Part shown: positions 1 to 64,000 of the stretch, one piece after another
How the letters are laid out: each line of letters starts with the position of its first letter
Position numbering within the stretch: position 1 is the stretch's first letter
Assembly (NCBI RefSeq): GCF_000427465.1
Contig: NZ_ATYB01000014.1
Span: forward strand, 3,289,058-3,353,057
Length of the DNA stretch: 64,000 nucleotides
Reading direction: 5' to 3'
From: Sinorhizobium arboris LMG 14919
GTDB lineage: Bacteria > Pseudomonadota > Alphaproteobacteria > Rhizobiales > Rhizobiaceae
Position numbers and translations under genes: made by a program
Notes under the pieces: model-generated
What the model was told of the DNA's origin: nothing
Seen by the model: only the letters and a program-made list of their open reading frames with translations
Database searches by the model: none

Positions 1-1156
<1,156 letters not shown>

Positions 1157-1277
1157 GAAGGGTCCGTGCTTGATAGGGGATTGGTAGCCGGCGCGATTTG
1201 TAAGGGAGCTGCGAGGGGGAAGGCAGGCTCTAAAACTTCGTCACAGGCCACAGGAAGAAGGAGATGAGGGAAAATAG

Positions 1278-1293
1278 CGATTCACGTGAAACG
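1278..1293. promoter_or_regulatory. parS-like ParB-binding site 1
   Basis: A 16-base site with core TTCACGTGAA in the rho-hemJ spacer. It matches 13 of 16 positions of the general parS consensus TGTTTCACGTGAAACA. It shares the exact 14-mer GATTCACGTGAAAC with the sites at 4900 and 54348, all in the same orientation. It lies about 1.7 kb left of the putative oriC. ParB binding is inferred from the sequence, not shown. Confidence 0.6.
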
Positions 1294-1349
1294 CCGCAAG
1301 GGGTCGCAGCAAATTAGCGGCAACTATTGCGGCTGCGAATCGATTGAAT

Positions 1350-1889
1350 TCAAAATGGTTTCACCACGACGAGGATGACTATGAGGATCATCAGCAGGGT
1401 CGGCGCCTCGTTCATCAGCCTCCAGTAGCGAGCATTCCGGCGATTCTCGTCCCGCTGGAAGGCCTTCACCGCGCGGCTGAAACGCACATGCACCAGGGTC
1501 AGCAGAAACACGCAGAAAATCTTCGCATGCAGCCAGCCTCCGCCAAAGCCATAGGCGCTCCATGCGAGGTAGAGACCAAGCACCCAGGAGATCATCATGG
1601 CCGGATTCATGATGACCTTGAGCAGGCGCAGTTCCATCATCTTGAAGGTCTCGGACTGCTGCGATCCGGGGGCCGCGTCGGTGTGATAGATGAAGAGGCG
1701 CGGCATGTAGAGAAGCGCCGCCATCCAGGAGATCACCGCGATAACGTGAAGCGCCTTTATCCATAGATACAGATCGTCCGGCTGCCAGGCAAAGAGACCT
1801 ATCAGCAATGCCGCAAAAGCGCCGATCGCGATCGCCGCACGAAAGCGAGCCCGTTCGCCCGGGCCGCCGTCGGTTTGACGTTCCCCCAT
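1350..1889 (-). CDS. hemJ: Protoporphyrinogen oxidase HemJ (UPF0093 family)
   Basis: Integral membrane protein that oxidises protoporphyrinogen IX to protoporphyrin IX in haem synthesis, replacing HemG/HemY in many alphaproteobacteria. It is 179 residues from ATG 1889; a GTG one codon upstream is also possible. Hydrophobic helices lie at about 20-38, 45-65, 95-115, 125-142 and 162-178. The conserved HVIAVISWMAALLYMPRLF segment and the KIFCVFLLTLVHVRFSRA segment carry the His residues typical of the family. The start is 13 bases downstream of the hemE stop codon on the same strand, so the two haem genes are very likely co-transcribed. Confidence 0.9.
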   Translation of the reverse strand: MGERQTDGGPGERARFRAAIAIGAFAALLIGLFAWQPDDLYLWIKALHVIAVISWMAALLYMPRLFIYHTDAAPGSQQSETFKMMELRLLKVIMNPAMMISWVLGLYLAWSAYGFGGGWLHAKIFCVFLLTLVHVRFSRAVKAFQRDENRRNARYWRLMNEAPTLLMILIVILVVVKPF

Positions 1890-1902
1890 CACCGCTGCCC
1901 CC

Positions 1903-2934
1903 TCATCGCCGTCCTCTCACGCGGGCGACGAGCGTGGCGACATGGTCCGGATCGGCATCCGGCGTGATGCCGTGACCGAGATTGAAGATCAGCGGCCCCT
2001 TGCCGAGCACGTCCAGGATGCGGTCGATTCCATGCTCGAGAGCCGCGCCGCCGGCCACGACCCGCACCGGGTCGAGATTGCCCTGAACGGGCCCGTCCTT
2101 CTGCAATTCGGCGGCGAAGGAGAGCGGCACAGACCAGTCGAGGCCGATCGCGTCCGCCCCGGTCGCTTGCCGATAGTTCTTCAGCAGAAGACCCGCGCCC
2201 TTCGCAAAGGCTATGATCTTTGCCGAGGGACGCCGCGACCGCACGGAAGCGATCATGCGCCGGACAGGCTCGGCCGCGTAACGTTCGAACTCTTCCTCAC
2301 CGAGCACACCGGCCCAGGAATCGAAGATCTGCACCGCATCGGCGCCGGCATCGATCTGTTCAACGAGATAGTCGGCGGAAATGTCGGCGAGCAGCGCCAA
2401 AAGCCGGTCGAAGGCTTTGCGATGCCGATAGGCGAAAAGACGTGCGGGCGCCTGGTCCGGCGTCCCGCGGCCGGCGATCATATAGGTCGCTACCGTCCAA
2501 GGCGCCCCACAGAAGCCGAGAAGCGTGGTCTCGGTCGGCAATTCCCTCCTCAGCCGGGAGACGGTCTCGAAGACCGGAGCGAGATGAGTGATGACGCCGT
2601 CGGGGTTCAGCCGGGCAATGCCGTCCTCGTCGATCGGATCCATCCGTGGACCTTGGCCCTCTTCGAAGCGCACGTTACGCTTGAGCGCATCGGGTACGAC
2701 GAGGATATCGGAGAAAAGGATGGCGGCGTCGAAGCCGTAGCGGCGGATCGGCTGCAATGTCACTTCGACCGCGAGGTCGGGCGTGTAGCAGAGGTCGAGA
2801 AAGTTGCCGGCCTTCAGGCGCGTCGCCCTGTATTCGGGAAGATAGCGTCCCGCTTGCCGCATCAGCCAGATCGGGGGAGGGGTGAGCGTCTTCCCGTTCA
2901 AGACCTCCAACATTCTGCGATGCGGTTCACTCAC
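1903..2934 (-). CDS. hemE: Uroporphyrinogen decarboxylase
   Basis: Cytosolic enzyme that removes four carboxyl groups from uroporphyrinogen III to give coproporphyrinogen III. The protein has 343 residues, normal for the family. The N-terminal signature [18 protein letters not shown] (about 20-37) binds substrate, and [14 protein letters not shown] and the C-terminal NLGHGITPD segment are diagnostic. It appears to start at GTG 2934, directly at the edge of the AT-rich spacer. Location of hemE beside the origin is conserved in Caulobacter and rhizobia, which supports calling the spacer oriC. Confidence 0.96.
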
Positions 2935-3339
2935 TTGCCGGTTCCCAATCTAAAAATAAAACTGAATTTATGAGGTTTCTATTTCTTAGAGTCGGTGGGT
3001 ATCAAGGATTAAAATCGCTCCTCATCCTATCCAGTCCGTCTCAATCCGTGACGAAGAGCCGGGAGAGATTCCGTTCAGATCGCGCAGCAAACGGGGAAAC
3101 TCGGGAAAAGATTGCAGAGTCAGCAGCTTGCGGGTGATCGGCGGGTTGCGCTTCCTGTGGATTGGGAGTCGATCCGCGTGACAATTTGTCTTGGCCATGA
3201 GTCTTGTCCACATGGCCCTCCAAACGATTTCCGGCGAAGGGCATGATGTGAACAAGTCGTCGCTTTTCCACTTGCCTGAGAGCAGTCGCCGCCGTTAGCT
3301 GTTTTTATCCCGCCTTTTCAACAGACCGCGGAGAATTGC
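2935..3339. other. Putative chromosomal replication origin (oriC)
   Basis: A 405-base gene-free region between divergent hemE and the PPDK-regulator gene. It has an AT-rich stretch at about 2946-3016 next to hemE, suitable as an unwinding element, and near-consensus DnaA boxes: TTGTCCACA at 3204-3212 (8/9 to TTATCCACA), TGTGGATTG at 3156-3164 (reverse, 7/9) and TTTTCCACT at 3264-3272 (7/9). Established knowledge: the experimentally mapped origins of Caulobacter crescentus and Sinorhizobium meliloti lie next to hemE. Genes diverge on both sides, and parS-like sites flank it at 1278 and 4900. Two short minus-strand frames here (3022-3271) look like chance. Confidence 0.85.
2946..3016. other. 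AT-rich candidate DNA-unwinding element of oriC
   Basis: About 70 bases rich in A and T (runs such as TAAAAATAAAACTGAATTTA) inside an otherwise GC-rich chromosome. It abuts the hemE start codon and probably also holds the hemE promoter. Its role in unwinding is inferred from composition and position. Confidence 0.5.
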
Positions 3340-4161
3340 GTGGAGAACCGCAAAAACTACTTCCACCTGCACCTTATCTCCGATTCGACCGGCGAAACCC
3401 TGATTGCCGCCGGTCGTGCGGCTGCTGCGCAATTCCAGGCCTCTCATGCGCTGGAGCATGTCTATCCGCTGATCCGGAACCGGAAGCAGCTGATGCAGGT
3501 CATGGATGCGGTCGATGGCGCACCGGGCATCGTTCTCTACACGATCGTCGACCGGGAGCTTGCGGGTCTTATCGATGAAAGGTGCCGCGAGATCGGCGTA
3601 CCCTGCGTCTCGGTGCTCGACCCGATCATCGAGCTGTTCCAGTCCTATCTCGGCTCGCCCTCCCGCCGCCGCTCGGGCGCACAGCATGTCATGGACGCCG
3701 AGTATTTCGCACGGATCGAGGCGCTGAACTTCACGATGGACCACGACGATGGTCAAATCCCCACGGATTTCAACGAGGCGGACGTGGTCCTTGTCGGCGT
3801 GAGCCGTACGTCGAAGACGCCGACGAGCATCTATCTCGCCAATCGCGGTATAAAGACTGCCAATATTCCGATCGTACCGGGCGTGCCGCTGCCCGATGCG
3901 CTTCTGAAGGCGACAAAGCCGCTGATCGTCGGCCTCATCGCTTCGGCCGAGCGACTCTCCCAGGTGCGTCAGCACCGCGTGCTCGGAACGACGCAGAGCT
4001 TCCACGCGGAAGACTACACCGACCGGGCGGCGATCGCCGAGGAGCTGAAATATGCCCGCTCGCTTTGCGCGCGCAACAACTGGCCGCTGATCGACGTGAC
4101 GCGGCGCTCGATAGAAGAGACCGCCGCTGCCATCGTTGCCCTGCGGCCGCGGCTCAGATAG
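3340..4161 (+). CDS. Pyruvate, phosphate dikinase regulatory protein (DUF299 family)
   Basis: Bifunctional ADP-dependent kinase/Pi-dependent pyrophosphorylase of the family that switches PPDK or PEP synthase on and off by threonine phosphorylation. It is 273 residues, the usual length. It opens with the family motif [11 protein letters not shown] (about 11-21) and has a P-loop-like GVSRTSKT at 153-160 followed by [11 protein letters not shown]. It starts at GTG 3340 with GGAGA just upstream; an ATG start is not available nearby. It is the first gene to the right of oriC, as in other alphaproteobacteria. Its target, PpdK or PpsA, is not in the window. Confidence 0.92.
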
Positions 4162-4172
4162 AGCGGACCGTC

Positions 4173-4216
4173 AGGCAATTCCAGAAGTGAAACGGTTCTC
4201 CGTTCGGAATTGCGGC
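4173..4216. repeat. Dispersed palindromic repeat, GCAATTCC type (copy 1)
   Basis: Nested inverted repeat: outer arms GCAATTCC and GGAATTGC, inner arms AACGG and CCGTT around TTCT. In reverse complement it closely matches the segment at 44011-44055, so it is a mobile or dispersed intergenic element rather than a gene-specific terminator. It sits just after the PPDK-regulator stop codon. Confidence 0.7.
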
Positions 4217-4227
4217 AAATACAGTTG

Positions 4228-4264
4228 GAGCATTTCCGCGTTTTCGGCGAAAGTGGAGATGCTC
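4228..4264. repeat. Small inverted repeat (GAGCAT...ATGCTC)
   Basis: Arms GAGCAT (4228-4233) and ATGCTC (4259-4264), with partly paired CCGCG/CGGCG inside. It resembles short extragenic palindromes of rhizobial genomes and directly follows the GCAATTCC repeat. No U-rich tail, so not scored as a terminator. Confidence 0.45.
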
Positions 4265-4302
4265 GAGCTTGAGATCGCGGAAACGAATCGGGAAACGAAA
4301 CA

Positions 4303-4902
4303 ATGAGATCCTCGCTCGTATTGGCATCGGCCAGTCCATTCCGCCACACCCTCCTCGACAATGCTGGGCTGGCCTTCAAGGCTCGGGCGGCTGAAATCGA
4401 CGAGCGTGCGCTGGAGCAGCCGCTGGAAGCGTCGGGCGCTTCGCCCTCTGATGTCGCGCTGGTGCTTGCCGAGGCAAAGGCGCGCGATGTCGCACGATAT
4501 TTTCCGCGGGCTCTCGTGATCGGTTCGGATCAGACGATGTCGCTCGAAAACCGAGTCTATCACAAGCCCCGGAGCATGGCCGAAGCCGCCGGGCATCTCC
4601 TGTCGCTCTCCGGCAAGGTGCACAGCCTCAACAGCGCCATCGTTCTCGTGCGCGACGACGAGGTCGTCTGGCGGCATGTCTCGACCGCAAACATGACCGT
4701 GCGGCGATTGACCGACGGTTTCATCGATCGGCATCTTGCAAGGGTAGGCGAAAAGGCGCTGACGAGCGTCGGCGCCTATCAGCTCGAGGGCGAGGGCATC
4801 CAGCTCTTCGAAAAGATCGAAGGCGATTATTTCACCATACTCGGCCTGCCGATGCTGCCTCTTCTCTCCAAACTTCGCGAACTGGGTGCGATCGATGCAT
4901 GA
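4303..4902 (+). CDS. maf: Maf-like nucleoside triphosphate pyrophosphatase
   Basis: Hydrolyses non-canonical or specific nucleoside triphosphates to monophosphate and pyrophosphate (Maf/Ham1-like fold). It has 199 residues, normal for Maf. The N-terminus [12 protein letters not shown] is the family's phosphate-binding signature, with [24 protein letters not shown] and [14 protein letters not shown] downstream. The catalytic loop reads IGSDQTM where many members have the ADT form, marking the YceF-like branch. The end overlaps the aroE start by eight bases, so it is translationally linked to aroE and coaE. Exact nucleotide preference cannot be read from the sequence. Confidence 0.9.
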
Positions 4903-5755
4903 TTCACGTGAAACATTTATTAAGCATGCCTTCGTTACCGGCTTTCCGGTGAAGCATTCGCGTTCGCCGCTCATTCACGGCTATTGGCTGAAGCAGTTCG
5001 GAATTCAGGGGAGCTACCGGGCTCACGAGGTTACGCCCGAGGCCTTTCCGGATTTCATGCGGCAGATCAAGGAAGGAACAACCGGCTTCTGCGGCGGCAA
5101 CGTCACGATTCCGCACAAGGAGGACGCTTTCCGGTTGGCCGATCGGCCGGACGAACTCAGCGCCGAACTCGGAGCGGCCAACACACTCTGGCTCGAGAAT
5201 GGGGAAATCCGTGCGACCAATACCGACGGGCGCGGCTTCGTCGCCAATCTCGATGAGCACGCCAAAGGATGGGACCGCATTTCGACCGCGGTGGTTCTCG
5301 GCGCCGGCGGCGCAAGCCGCGCCGTGATCCAGGCCATCCGCGACCGCGGGGTCAAGGCGATCCATGTGGTGAACCGCACGCCCGAGCGGGCGAGGGAACT
5401 GGCCGATCGCTTCGGGACGGCGGTGCACGCGCATTCGATGGCGGCGCTTCCTGAAGTCATTTCCGACGCCGGCCTGTTTGTGAACACGACCTCGCTCGGC
5501 ATGAACGGCGGGCCGGCGCCGGCGATCGATTTTTCGGGCTTGGCGCCCGACGCCGTTGTCACCGACATCGTCTATGTGCCTTTGAAGACGCCGCTGTTGC
5601 GGCAGGCGGAAGGGCAAGGCTTCCGCATTGTCGACGGACTTGGCATGCTCCTGCATCAGGCTGTGCCCGGATTCGAGAAATGGTTCGGTTTGAGGCCCAT
5701 CGTCGACGAAAGGCTCAGGCAGGTCATCATCAGCGACATGGATAAGCACGCATGA
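4895..5755 (+). CDS. aroE: Shikimate dehydrogenase
   Basis: NADPH-dependent reduction of 3-dehydroshikimate to shikimate in aromatic amino-acid synthesis. It has 286 residues from ATG 4895; an in-frame start at 4886 would add three residues. Shikimate-binding HSRSPLIH lies at about 21-28, the catalytic Lys in NVTIPHKED at about 72-80, NTDGRGF further on, and the NADP loop GAGGASRAV at about 140. The first codons are written over a parS-like site (4900-4915), so this short N-terminal stretch has two jobs. The gene overlaps maf upstream and coaE downstream (ATGA). Confidence 0.95.
4900..4915. promoter_or_regulatory. parS-like ParB-binding site 2 (inside aroE 5' end)
   Basis: Reads TGATTCACGTGAAACA, 15 of 16 matches to the parS consensus, the best of the four sites in the window. 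It lies across the maf stop codon and codons 2-7 of aroE, about 1.6 kb right of the putative oriC. ParB binding is inferred. Confidence 0.75.
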
Positions 5756-6336
5756 TCATCGTCGGGCTCACCGGCTCCATCGGGATGGGAAAGACGACCG
5801 CTGCCGGGATGTTCCGGGAATTCGGCGTGCCGGTGAACGATGCCGACGAAGTGGTGCACCTGCTTTATAGCGGCGAAGCGGTGGCTCCGGTCGAAGCGGC
5901 CTTTCCAGGCGTCGCCAGGGACGGCGTAATCGACCGGTCGGAGCTTTCGCGCCGGCTCGTTGCGGCACCTGACCGGCTTGCCGAGCTGGAACGGATCGTC
6001 CATCCCCTCGTGCGCGCCAAGGAGCAGGAGTTCATTGCCCGGCACAGAGCTGAAGGCGCGCCTTTCGTGCTTCTCGATATTCCGCTCCTCTTCGAGACCA
6101 GGGCCGAGGCGCGCCTGGACCGTATCGTCGTCGTGACCTGCGATCCGAAAAAGCAGAAGGAGCGTGTCATGAAGCGCCCGGGAATGACCGACGAAAAATT
6201 TGCGATGATCCTAAAACGGCAGGTGCCCGACAGCGAGAAACGCGCCCGCGCCGACTATATCGTCGACACCAGCGACAGCTTTGACGTCACGCGGCAGCAG
6301 ATCCGGTCGATCGTCGATGATTTGCGGGCCGGATAG
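5752..6336 (+). CDS. coaE: Dephospho-CoA kinase
   Basis: Last step of coenzyme A synthesis: phosphorylates the 3'-OH of dephospho-CoA. It has 194 residues. The P-loop GSIGMGKTT sits at about 8-16, followed by NDADEVVH, where the Asp is the expected catalytic base. The lid and substrate region [11 protein letters not shown] is family-specific. The ATG overlaps the aroE stop (ATGA), so maf, aroE and coaE form a tightly packed operon. The pantothenate kinase gene coaA lies 50 kb away at 56.3 kb. Confidence 0.94.
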
Positions 6337-6360
6337 TCTTCGGAGGACGACGCTGCCGCT

Positions 6361-6416
6361 TACCCCTTCGCCCCGCCTGCGGGGAGAAGACAGCCAGCAG
6401 GCTGGATGAGGGCTGC
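6361..6416. repeat. RIME-like extragenic palindrome (copy 1)
   Basis: Two adjacent stems, GCCCCGC/GCGGGG and CCAGC/GCTGG, ending GGATGAGGG. The wording (TTCGCCCCGCCTGCGGGGAG) matches the palindromic elements widespread in Rhizobiaceae intergenic DNA. It lies between coaE and dnaQ and may act as a terminator or mRNA stabiliser. Confidence 0.65.
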
Positions 6417-6505
6417 AACGGCCTTCAATTGCGCAGAAAATAACATTAGGAATGGAGGTCAGCTTCGGGTGATTCGCTCCGAAACGTCGTCCACAGGGCT
6501 TCCGC

Positions 6506-7234
6506 ATGCGTGAAATCATCTTCGATACGGAAACGACCGGCCTCGACAACCGCGAAGACCGGGTCATCGAGATCGGCGGCGTCGAGCTCGAGAACCAGTT
6601 TCCGACCGGGCGCACGATCCATATCTATATCAATCCAGGGGAGCGCAAGGTTCATCCGGAAGCCCTTGCCGTCCACGGCATCACGGACGAGTTCCTGAAG
6701 GACAAGCCGCCCTTCGCCGACGTCGCCCAGGAAATCGTCGATTTCTTCGGCGATGCGCGCTGGGTCGCCCACAACGCTACATTCGACATCGGCTTCATCA
6801 ATGCGGAGTTCGAGCGGCTCGGCCTGCCGCCAATTGGCAGCGACAGGGTCATCGACACTCTGGCGCTTGCCCGGCGCAAACACCCGATGGGGCCGAATTC
6901 GCTCGATGCGCTTTGCCGCCGCTACGGCATAGACAACTCGCATCGAACAAGGCACGGAGCGCTGCTCGACTCCGAGCTGCTCGCCGAGGTCTATATCGAG
7001 ATGATCGGCGGCCGCCAGGCGGCGCTTGGTCTCGTGGTGGCGGAGACGGGAGGCCGCTCGATCGAAGCCGACGACGGCCCGGTCGTCGTCATCGGAAGGG
7101 ACCGGCCTTTGCGACCACGGCTGACGGAGGTCGAAATCGCCGCCCATGCGGCGCTCGTCGCGAAGATCGGCGCGAATGCGATCTGGGCCAAATACAGCGA
7201 AGCCGAATACGTCCTCAGATCGGAAGCGGTTTAG
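6506..7234 (+). CDS. dnaQ: DNA polymerase III epsilon subunit (3'-5' proofreading exonuclease)
   Basis: Proofreading DnaQ/DEDDh exonuclease of the replicative polymerase. It has 242 residues. Exo I IFDTETTGLD holds the Asp and Glu at 7 and 9, Exo II is HNATFDIGFINAEF, and Exo III is HGALLDSELLAEVY with the catalytic His and Asp. The C-terminal 55 residues would carry the alpha-subunit binding tail. It stands alone downstream of a RIME-like repeat, as a replication gene within 4 kb of the origin. Confidence 0.94.
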   Translation: MREIIFDTETTGLDNREDRVIEIGGVELENQFPTGRTIHIYINPGERKVHPEALAVHGITDEFLKDKPPFADVAQEIVDFFGDARWVAHNATFDIGFINAEFERLGLPPIGSDRVIDTLALARRKHPMGPNSLDALCRRYGIDNSHRTRHGALLDSELLAEVYIEMIGGRQAALGLVVAETGGRSIEADDGPVVVIGRDRPLRPRLTEVEIAAHAALVAKIGANAIWAKYSEAEYVLRSEAV

Positions 7235-7372
7235 GCCGTCGAGATTACAGCCCGTGGGGAGGACGGTTAAGTACGCTGCCTGCGAACGCCGGCCTCGCAC
7301 CTCCGTCATCCTCAGGATTGAGGATCCATTCACAAGCTGTACCGGCGAATTTGAATTGCTTAGGGCGGACAC

Positions 7373-7400
7373 AAAAAACCCGGCTCGCCGAGCCGGGCTT
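7373..7400 (-). terminator. Intrinsic terminator of secB
   Basis: Perfect 8-bp stem CCCGGCTC/GAGCCGGG (7379-7386 and 7390-7397) with a 3-base loop, followed on the minus strand by six U (7373-7378). It lies 20 bases beyond the secB stop and could also stop dnaQ transcripts from the other side. Confidence 0.85.
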
Positions 7401-7419
7401 TCCAGAAACTTCGGACCGA

Positions 7420-7926
7420 TCAGTTGGCCGTGTCGTTGGTGTTGGCAACCTGCGCGCGGACCTTTTCCTCGGCCATGCGCTGGGCAAACATCTGCGCGAA
7501 GTCGATAGGATCGATCATCAGCGGCGGGAAACCGCCGTTGCGGGTTGCGTCGGCTACGATCTGGCGCGCGAAGGGGAACAGCAGGCGCGGGCACTCGATG
7601 AAGAGCAGCGGCAGCATATGTTCCTGCGGGAAGCCGGCGACGCGGAAGACGCCGCCATAGGCGAGTTCGACGTTGAAGAGCATCTTGTCGCCGTCCTTTG
7701 CCTGGGCGCTCAGCGAGAGGACGACGTCGAAATCATTCTCCGCGAGCGGATTGGCGTTGACATTGACATTGATGTTGATCGACGGCGAGCGGTCGCGCGC
7801 CTGCAGCGAGCGCGGTGCGCCGGGGTTCTCGAAGGAGAGGTCCTTGACATACTGGGCCAGGATGTTGAGCGACGGGCTCGGCTGCTGGGCACTGCCGTTG
7901 CCGTTGGATGCGGTATCAGTCGTCAT
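7420..7926 (-). CDS. secB: Protein-export chaperone SecB
   Basis: Tetrameric cytosolic chaperone that keeps preproteins unfolded and hands them to SecA. It is 168 residues from ATG 7926, chosen because GAGGAAA lies seven bases upstream and the product then begins MTTDTASNG; a longer frame would start at 7968. Core motifs are [16 protein letters not shown] and [17 protein letters not shown], then [29 protein letters not shown] and [15 protein letters not shown]. Minus strand, with its own terminator; secB next to the Tim44-domain gene and fxsA is usual in rhizobia. Confidence 0.95.
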
Positions 7927-8094
7927 AAGAGTTTCCTCGGACTTCGAAATGGTGAGGCCATCTAGCATCTAGGGCCTTGGCTTACAACCCTGGTGGCCGG
8001 GACCGGCCCGACGCAGCGGTGCGTCCGACGGTTCGTCTCGGAGTCGCATTATAGACCCGATTGGAGCCGGAATGAGAAAAAGTGGGGGCTCGAA

Positions 8095-8631
8095 TCAATG
8101 GGACAGACGATCCGGGGGCGGTGAACGGTCGTCCTCGTCCTTTTTCTTGCGCGAGAATTCATCCTCGTCGAGATCGATGATCAGCGGGCCGCGGCGCTCC
8201 TCGCGCCGGGGATCAGAGGCTTGGGGGCCAGCAGGACGGGGGCCGGAGGAGCGATAGAAGCCCGTTGCGCTGCTCAGAATTGTCATCCGGCTGCGCAGAA
8301 AGGCTGCGATGGCGCGTCGGACCGGGGGGAGGAAGATGAGAAGACCGACGACGTCGCTGATGAAACCGGGCACGATCAAGAGAATCGCGGCGATGAAGAC
8401 CAGCACGCCGCCGACAACGTCCAGTCCCGGGTCATTCCCTGTCCGCGCCGCCTCCTGCAGGCGCCGGAGCACACCGAAGCCTTGGATGCGCAAGAGCAGG
8501 ATGCCGGCGACGGCGCTTGCGAAAACAAGGAGAAGCGTCATCGCCACGCCGATCTCGCTGCCGACGGCGACGAAGCCGGCGATTTCGGCAAGCGGCAGCG
8601 CGAGAATGAGGAGCGGGATCAGGAAACGCAT
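8095..8631 (-). CDS. fxsA: FxsA family membrane protein
   Basis: Small inner-membrane protein named after E. coli FxsA (suppressor of F exclusion of phage T7); its cellular role is poorly known. It has 178 residues from ATG 8631 (TTG 8646 is an alternative). Hydrophobic helices lie at about 4-22, 26-46, and a long one at about 73-100 containing IAAILLIVPGFISDVVGLLI, the FxsA signature. The last 55 residues are charged and rich in Arg, Asp, Glu and Lys, likely a cytoplasmic tail. It is divergent from the Tim44-domain gene at 8766, with which it shares a short promoter region. Confidence 0.88.
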   Translation of the reverse strand: MRFLIPLLILALPLAEIAGFVAVGSEIGVAMTLLLVFASAVAGILLLRIQGFGVLRRLQEAARTGNDPGLDVVGGVLVFIAAILLIVPGFISDVVGLLIFLPPVRRAIAAFLRSRMTILSSATGFYRSSGPRPAGPQASDPRREERRGPLIIDLDEDEFSRKKKDEDDRSPPPDRLSH

Positions 8632-8765
8632 CGCCCGTGCTCGCAAGAAGGTGAGTGCAATTGTCCGGTCTCCGGTTTATGGGTGCGACATCGTCGTTTG
8701 AATGGTCTATCCTTCCGGACTATATGGAACAGTACGAGAAATTCTAACAGCGGTTCCGGGTGGAA

Positions 8766-9470
8766 ATGGGCTCTTTTGATTTCATCACATTTTTTTTCCT
8801 GATCGCTGCCGTGGTCATCTTCCTGCAATTGCGGAGCGTCCTTGGTCGCAGGACCGGCAGCGAGCGGCCTCCTTTCGATCCGTACTCTCCAAGGGATGTC
8901 GCCCAGGGGCCGGAGGCCAAGGATAACGGCAAGGTCGTACAGCTTCCCCGCCGCGAGAGCACGGCGGAAGACGAGTCGCGGTATGCCGCGATCGAGAGCG
9001 TAGCAAAGGCCGGAACCCCGCTGAATGCCCAGCTCAGGGCCGTGACCGATGCGGATCCCAACTTCAATCCCGCCGAATTTCTCAACGGTGCGAAGATGGC
9101 CTACGAGATGATCGTCATGGCCTTTGCCGATGGCGACCGCAAAACCCTTAAGGGATTGCTGTCCCGCGAAGTCTATGAGGGGTTCGAGGCCGCAATTGCG
9201 GAGCGCGAGGCCAAGGGCGAAGTCGTCAAGTCGACCTTCGTCGGCATCGACAAGGCCGATATCGTGCACGCGGAGATCAAGGATGCCGAGGAAAACATAA
9301 CGGTCAGGATCATCAGCCAGCTGATTTCCGCGACCTACGACAAGCAGGGCAAACTGGTTGACGGAGACGCCGACTCGGTTGCCGAAGTGAACGACTTGTG
9401 GACTTTTGCGCGCGATATCCGCTCACGCGACCCGAACTGGAAGCTGATCGCCACCGAATCGGAAAACTGA
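8766..9470 (+). CDS. Tim44/TimA-domain protein
   Basis: Membrane-anchored protein with a Tim44-like domain, related to the mitochondrial import factor Tim44. It has 234 residues from ATG 8766; GTG 8760 would add two. A single N-terminal hydrophobic helix (about 5-20, FITFFFLIAAVVIFLQL) is followed by a basic, Pro-rich linker and the Tim44 domain at about 85-230, ending WTFARDIRSRDPNWKLIATES, which is the family signature. It is the first gene of a run with mltA, a Smr gene and an XRE gene (17-base or negative gaps). Its bacterial role is not settled. Confidence 0.88.
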   Translation: MGSFDFITFFFLIAAVVIFLQLRSVLGRRTGSERPPFDPYSPRDVAQGPEAKDNGKVVQLPRRESTAEDESRYAAIESVAKAGTPLNAQLRAVTDADPNFNPAEFLNGAKMAYEMIVMAFADGDRKTLKGLLSREVYEGFEAAIAEREAKGEVVKSTFVGIDKADIVHAEIKDAEENITVRIISQLISATYDKQGKLVDGDADSVAEVNDLWTFARDIRSRDPNWKLIATESEN

Positions 9471-9487
9471 CCGGGAAGCGGACGGCC

Positions 9488-10606
9488 ATGGCCTTTCATC
9501 TCGAGCCGGTCTCCTTTTCGGAATTGCCCGGATGGACTGCGGACGACCCGGCGCCGGTGATCGCTTCGCTTCGCCGTTGTCACCGGCATGTAACGGCGGT
9601 GAAACCGTATAAGACCGGCTCTCTCGGTATTTCGGTGGGCGACCTCCTGCCCGCCTTCGAGGCGGCGGGCGGAGAATTCGCTGATGCGGAGTCAGCACGT
9701 GCCTTTTTCGAAGGCGAGTTCCTTCCGTTCCGAATCTGCCCGCGAGAGAAAGGCACCGGCTTCGTCACCGCGTTCTACGAGCCCGAGATCGAGGTACGGG
9801 CTCAGCCGGATGCGCAGTTCCGTTTTCCCTTTTATCGGCGCCCCTCCGACCTCATTGACATAGATGACGAAAACCGCCCGGAAGGAATGGACCCCTATTT
9901 CGCCTTTGGCCGCCTTCGCGACGGCAGGATCGAGGAATATCCCGATCGCCGTGCGATCGAAGAGGGCTTTCTCGCCGGTCGCGGCCTGGAGATCGCCTTT
10001 GCCCGCTCGAAGAGCGACGTATTCTTCGTCCATGTACAGGGGGCAGCGCGGCTGATCTATCCGGACGGAGCGCGCCGGCGCATCACCTATGCCGCGAAAA
10101 CCGGACATCGCTTTTCCGCGATTGGGAAGCTGTTGGTCGATCGCGGCGAGATCGACTCCGCAACCGTGTCGATGGCGAGCATTCGCGGCTGGCTGGCGGC
10201 CCATCCCGACAGGGTGGACGAAGTCCTGTGGCACAACCGATCCTTCATCTTTTTCCGCGAGGCACCCGTTGACGAAGAGGACCTCGGCCCCGTTGCGGCC
10301 GCCAAGGTGCCGCTCGCGCCGGGACGATCGCTTGCCGTCGACCGTCTCATTCACACCTTCGGCGTCCCCTTTTACATCGCGAGCCGGACGCTGACCCATC
10401 TCGACGGCGGACATCCCTTCGGTCGGCTGATGCTCGCCCTCGACACCGGTTCGGCGATCGTCGGCCCGGCGCGTGGCGATATCTTCACCGGCTCCGGCGA
10501 CGAGGCGGGGCTTCTGGCCGGCTCCGTGCGCAACGACGCAGACTTCTTCATTCTCGTGCCTCGTGCAGCCGCGGCCCGCTATCGCTCCCAGTATAGCCAT
10601 GGCTAA
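9488..10606 (+). CDS. mltA: Membrane-bound lytic murein transglycosylase A
   Basis: Cleaves the MurNAc-GlcNAc bond of peptidoglycan with 1,6-anhydro ring formation. It has 372 residues from ATG 9488. The MltA domain covers about 80-250 (FVTAFYEPEIEV, VFFVHVQGAARLIYPDG, YAAKTGHRFSAIGK) and a 3D domain lies at about 270-365. The catalytic Asp is expected at 319 in LALDTGSA, with Asp331 in ARGDIFTG. No clear lipoprotein signal is visible at this start, which is odd for a MltA. It overlaps the Smr gene by eight bases. Confidence 0.9.
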   Translation: MAFHLEPVSFSELPGWTADDPAPVIASLRRCHRHVTAVKPYKTGSLGISVGDLLPAFEAAGGEFADAESARAFFEGEFLPFRICPREKGTGFVTAFYEPEIEVRAQPDAQFRFPFYRRPSDLIDIDDENRPEGMDPYFAFGRLRDGRIEEYPDRRAIEEGFLAGRGLEIAFARSKSDVFFVHVQGAARLIYPDGARRRITYAAKTGHRFSAIGKLLVDRGEIDSATVSMASIRGWLAAHPDRVDEVLWHNRSFIFFREAPVDEEDLGPVAAAKVPLAPGRSLAVDRLIHTFGVPFYIASRTLTHLDGGHPFGRLMLALDTGSAIVGPARGDIFTGSGDEAGLLAGSVRNDADFFILVPRAAAARYRSQYSHG

Positions 10607-11165
10607 GGAGAAGAAGCTTTCCACCGAGGACCGCATTCTCTGGGGGAAGGTCGCGCGTTCGGCGCGGCCCATGCCGGGGCGGCTGGACGATCTCGAGGAG
10701 CTGCTGGGCGAGGCGGCTGAGACCAAGGCTGGATCCGGCCCCGAGCCGGCGCCGGCCCCGAGCTCGCCCGAAAGGGCCGACAGCGGCTTGTCGCTCAGCC
10801 GCGACAGGGCAGAACACCGCCCTCATCATCCGCTGGAGCGGCCGGTCAAACGCAAGCTTGCCAAGGGCAGGCTGACACTCGAGGCGCGGATCGACCTGCA
10901 CGGGATGATCCAGAGCGAGGCGCATGGTCTGCTGCTGCAGTTTCTCCTCAGGGCGCGCGAGCGCGGCTTGAGGCATGTCCTTGTCATCACCGGCAAGGGG
11001 ACATCGCTCGGCAGCGACGGCGCCCTGAAGCGCGCCGTACCGCTCTGGTTCTCGCTGCCGGAGTTTCGGCCGCTGATCTCGTCCTACGAACCGGCGGCCC
11101 GCAACCACGGCGGCGAGGGTGCGCTCTATGTGCGGCTGGCGCGGGCGAAGGGAAGCGCATCATGA
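10599..11165 (+). CDS. Smr/MutS2-like endonuclease-domain protein
   Basis: Small MutS-related domain protein, 188 residues from ATG 10599 (inside the mltA end). The N-terminal half is a Pro/Ala-rich, charged linker. The C-terminal Smr domain at about 97-185 has LEARIDLHGMIQSEAH (the DLHG signature), then VLVITGKGTSLGSDGALKRA (the TGKG signature) and GEGALYVRLAR. Family members nick DNA or RNA; the target here is unknown. Overlaps both neighbours, so translation of mltA, this gene and the XRE gene appears coupled. Confidence 0.9.
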   Translation: MAKEKKLSTEDRILWGKVARSARPMPGRLDDLEELLGEAAETKAGSGPEPAPAPSSPERADSGLSLSRDRAEHRPHHPLERPVKRKLAKGRLTLEARIDLHGMIQSEAHGLLLQFLLRARERGLRHVLVITGKGTSLGSDGALKRAVPLWFSLPEFRPLISSYEPAARNHGGEGALYVRLARAKGSAS

Positions 11166-11540
11166 CTCCCTTCGGTGAGGCCGTGCGCGAACTGCGCCGG
11201 CGCAAGGGCGTCTCTCAGAAGGAGATGGCTGCGGCGATCGGGGTTTCGCCCCGCCTACCTCTCGGCTCTCGAACACGGCAAGCGGGGGGCGCCGAGCTTC
11301 GATTTCCTCCAGCGCGTGGCCGGCTATTTCAACGTGATCTGGGACGAGGCCGACGAACTCTTCCGGATCGCGCATATTTCAGACCCGAAAGTCGTGCTCG
11401 ACACGTCTGGCCTTCCGCCCGGACACACCGCATTCGCCAACCGTTTGAGCATGGCGATCCGGGACCTGCCGGCGGAGACGATACGGGCACTGGAAGATGT
11501 TTTGGAAAAAGCCGCATTTCCTGATAAGGACAGGGGATGA
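11162..11540 (+). pseudogene. XRE-family helix-turn-helix regulator, broken by a one-base insertion
   Basis: The frame opening at ATG 11162 reads MTPFGEAVRELRRRKGVSQK...VSP, the first helices of a Cro/C1-type HTH. It then leaves the family at the CCCC run at 11249-11252. The +1-shifted frame continues the domain perfectly (AYLSALEHGKRGAPSFDFLQ) and goes on to a stop at 11540 (FNVIWDEADELFRIAHI...LEDVLEKAAF). One C fewer restores a protein of about 125 residues. This is either a real pseudogene, a sequencing error in a homopolymer, or less likely frameshifting. The start overlaps the Smr stop codon (ATGA). Confidence 0.85.
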
Positions 11541-11668
11541 AAGCTCGTCCCGGCCGAGATCCTTGCGTCGGGATTTGGAACCATTGGACAAATTTTCTAT
11601 AGTCCGCGAGGCATCTCGCGCTGTGATTCGCAATGACTCGCGACGTCCGAAAACCTGGAAAGACCTGA

Positions 11669-14107
<2,439 letters not shown>

Positions 14108-14137
14108 CGCTTAGGGCGTTTATCTGCTGCGCAACCT

Positions 14138-14174
14138 CGACAGGAGCAGGGCGACTTCCGTCCTGCTCTTGTCG
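14138..14174 (+). terminator. Hairpin between convergent gyrB and nitroreductase genes
   Basis: Thirteen-base-pair stem, CGACAGGAGCAGG against CCTGCTCTTGTCG with one G-U pair, and an 11-base loop. It lies 30 bases after the gyrB stop and 25 bases beyond the nitroreductase stop. There is no strong U tract, so it may be a weak bidirectional terminator. Confidence 0.5.
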
Positions 14175-14198
14175 TTGCCGAAGTTCGGCGACTTTGGC

Positions 14199-14795
14199 TC
14201 ATTCGCCCTTGAAGTGTCCTTCGAAGACGAACTCGCCGACAGGCCTGCGCTGGCTCGGCTTTTCCCGTTCGCGCAGATCCTCCGGCAGGGTGGAAGGATC
14301 GGCGATCCTGCCGATCGCGACGGCTGCCTCGACACGGTAGTGCTCCGGCACGCCGAGCACCTGCATTGCCTTTTCCCTGTCGACTCCCGCCATTGCATGG
14401 GCATGCCAACCGGCAAGCTGCGTCTGCAGCGCGAGCGCGAACCAGGACGCTCCCGTATCGAAGGCGTGCGTATAGGCCGGCCTCAGCTCGCCGGTCGATG
14501 TGGCTCTGTGGGTCTTCGAAAGGATGATCACGAGGGCAGAGGCGTTTTTAGCCCAGCGCTGGTTGCCTTCGTCGAGCGTCGACAGCAGACGGCCGAAATC
14601 CTCGGTGCCGCGGCGGGCATAGACGAAGCGCCAGGGTTGAAGATTGCTGGCCGAAGGCGCCCAGCGCGCCGCCTCGAAAAGCGCGAGCAGATCCTTTTCC
14701 TCAATCTCCTCGCCGGTGAAGGCGCGCGGCGACCAGCGTTCCAGAAAAACAGAGTGGATGGGGTGATCGGCTCTTCTACGGTTGATTTCTGTCAC
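14199..14795 (-). CDS. Nitroreductase family FMN oxidoreductase
   Basis: Flavin-dependent reductase of the nitroreductase/NfsA-FrP superfamily. About 198 residues from GTG 14795, which has AAGGA ten bases upstream and gives VTEINRRRADHPIHSVFLERWSPRAF; ATG codons at 14840 or 14846 would add an unlikely N-terminus. FMN and fold motifs are RWSPRAFTGE, LFEAARWAPSASNLQPWRF and the C-terminal AVAIGRI. The substrate cannot be told from sequence. It is convergent with gyrB and divergent from gabD. Confidence 0.85.
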   Translation of the reverse strand: MTEINRRRADHPIHSVFLERWSPRAFTGEEIEEKDLLALFEAARWAPSASNLQPWRFVYARRGTEDFGRLLSTLDEGNQRWAKNASALVIILSKTHRATSTGELRPAYTHAFDTGASWFALALQTQLAGWHAHAMAGVDREKAMQVLGVPEHYRVEAAVAIGRIADPSTLPEDLREREKPSQRRPVGEFVFEGHFKGE

Positions 14796-14961
14796 GAACG
14801 AAACATCCTTATTTTCGCAGATAGCATCTGTGTGACGCATGGCCATCCGTGCGCTTCAGTTCAGCACATGCGAGAAGGATCCCTAAACGGCAATCATGTG
14901 ATTGTCGAACTGGCGAAAAAAGTTGTATAAGTTCTGTAGAATTTTGAGGAAGGGACGCGCC

Positions 14962-16416
14962 ATGAATCTGAAAGACCCGTCGCTGTTTCGCCAGGCCGCT
15001 CTCGTGGGAGATACCTGGATCGAAGCCGATCCCAAGAATGCGATCGAGGTGAACAATCCGGCCACCGGCGAAATCATCGGCCGTGTCCCGAAGCTCGGCG
15101 CCGCCGAGACCAGCACCGCCATCGAGACTGCGGCGCGGGTGCAGAAGGACTGGGCCGCAAGAACGGCGAAGGAGCGCTCGGCTGTACTGCGCCGCTGGTT
15201 CGAGCTGATGATCGAAAACAAGGACGATCTCGGCCGAATCCTGACGATGGAGCAGGGCAAACCGCTTGCGGAAGCGACAGGCGAGATCGTCTACGGAGCG
15301 AGCTTCATCGAATGGTTCGCGGAAGAGGCGCGCCGCGTCTATGGCGATCTCGTCCCCGGCCATCAGAAGGACAAGCGCATTCTGGTAATGAAGCAGCCGA
15401 TCGGCGTCGTCGCGGCGATCACTCCCTGGAACTTCCCGAATGCGATGATCACCCGAAAGGCCGGGCCGGCCTTTGCCGCGGGTTGTGCCATGATCCTCAA
15501 GCCGGCCGCGCAGACGCCGTTTTCGGCAATCGCCATCGCCGTCCTCGCAGAGCGCGCAGGCATCCCGAAGGGTCTCTTCAGCGTCGTCACAGGCTCCGCG
15601 CGCGAGATCGGCGCCGAGATGACCTCCAATCCGACCGTACGAAAGCTGACCTTTACCGGCTCCACCGAGGTCGGTGCCGAGCTCTATCGCCAGAGCGCGG
15701 CCACGATCAAGAAGCTCGGTCTGGAGCTTGGCGGCAACGCTCCATTCATCGTTTTCGACGACGCCGATCTCGATGCGGCGGTCGAAGGGGCGCTGATCGC
15801 CAAGTTCCGCAACAATGGCCAGACCTGCGTCTGCGCCAATCGCATCTATGTGCAGGACGGCGTTTACGAGGCCTTCTCCGAGAAGCTTGCCCAGGCCGTC
15901 GGCAAGCTCAAGACCGGTAACGGCCTGGAGGAAGGTGTCATTCTCGGGCCGCTGATCGACCAGCCGGCGCTGAAGAAGGTCGAGGAGCACGTGGCCGATG
16001 CGCTCTCGAAGGGCGCGCGCGTGGTGCAGGGCGGTCGTCGCCATACGCTCGGCGGCACCTTTTATGAGGCGACGGTGCTGGCCGACGTGACCCAGGCGAT
16101 GGCGGTCGCACGGGAAGAGACGTTTGGCCCGGTGGCGCCGCTCTTCCGCTTCAAGGACGAAGCGGACGTGATCGCGCAGGCGAACGACACCGAGTTCGGT
16201 CTTGCCTCCTATTTCTACGCGACGGATCTCGCCCGCGTCTTCCGCGTGGCCGAGGCCCTGGAATACGGCATGGTCGGCGTCAATACCGGGCTGATCTCCA
16301 CGGCCGAGGCGCCCTTCGGCGGTGTCAAGCTTTCGGGCCTCGGACGCGAAGGCTCGAAATACGGGATCGAGGAATTCATGGAGATCAAATATGTCTGCCT
16401 CGGCGGTATTGCCTGA
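14962..16416 (+). CDS. gabD: NAD(P)-dependent succinate-semialdehyde dehydrogenase (GabD type)
   Basis: Aldehyde dehydrogenase of the GabD group, oxidising succinate semialdehyde to succinate. It has 484 residues from ATG 14962, behind GAGGAAGGGA. The cofactor motif TPWNFPNAMITRKAGPAFAA, the GSTEVG loop, the Glu of LELGGNAPFIVFDDADLD and the nucleophile Cys289 in GQTCVCANR are all present. It ends with an intrinsic terminator. It could instead serve another semialdehyde or lactaldehyde, which matters because a sugar-catabolic island begins 200 bases downstream. Confidence 0.88.
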   Translation: MNLKDPSLFRQAALVGDTWIEADPKNAIEVNNPATGEIIGRVPKLGAAETSTAIETAARVQKDWAARTAKERSAVLRRWFELMIENKDDLGRILTMEQGKPLAEATGEIVYGASFIEWFAEEARRVYGDLVPGHQKDKRILVMKQPIGVVAAITPWNFPNAMITRKAGPAFAAGCAMILKPAAQTPFSAIAIAVLAERAGIPKGLFSVVTGSAREIGAEMTSNPTVRKLTFTGSTEVGAELYRQSAATIKKLGLELGGNAPFIVFDDADLDAAVEGALIAKFRNNGQTCVCANRIYVQDGVYEAFSEKLAQAVGKLKTGNGLEEGVILGPLIDQPALKKVEEHVADALSKGARVVQGGRRHTLGGTFYEATVLADVTQAMAVAREETFGPVAPLFRFKDEADVIAQANDTEFGLASYFYATDLARVFRVAEALEYGMVGVNTGLISTAEAPFGGVKLSGLGREGSKYGIEEFMEIKYVCLGGIA

Positions 16417-16436
16417 GCAGGAGCCCCATCAAACAG

Positions 16437-16466
16437 ACCGCTCGGCAGCGCTGGGCGGTTTTCTTT
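16437..16466 (+). terminator. Intrinsic terminator of gabD
   Basis: Stem ACCGC/GCGGT (16437-16441 and 16455-16459) with partly paired inner bases, followed by TTTTCTTTT. It lies 20 bases after the gabD stop and separates gabD from the aldolase gene. Confidence 0.75.
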
Positions 16467-16526
16467 TGTTGCGAAGACATTAGTCTTCGTCATCGATTCT
16501 TGTTGCAGGATGAGGATCGCCGTCAC

Positions 16527-16556
16527 CCTCCCTCTCCCGCTTGCGGGGAGAGGGGA
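16527..16556. repeat. RIME-like palindrome (copy 2)
   Basis: CCCTCTCCCGC and GCGGGGAGAGGG around TT, with one bulged G. Same family of wording as the elements at 6361, 28958 and 56185. It lies about 60 bases upstream of the aldolase start and would form a strong hairpin in its leader. Confidence 0.6.
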
Positions 16557-16612
16557 CTTGGGCGGCCGCCGTCTATTCCGCGTAAAGCAGCCCACTCCAA
16601 AGGAGACCGACG

Positions 16613-17413
16613 ATGCCCGCCCCGAAAAACACCTTCAAAGCGGCGATCCGCGAAAACCGGTTCCAGCTTGGGCTCTGGGTGGCGCTCGCCAGTCCCTATG
16701 CGGCCGAAGTGGTGGCCGGCAGCGGTTACGACTGGCTGCTGATCGATGGCGAGCACGCTCCGAACGATCTTCCCATGCTGGCGGCACAGTATCGCGCGGT
16801 CGCTGGCGGAGGCAGCCATCCGATCGTCCGCCTGCCGGTCGGCGACACGGTCATGATCAAGCAGATTCTCGACGCCGGCGTCCAGACGCTTCTGATCCCG
16901 ATGGTCGACAATGTCGAGCAGGCGCGGCAGCTCGTGCGCGCCGTGCGTTACCCGCCGCATGGTATTCGCGGCGTCGGTGCCGCTCTGGGCCGGGCCACGA
17001 ATTTCAGCCGCATCGGCGACTATCTCGAAAACGCCAATGACGAAATCTGTCTGCTTTTGCAGATCGAGAGCCGGGCAGGGCTGGAGGCGATCGACGCCAT
17101 CGCTTCGCTGGACGGCGTCGACGGACTGTTCATCGGTCCGGCGGATCTTGCCGCGGACATGGGCCATCTCGGCAATCCCGGCCATCCGGAGGTGCGGGCA
17201 GTCATCATCGAGGCCTTCGCGCGAATCCATCGCGCCGGCAAGGCGCGCGGCATCATGACCCTCGATCCCGCCCAGGCGCGGGACTATCGTGACCTTGGGG
17301 CCGACTTCCTGGCGATCGGCACCGATGTGACGCTTCTCGTCAGCGCAACGGAACGGTTGCGCCGGGAGTTTCTTGGAGAAGCCGGACCGATAAGACGTGA
17401 ATCCGGCTACTGA
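16613..17413 (+). CDS. HpcH/HpaI family 2-keto-3-deoxy acid aldolase
   Basis: Class II pyruvate aldolase that splits 2-keto-3-deoxy sugar acids or 4-hydroxy-2-oxo acids into pyruvate and an aldehyde. It has 266 residues. Diagnostic motifs are LGLWVALASPYAAEVVAGSG, DWLLIDGEHAPND (catalytic His), TLLIPMVDNVEQA, YPPHGIRGVG, LLLQIESRAGLEAID (metal-binding Glu) and GLFIGPADLAADMG (metal-binding Asp). It shares the fold of GarL and HpcH. Next to a UxaA-type dehydratase, it probably cleaves the dehydrated sugar acid, but the exact substrate is unknown. Confidence 0.9.
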   Translation: MPAPKNTFKAAIRENRFQLGLWVALASPYAAEVVAGSGYDWLLIDGEHAPNDLPMLAAQYRAVAGGGSHPIVRLPVGDTVMIKQILDAGVQTLLIPMVDNVEQARQLVRAVRYPPHGIRGVGAALGRATNFSRIGDYLENANDEICLLLQIESRAGLEAIDAIASLDGVDGLFIGPADLAADMGHLGNPGHPEVRAVIIEAFARIHRAGKARGIMTLDPAQARDYRDLGADFLAIGTDVTLLVSATERLRREFLGEAGPIRRESGY

Positions 17414-17428
17414 TCGGTTTTTCCGGCT

Positions 17429-17456
17429 GGAGCGTTTCAGAAAGCTGACGCGCTCC
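17429..17456. repeat. Short inverted repeat between convergent genes
   Basis: Arms GGAGCG (17429-17434) and CGCTCC (17451-17456). Between the aldolase gene and the minus-strand GntR gene. Could be a weak terminator or a dispersed palindrome. Confidence 0.35.
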
Positions 17457-17510
17457 ATTGGACCCGATCATGTTCATGGTCCTGGGTCGTCCGACTGAAT
17501 CATCGTGACC

Positions 17511-18389
17511 CTAGGGGATCGATTGCAGCAGAGTCTCGCGCGCCGATTTCAGGTGTCGCCGGCAGGCCTGTTCGGCGAGCGTCGGATCGCGCGATTGCAG
17601 CGCGGCGATATAGTCGAGATGCTCTTCCAGTGCCCGGGCGTTGCGCTCCCGTGCATTCGCCTTGTTCCACTGGTAGTGATAGTGGAAGACGATGGCGATG
17701 ACATCGTAGAAGTCGATGATGAAGCGGTTGCTCGACGATTTGTGCACCAGGAGGTGGAAGCGTTCGTCGAGCTCTGAAAACTCGCCGTAGCGCTTGTCGA
17801 TGTCGGCGAGGATTTCCCGATGCTCCGCCTCGATCGTCTTCAGTTCCTCCCAGGCCGGGTCCTGTTCGGGAAGAGAAACGAAGCGGGCGGCCGATCGCAG
17901 CTCGAACATCTCCCTCACTTCGGTCAGTTCGAGTGCGAAATCGCGCGTGAACCCCTTGAGAACCCAATGGCTGTTCGGCCGTTTCTCGATCAGCCCGAAG
18001 CGGCTGAAGCGGATCAGGAATTCGCGAACGCTCGTCGTGCCGGCGCCGATCTCGCGGGCAAGTTCGAGCTCGTTGATCTGCATGCCGGGCTCGGCGCCGC
18101 CCGCGAGAATCCGGCGCATGAAGCTCCGCTCGATTCGCTCGGCGAGCGAATCGGTCTCCTCGGTCGGGAAATAATCCGAGGGCTCGGGTCTTCTCAGCAC
18201 GGTCTTCAGACGCTTGTCCCAAGCGATGAGGCTCAGTTCCTCGCAGCGAGTGAGAATGGCGCGCACGGTTGTGCGGCTGACGCCGAGCGCTTGGCCGAGC
18301 TCCGGTTCCGAGGGCAGCGTGGCGGTCTCGGCGAAGAGGTCGAGGCAGCGGTTGAAGGCATCCTTGAAGACGGTGTTCTGCTTCGCCAT
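17511..18389 (-). CDS. GntR/FadR-type regulator with two tandem winged-helix domains and an FCD domain
   Basis: Probable local repressor of the sugar island. It has 292 residues from ATG 18389; an in-frame ATG at 18485 would add 32 residues. Residues about 5-65 form one winged helix (LPSEPELGQALGVSRTTVRA). Residues about 78-140 form a second (RIERSFMRRILAGG..., INELELAREIGAGTTSVREF, LIEKRPNSHWVLKG). An FCD-like ligand domain follows to the end (LTEVREMFELRSAARF, ELDERFHLLVHKSSSN). Usual FCD regulators have one HTH and about 230 residues, so the duplication is real, not a start error. Divergent from the dehydratase gene. Confidence 0.85.
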   Translation of the reverse strand: MAKQNTVFKDAFNRCLDLFAETATLPSEPELGQALGVSRTTVRAILTRCEELSLIAWDKRLKTVLRRPEPSDYFPTEETDSLAERIERSFMRRILAGGAEPGMQINELELAREIGAGTTSVREFLIRFSRFGLIEKRPNSHWVLKGFTRDFALELTEVREMFELRSAARFVSLPEQDPAWEELKTIEAEHREILADIDKRYGEFSELDERFHLLVHKSSSNRFIIDFYDVIAIVFHYHYQWNKANARERNARALEEHLDYIAALQSRDPTLAEQACRRHLKSARETLLQSIP

Positions 18390-18474
18390 GACGAGATCCG
18401 GCCCGGCTCGGGTTGGTCGTGACGGCGCGCCGGGCTCCCAATCCGCGACGGCCGCAATAGCCACATAATAGTCA

Positions 18475-18510
18475 TTGACGAACATCTGTCTATTGTAGAT
18501 AAAAGACAGA
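18475..18510. promoter_or_regulatory. Divergent promoter/operator between GntR gene and dehydratase operon
   Basis: Inverted arms CTGTCT (18486-18491) and AGACAG (18504-18509) flank an AT-rich 12-base centre. TTGACG (18475-18480) and TAGATA/GATAAA (about 18496-18503) could be the -35 and -10 elements for the rightward operon. It lies 30 bases before the dehydratase start, in the only promoter-sized gap. Binding by the neighbouring GntR protein is inferred. Confidence 0.5.
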
Positions 18511-18539
18511 AGGGTGCTTTTACATGCGAGGAGCTTGAA

Positions 18540-20045
18540 TTGCCCGCACCGTCTTCGATCCTTCTTTCGCCGGAAGACAACGTCGTCGTCGCCACCGCCG
18601 CGATTGCGCCGGGCGAACGGCTGGCTGGCGGCGTGCCGGCGGTTGCTCGGATCGAGGCAGGCCACAAGGCCGCGATCCGTAAGATCGATGCGGGTGAGCC
18701 GGTGGTCAAATACGGCCAGGCGATCGGTCGGGCCACATCGACCATCGCCCCCGGCGAGCACGTTCATTCGCATAACCTCGCCTTCGACCAGGGCCGGCTC
18801 GCCATCGGCGCTCCCGTGCCGCCGGAGGCCGCGAGCGCAACGGACAAGGCGCGCACATTCCTCGGCTATCGCCGGGCGGACGGCCGTGCCGCAACGCGCA
18901 ACTACATCGGCATCGTCGCCAGCGTGAACTGTTCCACCACGGTCTGTCGCGCGATCGCCGACGAGGCCAACCGGCGTGTTCTGCCGAAATATGAAGGCAT
19001 CGACGGCTTCGTGCCGATCGTGCACGACCAGGGATGCGGCATGTCGTCCACGGGCGACGGAATGAAGAACCTGCACCGGACGCTCGCCGGCTATGCGCGC
19101 CACGCGAATTTCGGCGGCGTGCTGATGGTCGGCCTCGGCTGCGAGGTCAATCAGCTGACGCTCTACGGCCAGAGTGGGGCCGGAGCCGAGAAGCGGCATT
19201 TCAACATCCAGGAGGCCGGCGGTTCGCGCCGCTCGGTCGAGCGTGCACTCGGCATTCTCGACGAGATCGCGAAAGAGGTGGCAACCGCCCGGCGCGTGCC
19301 GATCCCGGTCAGCGAGATCATCGTCGGCCTGCAATGCGGCGGCTCGGATGGGCTTTCCGGCATCACCGCCAATCCGGCACTCGGCGCGGCGGTCGATATC
19401 CTCGCAGGCGCCGGCGGCACGGCCATCCTATCCGAAACCTCCGAGATCTACGGCGCCGAGCATCTGCTGCGCAGCCGCGCGATCAATGAGACAGTCGCGG
19501 TGAAGCTCGACGGACTTATCGCCTGGTGGGAGGACTATGTGGCGATGCATGGCGCTTCGCTGGACAATAATCCTTCGCCGGGTAATAAGCGCGGCGGCCT
19601 GACGACGATCCTCGAAAAATCGCTCGGGGCGGTCGCCAAAGGCGGCCGCTCGCCATTGACCGCCGTCTACAGTTATGCGGAACGCGTGACGGAGCCGGGC
19701 CTCGTCTTCATGGATACGCCGGGTTACGATCCGGTATCGGCAACCGGCCAGGTCGCCGGCGGCGCCAATGTCATAGCCTTCACGACCGGGCGCGGCAGCT
19801 GCTTCGGCTGTCGGCCGGCGCCATCGATCAAGCTCACCAGCAACACGGCGCTCTATCGGGCCATGGAAGAGGACATGGATATCGACTGCGGCGTCATCGC
19901 CTCGGGTGAGGCGACGATCGCCGGCCTCGGCCGGGAGATTTTCGAGTTCATCATAGAGACGGCCTCGGGCCGAAAGACAAAGAGCGAGCTTTTCGGCTAC
20001 GGTGACAACGAATTCGTGCCATGGCATCTGGGGGCGACGCTTTAG
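18540..20045 (+). CDS. UxaA/GarD-family sugar-acid dehydratase (altronate dehydratase-like)
   Basis: Fe-dependent dehydratase family that turns aldonic or aldaric acids into 2-keto-3-deoxy acids. It has 501 residues, like E. coli UxaA. An N-terminal SAF domain (about 13-90) is followed by the GD_AH domain. Cysteines expected to hold the metal are in VNCSTTVCRA, DQGCGMS, GLGCEVNQ, GLQCGGSDG and GRGSCFGCRPAPSIK. It starts at TTG 18540 behind GAGGAG, the best start available. First gene of the operon with the reductase, ABC transporter and zinc dehydrogenase. Altronate itself is only one possible substrate, since no uronate isomerase or UxaB is nearby. Confidence 0.87.
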   Translation: MPAPSSILLSPEDNVVVATAAIAPGERLAGGVPAVARIEAGHKAAIRKIDAGEPVVKYGQAIGRATSTIAPGEHVHSHNLAFDQGRLAIGAPVPPEAASATDKARTFLGYRRADGRAATRNYIGIVASVNCSTTVCRAIADEANRRVLPKYEGIDGFVPIVHDQGCGMSSTGDGMKNLHRTLAGYARHANFGGVLMVGLGCEVNQLTLYGQSGAGAEKRHFNIQEAGGSRRSVERALGILDEIAKEVATARRVPIPVSEIIVGLQCGGSDGLSGITANPALGAAVDILAGAGGTAILSETSEIYGAEHLLRSRAINETVAVKLDGLIAWWEDYVAMHGASLDNNPSPGNKRGGLTTILEKSLGAVAKGGRSPLTAVYSYAERVTEPGLVFMDTPGYDPVSATGQVAGGANVIAFTTGRGSCFGCRPAPSIKLTSNTALYRAMEEDMDIDCGVIASGEATIAGLGREIFEFIIETASGRKTKSELFGYGDNEFVPWHLGATL

Positions 20046-20082
20046 GGTGAGGGGCAGATTTTCCTTGGGGAGGAGACAAGGA

Positions 20083-21102
20083 ATGCAGACGAGAAGGATC
20101 GGACGGACCGAACTTGCGGTGACCGAACTCAGCTTCGGCACGGCCGGACTGGGCGGTCTCTATCGCGAATGTACCCGTGATGCGGCGATGGCAACGCTCG
20201 ACGCCGCCTGGGAAGCAGGTATCCGTTATTTCGACACGGCGCCCTTCTACGGGCTCGGTCTTGCCGAGCGGCGTGTGGGCGATTTCCTGCGCGACAAGCC
20301 GCGCGACGGTTTCGTGCTGTCGACGAAGGTAGGCCGCCTGCTTCATCCGGTGCCGGAGGACAAGGTTCCGGACTATTCCTACGTCAAGCCTCTGAACTTC
20401 GACGTCACCTATGACTACGGCTACGACGCGATCATGCGTTCGGTCGAGATGAGCTACGCCCGCCTTGGTCTCAACCGGATAGACATCCTCTATGTCCACG
20501 ACATCGGCGGCTATACGCACGGCGCGGCGAAAAATGCCGTCTACCTGCGGCAGCTCCTGGACTCCGGCCTGAAAGCGCTGGAAGAGCTGAAGTCGAGCGG
20601 CGTCATTTCGGCCTATGGCCTCGGCGTCAACGAGGTGCCGGTCTGCCTCGACGTCATGCGCCGGGCCGAAATCGACTGCATCCTGCTTGCCGGGCGCTAC
20701 ACGCTTCTCGACCGCTCCGCGGTTGCCGAGCTCCTGCCGCTCTGCGCGGATAAGCGCACGTCGCTGATCGTCGGCGGCGTGTTCAATTCCGGCATTCTCG
20801 CGACCGGTCCCGTCGAGGGAGCGCATTTCGATTACATGCCCGCAACCGAGGAGGTGCGCGCCAAGGTCGCAGCGATGGAACGCATCGCTGCGGCAAAGGA
20901 CATGCCGCTCGCTGCCCCGGCCCTGCAGTTTCCGCTGGCCAATCCTCAGGTCGCCTCCGTCCTGCTCGGAACCGCCAAACCGCAGAGCCTCAAGCGGAAT
21001 ATGGAGCTGACGCGCTTTGAAATCGCGCCGGAGGATTACGCGGGCTTCGATCCCCACACACTTGTCGCGCCCGAGCTGGGACCGGAGGCGGTAAGGGCCT
21101 GA
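20083..21102 (+). CDS. Aldo/keto reductase, D-threo-aldose/L-fucose dehydrogenase type
   Basis: NAD(P)-linked oxidoreductase with the aldo-keto reductase barrel. It has 339 residues from ATG 20083, behind GAGGAGACAAGGA. The catalytic tetrad appears as Asp and Tyr in RYFDTAPFYGLGLAE, Lys in LSTKVGR and His in ILYVHDIGG. The insert LLHPVPEDKVPDYSYVKP and NFDVTYDYGYDAIMRS are typical of the group that includes L-fucose (D-threo-aldose) 1-dehydrogenase. That reaction makes an aldonolactone, which after opening would feed the adjacent dehydratase. No lactonase gene is seen in the island. Confidence 0.82.
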   Translation: MQTRRIGRTELAVTELSFGTAGLGGLYRECTRDAAMATLDAAWEAGIRYFDTAPFYGLGLAERRVGDFLRDKPRDGFVLSTKVGRLLHPVPEDKVPDYSYVKPLNFDVTYDYGYDAIMRSVEMSYARLGLNRIDILYVHDIGGYTHGAAKNAVYLRQLLDSGLKALEELKSSGVISAYGLGVNEVPVCLDVMRRAEIDCILLAGRYTLLDRSAVAELLPLCADKRTSLIVGGVFNSGILATGPVEGAHFDYMPATEEVRAKVAAMERIAAAKDMPLAAPALQFPLANPQVASVLLGTAKPQSLKRNMELTRFEIAPEDYAGFDPHTLVAPELGPEAVRA

Positions 21103-21215
21103 TGCCCCGCCGCCGGCCATGGCGGCCCGTCACCTTTCATAAGCAACCGGACCCGCATGCACCTGGCGGCCCGGTGCCGATAACGGAACAAGGTGTTACT
21201 GAGAGGAGAACCCCG

Positions 21216-22205
21216 ATGAGCATAGCCAAGCGCATTCTTTCCCGCCGCGCCTTCAATGCCCTGGCCGGCGCCGCTTTCGTTGCCGCAATGATACCTGCGA
21301 ACTCTTTCGCGCAGGACGTCACCATTCCCATCATCGTCAAGGACACCACGTCCTTCTACTGGCAGATCGTGCTCGCGGGCGCGCGCGCCGCCGGCAAGGA
21401 CCTCGGCGTCAACGTGCCGGAGCTCGGTGCCCAGTCGGAATCCGACATCAACGGCCAGATCACGATCCTTGAAAATGCAGTCGCGGGCGCGCCGGCAGCG
21501 GTGGTCATTGCCCCGACGGAGTTCAAGGCGCTCGGCAAACCTGTCGACGAGGCCGCCAAGTCGGTTCCGGTCATCGGCATTGATTCCGGCGCGGATTCGA
21601 AGGCCTTCACGTCGTTCCTGACCACGGACAACGTTCAAGGCGGACGCATCGCCGCCGACGGTCTTGCTGCTGCCATCAAGGAGGCAACCGGCAAGGAAGA
21701 GGGCGACATCGCGATCATCACCAGCCTTCCGGGCGTCGGCTCTCTGGACCAGCGCCGCGAAGGCTTTCTCGATCAGGTCAAGACGAAATATCCCGGGCTT
21801 AAAGTGGTCGCCGACAAATATGCCGACGGCCAGGCGACGACCGGTCTCAACATCATGACCGATCTGATCACCGCCAACCCCAACCTCGTCGGCGTTTTTG
21901 CCTCGAACCTGATCATGGCGCAGGGCGTCGGCCAGGCGATCGCCGAGAACAAGCTCGGCGACAAGATCAAGGTGATCGGCTTCGACAGCGACGACAAGAC
22001 CGTCGGCTTCCTCAAGGAAGGTGTGCTGGCCGGCCTCGTCGTGCAGGACCCCTATCGCATGGGCTATGATGGCGTGAAGACGGCTCTGGCGGTTTCCAAG
22101 GGCGAGAAGGTCGAAGCCAATGTCGACACCGGTGCGAACCTGGTCACCAAGGCTAATATGAGCGAGCCGAAGATCGACGCGCTTCTGAACCCGAAGGTCA
22201 ACTGA
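21216..22205 (+). CDS. Sugar ABC transporter, periplasmic binding protein (ribose/RbsB type)
   Basis: Type 1 periplasmic binding protein of the CUT2 class. It has 329 residues from ATG 21216, which follows GAGAGGAGA. The first 32 or so residues form a Sec signal (ILSRRAFNALAGAAFVAAM... cut near NSFAQ). The mature part has LPGVGSLDQRREGFLDQV and GLNIMTDLITANPNL, then VIGFDSDDKT and GLVVQDPYRMGYDGV, as in RbsB/XylF relatives. With the two following genes it forms a complete importer. The ligand should match the sugar degraded by the island. Confidence 0.92.
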   Translation: MSIAKRILSRRAFNALAGAAFVAAMIPANSFAQDVTIPIIVKDTTSFYWQIVLAGARAAGKDLGVNVPELGAQSESDINGQITILENAVAGAPAAVVIAPTEFKALGKPVDEAAKSVPVIGIDSGADSKAFTSFLTTDNVQGGRIAADGLAAAIKEATGKEEGDIAIITSLPGVGSLDQRREGFLDQVKTKYPGLKVVADKYADGQATTGLNIMTDLITANPNLVGVFASNLIMAQGVGQAIAENKLGDKIKVIGFDSDDKTVGFLKEGVLAGLVVQDPYRMGYDGVKTALAVSKGEKVEANVDTGANLVTKANMSEPKIDALLNPKVN

Positions 22206-22329
22206 CGAACCGGTGCGCGCGGTGCCGTAAGGCAGGCACCGCGCGCCGTTTCGCGGGAGCGAGGCGGCAAGCCTTTGCAGCGGTCGAGGGGGAGCGGCCG
22301 CTGCGATCAAGAAAGTGGAGGAGAACGCG

Positions 22330-23883
22330 ATGATAGGGCTTCAAGAGGTCAGCCATCGCCATGACGAACAGGTGAGGGCAGCGGGCAGCCATCCGGTTCC
22401 GAAGGGCGAGCCCATTCTCGAGCTCCGCGGCCTGCAGAAAAACTACGGCGCGGTGGAGGCGCTGAAGCCCGCGACCATGACCTTCCTCTCCGGCGAAGTC
22501 CATGCGATCGTCGGCGAGAACGGTGCCGGCAAGTCGACGCTGATCAAGCTCCTGACCGGGGTCATCCGGCGCAGCGCCGGCGAGATCCGCTGGTGCGGCG
22601 AACCCGTCGATCTCGCCACGCCCAACGAAGCGATCGCCCGCGGCATCAACGCGGTTCACCAGGAGGTGGTGCTTTGCCCGCATTTGAGCGTCGCGGCCAA
22701 CATGTTCCTCGGCGACGAGATGAACCGGCGCGGGCTGATGCGCAAGCGCGCAATGACTGCCGCGGCCCAGGGTGTGCTCGACGACCTCGGCTTCAATCTG
22801 CCGGCAAATGCCGAGCTCGGCAGCCTGACGATCGGACAGCAGCAGCTGGTCGCTACCGCGCGGGCGGCTATGCGCGGCACGCAGTTTCTTATCTTCGACG
22901 AGCCTACGGCCTATCTCACGCGACAGGAATCGGCACAGCTTTTCCGCCTTATCCGACGGCTCCAGGGCGAGGGCGTGACGATCGTCTATATCAGCCACAG
23001 GCTGGAAGAGGTCTTCGAACTCGCAGACCGCGTTTCGGTGCTGCGCGACGGCACGCATGTCGGCACGCGCGCCATCACCGAGACCAATGAGGCCGAACTG
23101 ATTGCTCTGATGATCAACCGCACGATCGAGCAGATCTATCACAAGGAACATTTTGAGCCGGGCGAAACGATCGTCGAGACGCGCGGCCTTTCCGGGCCTG
23201 GTTTCCGCGACATATCGCTCTCGGTCAGGGCAGGCGAGATCGTCGGGCTTTACGGTCTGATCGGCGCCGGACGCAGCGAGTTCGCGCTCGGCCTCTATGG
23301 GCGCAATCCGCTGACCGCGGGAGAGATCTTCTGGCAGGGCCGCAAGGTCGCGATAGGCAACGAACGGGATGCCATGGACCTCGGGATCGCGCTTGCGCCG
23401 GAGAGCCGCCGCGATCAGGGCCTGTGCCTCAATCTGCCGATCGGCCTCAACATCAATCTGCCTGTGTTCAAGAGGCTGACACGCGGTTTGACGATCAACC
23501 GTGCCGAGGAGGCCTCCAACGCCGAACGTCAGATCAGGGACCTGAAGATCAAGACGCCGTCGCGTCGGGTGCTCGCCTCCGCCATGTCGGGCGGCAACCA
23601 GCAGAAGATCGTGATCGGCAGGTGGCTGAGCCACGGCGCAAAGCTCTTCATCTTCGACGAGCCGACCGTGGGCGTCGATGTCGGTACCAAGGCGGAAATC
23701 TACCGGCTGTTCGCGCGCCTTCTGGAGAAGGGAGCTGGGATCATCCTGATCTCCTCCTACCTCCCGGAGGTCTACGAACTCGCCGATCGCCTGCATGTGT
23801 TCAGACAGGGAAGGCTGGTGGCAAGCCACGATTTTCGCGCCGCGAGCCACGAGGAAGTGCTGGCGCAGGCGATCAATGCCTGA
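22330..23883 (+). CDS. Sugar ABC transporter, duplicated ATPase (RbsA/XylG type)
   Basis: Two fused ATP-binding domains energising the importer. It has 517 residues from ATG 22330, behind GGAGGAG. Domain 1 has Walker A GENGAGKST (62-70), a degenerate signature LTIGQQQLVA and Walker B FLIFDEPTAYL. Domain 2 has a degenerate Walker A (GLIGAGRSE), signature MSGGNQQK and Walker B LFIFDEPTVGVDVG. This one-active, one-degenerate arrangement is usual for the CUT2 family. The gene sits between the binding protein and the permease. Confidence 0.94.
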   Translation: MIGLQEVSHRHDEQVRAAGSHPVPKGEPILELRGLQKNYGAVEALKPATMTFLSGEVHAIVGENGAGKSTLIKLLTGVIRRSAGEIRWCGEPVDLATPNEAIARGINAVHQEVVLCPHLSVAANMFLGDEMNRRGLMRKRAMTAAAQGVLDDLGFNLPANAELGSLTIGQQQLVATARAAMRGTQFLIFDEPTAYLTRQESAQLFRLIRRLQGEGVTIVYISHRLEEVFELADRVSVLRDGTHVGTRAITETNEAELIALMINRTIEQIYHKEHFEPGETIVETRGLSGPGFRDISLSVRAGEIVGLYGLIGAGRSEFALGLYGRNPLTAGEIFWQGRKVAIGNERDAMDLGIALAPESRRDQGLCLNLPIGLNINLPVFKRLTRGLTINRAEEASNAERQIRDLKIKTPSRRVLASAMSGGNQQKIVIGRWLSHGAKLFIFDEPTVGVDVGTKAEIYRLFARLLEKGAGIILISSYLPEVYELADRLHVFRQGRLVASHDFRAASHEEVLAQAINA

Positions 23884-23920
23884 TGGAGCCGGTTGAGGAA
23901 AAGACGCAGGGGAGGAAACG

Positions 23921-24895
23921 ATGAGTGTGGAAACGGTTGAAGGCGCGGGACCGACGCCGAAGAAGGGCGTCAGCATTCTGTTCGGCCTGACGCTGCTTGG
24001 GCTGCTGGTCGTCCTCTGGCTGCTGCTGGGTCTCGCGACCAACGCCTTCTGGACGCCGAACAACATCAGCAACCTCCTGCGTCAGGGGGCGATGACCGCG
24101 ATTCTCGCCGTCGGCCAGACGTTCGTCATCATCACGGCCGGCATCGACCTGTCGGTCGGTGCCGTCGTCGGCTTCACCAGCGTCATCGTCGCCTGGCTGC
24201 TCGCGGCGGGCGTTCCGCTCTGGCTCGCGATCATCGCGACGCTCGCGATCGGGGTTCTGATCGGCGCCTTCCATGCCTTCGGCATCGTGCGAATGGGGCT
24301 GCCGCCCTTCATCATCACGCTTGCGACGCTGACTTCGCTTCGCGGCATCGGTCTCCTGATCACCAACGGCTCGACCATCTCCATAACGAACGAGCATTTC
24401 ACCGACTTTTCGCGCGCCGATTTCCTCGGCGTTCCCAGTCTCTTCTGGATGGTGATCGTCGTAGCCATTCCGGCTTACGTCTTCCTGCATCTGAGCCGCT
24501 TCGGGCGCTATCTCTTCGCGGTGGGCTCCAACCGTGAGGCGGCCCGCCTTTCCGGCGTAAACGTCAATCGCACTATCTATCTCGCCTACATACTGTCTTC
24601 CACCTGCGCCGCCTTCGTCGGGCTGCTGCTTGCGTCGCGCATCGGTATCGGCAACGCCACGCAAGCGGAAGGCTGGGAACTGCAGGCGATCGCCTCTTCG
24701 GTCATCGGCGGCACGAGCCTCTTCGGGGCCGTAGGCTCGGTACACGGGCCGCTGCTTGGCGCGTTCATCCTTGCGACGATCAACAACGGCGCCAACCTTC
24801 TGAACGTAAATTCCTTCTGGCAGCGCATCATCACCGGCCTGCTGATCATCGTCATCGTCTATTTTGACCAGTTGCGGCGGCGGGGCGCTCGGTAA
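23921..24895 (+). CDS. Sugar ABC transporter permease (RbsC type)
   Basis: Membrane channel of the CUT2 importer, 324 residues from ATG 23921 behind GGGGAGGAAACG. About nine or ten hydrophobic helices run from 25 to 315. Family motifs are ILAVGQTFVIITAGIDLSVG and GLPPFIITLATLTSLRGIG, with SVIGGTSLFGAVGSVHGPLL near the C-terminus. It ends in RRRGAR, 46 bases before the dehydrogenase gene, so uptake and catabolic genes share one transcript. Confidence 0.94.
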   Translation: MSVETVEGAGPTPKKGVSILFGLTLLGLLVVLWLLLGLATNAFWTPNNISNLLRQGAMTAILAVGQTFVIITAGIDLSVGAVVGFTSVIVAWLLAAGVPLWLAIIATLAIGVLIGAFHAFGIVRMGLPPFIITLATLTSLRGIGLLITNGSTISITNEHFTDFSRADFLGVPSLFWMVIVVAIPAYVFLHLSRFGRYLFAVGSNREAARLSGVNVNRTIYLAYILSSTCAAFVGLLLASRIGIGNATQAEGWELQAIASSVIGGTSLFGAVGSVHGPLLGAFILATINNGANLLNVNSFWQRIITGLLIIVIVYFDQLRRRGAR

Positions 24896-24941
24896 TGGCC
24901 GTCTTACCGCACCGGCCGCAAGCAAAGCTTGGGAGCGCCGC

Positions 24942-25958
24942 ATGAAAGCCGTCGTCTGTTCAGAGCCTGGCCGTCTCGCGCTCGTCGCCAGTCGCGGACC
25001 TGAAGCACCGCCGCCCGGCTCGGTGCGCCTTGCCGTCAGCCGCGTCGGCATCTGCGGCACCGATTACCATATCTTCGAAGGCAAGCACCCCTTTCTCGAA
25101 TATCCGCGCGTGATGGGTCACGAGATCTCGGCGAGGGTGGTCGAAGGCGGTCCGGGCACCCGGCTTGCGCCCGGAACGCTCGTGGTCGTCAATCCGTATC
25201 TCTCATGCGGGAACTGCATCGCCTGCCGCAAAGGCAAGGCGAACTGCTGCACGGATATCCGTGTCCTCGGCGTTCACACCGACGGCGCCTTCTGCGAGGA
25301 GATCGTCATGCCCGAGCAGAACCTTTATCCGGCTGAAGGTCTTTCGCCCGAAGCCGCCGCCGCGGTCGAGTTCCTGGCGATCGGCGCCCACGCGGTCCGG
25401 CGGTCGGCGGCAGGCCGCGGCGCCCGTTCGCTGGTGATAGGCGCGGGACCGATCGGTCTTGGGACGGCCATCTTCTCCCGTATCGCCGGCCACGACGTAA
25501 GGCTGCTCGACACGAGCGCGGAACGCCTGGCCTTCGCAACGGAAAGGCTCGGCTTTCCGCCTGGAATCCTGGCGGGTGACGATGAGGCGCTGGCGCAGGC
25601 AACGGGCGGAGATGGGTTCGACGTCGTCTTCGACGCTACCGGCAACGTCCGATCCATGGAGCACGCCTTCGCACACGTCGCCCATGGCGGCACGCTGGTC
25701 CTCGTCAGCGTGGTCAAGGAGGACATCCGCTTCTCCGATCCCGAATTTCACAAGCGGGAAATGACGCTCGTCGCGAGCCGCAACGCCACGCGCGAGGATT
25801 TCGATCACGTCATTCAGTCGCTTGCCGCGGGGCTCGTGCCGGTGGAGGCGCTCGTCACGCACCGCACGACGCTCGAAGACCTCGTCGACGATCTTCCCCG
25901 CTGGGCGCACGACAAGACAGGGCTGGTCAAAGCGGTTGTCGCGGTCGGCGGCGGGTGA
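24942..25958 (+). CDS. Zinc-dependent alcohol/polyol dehydrogenase (MDR family)
   Basis: Medium-chain dehydrogenase, 338 residues from ATG 24942. Catalytic zinc ligands are in GICGTDYH and MGHEISA. The structural zinc site is CGNCIACRKGKANCC. The NAD(P) fold has GAGPIGLGTA, and DVVFDATGN follows. It is closest in style to the sorbitol/threonine/L-idonate dehydrogenase group. As last gene of the island it could oxidise a 2-keto-3-deoxy acid or a polyol; the substrate is not readable from sequence. Confidence 0.87.
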   Translation: MKAVVCSEPGRLALVASRGPEAPPPGSVRLAVSRVGICGTDYHIFEGKHPFLEYPRVMGHEISARVVEGGPGTRLAPGTLVVVNPYLSCGNCIACRKGKANCCTDIRVLGVHTDGAFCEEIVMPEQNLYPAEGLSPEAAAAVEFLAIGAHAVRRSAAGRGARSLVIGAGPIGLGTAIFSRIAGHDVRLLDTSAERLAFATERLGFPPGILAGDDEALAQATGGDGFDVVFDATGNVRSMEHAFAHVAHGGTLVLVSVVKEDIRFSDPEFHKREMTLVASRNATREDFDHVIQSLAAGLVPVEALVTHRTTLEDLVDDLPRWAHDKTGLVKAVVAVGGG

Positions 25959-26217
25959 GAAGCTCACATGTTCTTTCCTAAAAAGTGAGGGGTGCATTTG
26001 TTGCGCTGCACAAGAAAAATGCTAGTGTAGCGGCGATTGCGGGCACCAGAAACGAACAACCGCAAGCCAGACCGTTCCACCGTCCCGGTGAGCGGTCCAA
26101 CTTTTGAAAACTACGCGCTTCCCGACGGGAACCGGCACAAAGGTTTTCCCGTGGAAGTGCTCCGGCGTCGAACTGGGAGCGGCGTTTTCGTTGATTTGAA
26201 ACAAGGGATACGCGCCC
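25959..26217 (+). promoter_or_regulatory. phaZ leader with possible PhaR-type operator
   Basis: A 259-base spacer. At 26001-26013 it holds TTGCGCTGCACAA, an imperfect dyad (outer TTG/CAA, inner GC/GC). TGC-rich dyads of this kind bind the polyhydroxyalkanoate regulator PhaR in other alphaproteobacteria, and the next gene is a PHB depolymerase. An A-rich stretch and GCTAGTGTAG follow and may be the promoter. The remaining 200 bases look like untranslated leader; no small gene was recognised. Confidence 0.4.
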
Positions 26218-27492
26218 ATGTTCTACCAGCTATACGAAATGAATCATGCCATGATGGCTCCGTGGCGCACGGCGGCGGATGCCATGCGGCTTGCCTTCAG
26301 CAATCCGATGAACCCGGTTTCGCATACCTATTTCGGCCGCGCGGCAGCCGCTGGGCTTGAAGTCTTCGAGCGCGCCACGCGCCGCTACGGCAAGCCGGAA
26401 TTCGGGCTGTCCGAGACCGTGATCGATGGGCAGCCCGTGCCGGTTCGCGAAAGGATCGTCTGGCGCGAGCCCTTCTGCAATCTCATACATTTCGAGCGTA
26501 GCCTGGCCAAGAATCGCGCCCCGGATCCGAAGGTGCTGATCGTGGCGCCGATGTCCGGCCACTATGCCACGCTCCTGCGCGGAACGGTGGAGGCGCTGCT
26601 GCCCCATTCGGACGTCTATATCACCGATTGGATCGATGCCCGCATGGTTCCCTTGAGCGAGGGAACGTTCAATCTCGACGACTATATCGACTACGTCATC
26701 CAGATGCTGCATTTCCTGGGGCCGGATGCGCATGTGATCGGAGTTTGTCAGCCGGCCGTGCCGGTACTGGCGGCCGTTGCGCTGATGGAGGCGGCGGGGG
26801 ACCCCCTCGCACCATCGACGATGACCCTCATGGGCGGTCCGATCGACACCCGCATCAACCCGACCGCGGTCAATGAGCTGGCGAAGGAACGGCCGATCGA
26901 GTGGTTCCGCGACAATGTCATCATGCCGGTTCCCTGGCCTCAGCCCGGCTTCATGCGAATGGTCTATCCGGGCTTTCTCCAGCTCTCGGGCTTCATGTCG
27001 ATGAACCTCGACCGGCACCTGATCGCCCACAAGGAGTTCTTCGCCCACCTCGTCAAGAACGATGGCGACGCGGCCGACAAGCACCGCGACTTCTATGACG
27101 AATATCTGGCGGTGATGGACCTGACCGCGGAGTTTTATCTGCAGACGGTGCAGGTCGTCTTCATGCAGCACGCACTGCCGAAGGGCGAGATGGTGCACCG
27201 CGGCACCCGCGTCGATCCTACGGCGATCCGCCGGGTGGCGCTGCTGACCGTTGAGGGCGAGAACGACGACATCTCCGGTCTCGGACAGACGAAAGCGGCG
27301 CAGACGATCTGCACCGGCATTCCGGAGCATATGCGGCAGCACTATATGCAGCCCGACGTCGGGCACTACGGCGTCTTCAACGGCTCGCGGTTCCGCCGCG
27401 AGATCGCGCCGCGCATCGTCGCCTTTCAGCGGCAGCATTCGCGTCATGCAACGCCTGTCAAGCAACTCATCAAGGGCGGCAAGTCGGCCTGA
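26218..27492 (+). CDS. phaZ: Intracellular poly-3-hydroxybutyrate depolymerase
   Basis: Breaks down stored PHB granules to hydroxybutyrate. It has 424 residues with the alpha/beta-hydrolase PhaZ_acidic architecture. The nucleophile is Cys177 in the lipase-like box GVCQPAVP, as in Ralstonia-type intracellular depolymerases that use Cys rather than Ser. The Asp and His of the triad are expected in LLTVEGENDDISG and QPDVGHYGVFNG. The N-terminus MFYQLYEMNHAMMAPWR is a family hallmark. It stands alone, probably with a regulated promoter upstream. Confidence 0.94.
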   Translation: MFYQLYEMNHAMMAPWRTAADAMRLAFSNPMNPVSHTYFGRAAAAGLEVFERATRRYGKPEFGLSETVIDGQPVPVRERIVWREPFCNLIHFERSLAKNRAPDPKVLIVAPMSGHYATLLRGTVEALLPHSDVYITDWIDARMVPLSEGTFNLDDYIDYVIQMLHFLGPDAHVIGVCQPAVPVLAAVALMEAAGDPLAPSTMTLMGGPIDTRINPTAVNELAKERPIEWFRDNVIMPVPWPQPGFMRMVYPGFLQLSGFMSMNLDRHLIAHKEFFAHLVKNDGDAADKHRDFYDEYLAVMDLTAEFYLQTVQVVFMQHALPKGEMVHRGTRVDPTAIRRVALLTVEGENDDISGLGQTKAAQTICTGIPEHMRQHYMQPDVGHYGVFNGSRFRREIAPRIVAFQRQHSRHATPVKQLIKGGKSA

Positions 27493-27641
27493 GAGAGTGG
27501 TTGGAGCGCTCGATTTGTCCGAGCAAAGTCAGGGGGTTGACCGATTCCTTGGCACGATGTCTTGCGTCGGGGCCATGGGTTTCCCACATCGTTTTCATCG
27601 GGCTGCGAAGGGCTGCCCGCTGACTGCGAGGAATCCTGAAG

Positions 27642-28067
27642 ATGAACCAATCTGCACTGATCCGTCCGGACTGGACGCCTGCGACCATTGCATTGATGGT
27701 GCTGGGTTTCATTGTGTTCTGGCCGCTCGGCCTGGCAATGCTCGCTTACATCCTCTTCGGCGACAAGCTGAGGGCGTTCAAGAAGGACGCCAATGAAGGA
27801 GTGGATCGCATGTGTGCCGGCTTCAAACGAAACCACCGGGGACATTGGGCACAGCATCGCACCGGCAACGTCGCCTTCGACGACTGGCGCGCGGCCGAAC
27901 TCGCCCGCCTCGACGAGGAACGCCGCAAGCTCGACGAGATGCGTGAGGAGTTCGACTCCTATGTACGCGAACTCCGTCGCGCAAAGGACCAGGAGGAATT
28001 CGACCGCTTCATGCGCGAGCGCAAGAACGGCCGCTCCGCTCCGGAAGCCGGCTTCGAATCCAGCTGA
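27642..28067 (+). CDS. DUF2852 protein, membrane-anchored
   Basis: Protein of unknown function, 141 residues. One or two hydrophobic segments at about 15-40 (TIALMVLGFIVFWPLGLAML) are followed by a charged region with a likely coiled coil at about 85-135 (Arg/Glu/Leu rich, LDEERRKLDEMREEFDSYV). DUF2852 members are found throughout the Rhizobiales. Its neighbours give no functional hint. A good ribosome site (GAGGAA) precedes the ATG. Confidence 0.85.
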   Translation: MNQSALIRPDWTPATIALMVLGFIVFWPLGLAMLAYILFGDKLRAFKKDANEGVDRMCAGFKRNHRGHWAQHRTGNVAFDDWRAAELARLDEERRKLDEMREEFDSYVRELRRAKDQEEFDRFMRERKNGRSAPEAGFESS

Positions 28068-28082
28068 TCCGTAGACATCCGG

Positions 28083-28098
28083 TGTTTCATGTGAAACG
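28083..28098. promoter_or_regulatory. parS-like site 3, within a longer palindrome
   Basis: TGTTTCATGTGAAACG, 14 of 16 matches to the parS consensus, differing at the central CG step. It sits inside a 32-base dyad (about 28075-28106) whose flanks ACATCCGG and CCGGATGT pair perfectly. The added arms are not part of parS, so this may instead be, or also be, an RNA hairpin after the DUF2852 gene. Confidence 0.45.
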
Positions 28099-28154
28099 CC
28101 GGATGTCGCCCAGCCACCTGCCAAGGGCACCGCGAATCGGCTAGAACGGATTTC

Positions 28155-28910
28155 ATGTTTTCATCTCTCAAGCGGCGCCGTGGCAGTGGACCGCACCTCG
28201 ATGTCATCCGCGACGTCGAGGTTGCCGGCAAAGTCCTTCCTTTGACTATCCGGCAAAATGCGCGAGCGACGAGAATGACGCTGCGCATCGAGCCCGGCGG
28301 AAGAGCGTTGAAGCTTACCGTGCCGCAGGGCCTGCCGGAGCGCGAAGTCAGCGCATTTCTGAGCCGCCATCAAGGCTGGTTGATGACCAAGCTTGCCCGC
28401 TTTTCCGGGGAAAGCGAGCTGGAGGACGGCGGCACCATCCTTATTCGCGGCGTTGCGCACCGGATCGAGAGAACCGGTCGCCTGCGTGGCCTGACCGAGA
28501 CCATCATCGTCGGTGACGAGTCGGTTCTGAGAGTGGGCGGCGCCGAGGAGCACCTGCGCCGGCGCATCGCCGACTATCTGAAGAAGGAGGCGCGGAACGA
28601 ACTCGAGCGTCTTGTCGCCGTTTATGCCGGCAGGATCGGACGCAGGGCACGCTCCCTCAGTCTGAAAGACACCCGCAGCCGCTGGGGCTCCTGCTCCGCC
28701 GAGGGCGATTTGAGCTTCTCCTGGCGGATTGCCATGGCGCCCCCGAAGGTGATCGCCTATCTCGCGGCACACGAGGTCGCCCATCTTCAAGAAATGAACC
28801 ACGGGCCCGATTTCTGGGCGCTGTGCGAAAGCCTGTGCCCGGAAACGAAGGATGCGAAGCACTGGCTCAAGCGCAACGGCACCATGCTGCATGCGATCGA
28901 TTTCGGGTAG
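28155..28910 (+). CDS. YgjP-like (DUF45) zinc metallopeptidase
   Basis: Putative zinc-dependent peptidase, 251 residues. The C-terminal domain has KDTRSRWGSCSAEGDLSFSW and the zinc site HEVAH at 206-210 with a third His at 216 in NHGPDFW, the UPF0758/YgjP pattern. The N-terminal 120 residues are the family's beta-rich portion. Relatives are often found near type I restriction genes, but none are here. The target protein is unknown. Confidence 0.88.
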   Translation: MFSSLKRRRGSGPHLDVIRDVEVAGKVLPLTIRQNARATRMTLRIEPGGRALKLTVPQGLPEREVSAFLSRHQGWLMTKLARFSGESELEDGGTILIRGVAHRIERTGRLRGLTETIIVGDESVLRVGGAEEHLRRRIADYLKKEARNELERLVAVYAGRIGRRARSLSLKDTRSRWGSCSAEGDLSFSWRIAMAPPKVIAYLAAHEVAHLQEMNHGPDFWALCESLCPETKDAKHWLKRNGTMLHAIDFG

Positions 28911-28957
28911 ATAGCGGGGTGAGTTCGCTGACCGGCACCAAGAGGATTCGACCGAGA

Positions 28958-29066
28958 CTGGCCCTCACCTGGCCGTTTCCCCCGCAGGCGGGGAGAGGGG
29001 ATTTGCAGAGCACGCCGCTGGCCCCTTCGCCCCGTTTGCGGGGAGTTGGTGCCGACAGGCGGATGA
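28958..29066. repeat. Pair of RIME-like palindromes (copies 3 and 4)
   Basis: Two elements in tandem between the metallopeptidase and trpF. The first has CCCCCGC/GCGGGG with GAGAGGGG. The second has GCCCCGTTTGCGGGGAG followed by GCCGACAGGCGGATGAG. The rest of this 280-base spacer shows no gene. The elements may insulate trpF from upstream transcription. Confidence 0.7.
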
Positions 29067-29190
29067 GCGGCGCCGGCATGGTTCGCTCGACGAACAGCGG
29101 GTGCCCGCCGCAGCCCTCTTCCTAACATTCGCCACGGCAAAGCAACGGTTTTGCTCGACTCGGGCGGCATTTCATGCAAGGTCGCTTCCC

Positions 29191-29865
29191 ATGAAAACGG
29201 AAGTGAAGATCTGTGGTTTGAAGACGTCCGAGGCCGTGGAGCGTGCCGTCGCACTCGGCGCATCCCACGTCGGTTTCATCTTCTTCCCAAAGAGTCCCCG
29301 CAACGTCGAGCCGGCCGATGCCGGCCGCCTTTCGGCGCCCGCCCGCGGGCGCGCGAAGATCGTCGCGGTCACGGTCGATGCGGACAATGACGGTCTCGAC
29401 GAGATCGTGTCGGCGCTCGATCCCGACGTTCTCCAGCTTCACGGCTCGGAAACTCCGGAACGGGTCCTTTCGATCAAGGCGCTTTACGGTCTTCCGGTCA
29501 TGAAGGCGCTCGCCGTCCGGGAAGCCTCCGATCTGGAGCGGATCGAGCCCTATATCGGCATCGTCGATCGTTTTCTCCTGGATGCGAAGCCTCCGGCCGG
29601 TTCCGATCTGCCGGGCGGCAATGGGATTTCTTTCGATTGGAGGCTTCTCGACGCGCTTGACGGAAGCGTCGATTACATGCTTTCCGGTGGATTGAATGCG
29701 AGCAATATCGAAGACGCACTTGCGCTGACCGGCGCCCGCGCCATCGATACGTCCTCCGGAGTCGAAAGCGCGCCGGGTATCAAGGATTTGACGCTCATGG
29801 AAGCGTTTTTCGAAGCGGTCCGCCGGGCGGAAGCCGAGCGGCCGCGGTCAGGGAGCAAGACGTGA
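29191..29865 (+). CDS. trpF: Phosphoribosylanthranilate isomerase
   Basis: Third step of tryptophan synthesis from chorismate, converting N-(5-phosphoribosyl)anthranilate to CdRP. It has 224 residues from ATG 29191; a longer frame from 29101 lacks support. The catalytic Cys8 is in VKICGLKT, and the Asp is expected near [13 protein letters not shown] appears as VLQLHGSET, and phosphate-binding motifs are [10 protein letters not shown] and [10 protein letters not shown]. It heads the trpF-trpB-trpA cluster and overlaps trpB by four bases (GTGA). Confidence 0.95.
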
Positions 29866-31082
29866 ATCAGCCGCCCAAACCGAACTCCTTCAGATCCGGA
29901 CCCGATGAGGAGGGCCGTTTCGGCATCTTCGGCGGCCGCTTCGTCGCCGAGACGCTGATGCCGCTGATCCTCGATCTCCAGGACGAATGGGCGAGGGCGA
30001 AGAACGATCCGGCCTTCAAAGCGGAACTCGAAAATCTAGGCACCCATTATATCGGCCGGCCGAGTCCGCTCTATTTCGCCGAGCGCCTGACGGCCGAACT
30101 CGGCGGCGCCAAGATTTATTTCAAGCGCGAGGAGCTCAATCACACGGGCTCCCATAAGATCAATAATTGCATCGGTCAGATTCTGCTCGCCAAGCGTATG
30201 GGCAAGACCCGCATCATCGCAGAAACCGGCGCGGGCCAGCACGGGGTGGCGTCGGCGACCGTGGCGGCGCGCTTCGGCCTGCCCTGCGTGGTCTATATGG
30301 GTGCGACCGACGTGGAGCGGCAAGCGCCGAACGTTTTCCGGATGAAGCTTCTCGGCGCCGAGGTGAAGCCGGTTACCGCCGGCAACGGCACTCTCAAAGA
30401 TGCCATGAACGAGGCGTTGCGCGACTGGGTAACCAATGTCGACAGTACCTATTATCTGATAGGGACGGCCGCCGGTCCGCATCCCTATCCGGAGATGGTC
30501 CGCGACTTCCAGGCAGTCATCGGGGAGGAGGCCAAGCGGCAGATCCTCGAAGCAGAAGGCCGGCTTCCGGACCTCGTCGTCGCAGCCGTCGGCGGCGGCT
30601 CGAACGCGATCGGCATCTTCCATCCATTCCTCGACGACCAAGGCGTCAGAATCGTCGGGGTCGAGGCGGGGGGTAAAGGTCTCGACGGCGAGGAGCATTG
30701 CGCCTCGATCACCGCCGGATCGCCCGGCGTGCTGCACGGCAACCGCACCTATCTGCTTCAGGACGGCGACGGTCAGATCAAGGAAGGCCATTCGATCTCG
30801 GCCGGGCTGGATTATCCGGGAATTGGACCGGAACATGCCTGGCTGAACGACATCGGCCGCGTGGAATATGTGCCGATCATGGATCACGAGGCGCTTGAGG
30901 CGTTTCAGACTTTGACTCGCCTCGAGGGCATCATCCCGGCGCTCGAACCGTCCCATGCGCTCGCCGAAGTCATCAAGCGCGCGCCCAAAATGGGCAAGGA
31001 CGAGATCATCCTGATGAATCTCTCCGGTCGCGGCGACAAGGACATTTTCACCGTCGGCAAAATTCTCGGTATGGGGCAGTAA
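29862..31082 (+). CDS. trpB: Tryptophan synthase beta chain
   Basis: PLP enzyme joining indole and serine to make tryptophan. It has 406 residues and starts at GTG 29862, overlapping the trpF stop. The PLP lysine is Lys99 in HTGSHKINN, with [13 protein letters not shown], the phosphate loop GGGSNAIG and the C-terminal SGRGDKD segment. Only five bases separate it from trpA, the partner subunit with which it forms the channelled alpha2-beta2 complex. Confidence 0.97.
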
Positions 31083-31087
31083 AGATC

Positions 31088-31927
31088 ATGACCGCACGCA
31101 TGGAGCAACGGTTCGCCGACGTCGCGGCCGAGGGGCGACCGGTTCTCGTGACCTATTTCATGGGCGGCGACCCGGATTTCGAGACGTCGCTGTCGATCAT
31201 GAAGGCGCTGCGCCAGGCCGGTGCCGACATCATCGAACTCGGCGTGCCCTTTTCCGATCCAATGGCCGATGGACCGGCGATCCAGCTCGCCGGCCAGCGC
31301 GCGCTCAAAGCCGGGCAGACGCTTGCTAAAACGCTGGAGCTTGCCCGCCTGTTCCGGGCGGAGGACCAGCGAACCCCCATCGTGCTGATGGGCTACTACA
31401 ACCCGATCTATATCTACGGCGTCGAGCGATTCCTGGCGGACGCGCTCGAGGCTGGCGTCGACGGCCTGATCGTCGTCGATCTGCCGCCGGAAATGGACGG
31501 CGAGCTCTGCATTCCGGCGCTTGAGAAGGGCATCAACTTCATCCGGCTCGCAACGCCGACGACGGACAACCGTCGGTTGCCTAAGGTTCTCGAAAACACC
31601 TCGGGCTTCGTGTATTACGTATCGATGACCGGCATCACGGGTTCGGCGCTGCCGGACCCGTCGCTGATCGCCGGCGCCGTCGAACGCATCAAGGCGCATA
31701 CGCCCTTGCCCGTCTGTGTCGGCTTCGGGGTGAAGACCGCCGATCAGGCGCGCGCCGTCGGCGCGTCTGCAGATGGCGTCGTCGTCGGCACGGCCATCGT
31801 CAACCAGATCGCGTCGAGCTTGACGGAGGAGGGGCGCGCGACGGAAGCGACGGTACCGGGTGTCGAAGCGCTCGTTAGAGGGCTTGCGGCGGGCGTACGG
31901 GCGGCACGGCTTGCTGCAGCCGAATAA
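31088..31927 (+). CDS. trpA: Tryptophan synthase alpha chain
   Basis: Cleaves indole-3-glycerol phosphate to indole, which passes to TrpB. It has 279 residues. Catalytic Glu50 is in [16 protein letters not shown] with Asp61 close by. The other motifs are [34 protein letters not shown] and the phosphate-binding [11 protein letters not shown]. Followed by accD after 53 bases, an arrangement conserved in alphaproteobacteria. Confidence 0.97.
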
Positions 31928-31980
31928 TTGCCCATATTGACGCGCACAAGCCGAAGGAAAATCTTCAGGAGACTGCTTAA

Positions 31981-32895
31981 TTGAACTGGATCACAAACTA
32001 CGTTCGGCCGAAGATCAACTCGATGCTCGGCCGCAGGGAAGTTCCGGAGAACCTCTGGATCAAGTGCCCTGAAACGGGCGAGATGGTGTTCCATCGCGAT
32101 CTCGAAGAGAACAAGTGGGTCATCCCGCAATCCGGCTACCATATGAAGATGCCGGCGAAGGCCCGTCTGAAGGATCTCTTCGACGGCGGAATCTACGAGG
32201 CCTTTCCGCAGCCCAAGGTGGCGCAGGATCCGCTCAGGTTCCGCGACTCGAAGAAATACATCGATCGACTGCGCGACAGCCGCGCCAAGACCGAACTCGA
32301 GGATACCATCGTTGCCGGCCTCGGCCAGGTACAGGGCATCAAGCTCGTTGCCGTCGCGCATGAGTTCAACTTCATCGGCGGGTCTCTCGGCATCGCCGCG
32401 GGCGAAGCGATCGTGAAGGCGTTCGAGCGGGCGATAGCCGAAAAGTGCCCGCTGGTGATGTTCCCGGCTTCGGGCGGCGCCCGGATGCAGGAAGGCATCC
32501 TCTCTCTGATGCAGCTGCCGCGCACCACCGTCGCGCTGAACATGCTCAAGGAAGCGGGGCTTCCCTATATCGTCGTCCTGACCAACCCGACGACCGGCGG
32601 CGTCACCGCATCCTATGCGATGCTGGGTGACATCCACATGGCCGAACCCGGCGCAGAAATCGGCTTTGCCGGCAAACGGGTTATTGAGCAGACGCTGCGG
32701 GAAAAGCTTCCCGAGGGCTTCCAGACCTCGGAATACCTGCTGGAACACGGCATGGTCGACATGGTCGTGAAGCGCCACGACATACCGGAGACGCTTGCGC
32801 GCGTTCTCAACATCCTGATGAAGAAGCCGGCCAAGGCAGTCAAGCGCGATACCGCGACCGAGCTGGCGCCGCTGCCCGTGGCCGCGAGCGCGTAG
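31981..32895 (+). CDS. accD: Acetyl-CoA carboxylase carboxyltransferase beta subunit
   Basis: With AccA it moves the carboxyl group from biotin to acetyl-CoA in fatty-acid synthesis. It has 304 residues and starts at TTG 31981 behind CAGGAG. The crotonase-like core has [47 protein letters not shown] and [14 protein letters not shown]. The N-terminal zinc ribbon is degenerate: of the four cysteines in the E. coli protein only Cys29 remains (CPETG, then VIPQSG). It ends with a terminator. Confidence 0.96.
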
Positions 32896-32897
32896 AG

Positions 32898-32921
32898 CAC
32901 TTTCGCGAAAGTGTGTGTTTT
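32898..32921 (+). terminator. Intrinsic terminator of the trp-accD operon
   Basis: Perfect 16-base palindrome CACTTTCGCGAAAGTG (32898-32913) followed by TGTGTTTT. It starts three bases after the accD stop codon. Confidence 0.7.
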
Positions 32922-33123
32922 CGTCCGTAAGGTGCACCGTTTCAAGCTGTCAGACCGCTTCGCTGTTTCAAGCAGGGAAGCGATCTAGCCCGTCGGCCCG
33001 AGAATCGGAATCGATGTTCGCAAGGCACGACGGATGTTTCAATGAGTTGGGGCGACCCGGACGCGCTAAGCGCGTCCATCTGTCCTCACCCGCTGCGGCG
33101 GGCCAGTTTTCGGGGCTAGGATC

Positions 33124-34467
33124 ATGACGGCGACTGAGGTCAGCGAGGCCGCGCAGGAAATCGAGAAGCTTCTCGCCCTGCATCCCAAGGGATTCGACCT
33201 ATCGCTCGACAGGATCACGCGGCTGCTTGCCGCCCTCGGCAATCCTCACGAGCGCCTGCCGCCGGTCATCCACGTGGCCGGCACCAACGGCAAGGGGTCG
33301 GTCACGGCCTTCTGCAGAGCGATCCTGGAGGCTGCGGGTCTCAGCGTTCATGTACACACGTCGCCGCATCTGGTGAACTGGCACGAACGTTACCGGCTGG
33401 GTGTAAAGGGCGGCAAGGGCGCCCTGGTGGGCGACCCCGTTCTGGCCCATGCCGTCCGGCGCGTCGCAGAAGCGAATGGCGGCGAGAAAATCACGGTCTT
33501 CGAAATCTTGACGGCTGTCACTTTCCTGCTTTTCGCGGAGCATCCGGCCGACGTCGCGATCGTAGAAGTCGGCCTCGGCGGCCGATACGACGCGACCAAT
33601 GTCATCGCCCGGCCGGCCGTGTCCGTGATCATGCCGATTTCGCTCGATCATCAGGCCTATCTCGGCGACCGCGTCGAACTGATCGCTGCGGAAAAGGCCG
33701 GGATCATGAAGCGCGGCTGCCCGGTGGTAATCGGCCATCAGGAGGAAGAGGGTGCGCGCGAGGTGCTTATCGCGACCGCCGAACGGCTTGGCTGCCCCGT
33801 ATCCGTCTACGGCCAGGATTTCATGGCGCATGAGGAGTTCGGCAGGCTGATCTTTCAGGATGAGAACGGCCTTGCGGATCTGCCGCTGCCGCGCCTGCCG
33901 GGACGGCATCAATATGCCAATGCCGCGGCGGCGATCCGTGCCGTACGGGCAGCCGGCTTCGATGTTCCGGAGGCGGCCATCGAAAAAGGGCTGGCCGGCG
34001 TCGAATGGCCCGGTCGCCTGCAGCGGCTTGCCGGCGGCAGGCTCTCGCATTTCGGCCCGCCGGGAGCCGAGATCTGGATCGACGGCGGCCATAATCCCGG
34101 CGCCGGCCACGTCATTGCCGAGGCGATGGCCACCTTCGAGGAGCGTGACCCGCGGCCGCTCTTTCTGATCATCGGGATGATCAACACCAAGGACCCGATC
34201 GGCTATTTCAAGGCTTTCCTCGATCTTGCCGAACAGGTCTTCACCGTGCCGGTCCAAGGGTCAGACGCGGGATTGGATCCGCTGGCCCTGGCCGCGGATG
34301 CGGCCGCCGCCGGCCTCGAGGCGAATGCGACTTCCTCGGTCGCCGAAGCGCTCGGCCAGATCGCCGAGCTCACCGACGAGGATCCCGTGCCGCCGCGTGT
34401 GCTGATCGGCGGTTCTCTTTACCTGGTCGGCGACGTGCTGGCGGAAAACGGAACGCCGCCGCGATAG
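33124..34467 (+). CDS. folC: Bifunctional folylpolyglutamate/dihydrofolate synthase
   Basis: Adds glutamate to dihydropteroate and to folates. It has 447 residues. The Mur-ligase-type P-loop is GTNGKGSV at about 53-60. HTSPHLVNWHERYRL, VGLGGRYDATNV, ISLDHQAYLG and the C-terminal LIIGMINTKDP are diagnostic. The 228-base gap after accD suggests its own promoter. It converges on trxA across a shared terminator. Confidence 0.95.
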   Translation: MTATEVSEAAQEIEKLLALHPKGFDLSLDRITRLLAALGNPHERLPPVIHVAGTNGKGSVTAFCRAILEAAGLSVHVHTSPHLVNWHERYRLGVKGGKGALVGDPVLAHAVRRVAEANGGEKITVFEILTAVTFLLFAEHPADVAIVEVGLGGRYDATNVIARPAVSVIMPISLDHQAYLGDRVELIAAEKAGIMKRGCPVVIGHQEEEGAREVLIATAERLGCPVSVYGQDFMAHEEFGRLIFQDENGLADLPLPRLPGRHQYANAAAAIRAVRAAGFDVPEAAIEKGLAGVEWPGRLQRLAGGRLSHFGPPGAEIWIDGGHNPGAGHVIAEAMATFEERDPRPLFLIIGMINTKDPIGYFKAFLDLAEQVFTVPVQGSDAGLDPLALAADAAAAGLEANATSSVAEALGQIAELTDEDPVPPRVLIGGSLYLVGDVLAENGTPPR

Positions 34468-34501
34468 GTGCGGAAGAACCGGACCTGTCAGCCGAAAGAA
34501 A

Positions 34502-34524
34502 AAAGCCCGGCCAAACCGGGCTTT
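34502..34524. terminator. Bidirectional terminator between folC and trxA
   Basis: Nine-base-pair stem, AAAGCCCGG against CCGGGCTTT, with loop CCAAA. A-run on the left and T-run on the right allow function in both directions. It lies 35 bases after folC and 29 bases beyond trxA. Confidence 0.88.
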
Positions 34525-34552
34525 CCTGATCCTGCGTTGAAGTCCTGGCTGC

Positions 34553-34876
34553 TCAAGCCACCGCGTTCGAGATCCACGAGCTGAGTGCCGTCTTCGGGGC
34601 GGCACCGACCTTGATGTCGGCGACTTCGCCGGCCTTGAACATGGCGAGCGTCGGGATCGAGCGCACGCCGTATTGGGCAGCGAGCTCGGGGTTTTCATCG
34701 ATATTGAGCTTGGCGACCTTCACTTTGCCGGCAAGCTCGGTAGCGATTTCTTCGAGGCTGGGTGCAATCATCTTGCACGGGCCACACCATTCTGCCCAGA
34801 AGTCGACGACGACCGGTTCGGCCGAGTTCAGAACTTCTTTCTGAAAATTGGATGTATCGACTTTCACAGTAGCCAT
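34553..34876 (-). CDS. trxA: Thioredoxin 1
   Basis: Small dithiol-disulfide reductase of the cytosol. It has 107 residues. The active site WCGPCK lies at 30-35, in [17 protein letters not shown], with the cis-proline motif SIPTLAMF downstream. The start ATG follows AAGGAGC. It is transcribed toward folC and lies 81 bases downstream of addA, so it could be read with addA or from its own promoter. Confidence 0.97.
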
Positions 34877-34957
34877 CGGGTGCTCCTTCGGAATGGCAGT
34901 GTCCAGATGTTGTGTCTCATGTGAGGCATCGCCACTGGATTTTCAATATCGTGTATT

Positions 34958-37900
34958 TCACTTTGTTGCGAGCTCTTCAAGGCTCCCGTCGAGCATCGAT
35001 TCGGGAAGCACCCGGATTGCCGGGCCTTCCGTGAATATCAGCACACATCGGAAACGCTTGCCGGGGTAAAGAGGTTTCAGGAGTTCGCGATAGATCGCAA
35101 GCTGGTTTCTGTAGACCGGCGCGATCTCGTCGGGCGACGCCGGGATCTCGCGGTTGGTCTTGTAATCGGCAATCGTCACCATGTCGCCGGAGACGGCCAG
35201 GCGGTCGATCCGGCCCGATACCGCAAATTCGCGGGACCCCAGCTTCAGCGTGCCCATCACGGAGACCTCCGCCCGGCTGTGCTCTCCGAAGAGCGGTTGC
35301 AGTTCCGCATGGCCGAGCACGTCCATCACGGTTCCGGCGAGCGCGCGCCGTTCCGCTTCGGGCCAGCGCGGCATCGAGCGGGAGAGGTAGCGCTCCGCGG
35401 CAGCCAGCCGCTCCGAAGGGCTGATCGAGGGGAGGACCTGCAGCAGCCGGTGCAGGATAGCGCCGCGCAGCATCGAGAATTTCGGTGCACTCCTGGCTGC
35501 GAAGAGTGCCGAGCCGACGATCGCTTCGCCGTCCGGGTCGTCGACGGCAATGGTCGTGCCCGACGGGGCAAGCGGCCGGGGCAGGCGTGGCGGCGCGGGA
35601 GGAGGCGTGAAAAGCGCGCCCGGCAATCCGGCCACCGCCTGTTGCAGCTCCGCTGAGCCGCCGGCCGTCGGGAGGTCTCGCGGCACATGCGCTTCGCGCC
35701 AGGCAAGACCCTGCCATTCCTCGCTTCCGGCGCGGAACAGACAAGGCGTTCCACGGCCCTTCAGGTCCTGTGCCAGCGTCCCCTGTACCATCGAGTGCCA
35801 GGTATCGGTGTTCTGCCGCTGCCCGCGATAGCCGCAGACGATCAGGCGGTCGGCTGCGCGCGTCATGCCGACATAGAGGAGACGGCGGTATTCCTCCTCG
35901 GCCAGTCTCTTCAGCCGTTCATTGTCGGCGGCGAGCAGCGAGTTCGGCGCCGAGCCCGGTGCACGCCAGACCGGAACCGCGCGGACGGAACGGTCGGCCT
36001 GTACCATTTCCAGGAAGCGCAGGTCCGAAACCTGCTGTCGGACGAAGGCCTCGCCGCCGCCGTCGACGAGAAAGACGACCGGCGCCTCGAGGCCCTTCGC
36101 CGCATGCACGGTCATCACACGGACTTCGTCGCGCTCCTTGTCCTGTTCGCGCTTGACCGTCGGTGCCTCGATCTCGAGCGTTGAGATGAAGGCCTGCAGG
36201 CCCGGCAGGCCGCTCCTCTCATGGTCGAGCGCAAAGGTGAGGAATTCGTCCAGGATGTCGCTGACCTCACTGCCGAGCCGAGCCAGGAAGGCGCGCCGGC
36301 CGCCATGAGCGCCGAGGATGCGGGCGTAGAAATCGTGCGGCAGCAGGTGTCGGGCGAGGCCGGAATAGCTTGCAAGCGTGCGCACGACGCCGTGGTAGCG
36401 GCTCGTCTCATCCGCGCCCGCCTGCTGCAGCCGCTGCCACAGGCTTTCGCCTTCCGCCCTTCGCGCGGCGAGTTCGAAGATGTCGTCTTCGCCAAGATTG
36501 ACGAGCGGGCTTTTGAGCAGCGCGGCAAGCGAGAGGTCGTCTTCCGGCAGAAGCACGAAGCGGCCGAGCGCCATCAGGTCCTGAATGGCGATGTGGCTCG
36601 TCAGGACCAGGCGGTCGGCCCCGGCAACGGGGATGTTGCCCCGGCGCTTGAGCGCGCGCGTCAGCGCGGCGACGAAGGCGTCGCGCTTTCGCACCAGCAC
36701 GATGACGTCTCCCGGCCGCATGGCACGGCGCACGCCTTTTTCGATGACCGTCTCCCTGCCGATCCAGTCTTCCAGGACGGCAGCTATGCGTCGGGCGAGG
36801 ATGCTGACCGGCGCCCGTTCCGGGGTCGCGTCGAAGGGTGCCGTCCAGTCGTCCTCCGGAGCCGCCGGCTCGGGGGCAATCACGTCCCAGATATCCACGG
36901 CGCCCGGGTGGCCGATTCGGTTCGAGGCGTGCACGATCGCCTCGTTCTCCGCGCTCAGGCCCCTGGCATTTGCCGCATTGGCAAACACCGCGTCGACGGC
37001 GGAGAGCACGTCGGTCGTCGAGCGGAAGGAAAGCTGCAGGCGGATGGGGCTGAAGTGCTTGTTGCCCGCGCGCACCCGCCGCTCCGTCAGCGTGCTTTCG
37101 CGCGAGAAACGCTCCGGCCGCGCGCCCTGGAAGGAATAGATCGACTGCTTCTCGTCTCCGACGGCAAAGATCGTACGGTCGTCGGCACGCGCCGTTTCGC
37201 CGGCGAAGAAATCCGCCGCGAGAGACTGGATGATCGTCCATTGCGACGGGCTCGTATCCTGCGCCTCGTCGACAAGGATATGGTCGATCCCCTGGTCCAG
37301 CTTGTAGTGCACCCAGGCCCCGACGTCGCTGCGGGCAAGCAAGGCGGCCGTGCGGTTGATGAGGTCCTCGAAATCCAGCTGGCTGCGCGCCTTCTTGAGA
37401 GCTTCGTAGTCGCGGTTGAGCCTCTCGGCGAGAACGAGGGCGGCGCGGGTCGCCTCGTACATCCTGACGATGCTCAGGCGATCCACGCAGGCGAGCATGT
37501 GGCTGCGGGCCTGTTCCAGATGGCTCTCGAGGTGTGGCGCCTCACGGCGCATGGCGGCGTTCAGAAAGGCCGATTCCGCCTTCGGCTTGCCGCCGCCGTT
37601 GAAGAAGAGTTCCACGAGTCTGGCGTAACGCGCAGCGGCACTCTCGATTGCGCGGACGGCCCGCAAGCCTTCTGCGATGGCGGAGGGCTTGGCGCCACCA
37701 AGACGCAAGCCAAGGTCGATATAGTCATCGAGTGCCGGGCCATTGAGCCCCGCGAGCGGCCAGACCGCGGCCATGACCGTCTCGGCCGTCTCGCCGGGCT
37801 CGAGGCCGAGCGCCGCCCGCAGATGCGCCTCCACCCCACCGTTTCCGGAGACGCGGTCGAGAAAGTCCTGGACCTGCGCCCGGTTGGCGACGATCGCCGC

Positions 37901-38524
37901 GAGCAGCTTTTCAAGCCCGGTGTCGTCGGCAAGGTCGAGTACGGTGGCGAAGGCCTCCGCCAGTTGCCTGTCGTCCGCCGCTGCCGTGGCGGTCAAGAGA
38001 GCCCTGCGCGCATCGGCGAGCAGCACCGCCGCTGCGCGGTCGTCGAGCACCGAAAAATGTCCGGCGACATTGGCCTCGAGCGGGAACTGGTGCAGGAGAG
38101 CTTCGCAGAAGGCGTGGATCGTCTGGATCTTCAGCCCGCCCGGCGTCTCCAGGGCGCGCGCGAAAAGCCGGCGCGCTTCCCGGATCTTGGCCGGCGGCGG
38201 CCGCTTGCCTTCGATCGCCTCGATGCGGCCTCCGAGCGCCGAATCTTCCAGGGTTGCCCATTCGGCGAGCCTTTCGAAGACGCGGTTCGACATCTCCGAG
38301 GCGGCCGCCTTCGTATAGGTCAGGCAGAGGATGGCGGACGGTCGGCAACCGGCGAGCAGCAGCCGGATGACCCGCTGGGTCAGCACATGCGTCTTGCCGG
38401 AGCCGGCATTGGCGGACACCCAGGCCGACCGCTCGGGATCGGAAGCGAGCGCCTGGCGCTGCGTCGTCCAGTCGAGCCACCCCTCGGGCGTCCTCTCTTC
38501 CGGGCCTGTCGCTTCACTCCTCAT
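34958..38524 (-). CDS. addA: ATP-dependent helicase/nuclease AddA
   Basis: Helicase-nuclease subunit of the AddAB complex that resects double-strand breaks for recombination (RecBCD analogue). It has 1188 residues from ATG 38524, inside the addB stop region; the frame is open to 38563. Walker A is SANAGSGKT (about 37-45), with TYTKAAASEM (motif Ia), Walker B DHILVDEAQDTSP, and GVRVMTVHAAKGLEAPVV-like and YVGMTRAADRLIV helicase motifs. A PD-(D/E)xK nuclease lies near the C-terminus (GRIDRLAVSGDMVTIADYKTN). Translationally coupled to addB. Confidence 0.94.
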   Translation of the reverse strand: MRSEATGPEERTPEGWLDWTTQRQALASDPERSAWVSANAGSGKTHVLTQRVIRLLLAGCRPSAILCLTYTKAAASEMSNRVFERLAEWATLEDSALGGRIEAIEGKRPPPAKIREARRLFARALETPGGLKIQTIHAFCEALLHQFPLEANVAGHFSVLDDRAAAVLLADARRALLTATAAADDRQLAEAFATVLDLADDTGLEKLLAAIVANRAQVQDFLDRVSGNGGVEAHLRAALGLEPGETAETVMAAVWPLAGLNGPALDDYIDLGLRLGGAKPSAIAEGLRAVRAIESAAARYARLVELFFNGGGKPKAESAFLNAAMRREAPHLESHLEQARSHMLACVDRLSIVRMYEATRAALVLAERLNRDYEALKKARSQLDFEDLINRTAALLARSDVGAWVHYKLDQGIDHILVDEAQDTSPSQWTIIQSLAADFFAGETARADDRTIFAVGDEKQSIYSFQGARPERFSRESTLTERRVRAGNKHFSPIRLQLSFRSTTDVLSAVDAVFANAANARGLSAENEAIVHASNRIGHPGAVDIWDVIAPEPAAPEDDWTAPFDATPERAPVSILARRIAAVLEDWIGRETVIEKGVRRAMRPGDVIVLVRKRDAFVAALTRALKRRGNIPVAGADRLVLTSHIAIQDLMALGRFVLLPEDDLSLAALLKSPLVNLGEDDIFELAARRAEGESLWQRLQQAGADETSRYHGVVRTLASYSGLARHLLPHDFYARILGAHGGRRAFLARLGSEVSDILDEFLTFALDHERSGLPGLQAFISTLEIEAPTVKREQDKERDEVRVMTVHAAKGLEAPVVFLVDGGGEAFVRQQVSDLRFLEMVQADRSVRAVPVWRAPGSAPNSLLAADNERLKRLAEEEYRRLLYVGMTRAADRLIVCGYRGQRQNTDTWHSMVQGTLAQDLKGRGTPCLFRAGSEEWQGLAWREAHVPRDLPTAGGSAELQQAVAGLPGALFTPPPAPPRLPRPLAPSGTTIAVDDPDGEAIVGSALFAARSAPKFSMLRGAILHRLLQVLPSISPSERLAAAERYLSRSMPRWPEAERRALAGTVMDVLGHAELQPLFGEHSRAEVSVMGTLKLGSREFAVSGRIDRLAVSGDMVTIADYKTNREIPASPDEIAPVYRNQLAIYRELLKPLYPGKRFRCVLIFTEGPAIRVLPESMLDGSLEELATK

Positions 38525-41500
38525 CGTCGTCCTCGCCATCGGCGGTTGCCCATTCGGCGACACGCGCCAGATGATCGTATTCGCCGCCGTAGTCGCGCTG
38601 TTTCTGCACGATCAGGCGCGAGGCGAAGCCGTGTCTTCCGTTCATGAGCGCGCAAAGCAGCTTTCTGAGCTCCGCCAGCGATTCGTCTGCGAGCTGTTCG
38701 GTGGATTTCGTCTCCTTCGAGCGGGCGCCCTCATTGTTGACGGTGTCGACGGCAAAGCGGCTGCCCGGCTTCAGCCGGACATAGTGCAGCGAATGCGGTT
38801 TTGCCGGGCCGATGCCGTGAAATGCCCCGGCCCTGAGCGCGGCGGCTTCGAGCGCGAGCTGCGGGTCGAGGAGAGCCCGCGCCTCTTTCGGCGATGGGCT
38901 CGATCCGGTCTTGTAGTCGATGATGTCGATCGTTCCGTCCGCAAGCCGGTCCAGCCGGTCGGCGATGCCGGTGAGCCGGATGTCGGCGACGCCGAGATCC
39001 ATCGCCGCCGGAACCTCGGTGAACGACTTCAGAATGCCATGCCGGCGCTCCCGTTCCCAATCAAGGAACGCTTTTCCCACCGCCTGGAAACGCGGCCGCC
39101 AGATGGTGTCTATATGCGCAGGCAGTCGCTCCTCGTCGAAAGCCTCGTCGGTGAGCCGGGCCATCGCCTCTTCGCCCTCGCGCGTCCCCGGGTCGAAGCC
39201 GCTCTTCACGAAGCGATCGACGATCCGGTGATAGAGCAGGCCGCGTTCGGCCGCACCGGGCTCGCGGTTGAAGGCGTCGATCGGTTCGAGCCGGAGAATG
39301 CGCCGGGCGTAGACGGCATAGGGATCGCGGCGAAGGCGGGTCACCTCGCTGAAGGAATATTTGCGCGGCTGCAGCTCCGCCGGCGGCTTCGGCTCCGGCC
39401 GCTCCGCGAGCGGCTGACGCTCTCCGGCGTCGAGAATGCGCATCCAGCGGAGGTAGTCCGCGCCATTGGCCTTGAGCTGTTCGGTCAGGCTGTCGCCTCC
39501 GAGCGCCTGCAGGCGTTGCAGCCATCGTGAAGCGACCGTCGGCGCCGAACCCTGCCGCATGGACCGCGAAAAGATTAACCGGCGCGTTCCGCAGGCCATC
39601 TGGAAATCATGCGCGAGCTGACCGATGCGCCGCTCCGGCGGCTCGAGACCGATGCCCGCCTTCATCGTCCGCGACAGGAACGGATCGTTCGACGTCTGCC
39701 CCGGCCAGGTGCCTTCGTTCAGGCCACCGAGCACCACGAGGTCGACGCTCTGCAGGCGCGATTCCAGCGCTCCGAAAATGAAGACCCGGGGATGGCGCAT
39801 CGACCGCGGCTTCACCGCTTCGCTTGCGGCGAGCGCTTCCAGTATGTCGCACCATTGCGATCCGTCCGCCTCCATCTGGCCATCCGTTTCGATGATGCCC
39901 TTGAGGAGGGTCGCCAGTGTTTCGCCGGCTTCCGAAGCCCAAAGCGCGCCGAGGCTGCCGCGCTCGTCGACCGCGGCCGCTTCCAGCGCGCGTCCCGTGC
40001 GCTCCGCCCAGTCCGAGAGCGCCAGCACGGGCGTGCGGTGGCGGCCGGTCTCCGGGTCCGCGGAAACCATGCCCGCCAGAGGTTCGGTGGCCGAAGCGAT
40101 GCGGCGGGCGAGTGCGCGCGCCAGAGCAATGTCGTCCTGGCCGACGCCGCCCCTCCAGGGCGGCGGATGGCGCTCGGCCTTCTGTCCGGCGAGAGCCTTG
40201 TCGAGCACTGCTTCCAGGGCCGATATGTCGGCGACGTCGGTGCCGCCGCGCAGGGCCACGAGCTCCAACACGTCCGCAGCGCGACGCGCATCTTCCGCCG
40301 TCCGGCCGAAACGCGACAGCGGGTGCTTGAGGAATGCGATCAAGGCGACCGGGCCGTCGGGCCGGAGTGTGGCTTCGAGGAGCAGCCGCGCAAGCGCTCC
40401 GGCCGGCGTTGCCGAGAGCGGAATGCCGGCGGAATCGTCGGCCTCTATGTCGAAGCGGGCGAGCTCGGCGCCGACACGGCGCGCCAGGCCGCGATCGGGC
40501 GTGATGAGCGCGGCCTGGCTCTCCTCGTCGCCTTCGAGCGCAAGTCTCAACGCAATCGCGATGGCGGTCGCCTCTTCGCGCTCGTTCGCCGCTTCGATAA
40601 GCGCCACATCCGCGAAGGCGGCACGCAGTCTGTCCGGATCGAAGCCCTGGCGTGCCTGCATCCAGAGGTTCGTCGCGTCGGCGGGCAAAAGCGCCCTTGA
40701 GAGAACCGCGCTGCGGTAATCGAGGTCGTCGGCAGCGGCGCCGAGGGCAGGCACGTCGTTGCGCTCTATGCCCATGCGCTTCAGCAGACGGTGAAATCCG
40801 TATTGGGGATGGGTGCGGCTGGCCGGATTCTTCGAAAACGGGCCGGCGCCTGACCCCTCTCCGGCGATCATCTGCCATTCCGCATCGCTCATCGTCGAAT
40901 CCAGGCCGGGGAGCACGATCGTGCCGTTCGGCAGCGCCTTGACCGCCGCGATCAGGGCTGCCGTCGCCGGAATGGAGCCGGTCGAACCGGCGATGATGAT
41001 CGGTCCGCTCGCTTTGCCGTCGGCAATGCGCTGGGTCTCCGCTTTCAGCACGGCGTTGCGGTGACGGGCCGGCGAGGAATGCTTGAGCTCGGTGAGCCGC
41101 TCCGGCCAGTAAATGCGGGCGATCTTGAGGAAGGCGAGCGTCAGCTGCCACCAGAGCGCATGCTCGCCGCCATCGAGCGTATCCAGCACGTCCCAGTCGA
41201 GCTCTTCCGTCTCGATCGCATCGATGAGCTCGGCGAGGTTGCGCGCGAGCCAGACGGCGTCCGCAGGACTTGCCGGAGCGATCAGCGGGCTTTCGGCATG
41301 AATGTCGAGGACCACCTGCGGCAGGCGGTTTCGCCAGGCGAGAATGAGACGCCCGAGCTCGATGAGCCTTGCAGTCCCGGAAAGCGGCGGCGCCAAATCG
41401 AGGATCGCCGGCACTTCCGTCTCGAAGAAGCCGCTGTCGTCATCGGTCTCGCCCAGCGCCCGGATCATCGGCAGGATCGCCGAACGGCCGCCGAGCAGGT

Positions 41501-41693
41501 CCACGAATTCCGAACGCAGGGCGCGCGCGGACCGCCGGGTCGGCACGAAGATCGTCACGCCGGCAAGCGCCAGCGGCTGCGCCGGATCGTATCGGAAGCC
41601 CGGCGTCACCTCGCCGTTGCATAGCTTTGCCGCGAGCGTCCTCAGAAATGGCAGACCGGCGGGAATCGTGAAGACGTTCGGTTGCCCTGTCAC
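38514..41693 (-). CDS. addB: Double-strand break repair protein AddB
   Basis: Second subunit of AddAB, of the alphaproteobacterial type. It has 1059 residues and starts at GTG 41693. The N-terminal helicase-like fold is degenerate (VTIFVPTRRSARAL, no clear Walker A). The C-terminus carries a PD-(D/E)xK nuclease: LTGIADRLDRLADGTIDIIDYKTGSSPS. It overlaps addA by 11 bases and begins one base after the murU stop, so murU, addB and addA appear to be one operon. Confidence 0.92.
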   Translation of the reverse strand: MTGQPNVFTIPAGLPFLRTLAAKLCNGEVTPGFRYDPAQPLALAGVTIFVPTRRSARALRSEFVDLLGGRSAILPMIRALGETDDDSGFFETEVPAILDLAPPLSGTARLIELGRLILAWRNRLPQVVLDIHAESPLIAPASPADAVWLARNLAELIDAIETEELDWDVLDTLDGGEHALWWQLTLAFLKIARIYWPERLTELKHSSPARHRNAVLKAETQRIADGKASGPIIIAGSTGSIPATAALIAAVKALPNGTIVLPGLDSTMSDAEWQMIAGEGSGAGPFSKNPASRTHPQYGFHRLLKRMGIERNDVPALGAAADDLDYRSAVLSRALLPADATNLWMQARQGFDPDRLRAAFADVALIEAANEREEATAIAIALRLALEGDEESQAALITPDRGLARRVGAELARFDIEADDSAGIPLSATPAGALARLLLEATLRPDGPVALIAFLKHPLSRFGRTAEDARRAADVLELVALRGGTDVADISALEAVLDKALAGQKAERHPPPWRGGVGQDDIALARALARRIASATEPLAGMVSADPETGRHRTPVLALSDWAERTGRALEAAAVDERGSLGALWASEAGETLATLLKGIIETDGQMEADGSQWCDILEALAASEAVKPRSMRHPRVFIFGALESRLQSVDLVVLGGLNEGTWPGQTSNDPFLSRTMKAGIGLEPPERRIGQLAHDFQMACGTRRLIFSRSMRQGSAPTVASRWLQRLQALGGDSLTEQLKANGADYLRWMRILDAGERQPLAERPEPKPPAELQPRKYSFSEVTRLRRDPYAVYARRILRLEPIDAFNREPGAAERGLLYHRIVDRFVKSGFDPGTREGEEAMARLTDEAFDEERLPAHIDTIWRPRFQAVGKAFLDWERERRHGILKSFTEVPAAMDLGVADIRLTGIADRLDRLADGTIDIIDYKTGSSPSPKEARALLDPQLALEAAALRAGAFHGIGPAKPHSLHYVRLKPGSRFAVDTVNNEGARSKETKSTEQLADESLAELRKLLCALMNGRHGFASRLIVQKQRDYGGEYDHLARVAEWATADGEDDDEE

Positions 41694-41694
41694 G

Positions 41695-42426
41695 TCATCC
41701 CCCCGGCCGGAAACGCCGTATCGCGTCCTCGGCCTCCGCGATCGCCTCGGGCGTTCCGACCGTCATCCAGTGGCCTTCGAGCATGAGGCCGAAAAGCCGC
41801 CCCTTGGCGATCGCCCGGTCGAAATAGATGTTGAGGTTGAAAGCCGCGTCCGGCGCGTCGGCAAGCAGCCGCGAGTCCATGGCGATCGCGCCGGCATAGA
41901 CGACGGGATTTTCGAAACCCTGTTCGTAACGCCTGAGCCGGCCATTTTCCGACAGCGAGAAATCCCTTTTGCCGTTGTGCCCGGTGGTGTCCTCCAGACG
42001 CACGCAGAGCAGGGCCATATCCATGCGCTCGGGATCGAAGAACGCGGCCAGCCTCTGAAGATTGCTCGGCGTCCCGGGTTTCTCGCCGACCCAGAAAAGG
42101 TCGGCATTCATGACGAGAACCGGGCCCTCGTCGAGCAGCTTCAAGCCCCTGGCAAGCCCGCCGCCGGAATTCATCAGCGCGTCCCGCTCGTCCGAAATCA
42201 GAATATGCGGCGCCTCACGGCGGCTGAGATGCGCCTCCATCTGGTCGGCGAAGTGGTGGACGTTCACGACGGCCCTGGTCACCCCCGCGGCGGCGAGCAG
42301 ATCCAGCACATAATCGATCATCGGCTTGCCGGATATCCTGACGAGCGGCTTCGGCAGCGTGTCGGTGATCGGCCGCAGGCGGGTGCCCAGTCCGGCCGCA
42401 AGCACCATGGCATCGGTGATGGGCAT
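41695..42426 (-). CDS. murU: N-acetylmuramate-1-phosphate uridylyltransferase (MurU-like)
   Basis: Nucleotidyltransferase of 243 residues. The N-terminus MVLAAGLGTRLRPITDTLPK is the sugar-nucleotidyltransferase signature, followed by PMIDYVLDLL, the MurU-like NVHHFADQMEAHL, NSGGGLARGL, and NADLFW where the Asp binds metal. It is followed in the cell-wall recycling route by UDP-MurNAc. The gene for the matching sugar kinase, fused to TsaE, lies six bases upstream on the same strand. The pairing makes MurU more likely than a GDP-mannose or glucose-1-phosphate enzyme. Confidence 0.82.
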   Translation of the reverse strand: MPITDAMVLAAGLGTRLRPITDTLPKPLVRISGKPMIDYVLDLLAAAGVTRAVVNVHHFADQMEAHLSRREAPHILISDERDALMNSGGGLARGLKLLDEGPVLVMNADLFWVGEKPGTPSNLQRLAAFFDPERMDMALLCVRLEDTTGHNGKRDFSLSENGRLRRYEQGFENPVVYAGAIAMDSRLLADAPDAAFNLNIYFDRAIAKGRLFGLMLEGHWMTVGTPEAIAEAEDAIRRFRPGG

Positions 42427-42432
42427 CGTATC

Positions 42433-43947
42433 CTAACGGTTCGCTGATTCGGGAGCGAGGATTCCAGCCTTAATGCACCATTCACGCAAGGGTGTCAGCA
42501 CCTGATGGGAGAGCGCGTGCTCAAGATAGGCGAAGGTGCGCGGCATATGCTTCAGATAGCCCGGCTTGCCGTCGCGCTCCTTGAGCCGCACCCATATGCC
42601 GGCGAGCTTGCAATTGCGCTGAGCGGCCATCAGATGCCAGTCGCGCCGGAAAGTCCTCTCGTCGAAGGGGCCGAGAGCCCGACGCTCGGAGACGTAGGCA
42701 TCCATTATGCGCTCGGCGAGATGGGGCTCGATCGTCACTCGCGCATCCTGCACCAGCGAGGCCACATCGTAGGCCGTCGGCCCGATCATCGCGTCCTGGA
42801 AGTCGATGATGCCGATGCGGTCGAGACCGATGCGGTCCTGACGCCACAGGATGTTGGGCGAATGGAAATCGCGCAGAAGAAGGTTCTTTTCCGCAGAAGC
42901 GAGAACATCTGTCAGTCCATCCCAGACGGCGAAATAGTCTCGCCGTTCCTTCTCGGATGCGGAAGCGCCGCGCTTCCACGGCAGGTACCAGTCGATGAGG
43001 AGGCTGGTTTCGATCTTTATCGCCGTCCGGTCGAAATCGGGAATGCGATGGACGACGCCCTCGCCGACCGCGATGTCCCGTTCCGCGGGCTGGGAGTGAA
43101 GCCGCGCGAGGAGCCGCGCGCTTTCCAGATAGCGCTCAGCGACGGGGCGGCCAGCGGCATCGAGAATCCCTTCGGAGCCGAGATTTTCGATGAGCAGCAG
43201 ACCCTGGTCGAGATCGCGTGCGTAGATCGCGGGTGCCGCGAAGCCGCGCCTGCGCAGGAGTTGCGAGACCGCGACGAAGGGGACGACGTCCTCGGCTATG
43301 TGGGCAAGCTGCTGGTAATACTTGCCATCCTGGAGAATGGGGCCGGGCCTGTGCCTCGGCGCATCCATAAGGAGCTTCGCCGGCTCGCCGCCTTCGCGCC
43401 CGACGCGTTCATAAGCCCGGATCGAGGCATCGCCGCTCAAATGCCGACGGCGGGCGCCGGGGTATCCTGCGTTCGTGAGAAACGTCCGAATTGCAAGCGA
43501 GCGGCTGATCCGCTCGAAGATCGCGTCCGGTGCCGTGAGGCTTATGCGCCGCCCCTCGTCTTCATGCGAGAAAATCACGGTGATCCGGTCGGCCGGAAGC
43601 GCCTCCTCGGCCTTCTCCGGCCATTCGACGAGACAGACGCCGCTGGCAAGCGCCTCGTCGAAACCGAGTTCGTCCAGCTCCGATGCGTCCGCAAGGCGGT
43701 ATAGATCGAAGTGAGCGACCGGAATCCTCAGATCGTAGCTTTGAACCAGCGTGAAGGTAGGGCTCGGCACTTCGAGCGTCTCGTCGTCTGCCATCGCCCG
43801 GATGAACGCTCTTGCGAACGTGGACTTTCCGGCGCCGAGATCACCCGAGAGCGCGACGCATTCGCCGGCCTTCAGCGCCAATGACAGGTCTTCGCCGAAT
43901 TCGATGGTAGCTGCTTCGTCCTTGAGCAGGCGTTCGAGAGACTTCAT
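42433..43947 (-). CDS. Fusion of TsaE (tRNA t6A synthesis ATPase) and AmgK-like sugar kinase
   Basis: 504 residues with two domains. Residues 1 to about 145 are TsaE/YjeE: Walker A SGDLGAGKST (34-43), PSPTFTLV, HFDLYRL and LVEWPEK. TsaE is the ATPase partner of TsaBCD in making t6A37 on tRNA. From about 150 on it is an aminoglycoside-phosphotransferase fold like AmgK: SGDASIRAYERV, then LLLRDFHSPNILW (catalytic Asp360, Asn365) and GIIDFQDAMIGPTAYDV (metal Asp382). AmgK phosphorylates anomeric MurNAc and GlcNAc, the step before MurU. Divergent or downstream of divL by 109 bases. Confidence 0.88.
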   Translation of the reverse strand: MKSLERLLKDEAATIEFGEDLSLALKAGECVALSGDLGAGKSTFARAFIRAMADDETLEVPSPTFTLVQSYDLRIPVAHFDLYRLADASELDELGFDEALASGVCLVEWPEKAEEALPADRITVIFSHEDEGRRISLTAPDAIFERISRSLAIRTFLTNAGYPGARRRHLSGDASIRAYERVGREGGEPAKLLMDAPRHRPGPILQDGKYYQQLAHIAEDVVPFVAVSQLLRRRGFAAPAIYARDLDQGLLLIENLGSEGILDAAGRPVAERYLESARLLARLHSQPAERDIAVGEGVVHRIPDFDRTAIKIETSLLIDWYLPWKRGASASEKERRDYFAVWDGLTDVLASAEKNLLLRDFHSPNILWRQDRIGLDRIGIIDFQDAMIGPTAYDVASLVQDARVTIEPHLAERIMDAYVSERRALGPFDERTFRRDWHLMAAQRNCKLAGIWVRLKERDGKPGYLKHMPRTFAYLEHALSHQVLTPLREWCIKAGILAPESANR

Positions 43948-44010
43948 CTATTCCATCCAGAGAATTCCGCTTTTCTCCGAGTCGCGGAAATTCGTCAGTC
44001 CTTTGTTCTA

Positions 44011-44055
44011 CCGCAATTCCGGACGGAAAACCGTTCCACACTTTTCTGGTATTGC
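44011..44055. repeat. Dispersed palindromic repeat, GCAATTCC type (copy 2)
   Basis: CCGCAATTCC, then GGACGGAAAACCGTTCC and TTTTCTGGTATTGC. It matches the reverse complement of 4173-4216 along its length with a few changes. It fills the spacer between the fusion gene and divL. Confidence 0.7.
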
Positions 44056-44056
44056 T

Positions 44057-46519
44057 CTATTCCGCCGCGATGATCTTCGGCGCTTCGGCGGAGGGAATGC
44101 GGCATGTAACTTCCGTGCCCTCGCCCTCCTTGCTGCGGATCGAGACATTGCCGTGGTGGAGGCTGACGAAGCTCTCGACGATGGAAAGGCCGAGGCCGGC
44201 GCCGCCGCGCTGGCCGTAGCTTTCGAAGCGGTTGAACACGGTGTTGAGCACATCTTGCGGGATACCGGGTCCGCTGTCGGAAACCGAGAAGACGAAGTCG
44301 CCCCCTTCGCGCCAGCATTTGAGATCGATCGCGCTGCCGTCCGGGGCGAAGTTCGCCGCATTGGTGAGAAGCTTGATGAAGATCTGCTTCAGCCGTTGCT
44401 GGTCCGCAACGATCCGGCCGAGATTGTCGGGAACGTCGGTTCTCAGCGACACGCCGCTCTCGGCAAGCCGTTCGCCCATCTGCTGCGTCACGTCGTCGAT
44501 GAGGTCGACGAGTCTGACCTCCGACAAGTCGAGCTCGACGATGCCGGCATCGACAGTCGCAAGATCGAGGATGTCGTTGACGATGGTCAGGAGCAGCGAC
44601 GAGGAGGTGGCGATGTGGTCGACATATTCGGCCTGACGCTCGTTGAGCTCGCCGAAGACCGGTGTTTTCAGAAGGTCGGCGAAGCCGATGATGTTCGTCA
44701 GCGGCGAGCGCAGCTCGTAGGAGACGTGGTGCACGAAATCGTTTTTCAGCGCGTCCGCCTTGCGCAGTGCTTCGTTCTTCTCGGTCAATGCGCGCTCGAC
44801 TCGAACGCTGTCGGTTATGTTGACGAAGGTCAGCATGGTCTGCGCGTTGGGCAGCGGAATGACCGCGTAGTCGAGGATGAGGCCCGTGCGCAGTTCCAGG
44901 ATGCCGCGGCTCGACGGCCGCTCGTCATCGAAGCTGGTGATGATATGGGCGAAGCGCTTCCAGCCATCCGGCTGGTCGTAGGAGGCGAGGCATGCCTGCT
45001 CGATCGCCCGGATATGGGTTCCGGCCTGGGCCTCGGTCTCGTTGATGCCCCAGATCGCCCGGAATGCCGGGTTCGAGAGACGGATGCGGCCGTCGGGGCC
45101 GAAGACGGCGACGCCCTCGGCCAGATGGTCGATCGTTTCGCCCTGGACCTGAACGAGCGTGTTGTAGCGCGTTTCGAGGTCGACCCTTTCCGTCAGGTTC
45201 TCGAACACCCAGGTCGCACCGCCCTGCGGCCGCGCGGTGGCGAAAACGCGGAGCGTCTGGCCGTTCGGCAGGTGCCAAAGATCGGACTGCGTGTCGATCG
45301 CCTGGTAGACGGAAAGCGCATTTGCCTTCCATTGTTTCCAGTTGAGCTGCTCCGGCAGCTTGCCGCCGGCACGCAGCCGGTCGAGCACCTCGCCATTGTC
45401 CGGCTTGCGCTCGAGGAACCCCATGTCGAGGTCCCAAAGGCGCTGGAAAGCCTGATTGTAGAACTGAAGGCGCTGGTTGCCGTCGAATATCGCCACCGGC
45501 GTCGCCAGATGTTCCAGTGTCTCGGCATGGCTCTTGAGCGTCCGCGCCAGCTCCTCGCGTACCGCCTCGATGCCGGAGACGTCGATCGCGATTCCGGCCG
45601 AGCCCGCGGGCGTGCGGGCGTCGACGACGTCGAAGAACGTCCGGTTGCCCCTGACCACGGTCGAAACCTTGTCGCGGAACGGCGTCTGGAACGTCGAGAC
45701 CGTGCGGATCCGCTCGCGGGCTGCGGTCGCGAGCAGCTCTCGCTCTTCGGCGACCGCCGTGCTCGCGCTCTGGCTTTCGACCGCATTGGCGTAGGCGGCA
45801 TTGACCCATTCGAGCCTGCCATCTCCTCCGCGCTGCCAGGCGGGAAGATCGACCGCGTCGAGCAGCGTGCGGAATGTCGAAAGCGACGCATGCAGCTGAT
45901 CGCGCTCGAGCTTCAGCTCGGCGAGTTCGGCCCTGAGATTGTTGAGCGCGATGAAACGCACGAAGGCCCGCCCGCCGGACACCCGGCCCTGGGCCTCGAG
46001 CACCTCGTTGCGTTGCGTTTCGAGCACGAGGTCGAAGCTCTGCGCTTGCGCGCGCAGGGTTTCGATCGCCTTTTCGAGCAGGCTTGCCGATTGCGGCTTG
46101 ATCCAGCGGCCGAAGGCGAGAAAATCGCGATCGTCCTGCGGCGCCCCGGTTTCGACCGGGAGCTGGCCGAGGAATTCCGGTCGTTCCGCGAGCCCGTCCC
46201 AGATCACGATGCGCCTGTTCTTGTCGGCGATCAGCGCCTGGAAACGGGAAATGCGCTGGTTCGTGTCCGACAGATTGGAACGAAGTTCGCGGTTCTCGGC
46301 CTCGATGTTGCCGCGCTGCCGGATGAGCCAGATCGCCGAGATCATGGCTGCCGAAATGACGCCGATCAGGACGGAGAAGGTCACCACCTCGGATGTGCCG
46401 AAGATGCTCCTGGCCGGGTCGGTTGCCTGAGCTGCGGCGTCGCTTGCGGCAAACAGCATCGTTCCCGCAAGGAGCCGCTTGATCAGCTTCGGCGCCCCCT
46501 GCCGTTCTGAAGAAGTCAT
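44057..46519 (-). CDS. divL: DivL-type cell-cycle regulator (histidine-kinase-like, Tyr in place of His)
   Basis: Membrane sensor of the CckA-ChpT-CtrA cell-cycle network. About 820 residues from ATG 46519; GTG 46537 is an alternative. A hydrophobic segment near 15-35, then a membrane helix at about 45-65 (VVTFSVLIGVISAAMISAIW) precede a coiled region and several PAS-like domains (about 210-560). The H-box reads HHVSYELRSPLTN with Tyr601 where kinases have His, as in Caulobacter DivL. The ATPase half is intact: LLTNAANFAPDG, DSGPGIP, FNRFESYG and GGAGLGLSIV. Proximity to tsaE-amgK supports DivL. Kinase activity is not implied. Confidence 0.82.
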   Translation of the reverse strand: MTSSERQGAPKLIKRLLAGTMLFAASDAAAQATDPARSIFGTSEVVTFSVLIGVISAAMISAIWLIRQRGNIEAENRELRSNLSDTNQRISRFQALIADKNRRIVIWDGLAERPEFLGQLPVETGAPQDDRDFLAFGRWIKPQSASLLEKAIETLRAQAQSFDLVLETQRNEVLEAQGRVSGGRAFVRFIALNNLRAELAELKLERDQLHASLSTFRTLLDAVDLPAWQRGGDGRLEWVNAAYANAVESQSASTAVAEERELLATAARERIRTVSTFQTPFRDKVSTVVRGNRTFFDVVDARTPAGSAGIAIDVSGIEAVREELARTLKSHAETLEHLATPVAIFDGNQRLQFYNQAFQRLWDLDMGFLERKPDNGEVLDRLRAGGKLPEQLNWKQWKANALSVYQAIDTQSDLWHLPNGQTLRVFATARPQGGATWVFENLTERVDLETRYNTLVQVQGETIDHLAEGVAVFGPDGRIRLSNPAFRAIWGINETEAQAGTHIRAIEQACLASYDQPDGWKRFAHIITSFDDERPSSRGILELRTGLILDYAVIPLPNAQTMLTFVNITDSVRVERALTEKNEALRKADALKNDFVHHVSYELRSPLTNIIGFADLLKTPVFGELNERQAEYVDHIATSSSLLLTIVNDILDLATVDAGIVELDLSEVRLVDLIDDVTQQMGERLAESGVSLRTDVPDNLGRIVADQQRLKQIFIKLLTNAANFAPDGSAIDLKCWREGGDFVFSVSDSGPGIPQDVLNTVFNRFESYGQRGGAGLGLSIVESFVSLHHGNVSIRSKEGEGTEVTCRIPSAEAPKIIAAE

Positions 46520-46771
46520 GGATACTGATGTTTTCACGGTGCCGCCCCCGTTCGCCCGGAAAGTGCCGGCGACCTTGCGCCCCCGCGCGCCGGAACCCGT
46601 TCGAGGGTTCCCGTTGGTTCCGATTGCATCTCCGGTCTGTCTCCGTCTGTTTGCCGCCTGTTCGACAAGACATCCCATTCGACCGTGCCGCCGGCCGAAA
46701 AACGGCGCCAGCGTCACGAATCAATGACTTAAGCATACTTCTTTGAGGATTCAGCTGAAAGTGTGCGGCCC

Positions 46772-46808
46772 AAAAAAGCGGCCGCGATCTCTTGTCAAGA
46801 TCGCGGCC
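46772..46808 (-). terminator. Intrinsic terminator of ahcY
   Basis: Perfect 11-base-pair stem GGCCGCGATCT/AGATCGCGGCC with a 7-base loop, followed on the minus strand by a run of six U (46772-46777). It lies 30 bases beyond the ahcY stop. Confidence 0.92.
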
Positions 46809-46838
46809 ACAAGATGTTGTGGATTGTCCGGGTAAGGA

Positions 46839-48239
46839 TCAGTACCGGTAGTGTTCAGCCTTGAACGGACCCTGCGGCTTCACGCCGATATAGGCGGCCT
46901 GTTCGTCGGAGAGTTCCGTCAGCTTGGCGCCGAGCTTGGCCAGATGCAGGCGCGCGACCTTCTCATCGAGCTGCTTCGGAAGCACGTAGACCTCGTTCTT
47001 GTAGTTCTCGCCCCTGGTGAAGAGCTCGATCTGCGCCAGAACCTGGTTGGAGAAGGAAGCCGACATGACGAAGGACGGATGACCGGTGGCATTGCCGAGG
47101 TTGAGCAGGCGGCCTTCCGAAAGCAGGATGATGCGGTTGCCCTTCGGGAACTCGATCAGGTCGACCTGCGGCTTGACGTTCGTCCACTTCAGGTTCCGGA
47201 GCGCCGAGACCTGAATTTCGTTGTCGAAATGGCCGATATTGCCGACGATCGCCATGTCCTTCATCGCGCGCATATGCTCGATGCGAATGACGTCCTTGTT
47301 GCCGGTGGTGGTGATGAAGATGTCGGCGGACGATACGACGTCTTCGAGCTGAACGACTTCATAGCCGTCCATGGCTGCCTGAAGGGCGCAGATCGGATCG
47401 ACTTCGGTGACCTTGACGCGTGCGCCGGCGCCGCTGAGCGAGGCGGCCGAGCCCTTGCCGACGTCGCCGTAACCGCAGACCACCGCGACCTTGCCGGCCA
47501 TCATCACGTCCGTGCCGCGGCGGATGCCGTCGACGAGCGATTCCTTGCAACCGTATTTATTGTCGAATTTCGACTTGGTGACGCTGTCGTTGACATTGAT
47601 TGCCGGGAAGGGCAGCAGGCCCTTGGCCTGGAGCTGGTACAGGCGGTTGACGCCCGTCGTCGTCTCTTCCGTCACGCCCCTGATCGCGTCACGCTGCTTG
47701 GTGAACCAGCCGGGTGTCGCGGCAAGGCGCTTCTTGATCTGTGCGAAAAGGATCTCTTCCTCTTCCGAGCCCGGGTTCGTCAGAATGTTCTCGCCCGCCT
47801 CGGCGCGGGCGCCGAGCAGGATGTACATGGTCGCGTCGCCGCCGTCGTCGAGGATCATGTTCGACACGCCGCCATCGGCCCACTGGAAGATCTTGTCGGT
47901 GTAGGTCCAATATTCCTCCAGCGTCTCGCCCTTGACGGCGAAGACGGGAATACCGCTCGCGGCAATCGCGGCAGCAGCGTGGTCCTGGGTCGAGAAGATG
48001 TTGCACGACGCCCAGCGGACTTCGGCGCCGAGCGCGACCAGCGTCTCGATCAGCACGGCGGTCTGGATGGTCATGTGGAGCGAGCCGGTAATGCGGGCGC
48101 CCTTCAGCGGCTTCGATTCGCCGAATTCCTCACGGCAGGCCATCAGACCCGGCATTTCCGTTTCGGCAATGGCAATTTCCTTGCGCCCGAAATCGGCAAG
48201 CCCGATGTCGGCGACGATATAGTCCTGCGTTGCGCTCAT
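46839..48239 (-). CDS. ahcY: S-adenosyl-L-homocysteine hydrolase
   Basis: NAD-dependent enzyme that splits SAH to adenosine and homocysteine, relieving product inhibition of methyltransferases. It has 466 residues, the long bacterial form with an insertion. Key segments are [34 protein letters not shown], the NAD loop [10 protein letters not shown] and the C-terminal [18 protein letters not shown]...YRY ending. Ends at a strong terminator. A long operator-like palindrome stands 125 bases upstream of the start, which suggests control by SAH or SAM level. Confidence 0.97.
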
Positions 48240-48362
48240 GAAGTTCTCCAGGCTGATCCTAGGGCCGCCCCGGCCACATGGCCGTTCGGCGGCATGACAA
48301 TGCCTCCCGCGATCGCGGGCAGCGTGGTCTCGGTCTATCAGGAATCCCAGGGAAGGGCAACC

Positions 48363-48388
48363 AACATATAAAGAAGTCTTTATATGTT
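48363..48388. promoter_or_regulatory. Operator-like palindrome upstream of ahcY
   Basis: Two 12-base arms, AACATATAAAGA and its exact reverse complement, separated by AG. Such perfect AT-rich symmetry is unusual in this GC-rich DNA. It lies just past the HPr gene's stop and about 125 bases before ahcY. ArsR-family SAH-sensing repressors (SahR type) are known to control SAH-hydrolase genes, so this is the best candidate binder, but that is inference. Confidence 0.7.
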
Positions 48389-48396
48389 TATATCGG

Positions 48397-48687
48397 TTAC
48401 ATCTCTTCGCCGAATCTGTCGCGCACCAGGGAATCGAGGGCGTTGAGCGCCTCTTCGGCCTGAGCGCCGCTGGCGGTGACGAAGACCGTGCAGCCGGTGC
48501 TGGCCGCCAGCATCATCAGGCCCATAATCGAGGTTCCGCCGACCGTCATCCCGTCCTTCGAGACGGTGATCTCGGCGTCGAAGGCCTCGACGGTCTGCAC
48601 GAATTTCGCAGAGGCACGCGCATGCAGGCCGCGCTTGTTGACGATGAGCAGTTCGCGCGTCAGAGCCGTGTCGGGGCGGTGGTCCAT
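48397..48687 (-). CDS. ptsH: HPr-like phosphocarrier protein
   Basis: Small phosphocarrier of the regulatory PTS. It has 96 residues. The phospho-accepting His is His22 in [13 protein letters not shown], and the HPr-kinase target Ser is Ser53 in [11 protein letters not shown]. It overlaps the EIIA gene upstream by one base (TAATG). No membrane sugar permease lies nearby, so the cascade is likely regulatory rather than for sugar uptake. Confidence 0.93.
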
Positions 48688-49088
48688 TATTTCCCACTCA
48701 GAACGCGGCTGGCGACATTGATGTATTTGCGCCCGGCTTCGGAAGCTTCCACAAGCGCCTTGTCCATGTCGCTTTCGCCACGCACGCCGGCGAGCTTGAT
48801 CAGCATCGGCAGATTGACGCCGGCAATGACCTCGACGCTGCCGCCGCGCATCACGGAAATGGCGAGGTTGGAGGGGGTTCCGCCGAACATGTCCGTCAGA
48901 ATGATGACGCCGTCGCCTTCATTGGCCTTTTCGACGGCGTCGAGGATATCCTGACGCCGCTGATCCATGTCGTCCTCGGGGCCTATGCAGACGGTCTCGA
49001 TAGCTTTTTGCGGACCGACGACATGCTCCAAAGCGTGCCGGAACTCATCCGCCAGCTTGCCATGAGTGACAAGCACAAGTCCGATCAT
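48687..49088 (-). CDS. manX: PTS EIIA-Man-like protein
   Basis: EIIA component of the mannose family without its usual EIIB, EIIC and EIID. It has 133 residues from ATG 49088 (the frame is open to 49175 but the extension lacks family features). The phospho-His is His9 in LVLVTHGKLADEF, followed by VIILTDMFGGTPSNLA and GVNLPMLIKL. In alphaproteobacteria this protein relays phosphate with HPr as a signalling branch next to HprK and ChvG/ChvI. Confidence 0.92.
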   Translation of the reverse strand: MIGLVLVTHGKLADEFRHALEHVVGPQKAIETVCIGPEDDMDQRRQDILDAVEKANEGDGVIILTDMFGGTPSNLAISVMRGGSVEVIAGVNLPMLIKLAGVRGESDMDKALVEASEAGRKYINVASRVLSGK

Positions 49089-49244
49089 GGGTATCTTTGC
49101 TCCAACTGCATATGCAACTCGTTGATGGCCAGATATCGCAATGCAGCAATTTCGTCCACCTGTTGGGGGCGCCATCTTGGCAAGGAAAAGCCGAAGTGCA
49201 AGCCAAAAATGCCGAAAAAGCAGCCGTGCTGCATTCAGATCAGG

Positions 49245-49703
49245 CTAAAGTCCTAGATTTCGGGGCAGAAGCGCGGCGAGGGCGTCGACTGGCGAAAGCG
49301 GTCCTTCAACGGGAACGCGCAACAGCGGCAGATTTCGCCCGATATCGAGCTGCAGTTCCTCCTCCTCCGGCGGCAGGCGCGGGTCGAATGGCGTCCTGAC
49401 GGGCATGATCGCCCACTCGAGAACGCACGCGGAGAGAGTTTCGACCTTCGCGATCCCGCATCCGCGGATTTCAATCAGCCCGCGAATGGCCGCGGGGCAG
49501 CGCGCGACGATGCGCCCGTCGCGAAGCGTCAGATCGACCCGGTCGTCCGCGACGAGCGCGGCGAAGCGGCCCCGGCGCCGCAACTCCGAGATACAGGCAA
49601 GTGCCAGGGCCGACTTGCCCGAGCCGGAAGGCCCCGTGATCAGGAACCCGGCCGTGCCGAGAACGATCGCTGTCCCGTGGACATTGATGACAGGCGCGTT
49701 CAC
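49245..49703 (-). CDS. hprK: HPr kinase/phosphorylase, short alphaproteobacterial form
   Basis: Kinase/phosphorylase acting on HPr at the serine. 152 residues, about half the Gram-positive protein: only the C-terminal catalytic domain is present. The P-loop GPSGSGKS lies at 24-31, with VADDRVDL and the signature IRGLIEIRGCGIAK. It starts at GTG 49703, overlapping the chvG stop (GTGA), so it is translationally coupled to the sensor kinase. A 156-base spacer then separates it from manX; no gene was found in it. Confidence 0.93.
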   Translation of the reverse strand: MNAPVINVHGTAIVLGTAGFLITGPSGSGKSALALACISELRRRGRFAALVADDRVDLTLRDGRIVARCPAAIRGLIEIRGCGIAKVETLSACVLEWAIMPVRTPFDPRLPPEEEELQLDIGRNLPLLRVPVEGPLSPVDALAALLPRNLGL

Positions 49704-51487
49704 GGGTGCGGCTCGGCGGGCAGCGAGAGGATGAAGCGGGCGCCGCTGACGCCGCCGTCCTTGCCGACGAGGTTCTCGGCCCTGAGCGTTCCGCCATGCG
49801 CTTCGGCGATCTGGCGCGAGATCGAAAGGCCGAGCCCGGAGTTCTGGCCGAAGTCCTCGCCTTCGGGCCGGTCCGTATAGAACCGCTCGAAGATGCGATC
49901 GATGTCCTCCGCCTGGATGCCCGGGCCGTTGTCTTCGACATAGACGAGACAGCGCGATCGCGACCGGGTCAGTCGGACGATGATGCGCCCGTTCTGCTCG
50001 GGGACGAAGGAGCGGGCGTTTTCGATCAGGTTCGTGATGATCTGGCCGATGCGCAGTTCGTAGCCGCTGACGATGAAGCTCGCGCGCGGATTGTCCTTGC
50101 GGTCGACGACGAAATCGAGCAGCACCGGTTTCTTGCTGCCCCGGATCTGCCGCGAGATATCGACGAGGTCGCCGAGGAGCTTTTCCAGGTCGACCTTTTT
50201 CGCGTCGGAGCGGGCAAGCTCCGCATCCAACCGGGAGGCATCCGAAATATCGCTTATCAGCCGGTCGAGGCGCCGCACGTCGTGCTGGATGACGTCCATG
50301 AGCCGCTTCTTCGATTCCTCGTTGCGCGCGAGCGGCAAGGTCTCCACCGCGCTGCGCAGCGATGTCAGAGGGTTCTTGAGTTCGTGGCTCACATCGGCGG
50401 CGAAGTTCTCGATCGCCGCGATACGGTCGTAAAGCGCCGTCGTCATTTCCCGGAGCGCAACCGACAGATTGCCGATTTCGTCCTGGCGGGATGAAAAGTC
50501 CGGGATCTCCTCGCGTTCCTTGGCGCCGCCGCGACGCACGCGGATGGCGGCGGCCGAAAGCCGGCGGAGCGGATTGGCGATCGTCGATGAAAGAAGCAGC
50601 GAAAGAATAACGTTGACGAGCGCCGCCACGCCGAAAACGCGGATGATCGCCAGCCTTTCGGCATGGACGATCTTGTCGATGTCGCCGGCCTGGGTGGAGA
50701 GAAGGAGCACGCCGAGAACGGCGCGGAATCGCTGTACCGGCACTGCCACCGAGACGATCAGCTCGCCCTTCTCGGTCACGCGCACGACGGCGCCGCGCAC
50801 GCCGGTCAGAGCGTTCATCACCTCCGGGTAGATGGAGCCGTTACCGCCCGGCGGCTCCTTGTAGAGCGGGAGGTTGCCCGGCTGCAGCAACCGGTTGAAC
50901 CACGTGGCGAATTCCTCCGCGAGGCTCGGCGATTCCGGATCGACCGGGGGCAGGTCGAAGCGGAGCACCTGACCCCCGCTATAGAGATGCCGAGAGTCGA
51001 GCAGCAGGTCAGCATCCGCGTCGAAGAGGCGCGCGCGGGTACGCGTGGGCGAAATCAGCCTTCTGAGGACCGGCGCCACGCGCTCCTGGATGATCGGGAA
51101 TTCGAGGTCCTCGTCGCTCGGCAGCGGCGTGATGCTCTCACCGGCCTGCAGCTCCAGCAGCTTTTCCGGATCGATGGTGATCGAATTGGTGTCGACCGAT
51201 GCGGAGGCGGAAATGGCGCCGGCGATGATCTCGCCCTGCGTCAGGAGGCTCTCGACGCGCGCATCGATCAGACCTTCCCGGAACTGGTTGAGGTACATGA
51301 TCCCGCCGACGAGTACCACAAGCGCGACGAGGTTGAAGAAGACGATGCGCCGCGTCAGGCTCGAGAAGACGGCATTGCCGAACAGGCGGCGGATCAGCGT
51401 AAAGGGATGCGCCCATCGCCTCTGCCCGCGCAGCGTCGATGTCCGTCCTTCAGCTTCTTCGATATCGCCCTGCAAGACTTCTACCAA
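49700..51487 (-). CDS. chvG: Sensor histidine kinase ChvG (ExoS)
   Basis: Membrane sensor controlling exopolysaccharide, motility and acid response; ExoS in S. meliloti, essential for symbiosis. It has 595 residues, matching the known length, and begins at TTG 51487. A membrane helix (about 48-66), a periplasmic sensor region, a second helix (about 281-301), HAMP, then HisKA with His368 in VSHELKNPLTSLR. The ATPase domain has NLIENARSFVP, VEDNGPGIQAEDIDRIF and NSGLGLSISRQ. It lies 169 bases downstream of its response regulator ChvI and runs into hprK. Confidence 0.96.
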   Translation of the reverse strand: MVEVLQGDIEEAEGRTSTLRGQRRWAHPFTLIRRLFGNAVFSSLTRRIVFFNLVALVVLVGGIMYLNQFREGLIDARVESLLTQGEIIAGAISASASVDTNSITIDPEKLLELQAGESITPLPSDEDLEFPIIQERVAPVLRRLISPTRTRARLFDADADLLLDSRHLYSGGQVLRFDLPPVDPESPSLAEEFATWFNRLLQPGNLPLYKEPPGGNGSIYPEVMNALTGVRGAVVRVTEKGELIVSVAVPVQRFRAVLGVLLLSTQAGDIDKIVHAERLAIIRVFGVAALVNVILSLLLSSTIANPLRRLSAAAIRVRRGGAKEREEIPDFSSRQDEIGNLSVALREMTTALYDRIAAIENFAADVSHELKNPLTSLRSAVETLPLARNEESKKRLMDVIQHDVRRLDRLISDISDASRLDAELARSDAKKVDLEKLLGDLVDISRQIRGSKKPVLLDFVVDRKDNPRASFIVSGYELRIGQIITNLIENARSFVPEQNGRIIVRLTRSRSRCLVYVEDNGPGIQAEDIDRIFERFYTDRPEGEDFGQNSGLGLSISRQIAEAHGGTLRAENLVGKDGGVSGARFILSLPAEPHP

Positions 51488-51656
51488 GTCTCCCGCTCCC
51501 GCGACGCCTGTCGCCTTCGCCCGTTCCGCGATGCCCTACGCCAGCCGGCGCCGCCGCGCAAGCGCTACACGCGCCGCGCACCTGGCCTATGCGAAGCCCG
51601 CCGGCCCTAAGCATGGCGTGCACCCCGAACGATGCGCGATCCGCGGATTCGTTTCC

Positions 51657-52379
51657 TCAGGCCGACTCGCGGAACCGATAGCCGACGCCGTAGAGCGTCT
51701 CGATCATGTCGAAGTCGTTGTCGACCATCTTGAACTTCTTGCGAAGCCGCTTGATGTGGCTGTCGATCGTCCGGTCGTCGACATAGACCTGTTCGTCATA
51801 GGCAGCATCCATCAGGGCATCGCGGCTCTTGACCACGCCGGGGCGCTGCGCCAGCGCGTGCAGGATGAGAAACTCCGTGACCGTCAGCGTCACGGATTCG
51901 TTCTTCCAGGTACAGGTATGCCGCTCCTGGTCCATGACGAGCTGCCCGCGTTCGAGCGAACGGGAGGGCGTGTCGGCATTCTTCGCCGGTCCTGCCGCCC
52001 CGGCCACAGCCTCCCGGTTGGCCGCGCGACGCAGGATGGCCTTGACGCGCTCCACCAGGAGGCGCTGCGAGAAAGGCTTGGTGATGAAGTCGTCGGCGCC
52101 CATCTTGAGTCCGAAGAGCTCGTCGATTTCCTCATCCTTGGACGTGAGAAAGATGACGGGCAGATCGGACTTCTGTCTCAGCCGCCGCAACAGCTCCATG
52201 CCGTCCATGCGGGGCATCTTGATGTCGAAGATAGCGAGCTGCGGCGGGCGCGCCAGCAGACCCTCCAGCGCCGATGCGCCGTCCGTATAGGTTTCGACTT
52301 TGTAGCCTTCGGCTTCCAGCGCGATGGACACGGATGTCAGGATGTTGCGGTCGTCATCGACAAGCGCGATGGTCTGCAT
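51657..52379 (-). CDS. chvI: Response regulator ChvI
   Basis: OmpR-type DNA-binding partner of ChvG. It has 240 residues. The receiver domain has the acidic pocket LVDDDRN, phospho-acceptor Asp52 in [10 protein letters not shown], Thr/Ser in FLTSKDE and Lys in FITKPFSQ. The winged-helix domain contains [34 protein letters not shown] and GVGYRF. It leads the chvI-chvG-hprK-manX-ptsH string. The 169-base gap to chvG holds no recognisable gene. Confidence 0.97.
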
Positions 52380-52720
52380 CTTATTGTACTCCGTTTTCGG
52401 GCCCGGTTGCCGGTGCGCTTCAAGCTGCGCCTCAAGAATCGCGGCAACCGCGAGTCACGGCCGCGTTACTTGAGTATAAAGGTGGAACAAATTGTGGCGA
52501 AGTGCAAAAGCATGTGGTGCGGGTTCCCCGCGGACGGTGGCGCAGATAGGCTTCCGGGAGCTGCGATTCAACCGATTAAAAAATACATATTTTTCTTTAA
52601 ATCGATTAATATACTGATATCATTACCGTTTTAGGATCGGCTATCTTGTCTTGGGTGAGCCTTGCCGGTATGTTCCGACGAAATTCAACGCCAATGGCCA
52701 AACACGAAGGAAGCTTGACC
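52380..52720. promoter_or_regulatory. chvI-pckA divergent promoter region with AT-rich operator island
   Basis: A 341-base spacer. At 52573-52620 it drops to very high AT: the palindrome AAAAATACATATTTTT (52579-52594) and TTTAAATCGATTAAT (52596-52610), a LacI-type near-palindrome centred on CG. In S. meliloti pckA is known to be controlled by the LacI-family regulator PckR, and this is where its operator would be expected. The left part, toward chvI, shows no further structure. No gene is visible. Confidence 0.6.
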
Positions 52721-54331
52721 ATGGATGAGCTTGGCAGCCGCAATCCCTCTATCGGACTGGAATCGATCGGATTTTCCGGCCTCTCGGTCGTCCGCTACAA
52801 CTTCGAGGCGGCGCAGCTTTACGAAGAGGCCTTGGCCCGCGGCGAAGCCGAACTGACGGCGCATGGCGCGCTTTGCGCCCGCACTGGCCAGCACACCGGC
52901 CGCTCGCCCAAGGACAAGTATGTCGTGCGCGACGCCAACACGGCCGACCAGATCTGGTGGGACAACAACAGTGCGATTTCGCCGGAAAACTTCGAGCTTC
53001 TTCGTCAGGACATGCTTGCGCATGCAAAGGGCATGTCACTCTATGTCCAGGACCTCGTCGGCGGTGCCGACCCGGAGAATGCGCTGCCGACGCGCGTCGT
53101 AACCGAATTCGCCTGGCACTCGCTGTTCATCCGCAATCTGTTGATCCGCCCTGAGCGCGAGGCCCTTTTGTCGTTCCAGCCGAAGCTGACGATCATCGAC
53201 CTGCCGAGCTTCAAGGCCGATCCCGCGCGCCACGGCTGCCGCAGTGAGACGGTCATCGCTTGCGACCTGACCAACGGTCTCGTCCTGATCGGCGGCACGT
53301 CCTATGCGGGCGAGATGAAGAAATCGGTCTTCACCGTGCTCAACTACCTGCTGCCCAAGAAATCGGTCATGCCGATGCATTGCTCGGCCAATGTCGGCGC
53401 CGCCGGCGACACGGCGATCTTCTTCGGTCTCTCCGGCACCGGCAAGACGACGCTCTCGGCCGACCCGAATCGCACCCTGATCGGTGACGACGAGCACGGC
53501 TGGGGCGAAAAGGGTGTCTTCAATTTCGAAGGCGGCTGCTACGCCAAGGCGATTCGCCTGTCGGAAGCGGCGGAGCCTGAGATCTTTGCGACGACTCGGC
53601 GCTTCGGCACGGTGATGGAGAACGTCGTTCTCGACGAGCGTCGCCAGCCTGACTTCGACGACGGCTCGCTGACGGAAAACACCCGCTGCGCCTACCCGCT
53701 GGATTTCATTCCGAATGCCAGCAAGACCGGCACGGCGCCGCAGCCGCGCACGATCATCATGCTGACCGCGGACGCGTTCGGGGTTTTGCCGCCGATCGCC
53801 AAGCTGACGCCGGAACAGGCCATGTATCACTTCCTCTCCGGCTACACCGCCAAGGTCGCTGGTACCGAAAAGGGCGTAACGGAGCCGGAGGCGACGTTCT
53901 CGACCTGTTTCGGTGCGCCGTTCATGCCGCGCCATCCGTCGGAATACGGCAATCTCCTCAAGGAGCTGATCGCCAGGCACGGGGTCACCTGCTGGCTCGT
54001 CAACACCGGCTGGACCGGCGGTGCCTATGGCACGGGGAGCCGCATGCCGATCAAGGTGACGCGCGCACTTCTTTCGGCGGCGCTCGACGGTTCGCTGAAC
54101 AACGCCTCCTTCCGCACGGATACGAATTTCGGCTTCGCGGTGCCGGTCTCCGTGCCGGGCGTCGAAGCCGGCATTCTCGACCCGCGGTCCACCTGGGCGG
54201 ACGGTGCCGCTTATGACGCCCAGGCACGGCGACTGGTCGACATGTTCATCGCCAATTTCGCCAAGTTCGAGAGTCACGTCGACGGCAGCGTACGCGACGC
54301 CGCTCCTGGCGCCCGGGTGGCCGCCGAATAA
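52721..54331 (+). CDS. pckA: Phosphoenolpyruvate carboxykinase (ATP)
   Basis: Gluconeogenic enzyme converting oxaloacetate to PEP, needed for growth on dicarboxylates. It has 536 residues from ATG 52721, chosen because GAAGGAAG precedes it; the frame is open further upstream to 52646. Substrate site [15 protein letters not shown]-loop GLSGTGKTT (236-244), LIGDDEHGW and the [12 protein letters not shown] loop are all intact. It is divergent from chvI, with an AT-rich operator island in front and a strong terminator behind. Confidence 0.97.
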
Positions 54332-54347
54332 ATCGGGTCTCTTGCCA

Positions 54348-54363
54348 TGATTCACGTGAAACC
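54348..54363. promoter_or_regulatory. parS-like ParB-binding site 4
   Basis: TGATTCACGTGAAACC, 14 of 16 to the parS consensus and the same 14-mer as sites 1 and 2. It lies 17 bases past the pckA stop and overlaps the left base of the pckA terminator stem. About 51 kb from the putative oriC. Confidence 0.65.
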
Positions 54364-54385
54364 CGGCTGCCTGCGGCCGGGTTTT
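54360..54385 (+). terminator. Intrinsic terminator of pckA
   Basis: Stem AACCCGGC/GCCGGGTT (54360-54367 and 54376-54383) with an 8-base loop and a TTTT tail. It partly overlaps the parS-like site. Confidence 0.85.
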
Positions 54386-54437
54386 GCATTTGCGGCTGCT
54401 TTTCAGGCATGCGATAGAAACGGCCGAGGAAAGATGC

Positions 54438-54872
54438 ATGGCAAGCGAACCGCTTTACATCAACGAAACCATCGTGATCGCCGGCTGGGAGCTCACGGAG
54501 CAATTCGTGCTGGCCGGTGGTCCGGGCGGGCAGAACGTCAACAAGGTTTCCACGGCCGTCCAGCTCTTCTTCGATATTCCGGCTTCGCCGTCCCTGTCGG
54601 AACGCGTCAAGGCCAACGCCTTGAAGCTCGCCGGCCGCCGCGCCTCCAAGGAAGGCGTCCTGATGATCGAGGCCAGCCGCTTCCGTAGCCAGGAGCGCAA
54701 CCGCGAGGATGCCCGCGAGCGCCTGAAAGAGCTGATCCTGAAGGCGGCGGAGCCGCCACCTCCGCCGCGCAGGAAGACGAAGCCGACACGAGGATCCATC
54801 GAGCGCCGGCTGAAGGAGAAATCCGGCCGCTCCGAAATCAAGAAGCTGCGCGGCCGTCCCGCCGGCGATTGA
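54438..54872 (+). CDS. arfB: Peptidyl-tRNA hydrolase ArfB-like (GGQ-domain ribosome rescue factor)
   Basis: Small class-I release-factor-like protein that frees stalled ribosomes. It has 144 residues from ATG 54438, with GAGGAAAGATGC before it. The catalytic GGQ is in VLAGGPGGQNVNKVST. The C-terminal tail is rich in Lys and Arg (about 105-144), as needed to enter the empty mRNA channel. No RF1/RF2 codon-recognition domain. Read from the same strand as pckA but after a terminator. Confidence 0.92.
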   Translation: MASEPLYINETIVIAGWELTEQFVLAGGPGGQNVNKVSTAVQLFFDIPASPSLSERVKANALKLAGRRASKEGVLMIEASRFRSQERNREDARERLKELILKAAEPPPPPRRKTKPTRGSIERRLKEKSGRSEIKKLRGRPAGD

Positions 54873-54959
54873 ACGACCTGGAATCTTGAGCGCGCTCCCT
54901 TGCCTTTTGCCTGCAATCGCCCTCTCTTATCCGGATAGTCTGCGGAAGAGGAGGCAACC

Positions 54960-55433
54960 ATGGGTTTGTTCAGTTTCATCAAGGATGCGGGAAAGAAGCT
55001 CGGGCTCGGCGGCGACGACACGGCGCCGGACGCGGCGAGCGTCGAAAAGGAGCTCGCTTCCCATGATCTCGGCACCAAGGACGTCAAGGTCGACGTAGTC
55101 GATGACAAGGTGGTGCTGAAGGGCGTCGTCAAGGACCAGTCCACCTTCGAAAAGGCGGTGGTGGCGGTCGGCAACACGCTCGGCATATCGAAGGTCGAGG
55201 CATCCGAACTCAAGGTGGGCGACGGCGCCGCCGCGCCGGCCGAGGCGAAGGCCCCGGTCTTCTACACCGTGAAGAAGGGCGACAATCTCTGGAAGATCGC
55301 CGAGGCGCATTACGGCAAGGGCAAGGGCGCCAAGCACACCGCGATCTTCGAGGCCAACAAGCCCATGCTCAGCCATCCCGACAAGATCTATCCGGGGCAG
55401 GTGCTGCGCATCCCGGAACTGGATGCCGGGTGA
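54960..55433 (+). CDS. BON-LysM protein (Kbp/YgaU-like)
   Basis: Relative of the E. coli potassium-binding protein Kbp. It has 157 residues. A BON domain spans about 25-90 (VKVDVVDDKVVLKGVV) and a LysM domain about 100-153 (YTVKKGDNLWKIAEAHYG... PGQVLRIP). There is no signal peptide, in line with a cytoplasmic protein, so LysM here may not mean peptidoglycan binding. Starts behind GAGGAGGCAACC. Confidence 0.9.
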   Translation: MGLFSFIKDAGKKLGLGGDDTAPDAASVEKELASHDLGTKDVKVDVVDDKVVLKGVVKDQSTFEKAVVAVGNTLGISKVEASELKVGDGAAAPAEAKAPVFYTVKKGDNLWKIAEAHYGKGKGAKHTAIFEANKPMLSHPDKIYPGQVLRIPELDAG

Positions 55434-55550
55434 ACGGAAGTCGGTTTCGGGTCGATCCCGGCCCCGGCCAGCGCTATATCCCGGTCGACTCCCGTCAGAT
55501 CTGCTGACGGGAGGCACTTTGGTCGATACTGCACGACAGGATGCGCGCAA

Positions 55551-56162
55551 ATGCTGGTGCTGCCGAAAGGGGTAAGACACATTCCCGGTTTCCTCGACCG
55601 TTCCCGCCAGGAGGAATTGGTCGAGGCTGTCCGCGCCGTTGTCGCGGAGGCGCCGCTCGTCGCGCCAGCGATGCCTAAGACCGGCAAGCCAATGTCCGTG
55701 CGCATGACCAATTGCGGTGCGCTCGGCTGGGTTACCGACCGCGATCGCGGCTACCGCTACCAGTCGGTGCATCCGGTCACCGGCAAGCCCTGGCCGCCGA
55801 TACCCGGCATGCTGCAGGACATCTGGAATGCCGTGGCGGCGAGCGAAAAGCTGCCCGAGGCGTGCCTGGTCAACTTCTATTCCGCGGAGGCACGCATGGG
55901 CCTCCACCAGGATCGGGACGAGCGTGACCTGGAGACCGCCGTCGTTTCTATCTCTCTCGGCGACAGCTGCCTCTTCCGGGTCGGCGGCCGCACGCGCGGC
56001 GGACAGACCGTGTCGTTCAAGCTCGAAAGCGGCGACGTGGTCGTGCTCGGCGGCGAAGGGCGCCTCGCCTTCCATGGCGTCGACCGCATCTATCCCAATA
56101 CCTCGACGCTCCTGAAGAGCGGCGGCCGGCTCAATCTGACGCTGCGTCGCGTCAATCCTTGA
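55551..56162 (+). CDS. AlkB-like 2-oxoglutarate/Fe(II) dioxygenase
   Basis: Oxidative demethylase family that repairs alkylated DNA or RNA bases. It has 203 residues. Iron ligands are His119 and Asp121 in MGLHQDRDE and His175 in LAFHGVDRIYP. The 2-oxoglutarate-binding Arg pair is expected in GRLNLTLRRV. The nucleotide-lid region SVRMTNCGALGWVTD is present. It has the canonical AlkB layout, not the ABH or FTO form. Whether it acts on DNA or on protein is not readable. Confidence 0.9.
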   Translation: MLVLPKGVRHIPGFLDRSRQEELVEAVRAVVAEAPLVAPAMPKTGKPMSVRMTNCGALGWVTDRDRGYRYQSVHPVTGKPWPPIPGMLQDIWNAVAASEKLPEACLVNFYSAEARMGLHQDRDERDLETAVVSISLGDSCLFRVGGRTRGGQTVSFKLESGDVVVLGGEGRLAFHGVDRIYPNTSTLLKSGGRLNLTLRRVNP

Positions 56163-56184
56163 TGTCGCGCGATCTCCGCAAGGA

Positions 56185-56220
56185 CCCCTCCCGAACGCCT
56201 GCGGCCACAAAGGGGAGGGG
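56185..56220. repeat. RIME-like palindrome (copy 5)
   Basis: CCCCTCCC (56185-56192) pairs with GGGAGGGG (56213-56220). It lies between the convergent alkB-like gene and coaA and could stop transcription in both directions, though it lacks a clear U run. Confidence 0.55.
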
Positions 56221-56305
56221 TACGGTGCTTGGCGGCGACCGTCTGCCCTTCCACCCGTGGGGAGCGGCTGGGAAGGGCCTTATCGACCAAAGACGATAAA
56301 CTTGT

Positions 56306-57301
56306 TCAAAGCTTCCGGAGTGCCACCGTCTGCGTCAGATGGTTGGGGCCTTTCTGCAGGATGAGATCGGCGCGCGGCCGCGTCGGCAGGATATTCTGGT
56401 GCAGGTTCTTGAGGTTGATATTGTGCCAGAGGCCCTCGGCGATCGCGCGCGCCGCATCCTCGCTGATCGTCGCATAGCGATGGAAGAAGGATTGCGGGTT
56501 CTGGAACGCAGTTTCGCGCAGTCGCATGAAGCGGTTTACGTACCAGCTATGGATCAGGCTCTCTTCGGCGTCGATATAGATCGAGAAGTCGAAGAAATCG
56601 GAGACCATCGGCACGATCTTGCCGTCGGCAGGCAGATCGCGCGACTGCAGCACGTTTATCCCCTCGAAAATCAGGATGTCCGGCCGGTCGATCACTTGGA
56701 ACTGGTCGGGGATCACGTCATAGGTCAGGTGCGAATAGGTCGGAGCCTTGACGTTCGGCCGGCCGGCCTTGATTGCCGAGAGGAATCTGAGCAGAGCACC
56801 GATATCGTAGCTCTCGGGAAATCCCTTGCGATCCATCAGGTTTTCCCGCTGGAGAACCGCATTCGGATAGAGGAAGCCGTCGGTTGTGACGAGGTCGACC
56901 TTCGGGCTCGAGGGCCAGCGCGCGAGAAGCTCGGCAAGGATGCGCGCCGTCGTCGACTTGCCAACGGCGACCGAGCCCGCAACGCCGATGACGAAAGGCG
57001 TCTTGGTCTCGTTCGACATGCTGAGGAAACGCGCTCGCTGCCTGAAGAGGATCTGTGACGCCTCCACATGGGCCGAGAGGAGCCGCGAAAGCGACAGATA
57101 GATGCGGCGCACCTCGTCGAGATCGACCGGATCGTTGAGCGAGCGCAGGCGCTGCACCTCCCCGGCCGTCAAGGTCAGCGGCGTATCGGCGCGAAAGCGC
57201 GACCATTCCTCCGCGGAGAAGACGTGATAGGGCGAAAATTCACCCCCTTGGAGATTGCCCGGAATGTCGGCCGGTTCGATGTCTTTCGCGGCGATGCTCA
57301 T
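56306..57301 (-). CDS. coaA: Pantothenate kinase (type I)
   Basis: First, regulated step of CoA synthesis: ATP-dependent phosphorylation of pantothenate. It has 331 residues. Walker A is GSVAVGKST at about 109-117. [26 protein letters not shown] and [10 protein letters not shown] fit the CoaA family. The ATG overlaps the hisE stop (ATGA), placing CoA synthesis at the end of the histidine operon, a conserved rhizobial arrangement whose reason is unclear. Confidence 0.95.
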
Positions 57302-57621
57302 GGATTCTGCCGGTTCGCCTTTTCCTGCAGGCCGGATTGGCTCGTCCGCCTGGCCAGTTCGCTCATCACATCCTGTAACGGGACGGCGGCGATATTCAAT
57401 ACGACCATAAGATGATAGAGGAGATCGGCACTCTCATCGACCAGATTCTTCCGGTCTTGGCCGATCGCGGCGATGACCGTTTCCACCGCTTCCTCGCCGA
57501 GCTTCTTGGCCGCCTTCGTCTGCCCGCCCGCCACCAGCCTGGCTGTCCAGGATTCCTCCGGGGCCGCCCGGGCACGGGTCGCCACAATCTTCTCCAGGTC
57601 GGAGAGGGTGAACTCGGTCAT
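57298..57621 (-). CDS. hisE: Phosphoribosyl-ATP pyrophosphatase
   Basis: Second step of histidine synthesis, removing pyrophosphate from PR-ATP. It has 107 residues from ATG 57621 (a much longer frame upstream is not coding). Family motifs: [18 protein letters not shown] and [16 protein letters not shown], giving the MazG-like acidic metal site. It lies 29 bases after hisF and overlaps coaA. A separate hisI must be elsewhere, since this is not a HisIE fusion. Confidence 0.94.
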
Positions 57622-57650
57622 GTCAGATCCTTTTCGTTGACGGCCGCGCC

Positions 57651-58427
57651 TCAATCGAGACGCATGGCGATGCCGTGCTCGGCCATGTGGCGCTTTGCCT
57701 CGCCGATGCTGTAGGTCCCGAAGTGGAAGATTGACGCGGCGAGCACGGCGGTCGCATGGCCGTCGCGGATGCCCTCGACCATATGGTCCAGCGTGCCGAC
57801 CCCGCCGGAGGCGATGACGGGAGCGCGAACCGCATCGGCAATCGCCCGTGTCAGGCTGATGTCGTAGCCGCTCTTCGTTCCGTCGCGGTCCATCGAGGTC
57901 AGAAGAATCTCGCCGGCGCCGAGGTCGACGACCTTGCGCGCAAATCCGATCGCGTCGATCCCTGTCGCCTGCCGCCCGCCATGGGTGAAGATTTCCCAGC
58001 GGTCCGCCTCTCCCGGCGTCGAGACTTTCTTCGCGTCGATGGCGACGACGATGCACTGGTCGCCGAACTTGTCGGCGGCCTCGGCGACGAATTCCGGATT
58101 CTTAACCGCCGCCGTGTTGATGGACACCTTGTCGGCGCCGGCAAGCAGGAGCTTGCGGATGTCGGAGACCTGGCGCACGCCGCCGCCGACGGTGAGCGGC
58201 ATGAAGCATTGCTCGGCGGTGCGGGCGACGACGTCGAAGATCGTATCGCGATTGTCGGAGGAAGCGGTGATGTCGAGGAAACAGAGCTCGTCTGCGCCGG
58301 CCGCGTCATAGGCGCGTGCCGCCTCCACAGGGTCGCCGGCATCGATCAGATCGACGAAGTTGACCCCCTTGACGACGCGGCCGTCCTTCACGTCGAGGCA
58401 GGGGATTACCCGGGCTTTCAGCGTCAT
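57651..58427 (-). CDS. hisF: Imidazole glycerol-phosphate synthase, cyclase subunit
   Basis: Takes ammonia from HisH and closes the imidazole ring, releasing AICAR. It has 258 residues in a TIM barrel. Catalytic Asp11 is in [14 protein letters not shown] and the second Asp is expected in VVAIDAKK. Phosphate-binding GGGVRQVSD and [11 protein letters not shown] flank the barrel. The ATG overlaps the hisA stop (ATGA). Confidence 0.96.
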
Positions 58428-59170
58428 CGCATCTTCGCCTTTCTTGCTTCGCGGATGAGATTCAGGGCTTCCTTCGGATCGATCCGCCCGTCATAGAGCG
58501 CCCGGCCGGAGATCGCGCCTTCGAGCTTTTGCGCATCCGGTTCGGTCAGGCGGCGGATGTCGTCCATCGAGGCGAGGCCGCCCGAGGCGATGACCGGGAT
58601 CGAAACCGCGTCCGCGAGTTCGAGCGTCGAGGCCCAGTTGATGCCGGTCAGGATGCCGTCGCGGTCGATATCCGTATAGATGACCGCCGCGACGCCGGCA
58701 CCCTCGAACTTTCTGGCAAGCTCGATCACGCCGAGCTCGGAGGCTTCCGCCCAGCCCTCGACCGCGACCTTGCCGCCCTTGGCATCGATGCCGACCGCGA
58801 CCCGACCCGGGAACTTGCGGCAGGCTTCGATCACAAGCGCCGGATCGCGCACCGCGACGGTGCCGAGGATGACGCGCTTCAGTCCGCGCGAAAGCCAGTT
58901 CTCAATATGATCGAGCGTGCGGATGCCGCCGCCGAGCTGCACCGGGTTCTTCGTCGCCCTGAGGATTGCGTCGACCGCCGCACCGTTGACGGTCTCCCCG
59001 GCAAAGGCACCGTTCAGGTCGACCACGTGCAGCCATTCGAAGCCCTGCTCTTCGAAGGCGCGGGCCTGCGCAGCGGGGTCGGGATTATAGACCGTCGCCT
59101 GCTCCATATCGCCGAGCTTCAGTCGGACGCATTGCCCGTCTTTGAGGTCGATTGCGGGAAAGAGGATCAT
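58424..59170 (-). CDS. hisA: ProFAR isomerase
   Basis: Amadori isomerase of histidine synthesis acting on 5'-ProFAR. It has 248 residues, TIM barrel. The catalytic Asp is Asp8 in [14 protein letters not shown], and the second is expected in [13 protein letters not shown]. Phosphate loops are [12 protein letters not shown] and [12 protein letters not shown]. It lies 32 bases downstream of hisH and overlaps hisF. Confidence 0.96.
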
Positions 59171-59202
59171 GTGTTCGTCCGATCAGAAATGACGCGGCAG
59201 CT

Positions 59203-59853
59203 TCAGGGCTTCCAGCGCAGGAAATTCGAAATGAGGGCGAGGCCGAGGGCCTGGCTTTTTTCCGGGTGGAACTGCGAGCCCGCCATGTTGTCGCGCGCGA
59301 CGAAAGCCGTCACCGGACCGCCATAGTCCGCCTCCGCCACCACGTCCTCGGCGCGCGTTGCTGCGAGGTGGTAGGAATGGACGAAATAGGCGTGCAGACC
59401 GGTTTCGCCGGTCGGAATACCGTCGAAAAGCGCATGCGGGCGGCTGAGGTTAAGCGTGTTCCAGCCGATCTGCGGGATCTTGAGCGAGGGATCCTCGGGC
59501 GTCATTTCGACGACGTCGCCCGCAATCCAGCCGAATCCCTTCGTCACGGTTTTTTCGAGCCCGCGGGACGACATGAGCTGCATGCCGACGCAGATACCTA
59601 AGAAAGGCCGGCCGGCTTTCTCGACCGCCTCGGTCAGCGCATCCTCCATCCCCTCCACGGCGGCGAGCCCGCGGCGGCAATCGGCATAGGCACCGACACC
59701 CGGCAGCACGAGGCGGTCGGCCGTGGCCACTTTGTCCGGACTGTCGGTGAGATCGATTTCGGCCGCGATGCCGGCTTCGCGGGCGGCGCGCTCGAAGGCT
59801 TTGGTGGCCGAGCGCAGATTGCCCGATCCGTAGTCAATGATGGCGACCCGCAT
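59203..59853 (-). CDS. hisH: Imidazole glycerol-phosphate synthase, glutamine amidotransferase subunit
   Basis: Class I amidotransferase feeding ammonia to HisF. It has 216 residues. Nucleophile Cys88 lies in FLGICVGMQ, with the oxyanion region [11 protein letters not shown]. The catalytic His and Glu are in [11 protein letters not shown]. Its ATG overlaps the stop of the DUF2628 gene by one base (TGATG), so their translation is linked. Confidence 0.96.
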
Positions 59854-60329
59854 CAGCGCTCTCCATAGGATTCGAAAAAGCCGAGCCCCGCGGTGCCGGC
59901 CGGCCGTCCCGGGCTGGACCGATCGATCGACGGCAACGGCGCCGCATGTGTTTCATGGTCGGTGGACCCGGGACTCGAATAGTAGATTTCTTCGGCCGTC
60001 TCGAGATCGCGTGCCGGAACGACCGAACGAAGCGTCCAGTCGCGCGCCGAGAGCTTGCTCGCGATGAGAAGCGGCCCTTCGAGCGACACGATGAGGCCGA
60101 GCGCCAGATGGACGAGCAGCGCTGCGCCGAAGCCGCCCGGCATCGATGCCGAAAGAAGCAGCACGAACTGCAGAATGGCAACGGAGATTCCGATGAGCCA
60201 CGCGCGTTTGACGATGAGCCACGGGCCGGGGAAGAAGAAGGCGGTCCAGGAGAAGCCGTCGGCGATGAATCGCGCCCTTTCGTCGTCGGCCGGTGCGCCG
60301 GGCGGGGTCATGATCAGGTAGGAGGCCAT
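59853..60329 (-). CDS. DUF2628 membrane protein inside the his operon
   Basis: Small membrane protein of unknown function, 158 residues from ATG 60329 (the open frame extends to 60515, but the extension looks like non-coding). Two or three hydrophobic helices lie at about 25-80 ([20 protein letters not shown] and [13 protein letters not shown]), then [18 protein letters not shown]. The Pro-rich tail is variable. It lies between hisB and hisH, 25 bases after hisB and overlapping hisH, and is a known rhizobial neighbour of histidine genes. Confidence 0.85.
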
Positions 60330-60354
60330 GGTCTTAAACCAGATACTGACCGGC

Positions 60355-60963
60355 TCAGGCGAGCGTCCCCTTGGTCGAGGGAACGCGTCCCGCCTGGCGC
60401 GGATCGATTTCGGTTGCCGTGCGGAGCACGCGGGCGACGGACTTGAAGCAGGTCTCGGCGACATGATGATTGTTGGCGCCGTAGATGTTCTGCACATGCA
60501 GCGTAATCCCGGCATGCTGGGCGAGCGCCTGGAAGAATTCGCGCACGAGCTCGGTGTCGAAGGTGCCGATCTTCGGCGACGTGAAGGTCACGTTCCAGAC
60601 GAGGAAGGGTCGACCGGACACGTCGACGGCAGCGCGCGTCATCGTCTCGTCCATGGCAAGGTCGATGGAGGCATAGCGGGTGATGCCGCGGCGATCGCCG
60701 AGCGCCTTGGCAAGCGCCTGACCGATAGCGATGCCGGTGTCCTCGACGGTGTGGTGATCGTCCACATGAAGGTCGCCCTCCGCCTTGATCTCCATGTCGA
60801 TCAGCGAATGGCGCGAGAGCTGGTCCAGCATATGGTCGAAGAAGCCGACGCCGGTCGCGATCTTCGATACCCCCGTCCCGTCGACATTGACGGAAACGGA
60901 TATGGCGGTTTCATTCGTCTTTCGCGAAACTTGGCCGGTGCGGCTCGGCGTCACGTCTGCCAT
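60355..60963 (-). CDS. hisB: Imidazoleglycerol-phosphate dehydratase
   Basis: Manganese enzyme dehydrating IGP to imidazole acetol phosphate. It has 202 residues from ATG 60963. It is the single-function form (no N-terminal histidinol phosphatase). Metal-binding motifs are [18 protein letters not shown] and [11 protein letters not shown], with [15 protein letters not shown] and GANNHHVAE. First gene of the minus-strand hisB-DUF2628-hisH-hisA-hisF-hisE-coaA run. Confidence 0.96.
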
Positions 60964-61284
60964 CAGGCTCTCCTGTCTGCGCTCTCCGATGACTTTGGGC
61001 CCGCCGGGCTGTCGGAGCAACATCGTTTTCGGGCGGCGCGGAGAGAGGCGAAAAACCGCCATCGCTCTTCGTATTCCGCTACAGAGCCGCTCCATATCAG
61101 GGGAGGCTCGAAATATCCAGAACTGCGACGGAGATTCGGCCGGGCGCAACGGCGTGAAAAGGAAAGGCGCATGGACGCGGGTTCGCACATTTGCAATCGC
61201 GCGGCTGCGACTTACATAGGCCTCAAGCAACCAGGCTCATTGCGAGCCGCAAACCCCGGCTTCCCGGGCCCCATAGGTACTTTC
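60964..61284. promoter_or_regulatory. Divergent promoter region of the his operon and hslV
   Basis: A 321-base spacer between hisB and hslV. TTGCAA (61191-61196) and CTTACATA (61211-61218), separated by 14 bases, could be a heat-shock (RpoH-type) promoter of hslVU, though the spacing is short. I see no operator, riboswitch or attenuator, and no gene, in the rest. Confidence 0.3.
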
Positions 61285-61842
61285 ATGAGCGAACACAATC
61301 CTTACGGAACGATGCATGCAACCACCATCATCACGGTGCGCAAGGGCGGCAAGGTGGTAATGGCGGGCGACGGCCAGGTCAGCCTTGGCCAGACGGTTAT
61401 GAAGGGCAATGCCCGCAAGGTCCGCCGTCTGTCGAAGGGCGATGTGATCGCAGGCTTCGCCGGCGCGACGGCCGACGCCTTCACGCTTCTGGAAAGGCTG
61501 GAGGCGAAGCTCGAGCAATATCCCGATCAGCTGATGCGCGCGGCCGTGGAGCTCGCCAAAGACTGGCGCACGAATAAATATCTGCGCAATCTCGAGGCGA
61601 TGATGCTGGTTGCCGACAGAACGGTGACGCTGGCGATCACCGGCAATGGCGACGTTCTCGAGCCCGAGCACGGCACGATCGCCATCGGTTCGGGCGGCAA
61701 CTACGCCTTTGCCGCGGCGCGGGCGCTCATGGATAGCGAAAAGTCGGCCGAGGAGATCGCCCGCCGTGCCCTCGAAATCGCCGGCGACATCTGCGTCTAT
61801 ACCAATCACAACGTCGTCGTGGAGACGCTGGATGCGGAATGA
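61285..61842 (+). CDS. hslV: ATP-dependent protease subunit HslV (ClpQ)
   Basis: Peptidase of the HslVU heat-shock protease. It has 185 residues from ATG 61285. The catalytic Thr is Thr13 (or at least in [13 protein letters not shown]), then [22 protein letters not shown]. Most HslV proteins begin directly Met-Thr; here a 12-residue leader must be removed to expose the threonine. The end overlaps the GNAT gene by 11 bases. Confidence 0.95.
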
Positions 61843-62350
61843 GCCGGCAGAGGTCAGCTTCGAGCGGGTGGATGAACGCCACCTGCCGATGCTCCTTGGC
61901 TGGCTCTCCGAGCCGCATGTCCGGCAGTGGTGGGGCGATCCGGATGTGGAACTCGGACTGATACGGGACGGTTGTGCGAGCGGCGAGGTCGAAGGTTTCG
62001 TCTTCCGCGTGGAGGGGAAGCCGGCCGGATATATCCAGTCCTGGATCCCGTCGGAATATGACGAGGAGCCCTGGGCCAAGGATCTGTCGATCGACACGCC
62101 GGGCGTCGACATCTTCATCGGCCCGCCCGAAATGACAGGCAGAGGCGTCGCCGCCAAGGCGCTCAGAGCCTTTGCCGCAAGATTGTTCGAAAACGGCGCC
62201 GCGCGCATCGTCATCGATCCGGACGCCGGCAACCGCCGCGCCGTCCGCGCCTATGCGAAGGCCGGTTTCGTGCCCTGTGGCGAATGGATAGACGAGTCCG
62301 GTCGAACCCTCCTGATGGAGCTCAAGCGGACGGAATTTGAGAGGAATTGA
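61832..62350 (+). CDS. GNAT family N-acetyltransferase
   Basis: Acetyltransferase of about 172 residues, ATG 61832. Motif A has [18 protein letters not shown], the acetyl-CoA loop, followed by [20 protein letters not shown]. The layout ([27 protein letters not shown]) is like the AAC(6')/IucB-like group. It starts inside hslV and ends at the hslU start, so it is co-translated with a protease. Substrate unknown; antibiotic resistance should not be assumed. Confidence 0.85.
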
Positions 62351-63657
62351 TGAGCAACTTTTCACCCAGAGAAATCGTGTCGGAGCTCGACCGCTTCATC
62401 ATTGGCCAGAAGGACGCGAAGCGCGCGGTCGCTATTGCGCTGCGCAACCGCTGGCGCCGTCAGCAGCTCAGCGACGAGTTGCGCGACGAGGTCATGCCCA
62501 AGAATATCCTGATGATCGGCCCGACCGGCGTCGGCAAGACGGAGATTTCCCGTCGTCTCGCCAAGCTCGCCGGCGCGCCCTTCGTCAAGGTGGAGGCCAC
62601 GAAATTCACGGAAGTCGGCTATGTCGGCCGCGATGTGGAGCAGATCGTGCGCGATCTTGTCGAGGTCGGCATCAGCCTGGTGCGCGAGAAGCGGCGCGCC
62701 GAAGTGAAGGCGAAGGCCCATCAGAACGCCGAGGAGAGGGTTCTCGATGCATTGGTCGGTGCCACCGCCTCGCCGGCAACCCGTGATTCCTTCCGCAGGA
62801 AGCTGCGCGCCAACGAACTCGACGACAAGGAGATCGAGATCGATATCGCCGATACCGGCGCGCCGGGCGGCGGCTTCGAGATCCCGGGAATGCCGGGCGC
62901 CAACATCGGCGTCCTCAACCTCTCGGAAATGTTCGGCAAGGCGCTCGGCGGCAGGACCAAGAAAATCAAGACGACGGTCAAGGACTCCTACGCGCTCCTG
63001 GTCAACGACGAGTCCGACAAGCTGCTCGACAACGAGCAGATCCAGCGCGAGGCGGTGGCGGCGGCGGAAAATGACGGCATCGTCTTCCTCGACGAGATCG
63101 ACAAGATAGCCACCCGCGAAGGCGGCATAGGTGCCGGCGTATCGCGCGAAGGCGTGCAACGCGATCTTCTGCCGCTGGTCGAGGGCACGACGGTGGCGAC
63201 GAAATACGGACCGGTGAAGACCGATCACATCCTCTTCATCGCGTCCGGTGCATTTCACGTCGCCAAACCATCGGATCTCCTGCCGGAGCTGCAGGGGCGC
63301 CTGCCGATCCGTGTCGAACTTCGCGCGCTCACCAAGGAGGATTTCCGCCGCATCCTGACGGAGACCGAGGCGAGCCTCATCCGCCAGTACAAGGCGCTGC
63401 TCGAGACCGAGGGCGTGGCGCTCGACTTCACCGAGGATGCAATCGATGCGCTTGCGGAGGTCGCGGTCCAACTCAACGCCAATGTCGAGAACATCGGCGC
63501 GCGGCGCCTGCAGACCGTGATGGAGCGTGTGCTCGACGATGTCTCCTTCAATGCGCCCGATCGTGGCGGTCAGGGGGTGACGATCGATGCCGACTACGTC
63601 CGTCAGCATGTCGGGGACCTCGCGGCCAACACCGATCTGTCGCGCTACATCCTGTGA
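62350..63657 (+). CDS. hslU: HslVU protease ATPase subunit HslU (ClpY)
   Basis: AAA+ unfoldase that feeds HslV. It has 435 residues from ATG 62350 behind GAGGAATTG (a TTG one codon earlier is less likely). Walker [10 protein letters not shown] lies at about 57-65, the pore loop is [10 protein letters not shown], Walker B is [11 protein letters not shown], and the intermediate domain is present. Its sensor-2 region and C-terminal [10 protein letters not shown] are typical. Ends with a strong terminator. Confidence 0.97.
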
Positions 63658-63694
63658 CGCAGGCGTCGCAACGTCTCTGATCACCGAATTGTGG

Positions 63695-63728
63695 GGCGCC
63701 TGTCACTCGACAGGCGCCTTCATTTTTT
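63695..63728 (+). terminator. Intrinsic terminator of hslVU
   Basis: Perfect 10-base-pair stem GGCGCCTGTC/GACAGGCGCC with ACTC loop (63695-63718), followed by TTCATTTTTT. It lies 38 bases past the hslU stop. Confidence 0.93.
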
Positions 63729-63848
63729 CTAGACCGATCAGAGCCGTTAAGAATTAAGGCATCATTCCGACATGATCGTGCCTTAGGGGGCGCCGCCGAA
63801 CGGACGGGGCCCGCGGCTTCTTGGAAGAGTTCTACAGGAAAACAGACT

Positions 63849-64000
63849 TTGCGCCTTACCGCCTGCATGCTCGTGATCGCCACATTCTGCTTCGCCGCCG
63901 GGCCTTCGGCCGCGAGCGGGATCCTTGTCGTCCCGCAGGGCAATCGCCATGTCGAGCAGCCGGGCATTCCGGGCGCCTCGGTGCGCCGCACCAAGGCCGG
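63849..64000 (+). CDS. Secreted protein, possibly DUF1402 family (cut by right edge)
   Basis: Open from TTG 63849 to the window end without a stop. It begins RLTACMLVIATFCFAAGPSA, a Sec signal peptide with cleavage near GPSAASG; ATG 63867 is an alternative start. The mature start has VVPQGNRHVEQPGIPGAS, which resembles DUF1402 proteins of Rhizobiales. Only about 50 residues are visible, so the family call is tentative. AGGAAA precedes the TTG. Confidence 0.5.
   Translation, partial: MRLTACMLVIATFCFAAGPSAASGILVVPQGNRHVEQPGIPGASVRRTKA

Follow-up and report, generated by a model that had tools for sequence, protein, structure and literature searches.

A putative L-galactose import and degradation operon facing an LgoR-type regulator gene in Sinorhizobium arboris

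L-Galactose is a plant sugar found in cell walls and in vitamin C synthesis, and bacterial pathways for its degradation have been published. In Luteolibacter LG18, the set of reactions considered below has been shown by enzymes and mutants to degrade L-galactose, and the authors found no organisms that have the other six orthologs but lack lguG (PMC12632266). A nearer relative is the Sinorhizobium meliloti system SMc02772-SMc02775, described as an L-fucose importer with a putative L-fucose dehydrogenase. Its binding protein SMc02774 was found in 2012, by FRET, to bind L-fucose with a Kd of 3.6 nM, and the gene is induced by D-fucose, pyruvate and L-fucose; L-galactose is not mentioned as a ligand in the available text (PMC3454389). 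The dehydratase superfamily to which one of the enzymes discussed here belongs also includes the D-arabinonate dehydratase C785_RS13685 of Herbaspirillum huttiense; one UxaA-family dehydratase shows 5.6% relative activity with L-fuconate, and D-arabinonate, L-galactonate, D-altronate and L-fuconate have the C2-C4 configuration in common (PMC6336799). Our literature search found no report linking L-galactose, L-galactonate and Sinorhizobium. In this paper, we have analysed an operon in a window of 64,000 nucleotides (the whole stretch of DNA under study) from S. arboris LMG 14919, and we consider it rather probable, from sequence comparison, that the operon imports L-galactose and degrades it via D-tagaturonate and D-altronate to KDG without HpcH, facing the gene of an LgoR-type regulator.

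The genes in the stretch 16613-25958 are recognised as real by Pfam and NCBIfam profile matches. An earlier note on this DNA had treated them all as one island under GntR; the genes stand, but hpcH lies beyond gntR and is convergent with it. The operon is 18540-25958, divergent from gntR, and encodes a UxaA-type dehydratase, an aldo-keto reductase, a CUT2 importer and a zinc dehydrogenase. Its conservation was followed in two sets of loci whose dehydratase is at least 73% identical to that of the window. The first holds 40 loci, taken from the 80 top-ranking of at least 593 found with the window dehydratase, and the second 20; the two sets share some genomes, and some contigs break off early. 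The gntR gene lies 1.3 kb or less from uxaA in all 60 sampled loci (some genomes being counted twice), and the core order is kept in the first set (gntR 40, akr 37, sbp 38, atp 37, permease 37 and adh 33 of 40, from the best 80 of at least 593) as in the second (gntR 20, akr 18, sbp 19, atp 17, permease 19 and adh 19 of 20). The adh gene was not found in 7 of the 40 loci of the first set, in which some contigs end early. Seven further loci without uxaA were chosen from a search with hpcH, and form a non-random sample. The operon is present in many rhizobia, where its proteins are named, for example, 'altronate hydrolase', 'ribose transport' or L-fucose transport.

The gntR product (17511..18389, minus strand) carries two GntR winged-helix stretches and an FCD domain (Pfam), which is the make-up of E. 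coli LgoR, and is 33.0% identical to LgoR over 297 aligned positions, end to end (E 1.4e-59); it is of the LgoR type, and the next best GntR match in its own genome scores 53.6 bits. The zinc alcohol dehydrogenase encoded at 24942..25958 (plus strand) is 41.6% identical to E. coli LgoD versus 31.8% to RspB, these being the E. coli proteins compared. It shares with LgoD a stretch SDPEFHK...SRNAT that RspB lacks, and outscores every other LgoD match in its own genome by a wide margin (265 versus 152 bits); we propose that it is an L-galactonate 5-dehydrogenase of the LgoD type. The matches to LgoD and LgoR together point to a path from L-galactonate through D-tagaturonate and D-altronate to KDG. 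Both had been missed in the earlier note.

The remaining enzymes would fit on either side of this oxidation. The UxaA/GarD-family sugar-acid dehydratase (18540..20045, plus strand, TTG start) is indeed of the UxaA type, as had been claimed, by its Pfam domains GD_AH_C, GD_AH_second and SAF and by four cysteines, C131, C166, C201 and C266, that E. coli UxaA and GarD also have. It is equally far from both (35.7% identity to UxaA, 36.2% to GarD), no second UxaA/GarD-family member was found in its own genome, and its proposed role is that of a D-altronate dehydratase. The aldo-keto reductase (best start about 20083, to 21102, plus strand; Pfam Aldo_ket_red) has L-galactose dehydrogenases as its five best solved relatives, the top one at 106 bits, and is proposed to be an L-galactose (L-fucose) 1-dehydrogenase.

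In the route that we favour, the CUT2 importer would take up L-galactose, and perhaps L-fucose, and the aldo-keto reductase would convert L-galactose to the lactone, which would open spontaneously or through a lactonase encoded at the same spot in same-genus relatives. C5 of L-galactonate would then be oxidised by the LgoD-type dehydrogenase, giving D-tagaturonate. Its reduction to D-altronate would fall to a UxaB-like enzyme, whose gene adjoins the operon in a number of related genera and was not found here, and the UxaA-type dehydratase would form KDG; HpcH and gabD would be neighbours that contribute no step. The route would most likely be a combination of steps that other bacteria are known to use. 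Counting against it are the L-fucose binding reported for SMc02774, the lack of a clear tagaturonate reductase among the matches in the genome and of a lactonase gene at this spot, the low identity of the UxaB-like proteins to E. coli UxaB, the equal distance of the dehydratase from UxaA and GarD, the loci in which adh was not found, and three related loci in which an L-KDF-dehydrogenase-like SDR follows adh, as would suit L-fucose. The earlier outline of sugar import by CUT2, oxidation to an aldonate and dehydration to a 2-keto-3-deoxy acid is probably right, judging from gene content and homology, and its L-fucose-like configuration of the substrate fits. To call the pathway unassigned was too strong, because SMc02774 has been reported to bind L-fucose with high affinity (PMC3454389) and the same reaction set has been published for bacterial L-galactose (PMC12632266).

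Cleavage by HpcH and completion by a gabD-type enzyme had been suggested as the last steps. The HpcH/HpaI aldolase gene is at 16613..17413 (plus strand; Pfam HpcH_HpaI; NCBIfam HpaI 371.9 bits, cut-off 368.8), and gabD, for succinate-semialdehyde dehydrogenase, at 14962..16416 (plus strand; NCBIfam NF008415 848.6 bits, cut-off 828). The hpcH gene lies beside 14 of the 60 operon copies (dehydratase at least 73% identical), all 14 at one chromosomal site, where it also occurs without the operon in loci L137 and L116; away from this gyrB-phaZ site, neither hpcH nor gabD accompanies the operon. An inverted repeat, CTGTC...GACA, at 18486..18508 in the gap between gntR and uxaA is a conserved candidate operator. 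Its strict pattern is found in 16 of 61 gntR-uxaA gaps and missing from 45, and it occurs in none of 20 gabD-hpcH gaps. A test that tolerated mismatches covered 11 further gaps, 6 of them from the 45 gntR-uxaA gaps without the strict pattern, with 30 shuffles each: the repeat was present with 0-2 mismatches before akr in all five uxaA-less loci and with 4-7 mismatches in five of the six other gaps, none being found in the sixth, and the fewest mismatches in shuffles of all 11 gaps were 8 to 10. HpcH and gabD were rejected as last steps in the main reading because they are bound to the gyrB-phaZ site and the strict pattern does not occur between gabD and hpcH in the 20 gaps; they are probably neighbours outside the operon. 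The aldolase-plus-gabD reading is thereby corrected, on the ground that these neighbours do not move with the operon.

Other observations were made at this site. A terminator-like hairpin follows gabD at 16435-16461, and a comparable one is seen by eye 3' of gabD in all seven sequences compared; the whole window holds 9 hairpins of that kind versus a shuffle mean of 8.5, so not above shuffles. In favour of a link, both genes adjoin the operon in every examined copy at the gyrB-phaZ site, and on a Variovorax plasmid, genes for a UxaA-type dehydratase, an SSADH and an HpaI protein follow one another, their products being 51%, 51% and 56% identical to the window proteins, respectively.

That no lactonase is present is true of the window, but a lactonase gene lies exactly at the place corresponding to window positions 25959..26217 in two same-genus genomes (L075 and L076; family match 203.5 of 400, below cut-off). 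Blastn of this gap gave significant matches only at the two ends of the lactonase stretch in the relatives, about 0.9 kb being missing in the window, where the fuconolactonase-type gene has been deleted. Two distant lactonase homologues (31% and 34%) are encoded elsewhere in the genome, and since lactones can open without an enzyme, a lactonase is not taken as essential. Among the sister loci, a FucU-type (mutarotase) gene is present in 22 of 40 in the first set, taken from the best 80 of at least 593, and in 9 of 20 in the second, a UxaB-like reductase gene in 7 and 7, and a lactonase gene in 3 and 5, respectively. The FucU-type and fuconolactonase-type genes fall below NCBIfam cut-offs, and the UxaB-like proteins are about 29% identical to E. 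coli UxaB, below the family cut-off. The adh gene, a mannitol-dehydrogenase family gene and uxaA stand side by side in L090/L196 (one genome), L232 and Thioclava L102, whose cassette also includes a PfkB sugar kinase; PfkB kinase genes adjoin the dehydratase in L102 and L037, and lie beyond gntR in L085. A search of the window's own genome with the UxaB-like gene of L077 found no clear tagaturonate reductase, which leaves a gap in the proposed route; it gave two distant proteins, for each of which fructuronate reductase was the top-scoring model, below cut-off.

The importer consists of a CUT2 substrate-binding protein (21216..22205, start 21216 being likelier than 21102), an ATPase (about 22330-23883; two Pfam ABC_tran stretches, with pentose importer ATPases as best NCBIfam models, below cut-off) and one permease (23921..24895; Pfam BPD_transp_2), all on the plus strand. 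The published ligand residues Lys10, Arg148, Asn199 and Gln245 of the SMc02774 core, counted from Q33, are K42, R180, N231 and Q277 in the window protein (PMC3454389), and are invariant in an alignment of 24 sequences. The predicted fold of the binding protein reached a pLDDT of 39.6 from the single sequence and 72.5 from 24 sequences. The literature search returned nothing on Arad_9553 or 4RXT.

As SMc02774 is reported to bind L-fucose, this sugar is either the chief competing candidate or a further substrate. The stronger of the two readings, which we hold tentatively and appreciably short of an even chance, is that L-galactose and L-fucose share an importer, a dehydrogenase and a lactonase and then enter separate branches, LgoD-UxaB-UxaA for L-galactonate and SDR plus FAH hydrolase for L-fuconate. 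Both modules occur together in Methylibium L226 and Ralstonia L232, and an SDR lies beside the uxaA-less operon in three of six loci; however, the window operon is without an SDR or FAH gene, and Luteolibacter LguA is reported to be inactive on L-fucose (PMC12632266). An operon for L-fucose alone is unlikely. In it, L-fucose would be taken up and oxidised to L-fuconate, L-fuconate would be dehydrated by the UxaA-type enzyme to L-2-keto-3-deoxyfuconate, and HpcH cleavage, or oxidation and hydrolysis (route 3), would yield pyruvate and a three-carbon product. The binding and induction of SMc02774 (PMC3454389), the FucU-type and fuconolactonase-type genes of sister loci (below cut-offs, as noted), an SDR resembling an L-KDF dehydrogenase that follows adh in L138, L140 and L141, and the activity of a UxaA-family enzyme on L-fuconate (PMC6336799) are consistent with it. 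It leaves the LgoD-type dehydrogenase, the LgoR-type regulator and the UxaB-like gene unexplained, however; HpcH does not accompany the operon from site to site, and another cluster in the genome has lactonase, CUT1-type importer, enolase-family dehydratase, SDR and FAH genes. Very improbable is a D-arabinose operon with a D-arabinonate dehydratase as in H. huttiense and cleavage of the product by HpcH to pyruvate and glycolaldehyde, which C785_RS13685 (likened by family membership), the common C2-C4 configuration and the D-arabinose in structure 4rxt would favour, but at C5 D-arabinonate lacks the secondary hydroxyl on which an LgoD-type enzyme would act, and HpcH is not linked to the operon.

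For many rhizobia, we would give slightly less than an even chance to a modular operon, tuned to plant L-galactose, in which a shared importer and a shared dehydrogenase pass L-galactose and L-fucose on to either of two interchangeable exits, LgoD-UxaB-UxaA ending in KDG or SDR and hydrolase ending in pyruvate; the published S. meliloti L-fucose importer would then also be an L-galactose importer. For the window operon, the L-galactose route that we prefer gives a specific, testable function tied to L-galactose. Should it hold, the rhizobia would offer a candidate pathway for L-galactose only, of a kind that the authors of the Luteolibacter study wrote they had not found among organisms with Lgu orthologs (PMC12632266).

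Compared with known systems, the window operon and SMc02772-SMc02775 agree in gene order and ligand residues and are very likely the same operon, the latter having been assigned to L-fucose from binding and induction, without assigned downstream enzymes in the available text (PMC3454389). In Luteolibacter LG18, lguABCDEF (L-glucose/L-galactose), likened by description, encodes together L-galactose dehydrogenase, D-altronate dehydratase, tagaturonate reductase and L-galactonate dehydrogenase, as proposed for the operon family, with KDG as intermediate; unlike the window, it has a Btr-type activator annotated as regulator and a KDPG aldolase in the cluster, and no ABC importer is reported in the available text (PMC12632266). 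The characterised superfamily relative of the dehydratase shares the four conserved cysteines, but has SDR and FAH genes as neighbours and acts on the aldonate as such, with no preceding C5 epimerisation of the kind proposed for the window. The L-galactose pathway of Phocaeicola (Bacteroides) vulgatus, with BVU_0219, BVU_0222 and the lactonase BVU_0220, is similar by description and belongs to a different phylum from the window host. E. coli lgoT-lgoR-lgoD, for L-galactonate use, encodes a regulator and a dehydrogenase homologous to the window proteins; there the symporter LgoT stands beside lgoR and lgoD, and uxaA and uxaB lie elsewhere, whereas the window operon has a sugar dehydrogenase and an ABC importer in addition, and includes uxaA.

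All the genes listed in the earlier note are present in the window. The GntR regulator gene (17511-18389) lies on the minus strand, and to its right six genes follow on the plus strand as far as position 25958, encoding a UxaA/GarD-family dehydratase (uxaA), an aldo-keto reductase (akr), the binding protein (sbp), ATPase (atp) and permease of a CUT2 importer, and a zinc dehydrogenase (adh). The closest relatives of the dehydratase are named Sinorhizobium and Ensifer. The HpcH aldolase gene lies to the left of gntR, convergent with it and preceded by gabD. HpaI releases succinate semialdehyde, and as this product is oxidised by the gabD enzyme, gabD and hpcH (14962-17413) are a chemically coherent pair. 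A terminator-like hairpin follows gabD, with a comparable one in six other sequences inspected by eye, and the number of such hairpins across the whole window is not above that of shuffles. Two related genomes (L144 and L145) each have a further HpaI-type gene, 68% and 62% identical, whose surroundings resemble homoprotocatechuate clusters by eye.

The genes were sought by tblastn in two sets of loci around dehydratase relatives, partly overlapping in genomes and including contigs that end early. Operon-type loci (dehydratase at least 73% identical) made up 40 of the 80 loci in the first set, the best 80 of at least 593, and 20 of the 40 further loci in the second. The 40 from the best 80 contain gntR in 40 cases, akr in 37, sbp in 38, atp in 37, permease in 37 and adh in 33, with hpcH and gabD in 8 each; the corresponding counts among the 20 are 20, 18, 19, 17, 19 and 19, with 6 each for hpcH and gabD. 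In the loci examined, hpcH and gabD stand beside the operon only at the gyrB-phaZ site, where hpcH also occurs without operon and gabD (L137); a locus of the same genus (L116) likewise has hpcH without either, within its shorter stretch. Hence the tie of hpcH and gabD is to the chromosomal site more than to the operon, and the roles that the earlier note gave them, cleavage by HpcH and a possible last step by the gabD-type enzyme, are not supported. Six loci at this site, chosen via an hpcH search (L138-L143), retain gabD, hpcH, gntR, akr, sbp, atp, permease and adh, and tblastn found uxaA in none of the six. Three of them have a short-chain dehydrogenase (SDR) gene 3' of adh, and for the one searched (L141) the solved structures nearest to its product are those of H. 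huttiense L-2-keto-3-deoxyfuconate 4-dehydrogenase. At another related locus (L085), about 3 kb (7118-10319) with one long open frame separate sbp from akr.

From the window proteins towards E. coli the comparison was pairwise. The zinc dehydrogenase shares 41.6% identity with the L-galactonate oxidoreductase LgoD vs 31.8% with RspB, and the stretch around SDPEFHK and SRNAT, common to the window enzyme and LgoD, is missing from RspB. The GntR protein is 33.0% identical end to end to LgoR, the regulator encoded beside lgoD, both having two GntR winged helices and an FCD domain. With LgoD as query, the window dehydrogenase was the top match in its own genome (265 bits; next 152 bits), and no other GntR protein found in this genome is close to the LgoR-type regulator (best 53.6 bits). 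Near relatives carry extra genes, each scoring below its model's cut-off: one for a FucU-type mutarotase (124 of the 141 bits that the L-fucose mutarotase model requires), one for a fuconolactonase-type lactonase (203-230 of 400 bits) and one of the mannitol-dehydrogenase family (best model tagaturonate reductase, 212.8 of 359 bits), the last 29.7% identical to E. coli UxaB. The order adh, mannitol-dehydrogenase-family gene, uxaA stands by itself in L090/L196, probably one genome, and in a Ralstonia locus (L232), and recurs on a Thioclava plasmid next to a gene for a PfkB sugar kinase. In E. coli, L-galactonate is degraded by LgoD, UxaB, UxaA and a kinase. The LgoD and LgoR matches and the extra genes of relatives thus suggest this route, extended at its start by an ABC importer and a sugar-oxidising step: the sugar would enter through the importer, be oxidised, and then pass through LgoD, UxaB-type and UxaA-type steps and a kinase. 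The same E. coli route is also cited in PMC12632266.

As the earlier note stated, the window operon lacks a lactonase. Lactones can open spontaneously. Two genomes of the same genus have a lactonase at the spot where the window has none, and blastn of the window against that stretch gave significant matches at both ends and none in the middle. A UxaB-like gene is likewise absent at the window operon; searching the own genome with such a gene from a related locus (L077) returned two remote members of the family, each with its highest score in the fructuronate reductase model.

Between gntR and uxaA lies an inverted repeat, CTGTC...GACA (18486-18508), which may be an operator bound by the GntR protein. 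The strict pattern occurs in 16 of 61 gntR-uxaA gaps vs 0 of 20 gabD-hpcH gaps. A mismatch-tolerant search placed it before akr with 0-2 mismatches in all five uxaA-less loci tested; of six other loci tested, five had it with 4-7 mismatches and in the sixth it was not found, shuffled gaps requiring at least 8.

L-fucose is 6-deoxy-L-galactose, and a ligand-site match therefore does not separate the two sugars. PDB 4rxt very closely resembles the binding protein, and the latter has, at matching positions, the four ligand-site residues that PMC3454389 reports for the S. meliloti L-fucose-binding protein SMc02774. The substrate is very probably an aldose of L-galacto configuration. The LgoD-type enzyme, the UxaB-like neighbours and the likeness of the regulator to LgoR speak for L-galactose. 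Among single readings, degradation of this sugar via LgoD, UxaB-type and UxaA-type steps comes first, and we consider it reasonably probable. The SDR of three related loci favours L-fucose at those loci. A dual-substrate reading, with both L-galactose and L-fucose, overlaps with the L-galactose reading, so that the probabilities given to them do not add up to one.

The same genome has a second, L-fucose-type cluster on a different contig (C2, 290-301 kb), with an amidohydrolase lactonase, CUT1-type importer, enolase-family dehydratase, rhaM mutarotase, Gfo/Idh oxidoreductase, SDR and FAH hydrolase. The NCBIfam cut-offs are not reached by this cluster, and an L-fucose-type substrate is a candidate assignment. 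In Methylibium (L226) and Ralstonia (L232) loci, L-fucose-type SDR/FAH genes adjoin L-galactonate-type adh, mannitol-dehydrogenase-family and uxaA genes and a CUT2 importer. On a Variovorax boronicumulans plasmid (L107, 5977-9857), the gene for the binding protein of a tripartite tricarboxylate transporter is followed by three consecutive genes, for a dehydratase of the UxaA family, a succinate-semialdehyde dehydrogenase and an HpaI aldolase. They form a candidate sugar-acid pathway that would work by the dehydratase-aldolase-dehydrogenase logic of the earlier note.

D-arabinonate dehydratase is a member of the UxaA/GarD family, for which L-galactonate and L-fuconate dehydratases have been proposed from context (PMC6336799). 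According to PMC12632266, Luteolibacter LG18 has a complete L-galactose pathway of similar kind, shown by enzymes and mutants, whose LguA dehydrogenase is inactive on L-fucose and D-arabinose; its authors report there no organisms with the other six orthologs but without the L-glucose-specific epimerase, and cite an L-galactose pathway in Phocaeicola vulgatus as well. The kind of pathway is thus already known, and what this operon would add is a different pairing of regulator with importer, found in plant-associated bacteria.
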